DNA of 31,190 nt from a virus. Location of the stretch: positions 1 to 31,190 of IMG/VR virus record IMGVR_UViG_3300030102_006776. One strand, 5' to 3'. The position numbers and the translations under genes are program-made. Under the pieces are notes generated by a model that saw nothing but the letters and a program-made list of their open reading frames with translations, was not told the origin of the DNA and did no database searches. Below, piece after piece: positions 1 to 31,190 of this stretch (position 1 is its first letter; each line of letters begins with the position of its first letter).

Positions 1-2
1 AT

Positions 3-2030
3 TTGGGAATAAACCCCAGTATCACAGACTCAATAAATGAAATTAGTATTGAAAATTTACCAATCCCAAATTTTGGTTCAATAATTTCAAAAGTTCCCTT
101 GACTCCCGGTACTACTGGTTTTACCTTGTTTGAAGGTGGACCTTTTAATAAAGTTGACATTTTGTCAAATGGGACGTACAACATTAATTCAACTTTTCCC
201 ATTCAACAACTTGGACCGGCTACAAAAACAGATAAAAGTCCACTAACTTTAATTGGTTCTGTTATACAAGACGATACAACAGCAAATCCTGCTTTTAGGA
301 AAATTAGTTCTTCTCCAACATTTAGAGTGGTTGATTATTACAGAGATGTGATCGCATCTGTTGTGGATTCTTATATTGATAAGTTGGATGATCGCGTTTC
401 CTTAATGGCACAAAGTCCAGAGAAAATTTTAGAGTTTTATCGAATCGCTCGCCGCAAAAGAGTCAAGGATACTCTTTGTGAAGCAGCCGACGACAAAACC
501 GAAGCCCAAGAGTACGCCGCCGATAATCAAAAGGCGATGGATGTTGAATCTCTCAGGATCTTAACTTATACTTTAATAGTTGAAAGATACTTCAACTTAA
601 TAACTTTAGCCTCGTCCGGTTTGCCAAAAAGCGTCACAGATGCGGTGTTTCAACTTCCAGACAACGCGGTGAGTCTAATCGCTGATGATTTTCTTAAATT
701 GTGTACTGAGTCGATTGTCGAGATACCAGTCCGCAATGTTTTGTGTGATGCGGGATTGTCAATTGAAGAACTGATAAAAGAAGAACTGGAGTTCGTTCAG
801 AAAAGTGTTAAATTCGGTGACCAGTTGCCTCCAGTGATTGATGTTATAAAAGAAAAAACAAACTTGGGAGCAGAACCGGAACTAATATTTGAGCCATCTG
901 AAGTGCTAAAACAATTTGTTGTAAAAAGCGTTTCTGGTCCCGGTCAAACCCCTTGGTTGACAACTTGGCAAAAACTCGTTAGCGAGTTAACGACTAATCC
1001 AGATAAAAACGAAACTACTGCTCGCGGTCTTGTTTTCCTTATGTTTTTGAAAGCAGTTGGTTCCAACGATGTAAATGAAGTTGCGATTCCGCTTAGTGCG
1101 CTACCAAATGTTATATATTTATTTACAACCACGTTGTACAACCTGATTTTTGCGAACGAACCAGCAGCCACCGTTGGCAAAAACGCAGCCCAATCCGCTT
1201 TTTACTTCACAAACAGAATACAAGAAATGTTTTTGGATCAAACATACGATCTAACCTACAACGCAGACGTAAACTACAAACCAACCTACATATTGCCGGG
1301 AAAGACATTTGAGATCTACCAAACTGAAAAAACAGTAAAAACAAAATTATCTTTAAGCCCACCTTTAAAAACAAGAGTGCAAGTTACTGGTTCGCCAATA
1401 AAGAAGTTTAAATTTTATGCCCAATTGCCTGCAAAAGCCCAGTTAACAAACAAGATTACTTTAGAAGATCTGGGAATTGAAAACTTAACAGCAGCCTTTA
1501 ACGATAATTTTGTGTCCCTGTTGACATCTTACTTCTTGTATGAGTATGGCATCAAACAACAAAAAACAGGAATCTTTGACCAAACCAAAGCGGCAATCAT
1601 TTCAAGATTTTCAATTGGTACGCCTGTACTCGCAACATACGATCAGTCTGTACAAGCATATGAAGAACAAATAGCCAAACTAAATGATCCAAATTTGAAA
1701 TTGGCAAACATGTCCACTCTGCCGCTTTGGATTATAATACTTTTAATGATTCCAAAACTAACCATTAATGCAATTAAGTCTATAATTTTATCTGCCCTGT
1801 ACTTCTCAAATCCAATAGTATATTTTATTCTAATGACGGCTGAATCGTTTGGACTATCACTATCAGACTATTTAGACAAGTTGAAGGAAGACGCACTGAA
1901 AGAATTGGAAGAAAGCCTAGATCCCGACGACCCAGCAGCGGCAAAAGTGAAGTTTGATTTAAAGAAGATAAAAGAAAAACAACAAAAGAACAATTTAAAA
2001 TCTATTATTGATTTAAAGTGTGATATTTAG
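3..2030 (+). CDS. Unidentified phage protein, 5' end outside window
   Basis: The frame is open from the first base of the window, so the gene is probably cut at its 5' end; the TTG at 3 is only the first start-like codon and need not be the true start. At least 675 residues are visible. I do not recognise the family. Most of the protein is soluble-looking and mixed alpha/beta. Residues about 570-618 form a strongly hydrophobic region containing LPLWIIILLMIPKLTI and then a second apolar stretch around a NPIVYF motif. This is followed by an acidic then lysine-rich tail (about 625-675) predicted to be helical. It lies 16 bases upstream of the gp25-like gene and is read with it, so a baseplate or tail role is a reasonable guess from position only. 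The membrane-like segment is unusual for a baseplate protein and could instead mean an infection-related or hub component. Confidence 0.85.
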   Translation: MGINPSITDSINEISIENLPIPNFGSIISKVPLTPGTTGFTLFEGGPFNKVDILSNGTYNINSTFPIQQLGPATKTDKSPLTLIGSVIQDDTTANPAFRKISSSPTFRVVDYYRDVIASVVDSYIDKLDDRVSLMAQSPEKILEFYRIARRKRVKDTLCEAADDKTEAQEYAADNQKAMDVESLRILTYTLIVERYFNLITLASSGLPKSVTDAVFQLPDNAVSLIADDFLKLCTESIVEIPVRNVLCDAGLSIEELIKEELEFVQKSVKFGDQLPPVIDVIKEKTNLGAEPELIFEPSEVLKQFVVKSVSGPGQTPWLTTWQKLVSELTTNPDKNETTARGLVFLMFLKAVGSNDVNEVAIPLSALPNVIYLFTTTLYNLIFANEPAATVGKNAAQSAFYFTNRIQEMFLDQTYDLTYNADVNYKPTYILPGKTFEIYQTEKTVKTKLSLSPPLKTRVQVTGSPIKKFKFYAQLPAKAQLTNKITLEDLGIENLTAAFNDNFVSLLTSYFLYEYGIKQQKTGIFDQTKAAIISRFSIGTPVLATYDQSVQAYEEQIAKLNDPNLKLANMSTLPLWIIILLMIPKLTINAIKSIILSALYFSNPIVYFILMTAESFGLSLSDYLDKLKEDALKELEESLDPDDPAAAKVKFDLKKIKEKQQKNNLKSIIDLKCDI

Positions 2031-2046
2031 TATAGAGGAATAACGA

Positions 2047-2412
2047 ATGTCTTTTACAGCACAACTACCACTTAATAAAACCAACAACGGTACATATGCA
2101 AATATTGATGACCAAGTTGATTTTGTCAAACAAAACGTAAAGAATGTTTTATTAACGAACCCCGGCGAAAGAATTATGTTGCCAGAATTTGGAGTCGGTC
2201 TCAGACGCTTTCTTTTTGAAAACGCTCAGTCTGACAGTATAAAATCACTAGTAGAATCACAAATTCAAGATCAGTTTGATAACTATTTGCCAACGGTCGA
2301 GTTAATCGATGTTAAAATTGAAATTCAAGAAAATTCCATGCTCGTAAAAGTATTTTACAACTTAATTAACTTCAACATACAAGATTTTATACAATTGGCA
2401 GTCACAAACTAA
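2047..2412 (+). CDS. Baseplate wedge protein, gp25/gpW-like
   Basis: A 121-residue protein of the GPW/gp25 family, the small wedge protein that links the inner baseplate to the first sheath ring in contractile tails. The family signature is clear at residues 35-57: LLTNPGERIMLPEFG, then GLRRFLF. The Asn-Pro-Gly-Glu-Arg turn and the Pro-Glu-Phe-Gly motif are the most conserved parts of the family. Length matches T4 gp25 (about 130 residues). The start is supported by AGAGGA at 2034-2039, 7 bases before the ATG. It is followed directly by the gp6/gpJ-like gene, the standard order in P2 (W then J) and many contractile-tail phages. Family members are sometimes labelled lysozyme-like for historical reasons; no lysozyme activity should be inferred. 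Identification by motif reading only, but strong. Confidence 0.93.
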   Translation: MSFTAQLPLNKTNNGTYANIDDQVDFVKQNVKNVLLTNPGERIMLPEFGVGLRRFLFENAQSDSIKSLVESQIQDQFDNYLPTVELIDVKIEIQENSMLVKVFYNLINFNIQDFIQLAVTN

Positions 2413-2433
2413 TTATTCAAAGGAACAAGATAG

Positions 2434-4227
2434 ATGCCTAGAAAAGACAGAACCATAAAATATACCGATAGGGATTTTGATTCGATAAAAGAATCTCTAG
2501 TGAACTATGCTCAAAGGTATTACCCAGACACATTCAGAGACTTTGGTGAAGCAGGCTTTGGTGCTTTAATGACTGATTACGTCGCTTACATTGGCGATAT
2601 TCTGTCGTTTTACTTAGACTACCAAGCCAATGAAACGTACTTGGACACAGCAATTGAGTTCGATAATATTATTAAAATAGCGAAAACTCTTGGATACAAA
2701 TTTTCCTACGATTATACCTCGCAAGGTTTGGTGTCATTCTACGCAACAATTCCAGCGTCTCTTACGAATGAGACAAGTCTTGACTCTGATTATGCACCAG
2801 TTTTAAAAAAGGGTGCTGCCCTAGCCACTGATGATGGTAGTAGATTTATTCTTTCTGAGGATGTAAACTTTGCAGATCCAGATAACCAAAGAGAAGTAGC
2901 CGTCGTTGACGATTCAACAGGAAGGGTTACACACTACGCCGTCCGAGCAATTGGTAAGGTGATTTCCGGTGAAATGGTAACCGCCGATCTAGAGGTGGAA
3001 GCGTTTGAAAGATTTAAAAAAGTAGAAATTTTAGATGATTTCATTACAGAGATTATTAGCGTGATAGATTCTGACGGAAACGAATACTTTGAGGTAGATC
3101 ACTTAAGCCAGAATGTAATTTACGAGTCAGTCAAGAACTCAGACGCACCTAATGACAAAGTTGAATCTTTAATGAAACCAAAATTGGTTACAAGAAGATT
3201 TGAAGTTGAGAAAAGAGAGGATAGCACAATATTACAGTTTGGCTACGGTTCAGATAAAAATCTGACGAGTGATACTTTTGGGAGACCAGAAAACGTCGCA
3301 ATTCAAAAGTTTGGTAGACCCTATGTTTCATCTACAACATTTGATCCAACCAACTTAATTGAAAATGATAAGTTTGGTATTGCCCCTGCTAATACAACTC
3401 TAACAGTAAAATACTTGAAAAACTCAAGTTTGAATCCAAATGCATCAAAGGGAGAGATTAACATCATAACCGATTCTCGTTTAGTCTTCCCCGGCACTGG
3501 AAACACTGCTATAACCGAAGAAGCGGTCCAACAAAGTTTGGCAGTGGCAAACGAAGAACCTATTGTTGGCTCCGTCGCAATACCTGATTCGGACGAGATT
3601 CGTACAAGAGCAGTTTCTTTTATTGCAAGTCAAAAAAGAGCCGTCACAAAACAAGATTACGAGTCTCTTTGTTACTCAATGCCCTCCAATTTTGGCGCAG
3701 TAAAAAGAGTCCGTGCTTTGCAGGACAAAGATTCCTTCAAGAAAAATTTAAATCTATATGTGATAAGCGAAAACTCTTTAGGTCAATTCACAGAAACGAA
3801 CACCACGATTAAAGAAAACCTTAAGACTTGGATAACAAGACACAAAATGATCACAGATACGGTTGACATTTTGGATGCAAAAGTAATAAACCTGTCGGTA
3901 AATTTCACAGTTGTTGCCGATGTAGACCGAAATAAGTTTGATGTTCTGGCTGCTTGTATTGAAAGCCTCGCTCGCTTTTTTGATGTGAAGTTTGACATCG
4001 GAGAGCCTTTATTTTTTAATGACATATTCAGAGAGTTAAAAGATGTTGATGGTGTCTTGGATGTAACAGAGGTTTTTTGTAAGAGTTTATCTGGTGGCGA
4101 CTATTCAAGTTCACAGTTTACAATCGCTGATAACTTATCAGTTGACGGTAGGTCATTACTTCAACAGGAAGATCAAGTATTTGAAATCAAGTTTTTTGAT
4201 AAGGATTTAATCGGAACAGTCTTATAA
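2434..4227 (+). CDS. Baseplate wedge protein, gp6/gpJ-like
   Basis: A 597-residue baseplate J/gp6-type protein, which in contractile tails dimerises to form the inner baseplate ring around the hub. The N-terminus has the typical opening KYTDRDFDSIKESLVNYA, then a Gly/Phe-rich segment and the helical VAYIGDILSFYLDYQANETY (about residues 50-70), which resembles the N-terminal helix-rich part of gp6 and gpJ. Near residues 389-413 is the J-family hallmark RTRAVSFIASQKRAVTKQDY, corresponding to the R-x-A-P...F-x-x-x-x-RAVT-x-x-D-Y segment. The size is near T4 gp6 (about 660). AAGGA at 2420-2424 is 9 bases before the ATG. It follows the gp25-like gene and overlaps the next gene by one base (TAATG). 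Confidence 0.9.
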   Translation: MPRKDRTIKYTDRDFDSIKESLVNYAQRYYPDTFRDFGEAGFGALMTDYVAYIGDILSFYLDYQANETYLDTAIEFDNIIKIAKTLGYKFSYDYTSQGLVSFYATIPASLTNETSLDSDYAPVLKKGAALATDDGSRFILSEDVNFADPDNQREVAVVDDSTGRVTHYAVRAIGKVISGEMVTADLEVEAFERFKKVEILDDFITEIISVIDSDGNEYFEVDHLSQNVIYESVKNSDAPNDKVESLMKPKLVTRRFEVEKREDSTILQFGYGSDKNLTSDTFGRPENVAIQKFGRPYVSSTTFDPTNLIENDKFGIAPANTTLTVKYLKNSSLNPNASKGEINIITDSRLVFPGTGNTAITEEAVQQSLAVANEEPIVGSVAIPDSDEIRTRAVSFIASQKRAVTKQDYESLCYSMPSNFGAVKRVRALQDKDSFKKNLNLYVISENSLGQFTETNTTIKENLKTWITRHKMITDTVDILDAKVINLSVNFTVVADVDRNKFDVLAACIESLARFFDVKFDIGEPLFFNDIFRELKDVDGVLDVTEVFCKSLSGGDYSSSQFTIADNLSVDGRSLLQQEDQVFEIKFFDKDLIGTVL

Positions 4228-5690
4228 TGAGCGTTAAAAAATATTATGCTACAAAAGATAATACAATTACTAACCGATACAAGTCGTATAGTAACACACG
4301 CCGCGTTAGTTCGCTTAATTTTGGCTTAACAGATAGACTCCAAATTTTTTCAATCTATGCGACCGTTACAGCCTCTGTAGATGACAATGAGAAGTCTAGA
4401 GTCTTATTACAATTTGATACGTCTGAGGTAAGCACAGACCGCGCTAACGGCGACATTCCTGACTCCGGTAGTGTGTCGTTTTTCTTGCGTCTGAAAAACT
4501 ATCCACAAACTTCAACTAGCCCGACTTCTTTTACACTTGTCGTGGCACCAATCAGTCAATCATGGGACGAAGGTCGAGGTGAAAGTTTTGATGAGGAAGA
4601 TTCTAACGAAATTGGCAGTAATTGGCTTACCGCATCATCATTTCCAGAAATAACGTGGACCAGCGCTGGGGGTGATTTTAGAACAACACCATTGGCTGAA
4701 GAGTCATTTAACGCAGCAGATCAAGATTTAGTTTTAGATATTACGCCTTATGTTGAAAGTGTTTTGACAGATGGTGTGGCAGATTACGGTGTTGGGGTTT
4801 ATTTAACCTCCTCACAAGAGGCTACCACTGAATCGTTTTACAAAAAAGCATTTTATTCTCGTCAATATGAGGACGAGGCTTACAGACCACAGTTAGAAGC
4901 CCGTTGGAACAATTCTTTGCAAGATGACACAGATAATTTCTTTTTAAGTGCATCAAGAGCCTCGTCGGCAGATAATTTAAACACAATTTACATTTATAAT
5001 CAGATCCGAGGTAACCTAAAAAACATACCCGACATTGGCACGGGTAGTATCCTTGTCAGTTTTTATTCAGGATCAGAAACAGCACCCGCTGGCTCAAAGT
5101 TAAACTTACCAGCCGGTGGAGGCGTTGTAGCCGAAGGTGATGTAAATGTCACAGGCTCCCATGTTTCTACAGGTATTTATTCTGCTTCACTGGCATTCAA
5201 TTCTAGTTCGTTGGATTTTGTTCATCCGGTGTGGCACTCTGGCTCAGTCGAATATCACACTGGTTCAGCGATAGAACCCGCAGCCCGTGGCTCCGTTGGC
5301 GCAAGAAGGATAAAAAGATACTTTTTGTCGCTAACAAATCTAAAAGAACAATACTTGCAAAATCAAACAAGTCGCATAAGGTTATATGTCAGAGATCCAT
5401 CGGCATCACCAACAATTTATACAACAGCCCAAGCAACACTTGAGGCAACAATAATTAATAAAGCCTATTATAAGATTGTTCGCCAAAGAGATAACTTTGA
5501 AATTGTTTCATATGGAACAGGCTCTGGTGATGGAGAGTACACGAGACTTTCCCATGACGCAAAGGGTAATTACTTTGACTTGGATTTTTCTGTTTTTCCA
5601 AAGAATGAAGATTATGTAATTAAATTTACATTTTTTGAAGATGGGCAATACCGCGAGCAGAAACAAAAATTTAAGTTTAGGGTAGTGTAA
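4227..5690 (+). CDS. Virion structural protein, jelly-roll-like, first of a tandem pair
   Basis: A 487-residue protein, clearly paralogous to the following gene along its whole length. Residues 1 to about 225 read like the carbohydrate-binding-module-like beta-sandwich found in many extracellular and phage proteins: a run of polar strands, SRVLLQFD, SQSWDEGRGESFDE, a TW-x-x-GGDF motif, then LDITPYVESVL and VGVYLTSSQE. The middle (about 275-350) has GSKLNLPAGGGV and GSHVSTGIYSASL. The C-terminal domain (about 375-487) has YGTGSGDGEYTRLSHDAKGN and ends FKFRVV. The ATG overlaps the stop of the gp6-like gene by one base and the nearest SD-like sequence (GGA at 4213-4215) is weak, suggesting translational coupling. 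Role inferred: an adhesive or decorative baseplate-periphery protein. The exact role is unknown. Confidence 0.85.
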   Translation: MSVKKYYATKDNTITNRYKSYSNTRRVSSLNFGLTDRLQIFSIYATVTASVDDNEKSRVLLQFDTSEVSTDRANGDIPDSGSVSFFLRLKNYPQTSTSPTSFTLVVAPISQSWDEGRGESFDEEDSNEIGSNWLTASSFPEITWTSAGGDFRTTPLAEESFNAADQDLVLDITPYVESVLTDGVADYGVGVYLTSSQEATTESFYKKAFYSRQYEDEAYRPQLEARWNNSLQDDTDNFFLSASRASSADNLNTIYIYNQIRGNLKNIPDIGTGSILVSFYSGSETAPAGSKLNLPAGGGVVAEGDVNVTGSHVSTGIYSASLAFNSSSLDFVHPVWHSGSVEYHTGSAIEPAARGSVGARRIKRYFLSLTNLKEQYLQNQTSRIRLYVRDPSASPTIYTTAQATLEATIINKAYYKIVRQRDNFEIVSYGTGSGDGEYTRLSHDAKGNYFDLDFSVFPKNEDYVIKFTFFEDGQYREQKQKFKFRVV

Positions 5691-7131
5691 TGGCAGTTAA
5701 AAAATACACAGCAACAAAAGATAACACAATCACCAATGCGTTTGGTGAAGTGTTTGATAATCGACTAACTGGCACTAACGCTGGTCTTGCAGATTCGCTA
5801 GAGGTTTTTTCAATTTATGGTCAAACTAGTGAGTCTGCGTCATTAAATGAAAATTCAAGAATTTTAATTCAGTTTCCAATTTCAACTATATCATCTGAAA
5901 TTACCGATGGAACAATAGAAAGTGGTTCAAATTTTGTTTTGAGACTGTTTTCAGCCGAGCAACCCGAGCCTCCACCTAAAGATTTTACTCTTGTCATCGC
6001 CGCAGTATCCGGCGCTTGGAACGAGGGCACAGGTCCAGATTTAGCGAACAAAGATTACACAGGTGCATCAAATTGGATTTCGGCTTCAACAGGAGTGGCT
6101 TGGACCTCTACAGGTGGCGACTTTTACGCATCACCCCGCTTTACAGCATCTTTTACAACTGGTGAAGAGGATATTTCCATTGATGTAACCTCGCTCGTTG
6201 GCGAATGGATCGAAGGGACAAAAGAAAATCATGGATTTGGAATCTTCCTAACATCCAGCCAAGAAGACGTTTCTGCGTCTTATTATACAAAAAGATTTTA
6301 TAGCAGAACAAGCGAATATGTCATAAAGCGCCCTGTAATCGAGTCTAGGTACGATGATGCGAAAAAAGATAATGCGTCAACATTTTTCTTGAGTTCTGCA
6401 TTGGCACCTGCCAGCGACAATTTAAATAACTTGTATCTTTACAACTACATTGATGGACAATTACAAAACTTACCAGATGTCGGGACTAACGACATTCTTT
6501 TAAGCGTTTATTCAGGTACCACAGCACCCGCTGGGTCAAAGTTGTTTTTACCAGTGGGAGGGGGCGTCGAAGCAACCGGAGACATCAATATTACTGGCTC
6601 TCATGTTTCAACTGGGATTTACTCTGCTTCATTTGCGTATGCCTCAAGTTCTATCACAAAGTTATTTGGAGTGTGGCATTCCGGCTCAACAGAGTACGCA
6701 ACAGGCTCCGCAGTTACAGTTGAGACGTTTGACTCTTTAGATAATAGAGACTTCAGCGATTTTACGATTCTGCCCGTGAATGTAAAAGATACTTACTCGG
6801 CAGACGAGAAAGCCAGAATAAAGATTTACGCACGTCCAAAAGATTGGTCGCCCACTATTTATCCTAGTGGATCACAAACGCCAAATTCGACAATTATCGA
6901 GGAACTTTACTACAAGGTAACAAGAACGATTGATGGATTAGAGTTTATTCCATACGGAACAGGCTCTGGCAACGGTGCTTTTACAAAAACTTCTTATGAC
7001 GCAGAGGGAAATTATTTTGAATTAGACTTTTCACAATTTGAAACGGGATTTAAATACCGTGCTAATTTTGTGATAAAGAAAGATTTAAACTTCATAGAAC
7101 AAGAAGATACTATAGAATTCAGGGTTGATTG
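4227..7131 (+). repeat. Ancient tandem gene duplication (two jelly-roll-like genes)
   Basis: The units 4227-5689 and 5690-7131 are head-to-tail paralogues. Similarity is still visible in DNA: 20 of 21 bases agree between 5081-5101 and 6523-6543, and the blocks near 5149-5210 and 6591-6652 also align well. Elsewhere only the protein similarity remains. Confidence 0.85.
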
Positions 7132-7132
7132 A
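5690..7132 (+). CDS. Virion structural protein, jelly-roll-like, second of a tandem pair
   Basis: A 480-residue paralogue of the preceding gene. Shared landmarks, in the same order: the opening VKKYxATKDNTITN, the SRILIQF strand, the TW-x-STGGDFYASPRF segment, GFGIFLTSSQE, YSGTTAPAGSKLFLPVGGGV, GSHVSTGIYSASF, VWHSGSTEYATGSA, and YGTGSGNGAFTKTSYDAEGN. Unlike its twin it has LFSAEQPEPPPKD near residue 90, a proline-rich loop, and a different third domain around 345-375. Its ATG overlaps the previous stop by one base (TAATG) and its own TGA shares its last base with the next ATG. The same start/stop arrangement at both ends of the pair suggests coupled translation in fixed ratio. Function is unproven; the jelly-roll fold and the position next to the baseplate core suggest a peripheral baseplate or fibre-attachment protein. 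Confidence 0.85.
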   Translation: MAVKKYTATKDNTITNAFGEVFDNRLTGTNAGLADSLEVFSIYGQTSESASLNENSRILIQFPISTISSEITDGTIESGSNFVLRLFSAEQPEPPPKDFTLVIAAVSGAWNEGTGPDLANKDYTGASNWISASTGVAWTSTGGDFYASPRFTASFTTGEEDISIDVTSLVGEWIEGTKENHGFGIFLTSSQEDVSASYYTKRFYSRTSEYVIKRPVIESRYDDAKKDNASTFFLSSALAPASDNLNNLYLYNYIDGQLQNLPDVGTNDILLSVYSGTTAPAGSKLFLPVGGGVEATGDINITGSHVSTGIYSASFAYASSSITKLFGVWHSGSTEYATGSAVTVETFDSLDNRDFSDFTILPVNVKDTYSADEKARIKIYARPKDWSPTIYPSGSQTPNSTIIEELYYKVTRTIDGLEFIPYGTGSGNGAFTKTSYDAEGNYFELDFSQFETGFKYRANFVIKKDLNFIEQEDTIEFRVD

Positions 7133-10100
7133 TGAGCTTCAAAAAATACATAGAGCAAGTAAAATCACAAAATAAAACCTCAAAGCCACTCATCAAGAAA
7201 ACAAGACAATCTGTGGGCAACACACTAGATCGTGGTGAAGCAACAAAAGTAAGACAAAAGAATAGAGATAAGTACATTCCACCAGTTGACTTTGGCACTG
7301 CTAGTAATTTTGCATTCTATGGTTCTGCTGAAGATTATTATACAAAGGCAGTAGACTATATCGCTGGTTTCTACCCGTATGATGGTACGACCACAGACAA
7401 AGAATTGTGGCTTTTTAGTGCATCACATCTAGAGACATATATATTTGAGAACGAATACCCAAGAACAAACGGATACATAGTTTTTTCATCTGATGGGTGG
7501 ACAACTCAAAGCGACGAAGAAGGTGGCTATGGTGAACCAGCCACTCAACAATACATTTTGTTTAATGGCGGTTTGGCTGTTGGTGACATCGTTAACGATA
7601 CTGATTTTACATTTGATTTAAAATATGGAACCTCTGACGGCAACTGCATTGAATTCTGGATAAACAAATCAGAGTTTTTGCCGACTTTGACAGAAAAAGA
7701 AGTAATTTTTGATTTGTGGAATAGTTCGTCGCTCGCTGAGTCCAAAGGACGTTTTACTGTAGAGTTGACGGGTTCAACGAATGTAATTAATGTCTCTATC
7801 GCATCCGGTACAGTTCACGCGGAAGCACAACTAACTGCAATTACGTCAGGGAATTTGGTTGATGGTGATTGGCACCATGTCGCCTTAAACTTCTCATATG
7901 GTGAAAGCGCAGTGTCTGTTGATTCATATTTAGACGGCGACTACAAGGGAACACAAACTATTGCAGGAGCAATTAGCGAAGTGACTGGCGCGTTTGTTGG
8001 TGCCCTTGGCGCACTTGTAACTGAACAAACTGCATCAACTAACGTCGGCGCTCTTGGGTTTGGTAAACTATCTGCATCTCTTGATGATTTTAGATTTTGG
8101 CGAAAAACCAGAGATTCAAAACAAATTTCAATATTTAGCCGTCAATCCCTTGATGGTGGTGCAGTAACAGGCTCATCCAACCGCCAGTTGGGTTTATACT
8201 TCAAGTTCAATGAGGGCATAACCACAAATGCAACAACTGACGCTACAATCTTAGATTACTCAGGTCGCTTAAATAATGGCACGTTTGTTGGTTATACATC
8301 AACAGCACGAGAAACCGGCTCTGCATTTGTAGAATCTGGTTTAGCCGTCCGTGAATTTAAAGACCCCATTTTATACAAGACTCACCCAGATGTATCAGCA
8401 TATCGCTCCGACAAAATCTTGTCTGGCTCAACGCACGACTTATTAAACAATAACAACATTTATAAAACACTCCCAGACTGGATTACCACAGAGGACGATG
8501 AAAATTCAAAAGAATTAAAATCTCTTACTCAGATTATGGCTTCTACTTTAGATGAACTATACCTTGAAATAAAAACTCTACCCGAGATTAATCGTGCTGA
8601 GTATTATGGCGATAATATTTTTAAGAACAAATTCGATCAGTCATCACTAAATTCAAAGGGTCTTTTGGTAGGCAGAATTTTAGAGAACACCGATTTCTTA
8701 AACTCTTTTTATGACTCTGGAGACACAGGATTATTTGTACAAAAGTTAGAAGATATAAAAAGCATAATTTATGGTAACCTAAACAATAACGCCACAGAGA
8801 TTTTTAAAACCAAGGGCACCGTTGAGAGTTTGAGAAACGCGCTCCGCTGCTTTGGTGTTGACAATGAATTAATTAACTTATCAATCTACGAAGATAATAC
8901 AACGATTAGGTTGGACGATAAGAGAGAATTATATGCTGAAAAATACAAATTTGTAAACTTTTCAACAGCGTCAAACAATGATGCAGTCGTTTTCCCAAGT
9001 TTGTCAGGCGGCATTGGAACATCGTATATCAGCGGAACATTTGGAGTAGCCGATCCAATTGAAGCCAGAATGGCTAACACTTACGAGTGCCAAGTATTCT
9101 TGCCAAAATATCCAGACTTTGGCGAAAAGTCAAATGTTAACTTTGTTGGAGTTTCTTCCTCTATATTTGGCGTGCATGGAATTACAGCCACAAGTTCAGC
9201 CGACGATGGCACAACTTTCTCTGGTGATGATGCAGGCTTTCAGGTATATGCAGTTAGAGACACACTAATAAACAGAAAGGTAAAATTTGTAGTCACATCG
9301 TCAGTGGACGCCGCAGGCGAAAATGTGTTCCCTGCAATTGAAACAGGCTTTTTCGACGACGCATACGACAACGAAACTTGGAACATTGCAGTAACAATTA
9401 AACCAATTGGTTACGAGGTCGGAGATCAAAACAATTCTCTTCAAGACGCATCTGGTTCTTACATAGTAAACTTTAGAGGTTACAATGTAGAAGATGAAAG
9501 ATTATATCATTCATTCGATTTGTCCTCGTCTTTTCATTCTACGAGAGCAATAAAATTATTAAGCCAAAACAGAAAGCCTTATTATGGAGCAAACAGAACA
9601 AACTTCACAGGATCAGTGTTAACAAACTCAGATGTTGAAATCGGATTTTTCAGAGTTTGGTTTGATAACCTGTCAAGTGATGAATTGATTAGTCACGCAA
9701 AAGATCCAAGAAACTTTGGTAGAGATAGACCATACGAAAATTTCTTACCACTATCAGAAAAATTTGCTGGAGCATATGTTCCAAAAGTACAGTCCTTGGT
9801 GATGAACATTGGAACTGACAATTTATCAGAATCTGATGGTTCAGGGATCTTTACACTAGATGACCTATCATCAGGCTCCTATAATAACACCGGCTTAACT
9901 GATTTAGATAATATTCTCGGTGGTCTTTACCAAGCGAAAGGATTTGGGTTTACCCCATCATCGGAGAACATTTATAATTCAAGGTTCTTCACGGTGGGTA
10001 AAACAATTAACCCAGAAAACTTTGGTGAACTATCTGGCGTTAGAATTCTAACCGAAGATGACGCTGCAACGAAAAGCATAACAAAAGCCAAACTCGCTTA

Positions 10101-13100
10101 CTTTACAATTGAAAAAAGCGCACAGCAAGCACTCAATAGAGACATCATCTCTTTCTTCTCCTCGCTCGATGGTTTTAACGAATTAATCGGTAATCCTGTA
10201 AACAAGTACAGAATGGAGTACAAAGATTTAAAGAAGTTAGCAACAGATTATTTTTCAACTGTTATTAGCAAAAGAACCAGTGCAGCATTCTTTGAATACT
10301 ACCAGTGGCTCGACAATGCAATCAACGATATGTTGTTACATCTATTACCAGCCACACTAAATGGTTCAGACAAGATTTACAACGTTGTTGAAAGTCACAT
10401 ATTAGAGAGAAACAAATATCAACACAAGTTACCAACGGTTGAGTTTAGAAGACCAGACCCAGAGGCAATTGCTTCAGGTTCCAATAATCAAGATTGGAGA
10501 CTTTCTCACCGACCATTATCCGACTCTCAAGCGGACAACTGCTTTTGGTGGAAATTCCGTGCTGATCGAGCAAACACTGCGTTTGGTCCAACAGGATCTG
10601 CTGGCACACTAAACAGTAGAAGGTTAATTCACACTGCCAGTTTCCAACAGATTGAGAGAGAACAAAACTCTCCAGTTAAACAAAAAGTTACTATCGGTCG
10701 GGAGTTCAAGGGTGGTATTAACTTTAACAAGAACAAAAAACTTGACTTTTACAAAGCCGTTGTTTTCAATACAAGTTCCGCTGGTTTTGGTAAAATGGTT
10801 GTTTCGGCAAGCACTGTTAATGTGGTCGCCTGTGATGATGATTTGGAACTGTTAGACAAGCGTGATTTAGGTGCTACAACAACAGTGGCATACGGCGACA
10901 ATTCAGAACAAAGTTTCCGCTTTGACCTTGCCGCTCCCGGTAACTTAATTTCTCAATCAATTTCTACTAATGGCAATTATCTTAGTAGTGCATACAATGT
11001 AGCGAACCCAAGCCACGTTGTTACAAACATACACCACGATGTGTTTGGTCCTGATCCTGAACAACCAATGCAGGGTCCATTTACCTCACAACGAGTTGGT
11101 GGATTTAAATCGAGAAAAAGAAGACTAACAGATGTTGGGACGAGACTAGAAAGATTTAGATTTGATACATCCAACACAACAGAAATTTTAATTGAATCGC
11201 CTCGCGCTGATTTAGGTTATGACGAACCAGTAGACCAGTTTTACCAAGACCCACCTGTGCGTGCGCCAGTAAATATTAAGAATATTCGCACCACTGGTTC
11301 TGCCATGGGTAACTTTAAAGAAAACTACGAAGTTGTCCAAACTTCAGGCAAGTCTATCAACAATTTTAGCAAAGCAGATCTTACAGGGGTCGTTGGCGCA
11401 CTACAAAGCCCATACGTCTCGGGTATCATGGACTTCCCAGTAATTACAGGCGCAGCCAATAAAACAGTATTTAGAGAAATATTTGGTGCCCCCGGTGGAC
11501 CAGACACATATGGTCCTTATCTTGATCCGGTCAACAGAGAATTCAGTGTTTACAACAGTTTGAATTACCGTAACAGGGCAATCCGAGATCCATTAAACAC
11601 GCGAATGGAAAAACCCAGTGCGTTTGGTGGAACAACATCTGGAAGTAACGATCTTTCGGCTTCAATCCACAAAGTTCAGAGAAACGGTACAAAAAGAATG
11701 TTGTTAACCGCAGGGACCACTGCTGTTACTTCAACCTTATTCGACAACGGTTTCTTTTCTAGAGCAATTCCAGCAAGAGACTTTGGGTATTCTTGGGTTC
11801 AAGCAGCCGCAAGAACTCTAACAGGCTCAGAAAATATAGTAATTTTGGCAGGCTTTGCCACTGGATCAGATTACAATGTGCCAACCTCAACCTTGAGAGA
11901 CTTTGAATCTTCTGTTGATTATCAAGTCAACTTTGCTGGCGTCACTGCCCCCGGTGAGTTTAGTATTTTCGGCGGTTATCACAGCGATTTGGATGGCAAC
12001 TATCTTGTAAAAGCCCCAAACAACTACACAACCGTCGCGAGCCTTGCGGACAATATTGATGTTTACTTTAACAATATTGTTACACACGGGTTTAGATACA
12101 ATTCATGGGCACAAATTAGAGGCGAGCGTCACTTGGCAACACGTCACTTACGCCGTAACAACATTATTACAGCCCAGCGAGATCCAGTTGCCGTTGGAAC
12201 CGCAGAAAATCCTTTTGATTTTGCAGAGGCAGGATTCTTTGATGCACGCGAACCAGTTGCGACTTATGATGCCCCTGTGCTATTGGTGGCAGACATAGAC
12301 CCAATAGATCTAACAGGCAATGAAACCTTGTTTGCAATTTCAGATAATTCCGAAAAAAGATTTTTCTTTGACAATGATTTGCAAAGTATCTTGACCAGCA
12401 AGGCACAAAAAGATATGAAATCTTCTTACGACAAGTTTTACGATTTCTATGTATCGCCTGCTCAAGACGCAATAAGCGAAGACAACATTAATTTTGTTAA
12501 ATTTTCTCATCAAATTTATCCATTACAGAAGTTCTCTTTTACTAAAAACAGGCTAATAAGAGATCAGTTTACACAAACTTGGGCAGAAACAATTGAAGAA
12601 AGAACTTTATTAAAATCATTTGATAGTACCCCAACATTGCCACAGTATAAAGATTCCTCTACTGTCACTGGATTTACAAATACGCTTGGTCTGCCGCTAA
12701 TTTATCAGGGACCATTCCCAACTCAAGCGGCAATGTCTGGTAATTCTGTAATAGGTAGCAGTCACCCGCTTGATACTAGTATTAGTGGGACAAACTCTCC
12801 TCCTCGTTTTGGAGCAAAGACAGGTACCGGAGACGAGTTTGCCATTTCTAATTATCGAGATTTTATTCCTTACGGAATCACGGGTACTTTTGTAACCGCC
12901 TCGGCAGTAAATCAACACGGTACAACCTTGGCGGGTAACGGTAACGAATTTTACAATCTACGCCGAACCAATGATCCAGTGGACGCCGCCAAGTTCCTTA
13001 CGACTGACCCAGCCGACTCTCAATTAATTAATTATGATACTGTGGCTGCATCAAATATGACTTTTGGTATACTTAGAGATCCAAAAAACTTTTTAACCAC

Positions 13101-15744
13101 GTTTATCAGCCATGTGCCCACAGGTGCCTTTAATCCAGATGGCACGATTATTCCTGACGCCACTGCCGCTATTGGTCCCGAGGGCTTTAGGCTAGCTGGA
13201 ATGCCAAGCCGCAGTTTTGGACCTTTACTTGAAATGCCTTGGATCACCACAGATTATTTTGCTTACGGTGACGAAGCTTTTCGTTTTCCACAATTTAACA
13301 CTTCGTTCTTTAGTCAGTGGTTCGCCCCCGAACAATACGGCAAGGGTCCAAGTTATTACAATGACCATAAAGAATTTTCTGAGTTTGTAAAAATTGTTGG
13401 TAAGGATCACTCTTTAATACCAGAGTACAGGATTTCTGAACACATTGGAGAACTAACAACTGGCTCCTCTAAGTTATCATCAGATTTGGTTTCCGCTAGA
13501 GAAATCACAGGCTCCTCTAACGCAACCCAGAATCTACCATCATACGAAGACGGGGATCTCTTGGTTAACTTCGCTCAATTTAAAAGCAAGCATAGCTCCT
13601 TTATGAAGCCAAGTAAATTAAGATTAAAGTTTGACGCTATTACAAAACTTCTACCATACGAGGGTTTTTATCCAGCCGAGCGCACAGTACAACTAGTAAA
13701 TATTTTTAGTAGTTCTGTCGCAAACGCAGTGCAGTTTAAACAGAACACCGGGACCATATTCGGAGCCACTATTGGTCCAAACATCAACGGCAGTGAGCAA
13801 TCTCTTAGAACCACATTACAACCATTGTTCGCTCCCGGTATTTTATACAACTCAATCAAAGCAGGTATTGGAATTAATTACGGGATGTTTACTGGTTCAG
13901 ACGCAGGGAATCTCAGAGGTCCAGCCCTCGCCTCGACCCAAGTCAATCCCGGTATCGAAGGCGACTATAACGATCCCGATTTTAGTTTCTTTACCATGGC
14001 TTATAGTGGAACAGTCTCTGGCGGCTTTGGTAGTGGAATGTTCCTTCCCGGTATCGACAACATGCGTAATTTAGATGGATTTTTTAAATTACAATTTGAA
14101 GAATTAGTGACCCTCAACACTTTAACTACTGATTTTTGGTTTGATATGTATCCAGACGTTAGCATGTCTTTGACTAGACAGCCCTTCGCAGGTTCTCCTC
14201 CAAGAATAAATGAAGAAACGGCTGTAAGAATCAACAAAAATATAAAACCATTGTACCAAATGGCAATGTCTAATTTCTTGGCTAGTACGATTGATTTCTG
14301 CTTAAATAAGAATTCTTTAACAACCATTAGATCAAAACAACAAAAGGAATTAAGCACTGTAGAGGCTGGTGATACTTATAAAATGAGATTGTCTTTGAGT
14401 ATTGATTTTAATAAGAATCTAACAACTCAACCTCAAACAATGTGGGCATTAAACTCTAAAGACCGCAGAGCGGGCTGGGGTCCGCCCGTTTCTGGTGCGC
14501 TTGTTAATCAAGATGACGGCACCGATGGCGGCGGCAACGGCTATTCACTCGGAGTTATGCCAACTGATAGAATTTGGCGTCCCGGTTGGGGCGAGGGTGA
14601 TGTCTTTGTTGATTTGGAGTGGAACCCAAAAGAAAATAAACAGTATACAATTGAACAGATCCAAAATGAAATTACAGCAACCTTTTCACAAAGCATTGAA
14701 ATTCAGGATTACAGAGAGCCCTCTATCGATAAAGCGTCTGCCTCTCCAATGTACATGGACTTTGTTACTTCTTCAATGCCAAACTTTGGAGACTCTGTTA
14801 ACTTCTTGTCACGTTTGAATAAGGCGCAAACTGAGATTGACCCCACAACAGGTCTGCCAATAAAAACCATTGACCCGCTTGATACATCAAATACTGTTTG
14901 GGTCATTCAACCAAAATGGGAAACCCCATTTTTAACGAGAGACAGCACCAGCATTTACACTGGCATTTGGAAATCGCTCTGCAAGATACCAGATGATGAA
15001 AATGGTGCCACATTTAAAATATCAGTCAAAGAAACTGCTCGTGGCACAGAGAAAAGCCTTAAAGACTTCTTTAGGTTCCAAGACGAGGCAGAGTTGGGCA
15101 AGTTGTCAGAAACAACCGAGATTGAGGAAGCCATCGTATGCATACCTTACAAGGTAATTGGACAGACTAAAAAGTTCTTCCAAATTGAAAGACAGAATCT
15201 AGATGCTTTGTTGATTGAGGGAGCCAAGGCTGTAGCCAACGGACAAACTCCGAATGAATGGTATCAACTCCATCAATCTTTGGACAAGTATGTATTCCCG
15301 CCTGCTTTTGATTTCAAAAGAAACAAAGAGATTATGCCACTTGGAATGATTGTTAAAGAATACTCAGTTGCGTTGGATAAAGAAGACATTTCTTTGTTCT
15401 GGCAAAATCTACCTCCAAAGCCCCTCGCCGATTTTGATATTGATACATCTTACATTGAGATTGATTTAGAAAAGACGCAATTGTTCCCAAATATGATGGA
15501 CACAAAAAACCCAGTAATTAAATGGGTGATTTTTAAGGTCAAGAAAAGATCAAAGGCGAACTACTTTGCCATGACCGCTGAAGATCCAACTTTTGCTCAA
15601 CAATCATTTGAAACACTGGATATTGATGGTAGCAAGTTCTCAATTGATGATTACAGTTTTAACTACCCATATGATTTCTGTTCATTAGTGGAAACAGCAA
15701 AGATTACAGCAGAGGTTGATTTTGTCAAGAAAACAGATGACTAA
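7132..15744 (+). CDS. Giant baseplate protein with gpI/gp7-like segment and two LamG-like domains
   Basis: A 2870-residue protein. I choose ATG 7132 over the in-frame TTG at 7129 because 7132 overlaps the previous stop by one base, as at neighbouring junctions. Domains seen: a basic N-terminal tail (1-40); an FYGSAEDYYTKAVDYIAGFYPYDG-type entry domain with NEYPRTNGY (about 60-120); a concanavalin/LamG-like domain (about 155-395) with GDWHHVALNFSYG, DDFRFWRKTRDSKQI and LYFKFNEG...DYSGRLNNGTF; a segment at about 430-590 with LTQIMASTLDELYLEIKTLP and EIFKTKGTVESLRNALRCFG, resembling tail protein I (P2 gpI), whose T4 counterpart is gp7; and a second LamG-like domain (about 640-865) ending in GFFRVWFDNLSSDELISHAK. 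The remaining 2000 residues are unrecognised apart from a distinct C-terminal domain (about 2690-2870). Position after the gp25- and gp6-like genes supports the gpI/gp7 reading. The function of the added mass is unknown; glycan binding is an inference. Confidence 0.88.
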   Translation: MSFKKYIEQVKSQNKTSKPLIKKTRQSVGNTLDRGEATKVRQKNRDKYIPPVDFGTASNFAFYGSAEDYYTKAVDYIAGFYPYDGTTTDKELWLFSASHLETYIFENEYPRTNGYIVFSSDGWTTQSDEEGGYGEPATQQYILFNGGLAVGDIVNDTDFTFDLKYGTSDGNCIEFWINKSEFLPTLTEKEVIFDLWNSSSLAESKGRFTVELTGSTNVINVSIASGTVHAEAQLTAITSGNLVDGDWHHVALNFSYGESAVSVDSYLDGDYKGTQTIAGAISEVTGAFVGALGALVTEQTASTNVGALGFGKLSASLDDFRFWRKTRDSKQISIFSRQSLDGGAVTGSSNRQLGLYFKFNEGITTNATTDATILDYSGRLNNGTFVGYTSTARETGSAFVESGLAVREFKDPILYKTHPDVSAYRSDKILSGSTHDLLNNNNIYKTLPDWITTEDDENSKELKSLTQIMASTLDELYLEIKTLPEINRAEYYGDNIFKNKFDQSSLNSKGLLVGRILENTDFLNSFYDSGDTGLFVQKLEDIKSIIYGNLNNNATEIFKTKGTVESLRNALRCFGVDNELINLSIYEDNTTIRLDDKRELYAEKYKFVNFSTASNNDAVVFPSLSGGIGTSYISGTFGVADPIEARMANTYECQVFLPKYPDFGEKSNVNFVGVSSSIFGVHGITATSSADDGTTFSGDDAGFQVYAVRDTLINRKVKFVVTSSVDAAGENVFPAIETGFFDDAYDNETWNIAVTIKPIGYEVGDQNNSLQDASGSYIVNFRGYNVEDERLYHSFDLSSSFHSTRAIKLLSQNRKPYYGANRTNFTGSVLTNSDVEIGFFRVWFDNLSSDELISHAKDPRNFGRDRPYENFLPLSEKFAGAYVPKVQSLVMNIGTDNLSESDGSGIFTLDDLSSGSYNNTGLTDLDNILGGLYQAKGFGFTPSSENIYNSRFFTVGKTINPENFGELSGVRILTEDDAATKSITKAKLAYFTIEKSAQQALNRDIISFFSSLDGFNELIGNPVNKYRMEYKDLKKLATDYFSTVISKRTSAAFFEYYQWLDNAINDMLLHLLPATLNGSDKIYNVVESHILERNKYQHKLPTVEFRRPDPEAIASGSNNQDWRLSHRPLSDSQADNCFWWKFRADRANTAFGPTGSAGTLNSRRLIHTASFQQIEREQNSPVKQKVTIGREFKGGINFNKNKKLDFYKAVVFNTSSAGFGKMVVSASTVNVVACDDDLELLDKRDLGATTTVAYGDNSEQSFRFDLAAPGNLISQSISTNGNYLSSAYNVANPSHVVTNIHHDVFGPDPEQPMQGPFTSQRVGGFKSRKRRLTDVGTRLERFRFDTSNTTEILIESPRADLGYDEPVDQFYQDPPVRAPVNIKNIRTTGSAMGNFKENYEVVQTSGKSINNFSKADLTGVVGALQSPYVSGIMDFPVITGAANKTVFREIFGAPGGPDTYGPYLDPVNREFSVYNSLNYRNRAIRDPLNTRMEKPSAFGGTTSGSNDLSASIHKVQRNGTKRMLLTAGTTAVTSTLFDNGFFSRAIPARDFGYSWVQAAARTLTGSENIVILAGFATGSDYNVPTSTLRDFESSVDYQVNFAGVTAPGEFSIFGGYHSDLDGNYLVKAPNNYTTVASLADNIDVYFNNIVTHGFRYNSWAQIRGERHLATRHLRRNNIITAQRDPVAVGTAENPFDFAEAGFFDAREPVATYDAPVLLVADIDPIDLTGNETLFAISDNSEKRFFFDNDLQSILTSKAQKDMKSSYDKFYDFYVSPAQDAISEDNINFVKFSHQIYPLQKFSFTKNRLIRDQFTQTWAETIEERTLLKSFDSTPTLPQYKDSSTVTGFTNTLGLPLIYQGPFPTQAAMSGNSVIGSSHPLDTSISGTNSPPRFGAKTGTGDEFAISNYRDFIPYGITGTFVTASAVNQHGTTLAGNGNEFYNLRRTNDPVDAAKFLTTDPADSQLINYDTVAASNMTFGILRDPKNFLTTFISHVPTGAFNPDGTIIPDATAAIGPEGFRLAGMPSRSFGPLLEMPWITTDYFAYGDEAFRFPQFNTSFFSQWFAPEQYGKGPSYYNDHKEFSEFVKIVGKDHSLIPEYRISEHIGELTTGSSKLSSDLVSAREITGSSNATQNLPSYEDGDLLVNFAQFKSKHSSFMKPSKLRLKFDAITKLLPYEGFYPAERTVQLVNIFSSSVANAVQFKQNTGTIFGATIGPNINGSEQSLRTTLQPLFAPGILYNSIKAGIGINYGMFTGSDAGNLRGPALASTQVNPGIEGDYNDPDFSFFTMAYSGTVSGGFGSGMFLPGIDNMRNLDGFFKLQFEELVTLNTLTTDFWFDMYPDVSMSLTRQPFAGSPPRINEETAVRINKNIKPLYQMAMSNFLASTIDFCLNKNSLTTIRSKQQKELSTVEAGDTYKMRLSLSIDFNKNLTTQPQTMWALNSKDRRAGWGPPVSGALVNQDDGTDGGGNGYSLGVMPTDRIWRPGWGEGDVFVDLEWNPKENKQYTIEQIQNEITATFSQSIEIQDYREPSIDKASASPMYMDFVTSSMPNFGDSVNFLSRLNKAQTEIDPTTGLPIKTIDPLDTSNTVWVIQPKWETPFLTRDSTSIYTGIWKSLCKIPDDENGATFKISVKETARGTEKSLKDFFRFQDEAELGKLSETTEIEEAIVCIPYKVIGQTKKFFQIERQNLDALLIEGAKAVANGQTPNEWYQLHQSLDKYVFPPAFDFKRNKEIMPLGMIVKEYSVALDKEDISLFWQNLPPKPLADFDIDTSYIEIDLEKTQLFPNMMDTKNPVIKWVIFKVKKRSKANYFAMTAEDPTFAQQSFETLDIDGSKFSIDDYSFNYPYDFCSLVETAKITAEVDFVKKTDD

Positions 15745-15759
15745 ATCTAATTATACCAA

Positions 15760-16689
15760 ATGAGTTTTTTAAATCAAAAAGAACAAGTTATCGACCTAGT
15801 GCTAACAAAGCACGGCAAACAACAAATTTCTAAAGGTTTGTTTTCACCAAAGTTTTATGCTTTTGTTGACGATGACATTTTATATGACAGTTCAAACGCA
15901 TCCTTTACAGAAGAACAAAATAAAACTCAAGAAAGAATCATAAGCGAAACACCAAAAACAAATATTATAATTGGCACCGCTGCTCCCGAAGATGATAAGT
16001 TTAAACCATATATCGCAGACATGCCATACAGAGAGAAAGAATTATACAAAGCGTTTGAAGGGCTGTCACATTCTGAGTTGGGCAATCCACAAGCCCCCAG
16101 ATTTAATTATATTTGTTTAAAAAACGAGATTTCATCCTCCGCTCTGACAAAGTTAGTAGGCAGTTCTTCATATCAGGTTCCACAATTAAATTTTGATTTG
16201 AATGTCTTTGCTATAATTGACGCAGCAGATCCAGATCTAATAAGCACGGCGAAACTATCCGAAGAAATAAATGGAGAAATAGATTTATATGCCCCGGAAA
16301 AAGATATTATCGAGCGTGACCAAGTGGTCACAGCCTATGACTTTAATGACACAATTTTAAAAGTTAGAAGGGGTAGAACAATTGGTTTATTATTAGAAGA
16401 GGGTGGTTCAAAAGTTAATGATACATTTGAATTAGAATTTTTCTTAATGAAAAAAAGTCTTGTTCGCGTAAGTGGTGTTGGCTCTGACAGCGTGTTTGAG
16501 ACAGTAGTAACTTATACAAAACTTGATCCAAACGGTTCTTTCGGAGAAGACACAACGCCCAACTCTTTGGAATACTACCTTGATGTGCAAACAGAAAATA
16601 ATTTAGTGCTGGAACAAACATCGGGCTTTTCAGTTGCCGAAGGTATATATGATAACCTTCCTGAAGTTGACGAGGATTTCTGTAAATGA
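15760..16689 (+). CDS. Virion structural protein with a repeated N-terminal module (copy 1)
   Basis: A 309-residue protein of unknown fold. Its first 45 residues match the start of the protein at 23455 (VLTxxG, [SA]KG, then FxA or KFAL, then DD-x-I-x-Y), so the two share a domain. The rest is acidic, with a long middle region containing YAPEKDIIERDQVVTAYDFN and a C-terminal acidic end DNLPEVDEDFCK. No good Shine-Dalgarno sequence precedes the ATG; the 15-base leader after the giant gene is purely A/T-rich (CTAATTATACCAA). It overlaps the next gene by four bases (ATGA). Located between large virion genes, it is most likely a virion or assembly protein. The function is not known to me. Confidence 0.85.
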   Translation: MSFLNQKEQVIDLVLTKHGKQQISKGLFSPKFYAFVDDDILYDSSNASFTEEQNKTQERIISETPKTNIIIGTAAPEDDKFKPYIADMPYREKELYKAFEGLSHSELGNPQAPRFNYICLKNEISSSALTKLVGSSSYQVPQLNFDLNVFAIIDAADPDLISTAKLSEEINGEIDLYAPEKDIIERDQVVTAYDFNDTILKVRRGRTIGLLLEEGGSKVNDTFELEFFLMKKSLVRVSGVGSDSVFETVVTYTKLDPNGSFGEDTTPNSLEYYLDVQTENNLVLEQTSGFSVAEGIYDNLPEVDEDFCK

Positions 16690-19600
16690 ATTTTGAAGAT
16701 CTAAATAAAGAATCTCTTGGGCTGCAAAAGATCCCTTTTCCAGTTATAGAATCGATTGTTCTTAACGATGAGGATGGAATAAGTCTTGATATTCGCTATT
16801 CAATATACGCCCCAGTGTTGAACGGTAAGGATGTTTTTGAACAGTACAAAGATTTTTTGACAGTCTTCCCTGTCATTATGACTAGAGATGTGTCAGACGA
16901 GACTTTACAAGCCTTGTCCACAGGTGAAATTAAAAAGAAAGGTGCTTTCTTGAACTTAGAGGGTAAGTCATTAATAACTTCTCCTGTTTACGGAGGCTTT
17001 TCCTTTTTCAACCCATCTTTAGTAGAATCGAATCGATTTGGCGACCCCGGCTTCTTTAAACCGGACGAAGCGCTTTTGTTTTCAACTCCCGAACTTGGAG
17101 AGGTTAGAAAATATCAATTTAGTAGCACTTTTAAAAATCTCAAAATGACAGAGCGTCAGGTTTTTTTAGATGACCGAGGTAAAGTACAAACAAATATAAA
17201 AGTTATAGCCGATGACAGGATTATAGATCTAAGCGGGTTTATTGAAATAACTGCTGACCTAACAAAAGTAAGTTTGCCATTCCCGACAAAGGCATCAAAA
17301 TTAACATATGCTTTTCCGTTTACTATCGCACGAAATGGAGAAGTAAATTTTACCTTTCAAGCACTACAAACAAACCAACAAGAAATATGGGCAGGTGCTT
17401 TTACCACAGAGTTTGATGAGGATACTGGCGAGACAACAATTAAAAAGTTACCGCTTGACGAAGAAGACCCAAATCTACAGTTTGTCGCCATTCAAGATTC
17501 GTCAATCATTTCTAATTTTGTCGGTGTAAACTCAGGCAAGTATTTTCAAATAGACTTAGAAGAAGGTCCACTCTCTGTACAGGGCGCATTTGACAAACTT
17601 GGCAATCAACTTCTTTACAGCAGGAAGTTTGCTACGGCATTGGGCGACTATTTTAGCAGCAAAAAACTAGAAAAAATCGCCTCACCAGTTAGCCCTGTTT
17701 TTTCTTGGGGAACAAACAAAAAGAATTCTGTTAATTTAGCCTTTGAGTTTGACGTTAAGAAGTTTTTAAACGGTGACGCCTTCCAATATTCAGGTATGGC
17801 AATCAACGCATACGAAGATAATATAAAAAGTATTGAAATTCTAAGAAGAAAGGTTCCAAAAAACATAGACGAAAGATTTACAGAGGACTTTTTAGATAAA
17901 AAAATACTCAACGTTCCTAAATCCGTAATAAAACAGGCAATTGCAGAGGGCAGTCGTTATATCGCTGATTTTAAAGATGTTACAACTCTTGAAGCAAATT
18001 CACGCCTTGCTGTTTACCGCGCAGACGACAACAACCTTAGACTGTTATTTGTTATGAAAGACATGACAGTTGAAAACATGTACGATTACAAGTACAGCAT
18101 TAGAGTGACCTATGATTCAAAAAGATTAACAGCGCTAAACAACTACTTTGATTCGGTGCTTCCGGCTTTGTCAAAATTTGAGGCTCTTGAGCCAATTATT
18201 GTCATGAGTAAATATTATGATCCAAGTTTTGAAAGAATGACGGACGAATTTAAAACAGAATTTAAACCCTTGTTTGAACAGGTAAAATCTGTTTTTACAG
18301 ATTACTACACATACCTTGGAGCAGTTGTGAAAGCACCCGAAGCAAAAGATTTCACCAGCGAGCAAATCTTTACTCAGTTGTATGACGAAGTTGTAAAGAC
18401 GTTATTGGTCCTGATTGATATTGACACAATTTTACCAAGCACATATCTAATCTTAAAAGATTCGCTTCGTGCCTCCATAGAACAGGGTAAAAAGTTTTTA
18501 AGAGACCCATCATTAAACAAGAAACCTAAAAATAAAGATTCTAAGCCACCAAAGGCACCCGAAAAGACATATGAACTATCAGGAGTTGTGTCTGTTGAGG
18601 GGTTCAATAACGTTTCATTAAACTACCTTGAAAAAGGTAAACCAACAGAGTTCGATACTGCCCCAGAAATTGCACCGACCCAGATTGAGAATTTGTTCCA
18701 ACTGGAGTACGCAAAATATTATGGCGAGGCAAATACTCTTAGAGATATCGATTTTACAAGAAAAACTTTTACTCCGGTTACGATTAACTTTAATGATCAG
18801 GTAATTGAGACACTGGACCAGACGAACTTGTTTAATCCACCACCTAACCAAAACGTAACTTCTTTAGTTTTAAGTATTGCCGACAGCGAAGAAATAAACT
18901 ATGTTCAAAACACTGGCAAAAATGATCCAACGAAACTGTTGCAGAGTCTACTAGGTGCAAACATTTCCGTCATTGACTCCACTAATTCTGGTAAGTTCCA
19001 AAATACGGACGATATTTCAAAGATGTCCTTTGCAGATTTCTTTGGAGGTGGTGATCCATTTAACAAGTCTGATCAATACAAATCAATTTACACCAAGAAA
19101 AAAGAGAACTATCAAGATTTACAAAACTTGACTTCACAGTACAGTCTATTACAAACTATTGGTCAGGAAGAATTTGTTAGCACACTGCAAAAATTACTAA
19201 CCACTAATGGTATTACATCTTTAAATAAATTTGATTTACCGCCAGCACTGTTTGCTCTTAAAATGAACCCTCCACAGGATACTGGCTCTCCATACTTTAT
19301 AGACTTACAGACCCACATTGCCAGCATTTTAAATGTAGCAGGAGCCAATGCTCCAGATGATTTTGCAAAAACTGTATTTGCGATTATGGTTTTAACAAAT
19401 GTGGTTCAAATAGAAGTTCTACAAAATGGAGAGTGGCTACCCTATAAAGGTATCAGCGGAATCCAAGGGGCGTATGTTTTGGCTAGGTTCAATTTTATTA
19501 AAGATGACTTGGTTGTTAATTTGCCACAACTAAAAGCAACTATTATCAATCAATACTTTGTTTTAGACACTGGCAAAATGTCAGATTTCACAATTTTTGA

Positions 19601-20435
19601 ATTGCCAAACAATAAAAATCCTCAGAAAAAACAGACCGCAGTGATTCCAAACTCATTTGATACCTCTGCCAAAGATACCGGCAAGAAGCAAACCGTTGGT
19701 CTAAAGCCAACCGCCCTTGAGGGTTTTGATAAAGAATCATTCTTAGGTTCCAGCATCGCAGACAAGTTTGCCGCCGCTGATGCACAAAGGGTTAAGAAAG
19801 AAGTGGCTCTTACAAGAGCCGCGCTCACTACGGGAATCCAAACCCCCGGTCTCGGAAAATTGGTTGGAATTGATTTGGACGCTATAAAACCCACACGACT
19901 AGAAGAACAGTCGGCGCAAGCGTCTGGACGCAGCAAGCCAACTCGTCTAGAAATACAGTCAGCCCAAGCCGCTGTGGAGGATGATGATCGAGATTTGAAC
20001 AGGGTACCAATTCGCAATACAGAAGTAGAGCCTACAGTCACAGCCCCTCGCAAATCGAGAAAATTGCCAATTCGCAAAGTTAAATCTGGTTTTCAACCAG
20101 TAAAATCAACAAAAACAGACAGAACTCCAATTGCTCCTAATCCAAACGCCACGGAACCACCAACGGTGATCCCAGCGGAAAAGGTGGCGACAAAACCAGT
20201 TCCAGCCGGTAAAAAGGCAAAAACCGAAGCACAAAAGCCTGCTACGGTTCAACAAATCGCCACGGCGAAAACAACAACCAAAAAAGCCGTTGCAACTGAG
20301 GTAGCGTCAAAAGCAATGGAAGCCGCTGTAGCAGCCGCTCCTGTAACTAAATCAACAGAGACAGAAAAGAAAAAGAAACAAAACATCGGTAATCAAGTTT
20401 ACAACCCGTTCGCATCGTTTTTCTTTAAAAATTAA
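16686..20435 (+). CDS. Large unknown virion protein with disordered, repeat-bearing C-terminal tail
   Basis: A 1249-residue protein I cannot assign to a family. The start overlaps the previous gene by four bases, with GAGGA at 16672-16676 placed 9 bases before the ATG. Residues 1 to about 1000 look globular, with mixed strands and helices and a short Lys/Pro-rich linker near 610-632 (NKKPKNKDSKPPKAPEK). From about residue 1005 the composition changes to Lys, Ala, Thr, Pro and Gln, typical of intrinsic disorder. This tail holds two copies of KPTRLExQSAQA (1068-1079 and 1084-1095), two PIR motifs (VPIRN, LPIRK), an alanine-rich helix-prone stretch (EVASKAMEAAVAAAP) and a basic KKKKQ patch. It ends with an aromatic peptide, VYNPFASFFFKN. 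The layout suggests a long tether ending in a docking peptide. Position suggests a tail or baseplate role. Confidence 0.85.
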   Translation: MNFEDLNKESLGLQKIPFPVIESIVLNDEDGISLDIRYSIYAPVLNGKDVFEQYKDFLTVFPVIMTRDVSDETLQALSTGEIKKKGAFLNLEGKSLITSPVYGGFSFFNPSLVESNRFGDPGFFKPDEALLFSTPELGEVRKYQFSSTFKNLKMTERQVFLDDRGKVQTNIKVIADDRIIDLSGFIEITADLTKVSLPFPTKASKLTYAFPFTIARNGEVNFTFQALQTNQQEIWAGAFTTEFDEDTGETTIKKLPLDEEDPNLQFVAIQDSSIISNFVGVNSGKYFQIDLEEGPLSVQGAFDKLGNQLLYSRKFATALGDYFSSKKLEKIASPVSPVFSWGTNKKNSVNLAFEFDVKKFLNGDAFQYSGMAINAYEDNIKSIEILRRKVPKNIDERFTEDFLDKKILNVPKSVIKQAIAEGSRYIADFKDVTTLEANSRLAVYRADDNNLRLLFVMKDMTVENMYDYKYSIRVTYDSKRLTALNNYFDSVLPALSKFEALEPIIVMSKYYDPSFERMTDEFKTEFKPLFEQVKSVFTDYYTYLGAVVKAPEAKDFTSEQIFTQLYDEVVKTLLVLIDIDTILPSTYLILKDSLRASIEQGKKFLRDPSLNKKPKNKDSKPPKAPEKTYELSGVVSVEGFNNVSLNYLEKGKPTEFDTAPEIAPTQIENLFQLEYAKYYGEANTLRDIDFTRKTFTPVTINFNDQVIETLDQTNLFNPPPNQNVTSLVLSIADSEEINYVQNTGKNDPTKLLQSLLGANISVIDSTNSGKFQNTDDISKMSFADFFGGGDPFNKSDQYKSIYTKKKENYQDLQNLTSQYSLLQTIGQEEFVSTLQKLLTTNGITSLNKFDLPPALFALKMNPPQDTGSPYFIDLQTHIASILNVAGANAPDDFAKTVFAIMVLTNVVQIEVLQNGEWLPYKGISGIQGAYVLARFNFIKDDLVVNLPQLKATIINQYFVLDTGKMSDFTIFELPNNKNPQKKQTAVIPNSFDTSAKDTGKKQTVGLKPTALEGFDKESFLGSSIADKFAAADAQRVKKEVALTRAALTTGIQTPGLGKLVGIDLDAIKPTRLEEQSAQASGRSKPTRLEIQSAQAAVEDDDRDLNRVPIRNTEVEPTVTAPRKSRKLPIRKVKSGFQPVKSTKTDRTPIAPNPNATEPPTVIPAEKVATKPVPAGKKAKTEAQKPATVQQIATAKTTTKKAVATEVASKAMEAAVAAAPVTKSTETEKKKKQNIGNQVYNPFASFFFKN
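19887..19970 (+). repeat. Two tandem copies of a KPTRLExQSAQA peptide repeat
   Basis: Inside the tail of the 1249-residue protein, 36 bases at 19887-19922 and 36 bases at 19935-19970 encode nearly the same 12 residues, separated by SGRS. Eleven of the 12 residues agree, while the DNA differs at many third positions (for example CGA/CGT for Arg, GCG/GCC for Ala), so the peptide rather than the DNA is what has been kept. Confidence 0.85.
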
Positions 20436-20462
20436 AAACACCGGACCTATTTATACAAGACC

Positions 20463-23441
20463 ATGAAAAAGAACTATATTTTTAAAGGTAATAAAAGAGA
20501 GGGTCAACAACCCACTTCCTATGGCAACTTGCCTTTGGCTGTTGCATCTTTGTACAAGGTACAAAGCAGCACCAAATCCACCGAGAGTTCTTTTGCAAGA
20601 GCCAAAAACGACATTACTGCAACCCCATTATCTTCAGAATTAACCAGCGAAGATGTGACTGATTTTCGTAAAGATGAAACAGTAAACTACCTTTTTGGAG
20701 AAGTAAGACAAGAAAAGATTATCACTCACGCTTATGAGGGCACTTGGAATGACTCTTCGTTAAACCCTGCCCTTGGTTTACCACAATATTTACATTATTT
20801 TGATTTAGATGTTCCTGACGAAGAAGACACTCTCTATGTTAGAGTTACGCCAAATTATAACTTCTATGTAAACAAACTAGAATCCCTTGACGCAAAGACA
20901 ACACCTGCTAATCAAGAAATTGTTCGCCCCGGCGATTACTATGCCTACAGGTCCACTAAAATTATAAATGACCGCAACAAGACAAAAGACAAAATAATTT
21001 CAAAGAACGAATTCGCTTACAAAACAGATTTACAGTCCAGAACATACGTCGAGAGTATTGATAAAGATGGTAAATTTACTTTTAGGATAAGACCAGTAGA
21101 AAAAAACAACTCATTTTTTAAGAATTATCTGGGACAACCAAACTATGACGGCGAATCGCTTGATTTAGAAAGAAAGAAGTTTTTATCCGAACAAACAAAT
21201 TTGCCAATTGAATTTTGGGAAACAAACCCAACGACCTTTATTTCACAAGATAAACAACTTCTAGACGCCACCAACAATACGGAAAAACTATTACCATACA
21301 GCGTGACGGTAGAGGCTAACTTAAACAAAATACTTAAGAACGCTGGAAACAGCGAATTCAAAAGAATATTACAAGATTTAAACTTGTACGAGACATTTTT
21401 ATATAACCTTGCCGACAGACATGAAAAACCATTCTTTTCAATCAGTGATGACGGCGAAGCAGATTTTACGAAAATAAACAAAGACTTCACGCTTGGTCCA
21501 CAGACAACAGAAGTTCGCAGAGCCACAGCAATTGCAAAAACTTTGGGGTTTGCCCTTAACAACGAGGGTCTTATTTCTCCCATTTCAAATGTTATTATGC
21601 AAAGCAAGAGTCTCAAAAAACTAAGACCAGCGGCTGTAAAACTTGCACAAGCCCAACGCAAAAGTGATTTTTTTGACCCTGATAATAGTTTCTTTGATAA
21701 CACAATAGCAAATATTGATTTAGCCACTGGCTTAAAAATGGGTGGTCCCGGTGAACCAAACGAAGAACTGCTTGCAGCAAAAACAGACTTTATTTATACA
21801 GATCACAATGAGAACACCACGGTAACAGAGTTTGATGCGTTTATTTTTGCGTCGAGAATGGAACAGTTCGTAAATGACAACTTTTTAAGCCTAGTAGAAC
21901 GGGTTAATGACCCAGAGACCAACACAACAAGACCAGAGCCTTTGAAAAACTATGCCGAGGTTGTTTGTTATTCTATTGAAAGACACAGGGTTGTTGTAAA
22001 CGCCAATGGCGACGAAGATGTTATTTTTGAAAAAGAGTATATCATTCCGGCTTCAACAGACAAAGACGAGTTAATTAAACTGGTTGATGCTGGTGTAAAT
22101 TACGATCAAAGATATGTTTATCGAATGTTTGTCCACGTTATAAGCCTTGGAACGGGAACTAAAAGCACCTTCACAAGCATAACTAAAGACGGAGAACTTT
22201 TCAAATCAGAAGAGACCGGAAATTTACAGGTTGACAGATTAAACTTGTTCTTTAGATCATACCCAGACTTAAGAATGATGCGTATCCCAGTTTTTCAATC
22301 ACAAGAAGTGTATGTGCTGGACGCACCACCTGTTTACCCAACATCATTGGTAATTCCTAGCAGACAAGATCCAACTAAAGTGAAATTAGTATTGTCAGAT
22401 AATGTTTCAGGCATTAAGGATGTAATACTTCCATTGTTTCCAGAGAACGACAATTTATTATCCCAGTTTTTATCAAGGGAACTCAAACCCCAAGGTGGGA
22501 TTACCAGTACAAAATTAATCGCGCAACAACTCCCGCGTGTCAGAAAAATTACAACAGAAAATCCGGCAGATCCAATGAAAGGGTTGTTGTCTGAGATAAA
22601 CAACACTAACGACCCTACTGTAAAGAGAATACTCAGGGCATTTGATTTTGTGTTTGATACCAAATCACCAGTGGTGGCATATGAAATTCTAAGGCTTGAA
22701 AAGGCACCGTTTTCATATCAAGACTTTATATTCGCAAAAAGGATTAAACTCGACAAAGCGAAAGGTGTCGGTTTCGATGACAACGTTGTTCCTAATAACG
22801 ACTATTACTATTGTTTCCGGTCAATCAACGCTCATGGTTACTTTTCTAATCCATCGCCAATTGTTCAGGTTCGTGTAGATGAAGAGGAAGAACTTCATGT
22901 GGCAGAGGTAAAACCATATGCTTTCCCATCTGAGATAACGCCAGAGCCAGTTTACGAACCACTTCTTTCAAATGGTATAATAAGTGTATCCTTGTCAGAT
23001 AATCAAGCGATTGCAACAAACATTGGAGATCCTAAGTACCCTAATCTATATCAGTTACAATTTACCGCCGCTGATGAAAACAAATTAGAAGGGATAGATT
23101 TTAATGGTAATCACTTTTTTAAAATTAGGGCAACCTCCCGCGCCACGGGCAGGGTTATTGAATTAAACTTCAATCCAAAATACTCAGAACTCGATAAAAC
23201 TTTGAATCAAAAAGAGTCAACAAGCGAGGCGAAATCCAAAGGATTTACTGGTGGCGACTTACAAGAAGTATCAAATTACTTTGACATGTCAACAAAAGCG
23301 TTGTCGCAACTATTTATAGGCGAGGAAGAATTTAGCGCAGAGAATGAATTGATTGAAAAGTTGGCTGAAAAAATAAGAAATAACAAGCTCGACTTACAAA
23401 CTTTACAGTCTCTAATTGCTAATTATAAAAAGATAAAGTAA
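20463..23441 (+). CDS. Large unknown virion protein with Fn3-like segments
   Basis: A 992-residue protein without a family I can name. Two stretches look like fibronectin type III or related Ig-like sandwiches. One is at about 500-563, with CYSIERHRVVV then NYDQRYVYRMFVHVISLG. The other is at about 728-810, with AYEILRLEKAPFSYQDF then VPNNDYYYCFRSINAHGYFSNPSP and IVQVRV. The C-terminus (about 955-992) is a Lys/Glu/Leu-rich helix, LIEKLAEKIRNNKLDLQTLQ, likely a coiled coil or docking helix. A 27-base gap separates it from the previous gene. No clear Shine-Dalgarno sequence precedes the ATG; the nearest purine run is GGA at 20443-20445, 17 bases away. Its flanks place it among virion proteins. 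The Fn3 call is by eye and moderate. Confidence 0.83.
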   Translation: MKKNYIFKGNKREGQQPTSYGNLPLAVASLYKVQSSTKSTESSFARAKNDITATPLSSELTSEDVTDFRKDETVNYLFGEVRQEKIITHAYEGTWNDSSLNPALGLPQYLHYFDLDVPDEEDTLYVRVTPNYNFYVNKLESLDAKTTPANQEIVRPGDYYAYRSTKIINDRNKTKDKIISKNEFAYKTDLQSRTYVESIDKDGKFTFRIRPVEKNNSFFKNYLGQPNYDGESLDLERKKFLSEQTNLPIEFWETNPTTFISQDKQLLDATNNTEKLLPYSVTVEANLNKILKNAGNSEFKRILQDLNLYETFLYNLADRHEKPFFSISDDGEADFTKINKDFTLGPQTTEVRRATAIAKTLGFALNNEGLISPISNVIMQSKSLKKLRPAAVKLAQAQRKSDFFDPDNSFFDNTIANIDLATGLKMGGPGEPNEELLAAKTDFIYTDHNENTTVTEFDAFIFASRMEQFVNDNFLSLVERVNDPETNTTRPEPLKNYAEVVCYSIERHRVVVNANGDEDVIFEKEYIIPASTDKDELIKLVDAGVNYDQRYVYRMFVHVISLGTGTKSTFTSITKDGELFKSEETGNLQVDRLNLFFRSYPDLRMMRIPVFQSQEVYVLDAPPVYPTSLVIPSRQDPTKVKLVLSDNVSGIKDVILPLFPENDNLLSQFLSRELKPQGGITSTKLIAQQLPRVRKITTENPADPMKGLLSEINNTNDPTVKRILRAFDFVFDTKSPVVAYEILRLEKAPFSYQDFIFAKRIKLDKAKGVGFDDNVVPNNDYYYCFRSINAHGYFSNPSPIVQVRVDEEEELHVAEVKPYAFPSEITPEPVYEPLLSNGIISVSLSDNQAIATNIGDPKYPNLYQLQFTAADENKLEGIDFNGNHFFKIRATSRATGRVIELNFNPKYSELDKTLNQKESTSEAKSKGFTGGDLQEVSNYFDMSTKALSQLFIGEEEFSAENELIEKLAEKIRNNKLDLQTLQSLIANYKKIK

Positions 23442-23454
23442 AAGAGGAACAAAA

Positions 23455-24387
23455 ATGGCTTTTTTAGATAACAGTGGTGATATTATCCTAGACGCAGTTC
23501 TAACCGATACAGGTAGAATGCGCTTGGCAAAAGGTGATGGTTCATTTAAAATCACAAAGTTTGCCCTTGGTGACGATGAAATCAACTACGCATTATACCG
23601 AAACTCAAACAACTCACTAGGCGCACACCCATCTGGCTCGGCGTTTTTTGATTTGGAAATTCTTCAAAGCCCTGTGTTAGAGGCATTTACAAACAATACG
23701 TCGCTTTTAAAGCACAGATTGGTATCATATGTTAGAAACGATATTTTTTATCTCCCAATCTTTAAATTGAATGATTCAACGGACAACAATGCTAAGTTGT
23801 TTACGGATTCCACCAATGGAAACATTCATGTCATCGCAGTAGACGACACAACTGCCAACAATGCTAAACTAAAAACTGGTGGCGCATCAAGTCAGGGTGT
23901 TTTGAACGGTTTTTCGCCGAAGGATTCTCCAAACTACATTCGTTTTGATATCGGTTTCGATACTACCGAGTTGGCTAAAACAGAACCAATCGACGCAGAT
24001 TTGCTTGAGACACAAATTATTGTTGAGTTGGATAATAGACTCGGAACTCTTGTCAACGCCGACACCAATGAAGCATTAGAGTTTGCATTTTTAGACGATG
24101 ACCAAGTGGCAACTTATGTCCTAACAGATGTAATCAATAAAAATATTCCAAACACCAACAGTAGCAATACGAATTCATCACTATCAGGACCATTTCAGGG
24201 AAGCGTTGAATTCAAAGTTCAGGCTTCAACAAGTCTAAGAACTTCTACCGCTCTGTTCACAAAATTTGGTACAAGTTTAACAATCGACAGTGAAGCAGGG
24301 TTCAATTCAATTGATTCTATTATGAGAGTTACTGGTGGTAACACTGGGTTTTCATTAGACATCCCACTACGATTTCTCAAGAAATGA
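23455..24387 (+). CDS. Virion structural protein with a repeated N-terminal module (copy 2)
   Basis: A 310-residue protein. Residues 1-46 share a module with the 309-residue protein at 15760: MxFL at the start, LDAVLTDTGRMRLAKG, FKITKFALGDDEINY. The two proteins are almost the same length but diverge after this module. The middle contains a pair of similar phrases, NDSTDNNAKLFT and DDTTANNAKLKT. Near residues 230-240 there is an Asn/Ser/Thr linker (NTNSSNTNSS) before a compact C-terminal domain ending SLDIPLRFLKK. AGAGGA at 23443-23448, 6 bases before the ATG, supports the start and predicts strong translation. It is followed after 18 bases by a pair of paralogous structural genes. Likely a virion component; the exact position is unknown. 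Confidence 0.88.
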   Translation: MAFLDNSGDIILDAVLTDTGRMRLAKGDGSFKITKFALGDDEINYALYRNSNNSLGAHPSGSAFFDLEILQSPVLEAFTNNTSLLKHRLVSYVRNDIFYLPIFKLNDSTDNNAKLFTDSTNGNIHVIAVDDTTANNAKLKTGGASSQGVLNGFSPKDSPNYIRFDIGFDTTELAKTEPIDADLLETQIIVELDNRLGTLVNADTNEALEFAFLDDDQVATYVLTDVINKNIPNTNSSNTNSSLSGPFQGSVEFKVQASTSLRTSTALFTKFGTSLTIDSEAGFNSIDSIMRVTGGNTGFSLDIPLRFLKK

Positions 24388-24405
24388 TAATAAAAGGAAA
24401 CAATT

Positions 24406-25443
24406 ATGGCTAGTTCATTTAAAACACTTACACCCAACGATAAAAGTTCAACAAAAACACTTTTGCACGAGGCAATTCCACTTACAGGTACACTTGTCAG
24501 TGGCACTTATGACGATCTTAATATCAAAACATACGCACACGGCATGTTCCAGTCTGTTTTTGATTACCCGTTTTTAAGTTCATCTGCAAACCACATTTTT
24601 GATATCGCTGTTGGATACGCAGCCAGTTCTCCACAGAGTGGCACCGAAGCGACTACCAATCAACAGTCAAAGAAGATTAATGTATACAATCAGATGGCTC
24701 AGGTTTTATCAGGATTTGACACTACAGGTTCAGTTCAAATATTTGATGCTGACGGCAACTTCGCAGCCGGTGGAACAAAACACTCAACTTGCTTCTTCCT
24801 TAACTACAGTCGTTTGTTAGCCAAAGATGAAATTCAAAAGGGAACATATTCCCTCACTGTTTACGCTTCTGGTACATATGTTGCGCCAACACACGCTAAA
24901 GTTATCACTGACTCTGGAGCAGCCACTAGTTTTAAAGTTAACTCCCCCGCTGGAGAATACGGTATTCTAAAAGACGACAACGACGACAATGTTGGGCTTT
25001 TGTTCTATCAGGCAGGCGTGGCAGTGTTGACGGCTTCAATTTTTGGTACAGACAATCAAGGAGCCAATGCAGGCGGCAAAACTTTTGACGCAAATGGCAG
25101 AACTTTGAGTGCTTCTCTTACAGGTTCATCAATTAACGATTTGGCTGACGGCGTTCGTGCTAGGTGGCAAACTAATCAATTCAACAACACAACAGAATTA
25201 AATTCAACAATCTACTTCTGCCGTGCAATGAATTCAGATTTTAACTACAGTTCTAACCCGACCTACACAACAGCATCAAAAGTGTTTGTAAAGGAAGACC
25301 CAGATGACTTGCCAACTTCTTACATCACAACAGTTGGCATGTATTCGCCAGACAACGAATTATTGGCTGTAGCGAAACTAAGCGAGCCAATTAAAAAGAC
25401 CCCAGCGAACGAATTGACATTGAGGGTTAGGCTTGATTACTAA
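24406..25443 (+). CDS. Virion structural protein, first of a second paralogous pair
   Basis: A 345-residue protein. AAGGA at 24394-24398, 7 bases before the ATG, supports the start. Central and C-terminal parts are paralogous to the next gene: a YNQMAQVL / INHYRRLSKFFDF-like helix region, DNVGLLFYQAGVAVLTASIF, then FNYSSNPTY, and an end with VGMYSPDNELLAVAKLSEPIKKT followed by a strand ending LDY. The C-terminal block (about 300-345) reads as a beta-rich domain whose strands carry the conserved LLxVAxLxEPIKKT. Its TAA overlaps the next ATG by one base. No enzyme motif or membrane segment is visible. Strong predicted translation and location among virion genes suggest a structural role, but I cannot place it on the particle. 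Confidence 0.88.
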   Translation: MASSFKTLTPNDKSSTKTLLHEAIPLTGTLVSGTYDDLNIKTYAHGMFQSVFDYPFLSSSANHIFDIAVGYAASSPQSGTEATTNQQSKKINVYNQMAQVLSGFDTTGSVQIFDADGNFAAGGTKHSTCFFLNYSRLLAKDEIQKGTYSLTVYASGTYVAPTHAKVITDSGAATSFKVNSPAGEYGILKDDNDDNVGLLFYQAGVAVLTASIFGTDNQGANAGGKTFDANGRTLSASLTGSSINDLADGVRARWQTNQFNNTTELNSTIYFCRAMNSDFNYSSNPTYTTASKVFVKEDPDDLPTSYITTVGMYSPDNELLAVAKLSEPIKKTPANELTLRVRLDY

Positions 25444-26528
25444 TGAAACTAAAGAAGTTTTCCAAAGATGAGGTTATCTATAACACCATCGAAGCAAACC
25501 CGCAAGTAACTTTTACATTTGCGGGTGGAAATACATACTTTAATAATATTTCAAGTTCCAATTCCAACGTTCCAAACGGATGCATTTCAGCATTTGATAT
25601 AAGCGTAAACAGAGTTGGCGATGATAGAATATTCCAGTTTTTAAACAAGGACAATGACCGCGCCGCTTTCAAAACTATTTCAAAATCAACATACAACTCG
25701 GCGCTACCGGGGGCTGAGTTTAAAACGTTTTTGGCTCTTACCTCCTCTGTGCAGGTTGAACTAGGAACAGATCTTGCTCACACAAAAGCATTAAGAAACA
25801 TTATTAATCATTATCGAAGACTGTCGAAGTTTTTTGATTTTTCAACGTATTTCGATAACAAAGAAATAAAACTTATATCGATTCCGAGTATTTTTTATGG
25901 TTCATCTATGAAAAAAGGTGGAATTGAACTTGATTTTTATTATACTGGCTCACTGTTGGCAAAGGCAATAGATAGGGATAACAACGGGGAATTAATTCAA
26001 GTTAGCGGTTCGGCTACTGCTTCAAACGGCGCTGTCGTTGGTGTTGCTCTTTACAACGAGGGTTTTATTGCTTTATTCTCAACGGCTAGTTTGGGAGTAA
26101 GTGACGGGTATGCCAGTAGTAACGCCACCGCTCAGTGGGTTGATTTTGCAGATACGGCTGCTGGAGTGTTAAGCAGTTCTTTTGAAATGAGATTTAAGGG
26201 AACCACTTTTACACCCACACTTACAATGTTTGCCCATGCCCCAGAGGGGAAATACAATTTTAGCAACAACCCAACCTTTTTAGATGGCGGTAATTCTAAT
26301 AACACAACAACAGGCACTTTTTCATTTTTTGAGGCTTCGTCTTCAATAAAAAATATTGCCACGTCAACCTTGGGTAATTTTTCTGCTCCCTTCAAGAAAA
26401 CAACATTTATCTCAAAAGTTGCAATATATGATGACAACCAAAGATTACTCGGCGTTGCTCATCTAGCCGAACCAATAAAAAAGACAGAAGACGACGCATA
26501 TACTTTTAAAATAAAACTTGACATATAG
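25443..26528 (+). CDS. Virion structural protein, second of a second paralogous pair
   Basis: A 361-residue paralogue of the preceding protein, with the same C-terminal block: YNFSNNPTF, a longer Asn/Thr-rich insert (SNNTTTGTFSFFEASSS), then KVAIYDDNQRLLGVAHLAEP IKKT and an end in IKLDI. The N-terminal half differs more (FTFAGGNTYFNNISSSNSNV) and includes DLAHTKALRNIINHYRRLSK, matching the helical region of the twin. Its ATG overlaps the previous stop by one base with only a weak purine run upstream, so translation is probably coupled to the first copy. It is the last gene of the structural block; 13 bases later the DNA-metabolism genes begin. Function unknown; a virion role is inferred from context and paralogy. 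Confidence 0.87.
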   Translation: MKLKKFSKDEVIYNTIEANPQVTFTFAGGNTYFNNISSSNSNVPNGCISAFDISVNRVGDDRIFQFLNKDNDRAAFKTISKSTYNSALPGAEFKTFLALTSSVQVELGTDLAHTKALRNIINHYRRLSKFFDFSTYFDNKEIKLISIPSIFYGSSMKKGGIELDFYYTGSLLAKAIDRDNNGELIQVSGSATASNGAVVGVALYNEGFIALFSTASLGVSDGYASSNATAQWVDFADTAAGVLSSSFEMRFKGTTFTPTLTMFAHAPEGKYNFSNNPTFLDGGNSNNTTTGTFSFFEASSSIKNIATSTLGNFSAPFKKTTFISKVAIYDDNQRLLGVAHLAEPIKKTEDDAYTFKIKLDI

Positions 26529-26534
26529 TATAAT
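26529..26534 (+). promoter_or_regulatory. Possible -10-like element at the module boundary
   Basis: TATAAT lies directly after the stop of the last structural gene and 7 bases before the ATG of the RuvC-like gene. It is a perfect match to a bacterial -10 hexamer, but the only TTGACA nearby (26518-26523) is 5 bases away, far too close to act with it, and no good -35 sits at the normal distance. It could serve a phage-modified polymerase or be chance in AT-rich DNA. Confidence 0.2.
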
Positions 26535-26541
26535 AACAAGT

Positions 26542-27087
26542 ATGATATTAGCATTAGACGTTTCCACATCTATCACAGGTGTATCAATAATCAATCAACA
26601 AGGCAAAGTGCAATACTGCGAATCAATTGATTTGAGAAAGCATAAAAATTTCTTTACCAAGTGTGATGTTATAAAAAACTCACTTATAAACATAGTAAAC
26701 ACAAAAGAAGGGCACACAATCTCTGAGATCTACATTGAACAACCGTTTATGTTTTTTAACTCTGGTGGTTCATCTGCGAAAACAATGGCTGCACTACAGA
26801 GGTTCAACGGAGTTGTTAGTTGGATCTGTTTTTCGTTCTTCGGGCTGGAACCAAAATACCTCACGGCAGGACAAGCCAGAAAAGAGATTGGCATAAAAGT
26901 TCCCCGAGGTCAAAAAGCAAAGCCGGTCGTTTTACAATTTGTTCTTGACAACGACCCCCATTTCAGTGTAGAATATACCAAATACGGAAACCCCAAACCA
27001 GACTCTTATGATAGAGCAGACAGTTGGGTCATAGCAAAGGCAGGTTGGTCAGTATGGAAAAAGTCACAATCCTACGCAGAGTCTTAG
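26542..27087 (+). CDS. RuvC-like Holliday junction resolvase
   Basis: A 181-residue RNase H-fold nuclease of the RuvC type, expected to cut four-way or branched DNA during recombination, replication and packaging. I take ATG 26542 because the family begins directly with the first strand; the upstream TTG at 26518 lies inside the previous gene. Catalytic acids are in place: D6 in ILALDVSTSITG, E66 in EIYIEQP, and D157 and D160 in SYDRADSWVIAKAG. The GQARKEIGIKVPRGQKAK segment (110-127) matches the region linking strand 5 to the last helix. The length is close to E. coli RuvC (173). T4 uses an unrelated resolvase, endonuclease VII, so this phage has a different solution. The 3' end overlaps the primase start by 34 bases. 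It could act on branched DNA more generally. Confidence 0.9.
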   Translation: MILALDVSTSITGVSIINQQGKVQYCESIDLRKHKNFFTKCDVIKNSLINIVNTKEGHTISEIYIEQPFMFFNSGGSSAKTMAALQRFNGVVSWICFSFFGLEPKYLTAGQARKEIGIKVPRGQKAKPVVLQFVLDNDPHFSVEYTKYGNPKPDSYDRADSWVIAKAGWSVWKKSQSYAES

Positions 27088-27983
27088 GAGATTTTCGACC
27101 CACAGGTGGCGAGAGGCTATTTCATTGTCCTGAATGTAAACACCACAAAAACAAACTTTCTGTCAACATCGAGCGAGACAAGTTTCAATGTTGGCACTGC
27201 GGCTATGCAGGTAGAAAGATTTATCGCCTTATTCGCAGGTTTGGTTCTTTTACAGACCAACAAGCATGGCGAGAGATTTCAAATGACATTGACTTATCTC
27301 TTTTTGATGAGTTGTTCAACGAGGAAAAATACGAAGAAGTAGAACAAGTAATCGACTTACCAGAGCATTTTATCTTTTTAGGGCGCTCAGACTTGCCGAT
27401 GTCATCATTGCCTCCAAGACATTACCTTGCAAAGCGAGGTGTCACAATGGATGAAATACTATTCTGGAAGATTGGCTATTGTCCGTGGGGCGAATACAAA
27501 GACCGAATTGTTGTGCCATCTTTCAATAAAAACGGTGACCCAAACTTTTTCGTAAGCAGGACTTACAAATCATCTTGGGCAAAGTATAAAAACCCAAATG
27601 TAAGCAAGGATATTATTTTCAACGAACTTTACTTGGATTTTGATCAAGAGGTTGTGTTAGTAGAAGGAGTTTTTGACGCAATCGTAGCAGGCGAGAATGC
27701 AGTGCCTATTCTTGGTTCAACCCTCAAAGAACAAAGCAAACTATTTCAAAAGATTGTCCAGAGCGATACAGCAGTTTATTTTGCACTTGATCCAGATGCC
27801 GACACAAAAGCATACAAGATTATGCAGAAACTGTTACAATACGATGTTGACGTTTACAAGGTGGACCTTACTGGCTTCGCTGACGTTGGGGAAATGACCA
27901 TGGGTCAGTTCCAAGAAAGAAAAGGACAGGCAACTTGGGTAAACCCTGATAGCCTATTGGCTATGCAAGTCGCTTGTATTTAG
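27054..27983 (+). CDS. DnaG-like DNA primase, short form
   Basis: A 309-residue primase that would make RNA primers at the phage replication fork. I choose ATG 27054 over the in-frame TTG at 27024 because the protein then starts just before the zinc domain. An N-terminal zinc ribbon has cysteines 25, 28, 46 and 49 (CPEC and CWHC); many DnaG proteins have Cys-His plus Cys-Cys here. Next comes the RNA polymerase core: KRGV, IGYCPW, RIVVPSFNKNGDPNFFVSRT, KYKNP (about 128-181). The TOPRIM fold follows with LVEGVFDAI (E204), ALDPDAD (D246, D248) and FADVGE. The protein stops soon after TOPRIM, so it lacks the helicase-binding domain of bacterial DnaG and the fused helicase of T7 gp4; a separate helicase is expected elsewhere. 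It overlaps the resolvase gene by 34 bases. Confidence 0.9.
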   Translation: MEKVTILRRVLGDFRPTGGERLFHCPECKHHKNKLSVNIERDKFQCWHCGYAGRKIYRLIRRFGSFTDQQAWREISNDIDLSLFDELFNEEKYEEVEQVIDLPEHFIFLGRSDLPMSSLPPRHYLAKRGVTMDEILFWKIGYCPWGEYKDRIVVPSFNKNGDPNFFVSRTYKSSWAKYKNPNVSKDIIFNELYLDFDQEVVLVEGVFDAIVAGENAVPILGSTLKEQSKLFQKIVQSDTAVYFALDPDADTKAYKIMQKLLQYDVDVYKVDLTGFADVGEMTMGQFQERKGQATWVNPDSLLAMQVACI

Positions 27984-27990
27984 GAGAAAA

Positions 27991-30900
27991 ATGAATTTGA
28001 ATTATAAAATCGCACACATCTCTGATACACATATCAGAAACCTGAAATATCACAAAGAGTATCGTGCCGTATTCAAAAAGATCTATGAATCTCTGCGAGA
28101 GCAAAAGCCTGACGCTATTGTTCACTGTGGAGACTTGGCTCACACCAAGGTCCACTTGTCACCAGAGTATTTTGATCTTGCTTCAGATTTTTTGAAGAAT
28201 CTAGCGGACATAGCGCCCCTTATTATTATTCCCGGTAACCACGATGGTAATTTACGAAACACGGCGCGACAGGACGCTATAACCCCCTTAGTGACCGCGT
28301 TAGATCACAAGCACATACACCTTCTTAGAGATTCCGGCGAATACGTTTGGGATTCTAACATTGTTTTCAATGTTTTGTCTGTTTTCGACCCTGAGAATTG
28401 GGTCAAGCCGACAAGAGAAGATAAAATTAACATTGCACTTTATCATGGTTCCATTTCAGGTTGCGAGACATCGCTTGGCTGGGTTATGGAACACGGTGAG
28501 AATGACGTGTCTATTTTTGAAGGACACGATTATGCAATGTTGGGAGACATCCATAAAACAAATCAAATCCTTGACGACCACGGTCGAGTGCGTTATGTTG
28601 GCTCGACCATTCAACAAGGTCATGCCGAGGAACTAGATAAGGGTTATCTTCTTTGGACAATCAATTCCAAGGATGATTGGGACGTTGAACTTTTTACGTT
28701 TAGAAACCCAAAACCTTTTATTACAATCGAGTTGACACAAAAAGGACGCATCCCTAGAAACACCAAAATCCCCTTTGGTGCTAGAGTTCGTGTTGTCGCC
28801 AATACTAAACTACCAGTGGAAACAATTAGGAAAGCCACAGACGTGGTTAGAACCCGATTTAAGCCCGAAAGTCTTACTTTCCTTAACAGGGCTGGGGTAA
28901 GTTTATCTTCGGCGCATACAGACGATATTACGGAGCAAAATCTTAGAGACGTTCAAGTCCAACAAGAACTCATTCGTGATTACCTGAAAGACTACGAGCC
29001 AAGCGAAGAACTGTTAAAAGAAGTGTTTTCTATGAACGAACGTTTTAACAAGCAAGCGGAAGAAAATGAAGAAGTTGCCCGTAATGTGAACTGGTCGCTT
29101 AAGCACCTTGAGTGGGACAACCTATTCAATTATGGCGACAACAACAAACTAGACTTTGAGAATAATCGTGGTCTGGTAGGTATATTTGGTAAGAACTACT
29201 CGGGAAAGTCTTCTGTAGTAGACTCATTGCTTTATACGCTTTACAACTCGACATCTAAGAATGTCCGCAAGAATGTAAACATTATTAACGACCACAAACA
29301 AGATGGTCGAGGCAAAGTAAAGATCCAAGTTGGAACAAAACTTTACACAGTTGAGCGTTCCAGCGAGAAGTATGAAAGAAAACTTCGTGGACAGGTCACC
29401 ACAGAGGCTCGCACCGATGTGAAGTTTACTGTTAAGGATCTTGCCACAGGCGAAGAAGAGATTTTGGATGCAACAGATCGTAACAAGACTGATGCCAAGA
29501 TCCGTCATACCTTTGGTACAATGGAGGACTTTCTAACAACCTCCATGTCTTCGCAGTTAGGCGCACTTGACTTTATCAGCGAAGGCTCAACCAAGCGAAA
29601 AGAAATTCTTGCTAAGTTTTTGGACTTGGAGTTCTTTGACAAAAAGTTCCGCTTGGCTAAGAAAGAAAGTTCTGACACAAAGGGTTATCTAAAAAAATTA
29701 GAAACCTTTAATCTTGACGCTGATGAAGAAGCCATCGGCAATGAGCAAGATGAGGTGTTGTTCCTTATTGAACAAAAAGAAACAGCCTGCGAGGGTTATG
29801 AGAAAGAACTAAAAAAATTAAAAACAGTTCTGAAAGAAACTGAGGAAAAGATTGATTCCATCCCAGAAGAGATTATTGACGCAAAAGCCGTAAAAAGTTC
29901 TATCGCAACCAATGAGATCGTGATTGAAAACATTGATAGGAAAATTAATGGCTATAAACAAAAAATTGAAGATTCCCGTAATTTTTTGGAAAAAGCGGAA
30001 GAGGTTTTGCTACAGTTTAATGAACAAGAACTGTTAGAACAAGCCACAGAGGACGAAAAACTAAAAAAACAACTAGATGAACTGTTATCTGAAGCCGCCA
30101 ACTTAGAAAAGGACTTGGATAGATATAATAAACGGGTTGGTATCTTGGAGGAGATACCTTGCGGCGACAAGTACAAGACCTCTTGCAAGTTCATTACAAA
30201 TGCATTTGAAGCACAAGAATTAATTCCAGCAACAAATCTTTCTTTGGCTGTCGCAGAAGAAAAATCTATCGCCGTAGGAAAAAAGGTTGAGGAGTCCACA
30301 GCGCAGTATACCTTGGAGAAGATCACAAATACCAAGACTAAAATCTTGGAAACACAGCATACTATTACTTCTCTTCAGTTGCAAGTGAGCCAAGAACAGC
30401 AAAAAAGAACCTCATTGACGAAGAAGATAGAAGTCCTTCAGGAAAAGTTGGATTACTACGAAAAAAATAAGGAGGCGATCATTAATGGCGCTTTGCTTCG
30501 TACTCACAAAAAAGAAATAATTTGTGATATTAACACCGCTAAGTCAGAATGTAATAAATGCCGTGAACAATTGTTACAATTACACAAACAGGAAGGCTCT
30601 TTACAAGCACAGTTGGCTGAGAACCACAATAAACGGGCAGAACTAGAGAAAACCCGTCGTGAGTTCTCCGCATACGACCTTTTTATGAAGTGTATGCACC
30701 CGAATGGGATTGCATTTGGCATTATTAAAAATAAATTGCCACTAATCAACGAGGCAATCACTCAAGTATTGGCGAACGTGGTTGATTTTGAGATTTATTT
30801 TGAGGATAATGGCAGGAAACTGGATATCTTTATCCAACACAAGGAACAAGAAGCCCGTCCATTAGAGTTAGGCTCCGGTGCGGAGAAAACGCTCGCTGCA

Positions 30901-31143
30901 ATGGCTATTCGTATTGCATTATTAAATGTTAGTAATATGCCAAAATCAGATCTTTTTATTCTTGATGAGCCGGGAACAGCCCTTGATGCAAACAATATGG
31001 AAGGATTTACCAGAATCCTCGACATCTTGAGAGAGCATTTCAAGACTACGCTACTAATTACTCATATCGAAGGACTGAAAGATTCAGTTCAAAAAGTCAT
31101 TACCGTTGTACAACAAGATGGCTTTGCACATATCAACCAGTGA
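27991..31143 (+). CDS. Mre11-Rad50 (SbcD-SbcC, gp47-gp46) fused in one polypeptide
   Basis: A 1050-residue single chain joining nuclease and ATPase, which in T4 are separate genes 47 and 46. AGGAG at 27982-27986 overlaps the primase stop and sets the ATG. Residues 1 to about 360 are the Mre11/SbcD phosphoesterase: ISDTHI (D12, H14), CGDLAH (D48, H51), GNHD (N83, H84), YHGS (H152), EGHDYAMLGDIH (H179, H188). Residues about 367-1050 are Rad50/SbcC: Walker A GKNYSGKSS (K406), long coiled coil (about 560-905), a hook-like turn with C724 and C732, signature LELGSGAEK (958-966) and Walker B LFILDEP (D992, E993). Expected role: end resection and double-strand-break repair that feeds recombination-dependent replication. 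The reading frame is unbroken across the join. A further CNKC (854-857) is in the descending coil. Confidence 0.95.
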   Translation: MNLNYKIAHISDTHIRNLKYHKEYRAVFKKIYESLREQKPDAIVHCGDLAHTKVHLSPEYFDLASDFLKNLADIAPLIIIPGNHDGNLRNTARQDAITPLVTALDHKHIHLLRDSGEYVWDSNIVFNVLSVFDPENWVKPTREDKINIALYHGSISGCETSLGWVMEHGENDVSIFEGHDYAMLGDIHKTNQILDDHGRVRYVGSTIQQGHAEELDKGYLLWTINSKDDWDVELFTFRNPKPFITIELTQKGRIPRNTKIPFGARVRVVANTKLPVETIRKATDVVRTRFKPESLTFLNRAGVSLSSAHTDDITEQNLRDVQVQQELIRDYLKDYEPSEELLKEVFSMNERFNKQAEENEEVARNVNWSLKHLEWDNLFNYGDNNKLDFENNRGLVGIFGKNYSGKSSVVDSLLYTLYNSTSKNVRKNVNIINDHKQDGRGKVKIQVGTKLYTVERSSEKYERKLRGQVTTEARTDVKFTVKDLATGEEEILDATDRNKTDAKIRHTFGTMEDFLTTSMSSQLGALDFISEGSTKRKEILAKFLDLEFFDKKFRLAKKESSDTKGYLKKLETFNLDADEEAIGNEQDEVLFLIEQKETACEGYEKELKKLKTVLKETEEKIDSIPEEIIDAKAVKSSIATNEIVIENIDRKINGYKQKIEDSRNFLEKAEEVLLQFNEQELLEQATEDEKLKKQLDELLSEAANLEKDLDRYNKRVGILEEIPCGDKYKTSCKFITNAFEAQELIPATNLSLAVAEEKSIAVGKKVEESTAQYTLEKITNTKTKILETQHTITSLQLQVSQEQQKRTSLTKKIEVLQEKLDYYEKNKEAIINGALLRTHKKEIICDINTAKSECNKCREQLLQLHKQEGSLQAQLAENHNKRAELEKTRREFSAYDLFMKCMHPNGIAFGIIKNKLPLINEAITQVLANVVDFEIYFEDNGRKLDIFIQHKEQEARPLELGSGAEKTLAAMAIRIALLNVSNMPKSDLFILDEPGTALDANNMEGFTRILDILREHFKTTLLITHIEGLKDSVQKVITVVQQDGFAHINQ

Positions 31144-31152
31144 GGATGAAAA

Positions 31153-31190
31153 ATGTGTGGATGTGAAACATGTAAATGTGAAAAAATCTG
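31153..31190 (+). CDS. Start of a cysteine-rich small protein, cut by window edge
   Basis: After the Mre11-Rad50 stop, GAGGA (31142-31146) is followed 6 bases later by an ATG whose first residues are MCGCETCKCEKI, running off the window end. Four cysteines in eight residues (C-x-C-x-x-C-x-C) suggest a metal-binding knuckle. The alternative ATG at 31146 closes after six codons. The short visible length makes this tentative. Confidence 0.55.
   Translation, partial: MCGCETCKCEKI

Follow-up and report, generated by a model that had tools for sequence, protein, structure and literature searches.

Fusions of Mre11 and Rad50 were described by Yoshida, Claverie and Ogata in 2011, starting from the Mimivirus protein R555 (PMC3175470). 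In R555, a protein of 1351 residues, and in the other fusions of that study, Mre11 comes first and Rad50 second, with a helix-loop-helix (HLH) and a short linker between them. Close fusion homologues were reported to be abundant in aquatic viral metagenomes, where short reads placed them beside phage primase genes (PMC3175470). Phage T4 and E. coli, in contrast, divide the same domains between two proteins, gp47 and gp46 (339 and 560 residues) in T4 and SbcD and SbcC (400 and 1048 residues, in D-then-C gene order) in E. coli.

Here we analyzed a window of 31,190 nucleotides from record IMGVR_UViG_3300030102_006776, a metagenomic IMG/VR virus contig of 36,620 bases. A frame of 1050 codons, free of N, runs open from an ATG at 27991, with an AGGAG motif immediately 5' of it, to a stop ending at 31143. 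Pfam places Metallophos at residues 6–164, SMC_N at 370–1042 and AAA_23 at 376–621, and PHROG 77 (SbcC-like) matches residues 319–1047 (E 2e-42); a calcineurin-like phosphoesterase thus forms the N-terminal third of the protein, and the remainder is an ATPase of the Rad50/SbcC type into which a coiled coil is inserted. The open frame, its translation and Pfam agree with the original prediction of Mre11 and Rad50 joined in one unbroken 1050-residue chain. The predicted T4 order of gene 47 then gene 46 is kept as well, although in T4 itself 46.2 and 46.1 lie between the two. The gene is laid out as follows.

27991–31143, + strand: fused Mre11/SbcD-Rad50/SbcC gene (open frame and translation, Pfam, PHROG; full length in 79/80 relatives)
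27991–28890, + strand: phosphoesterase and capping domain, residues ~1–300 (Pfam PF00149, conservation, Foldseek matches 3thn and 4lty)
28546–28548, + strand: codon of Asp186, which replaces the canonical His (P. furiosus His206)
28894–28932, + strand: probable flexible link from the capping domain to the HLH, residues 302–314 (pLDDT <50, poorly conserved)
28951–29064, + strand: HLH, residues 321–358 (predicted helices 321–335 and 339–358, pLDDT mostly 82–93)
29065–29088, + strand: junction, residues 359–366 (fixed 51-residue spacing, invariant columns, low pN/pS)
29089–29670, + strand: N-terminal ATPase lobe of Rad50, residues ~367–560, with Walker A at 400–408 and the Q-loop at 522 (Pfam AAA_23, conservation)
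29671–30660, + strand: coiled coil, residues ~561–890, with hook cysteines C724 and C732 (predicted long helices 547–721 and 733–902; cysteines conserved)
30661–31140, + strand: C-terminal ATPase lobe of Rad50, with the signature at 960–966, Walker B at 988–993, the D-loop and H1025 (conservation)

We consider it probable (roughly 0.85) that this protein is a single-chain Mre11-Rad50 (SbcDC) end-processing nuclease of a T4-superfamily myovirus, which would replace gp47 and gp46 and provide resection and tethering for recombination-dependent replication. Alignment with its relatives supports a genuine single-chain enzyme whose ATPase appears intact and whose phosphoesterase site appears nearly so.

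Walker A (GKNYSGKSS, residues 400–408), Q522, the signature (LGSGAEK, 960–966) and the Walker B DE (992–993), together with the D-loop and the H-switch H1025, are all present and nearly invariant among relatives, which bears out the prediction of intact Walker A, signature and Walker B and completes the set of Rad50/SbcC ATPase motifs. The hook of the coiled coil (window positions 30160–30186, residues 724–732) is a CX7C motif and departs from the canonical CXXC. Both cysteines are kept in every family row, and the spacing among 80 marine-family rows (the best 80 of 394) is CX6C in 64, CX7C in 11, the window included, and CX2C in 5. From this alignment the marine-family hook is best described as a variant of the CXXC zinc hook; the T4 hook, by comparison, is CPTC, and the coiled coil of E. 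coli SbcCD is much longer.

In the phosphoesterase half, the prediction that all visible active-site residues are in place stands for seven of them (D12, H14, D48, N83, H84, H152 and H188, each invariant in 82 family rows) and does not for the eighth, as Asp186, within a GDIH motif, takes the place of P. furiosus Mre11 His206 in 82/82 rows. The split proteins differ at this position: motif V has GH in T4 (GHFH), P-SSM4, S-SKS1 and E. coli (GHIH), and His is found in E. coli SbcD and in all split phage pairs of our sample (n = 7 split proteins). For phage Grass, a motif scan also returned a second GD.H string; its aligned motif V is GHYH. The same His206-to-Asp change is reported for R555 by the 2011 study (PMC3175470). 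The distant fusions of Mel-JY01, phiLo, IME392, Ab1 and phiXF1 also have the Asp.

Asp186 could change or weaken the nuclease activity, and this raises the question of whether the ATPase and tethering half alone is active, with a degenerate phosphoesterase that is mainly structural. The loss of the His206 equivalent in all 82 rows is what speaks for such a reading. Known Mre11 structures show this His as a ligand of the second metal, a role that Asp can also fill. Because Asp is a good metal ligand in its own right, does not drift among the 82 rows, recurs in the five distant fusions named above, and sits among otherwise invariant metal ligands in a domain under purifying selection, we regard a degenerate nuclease as improbable and think that the phosphoesterase is probably active despite Asp186.

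The possibility that Asp replaces His in fused proteins exclusively was also considered, and is weakened by the fused proteins of Carin-5 and LMTA-57, which have His; in our sample, the Asp accompanies fusion in nine lineages or clades, Carin-5 and LMTA-57 being the exceptions.

The join was examined using an AlphaFold model of the monomer (53 sequences, mean pLDDT 79.5, pTM 0.48). In Foldseek searches, it matches Rad50 of the Chaetomium MRN complex (7zr1, E 1.6e-19), the SbcCD heads (7yzp and 7yzo) and T. maritima Mre11 (3tho and 3thn), in keeping with the folds that both halves share with E. coli SbcCD, and its best matches in a viral fold library are full-length giant-virus proteins, such as those of Tupanvirus and Harvfovirus. 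The model presents a capping domain, an HLH region and a short linker before Rad50, as in the described fusions. By their position and by comparison with the 2011 study (PMC3175470), the two predicted helices at residues 321–358 are likely the Rad50-binding HLH of Mre11. They are followed by eight residues, after which the first predicted Rad50 strand begins at residue 367. In T. maritima, the end of Mre11 and the start of Rad50 lie ~28 Å apart, a distance for which nine to twelve residues are needed (PMC3175470), and in the model the eight intervening junction residues, or nine steps, would bridge about 28 Å. It had been proposed that fusion limits how the Mre11 dimer can move relative to the ATPase heads. 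The predicted monomer argues against this: because the join sits after an HLH that already binds Rad50 in canonical complexes, and because the link from capping domain to HLH (residues 302–314) is predicted to be flexible, fusion need not restrict the dimer. We infer that the fusion connects parts that would stay together in any case, while leaving in place the link through which the nuclease core can move.

The join is also strongly conserved. Among viral contigs, a scan identified 394 stretches encoding a relative of the fused protein, of which the best 80 were read. Both halves lie in a single frame of about 1050 codons in 79 of these 80, and the remaining one begins at the end of its contig and is hence cut. 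In 80/80 rows of the marine family (best 80 of 394), L318 through W368 make up exactly 51 residues, and the junction contains the invariant columns E360, R364 and N365. In a codon comparison with seven relatives, pN is 0.03–0.33 against a pS of 0.67–0.97 over residues 321–366; because most comparisons are saturated at synonymous sites, we give no pN/pS ratio, but the direction is clear, and the codons indicate that this stretch is under strong purifying selection.

One gene could nevertheless yield two products, if an internal start near residues 321–372, or cleavage, also gave free Rad50. Split genes do exist in T4-type phages, and an internal start with a Shine-Dalgarno (SD)-like sequence occurs in 9/80 rows. 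The best internal start position, however, is found in 3/80 rows, Met is not conserved at these residues, and no internal start with an SD is shared among the 80 marine-family rows (best 80 of 394); the main start has an SD-like motif in 39/81, and the join itself is the most conserved part. We therefore judge a second product improbable. That the gene is fused at the DNA level alone, through assembly error or frameshift correction of a metagenomic contig, with the phage making two proteins, is almost certainly wrong and already refuted, because 79 independent contigs and the cultured Microcystis phage Mel-JY01 carry the same single frame, codon-level purifying selection spans the join, and the frame is free of N. 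The stop codon or frameshift near residues 350–370 that had been named beforehand as decisive against a fusion is excluded, with 80 relatives sharing the frame there.

Two annotated genes lie just upstream of the fused gene.

27024–27983, + strand: DNA primase gene, the immediate 5' neighbor of the fused gene (PHROG 47, E 1.1e-36)
26518–27087, + strand: RuvC-like Holliday junction resolvase gene (PHROG 827 and 159)

The true start of the primase is probably later than the listed TTG. A primase lies upstream of the fused gene in 64/68 loci with room for it, an arrangement shared with the metagenome homologues of 2011 (PMC3175470). Genes for gp25-like and gp6-like baseplate wedge proteins are also present in the window, whose tail region includes a single 2871-aa frame at 7129–15744 (TTG as first start). 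Twelve large relatives on contigs of 98–204 kb provide a broader view. The fused gene is the sole Metallophos match in 12/12, where absence of a gene from a contig falls short of proof. A gp23-type (T4-type) capsid protein is found in 11/12 and a RecA/UvsX relative in 10/12, counts that describe these 12 relatives and not the window's own 36.6-kb record. The carriers are T4-superfamily myoviruses of a marine family in which gp47 and gp46 are merged into one protein; they share with T4 the gene order, the domain content, the capsid type and RecA/UvsX.

The proposed search for fused architectures in phages yielded several cultured phages in addition to the 394 viral-contig stretches. The Mel-JY01-type fusion comprises Microcystis phage Mel-JY01 and 20 related viral contigs. 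Its AAA protein (WWT39521.1) resembles the window protein in being fused, in its length of 1066 aa, in its GDIH motif and in a primase-like gene two genes upstream, but is ~30% identical and belongs to a separate freshwater clade. Further fusions are found in a 735-kb uncultured phage, Xanthomonas phage phiXF1, Thermus phage phiLo, E. coli phage IME392, Acinetobacter phage Ab1-TPeters, Cobetia phage Carin-5 and Listeria phage LMTA-57; the viral-contig scan found no relatives of phiXF1 or Ab1-TPeters. Mapping the fused and split states on a 30-row tree takes three changes, and well-supported branches force at least two of these. Across the aquatic T4-type group the fusion is fixed, and the distribution shows more than one gain or loss of it. 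The deep part of the tree is uncertain owing to long branches, and at its root these sequences do not distinguish fusion from splitting. LMTA-57 falls among split herelleviruses: its SbcD and SbcC form one frame (2995–6024 of its stretch), while Staphylococcus phage ESa1 and Bacillus phage Grass have two genes, and its single frame is either a recent fusion or a sequencing frameshift.

Several relatives have unusual gene structures. In the 484-kb uncultured phage LR756508.1, ~1 kb (~3540–4580) interrupts the fused gene right after the GDIHK motif and holds a cysteine-rich, endonuclease-like open frame; the interruption has the appearance of an intron or of an inserted mobile element, and Rfam returned no match for it. 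Rhizobium phage RHph_TM39 has two adjacent genes (171–4017; 443 and 815 aa) that share phosphoesterase and Rad50 N-terminal sequence, as if the fused gene had been partially duplicated; as annotated, the first metal-binding motif is absent from both.

Among bacterial genomes, the four strong matches come from contig-level phage sequence or from a stretch of a WOR-3 MAG that resembles phage, and the other 43 cover just 50–150 phosphoesterase residues, mostly archaeal. The WOR-3 MAG 'chromosome' CP070664.1 carries a primase gene, a RuvC gene and residues 1–629 of the fused protein, with the rest missing, and this stretch is a prophage remnant or a misassembly. No plasmid relatives were found by tblastn with the fused-protein query at E 1e-5; the plasmid fusions listed by Yoshida, Claverie and Ogata in 2011 (PMC3175470) are probably too distant for such a search.

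From the fused frame, its conserved residues and its gene context, we infer how the single-chain nuclease may assemble and act in replication. Two chains would dimerize through their Rad50 heads, in an ATP-dependent manner, and through the Mre11 core, giving the canonical 2:2 domain set. As the heads close and open, driven by ATP, the nuclease would reach DNA ends, and the hook of the coiled coil would keep such ends tethered. Onto the 3' single strand left by resection, the phage RecA/UvsX relative would then be loaded to serve recombination-dependent replication. Because the join follows the HLH that grips the Rad50 coil, 1:1 expression and pairing would be fixed while the nuclease dimer stays unlocked.

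The fusion is not novel: its kind was described in 2011 (PMC3175470) and proves widespread in viral contigs here; the window protein belongs to that fusion group and is not a new principle. The present analysis adds to this the setting on long contigs, the constant spacing at the join, the invariant Asp and the variant hook. A tentative and rather doubtful suggestion is that the invariant Asp, the fixed-length structured join and the CX6-7C hook jointly alter the use of metal or the strand specificity and so define a distinct biochemical subfamily; if true, single-chain enzymes would work differently from split Mre11-Rad50. Abundant aquatic T4-type phages offer a compact natural single-chain Mre11-Rad50 of fixed stoichiometry, useful for structural work on the ATP control of the nuclease, and the homologues from aquatic metagenomes, for which the 2011 study could only infer an owner, are now tied to long phage contigs, on which the T4-superfamily phage genome itself is seen.
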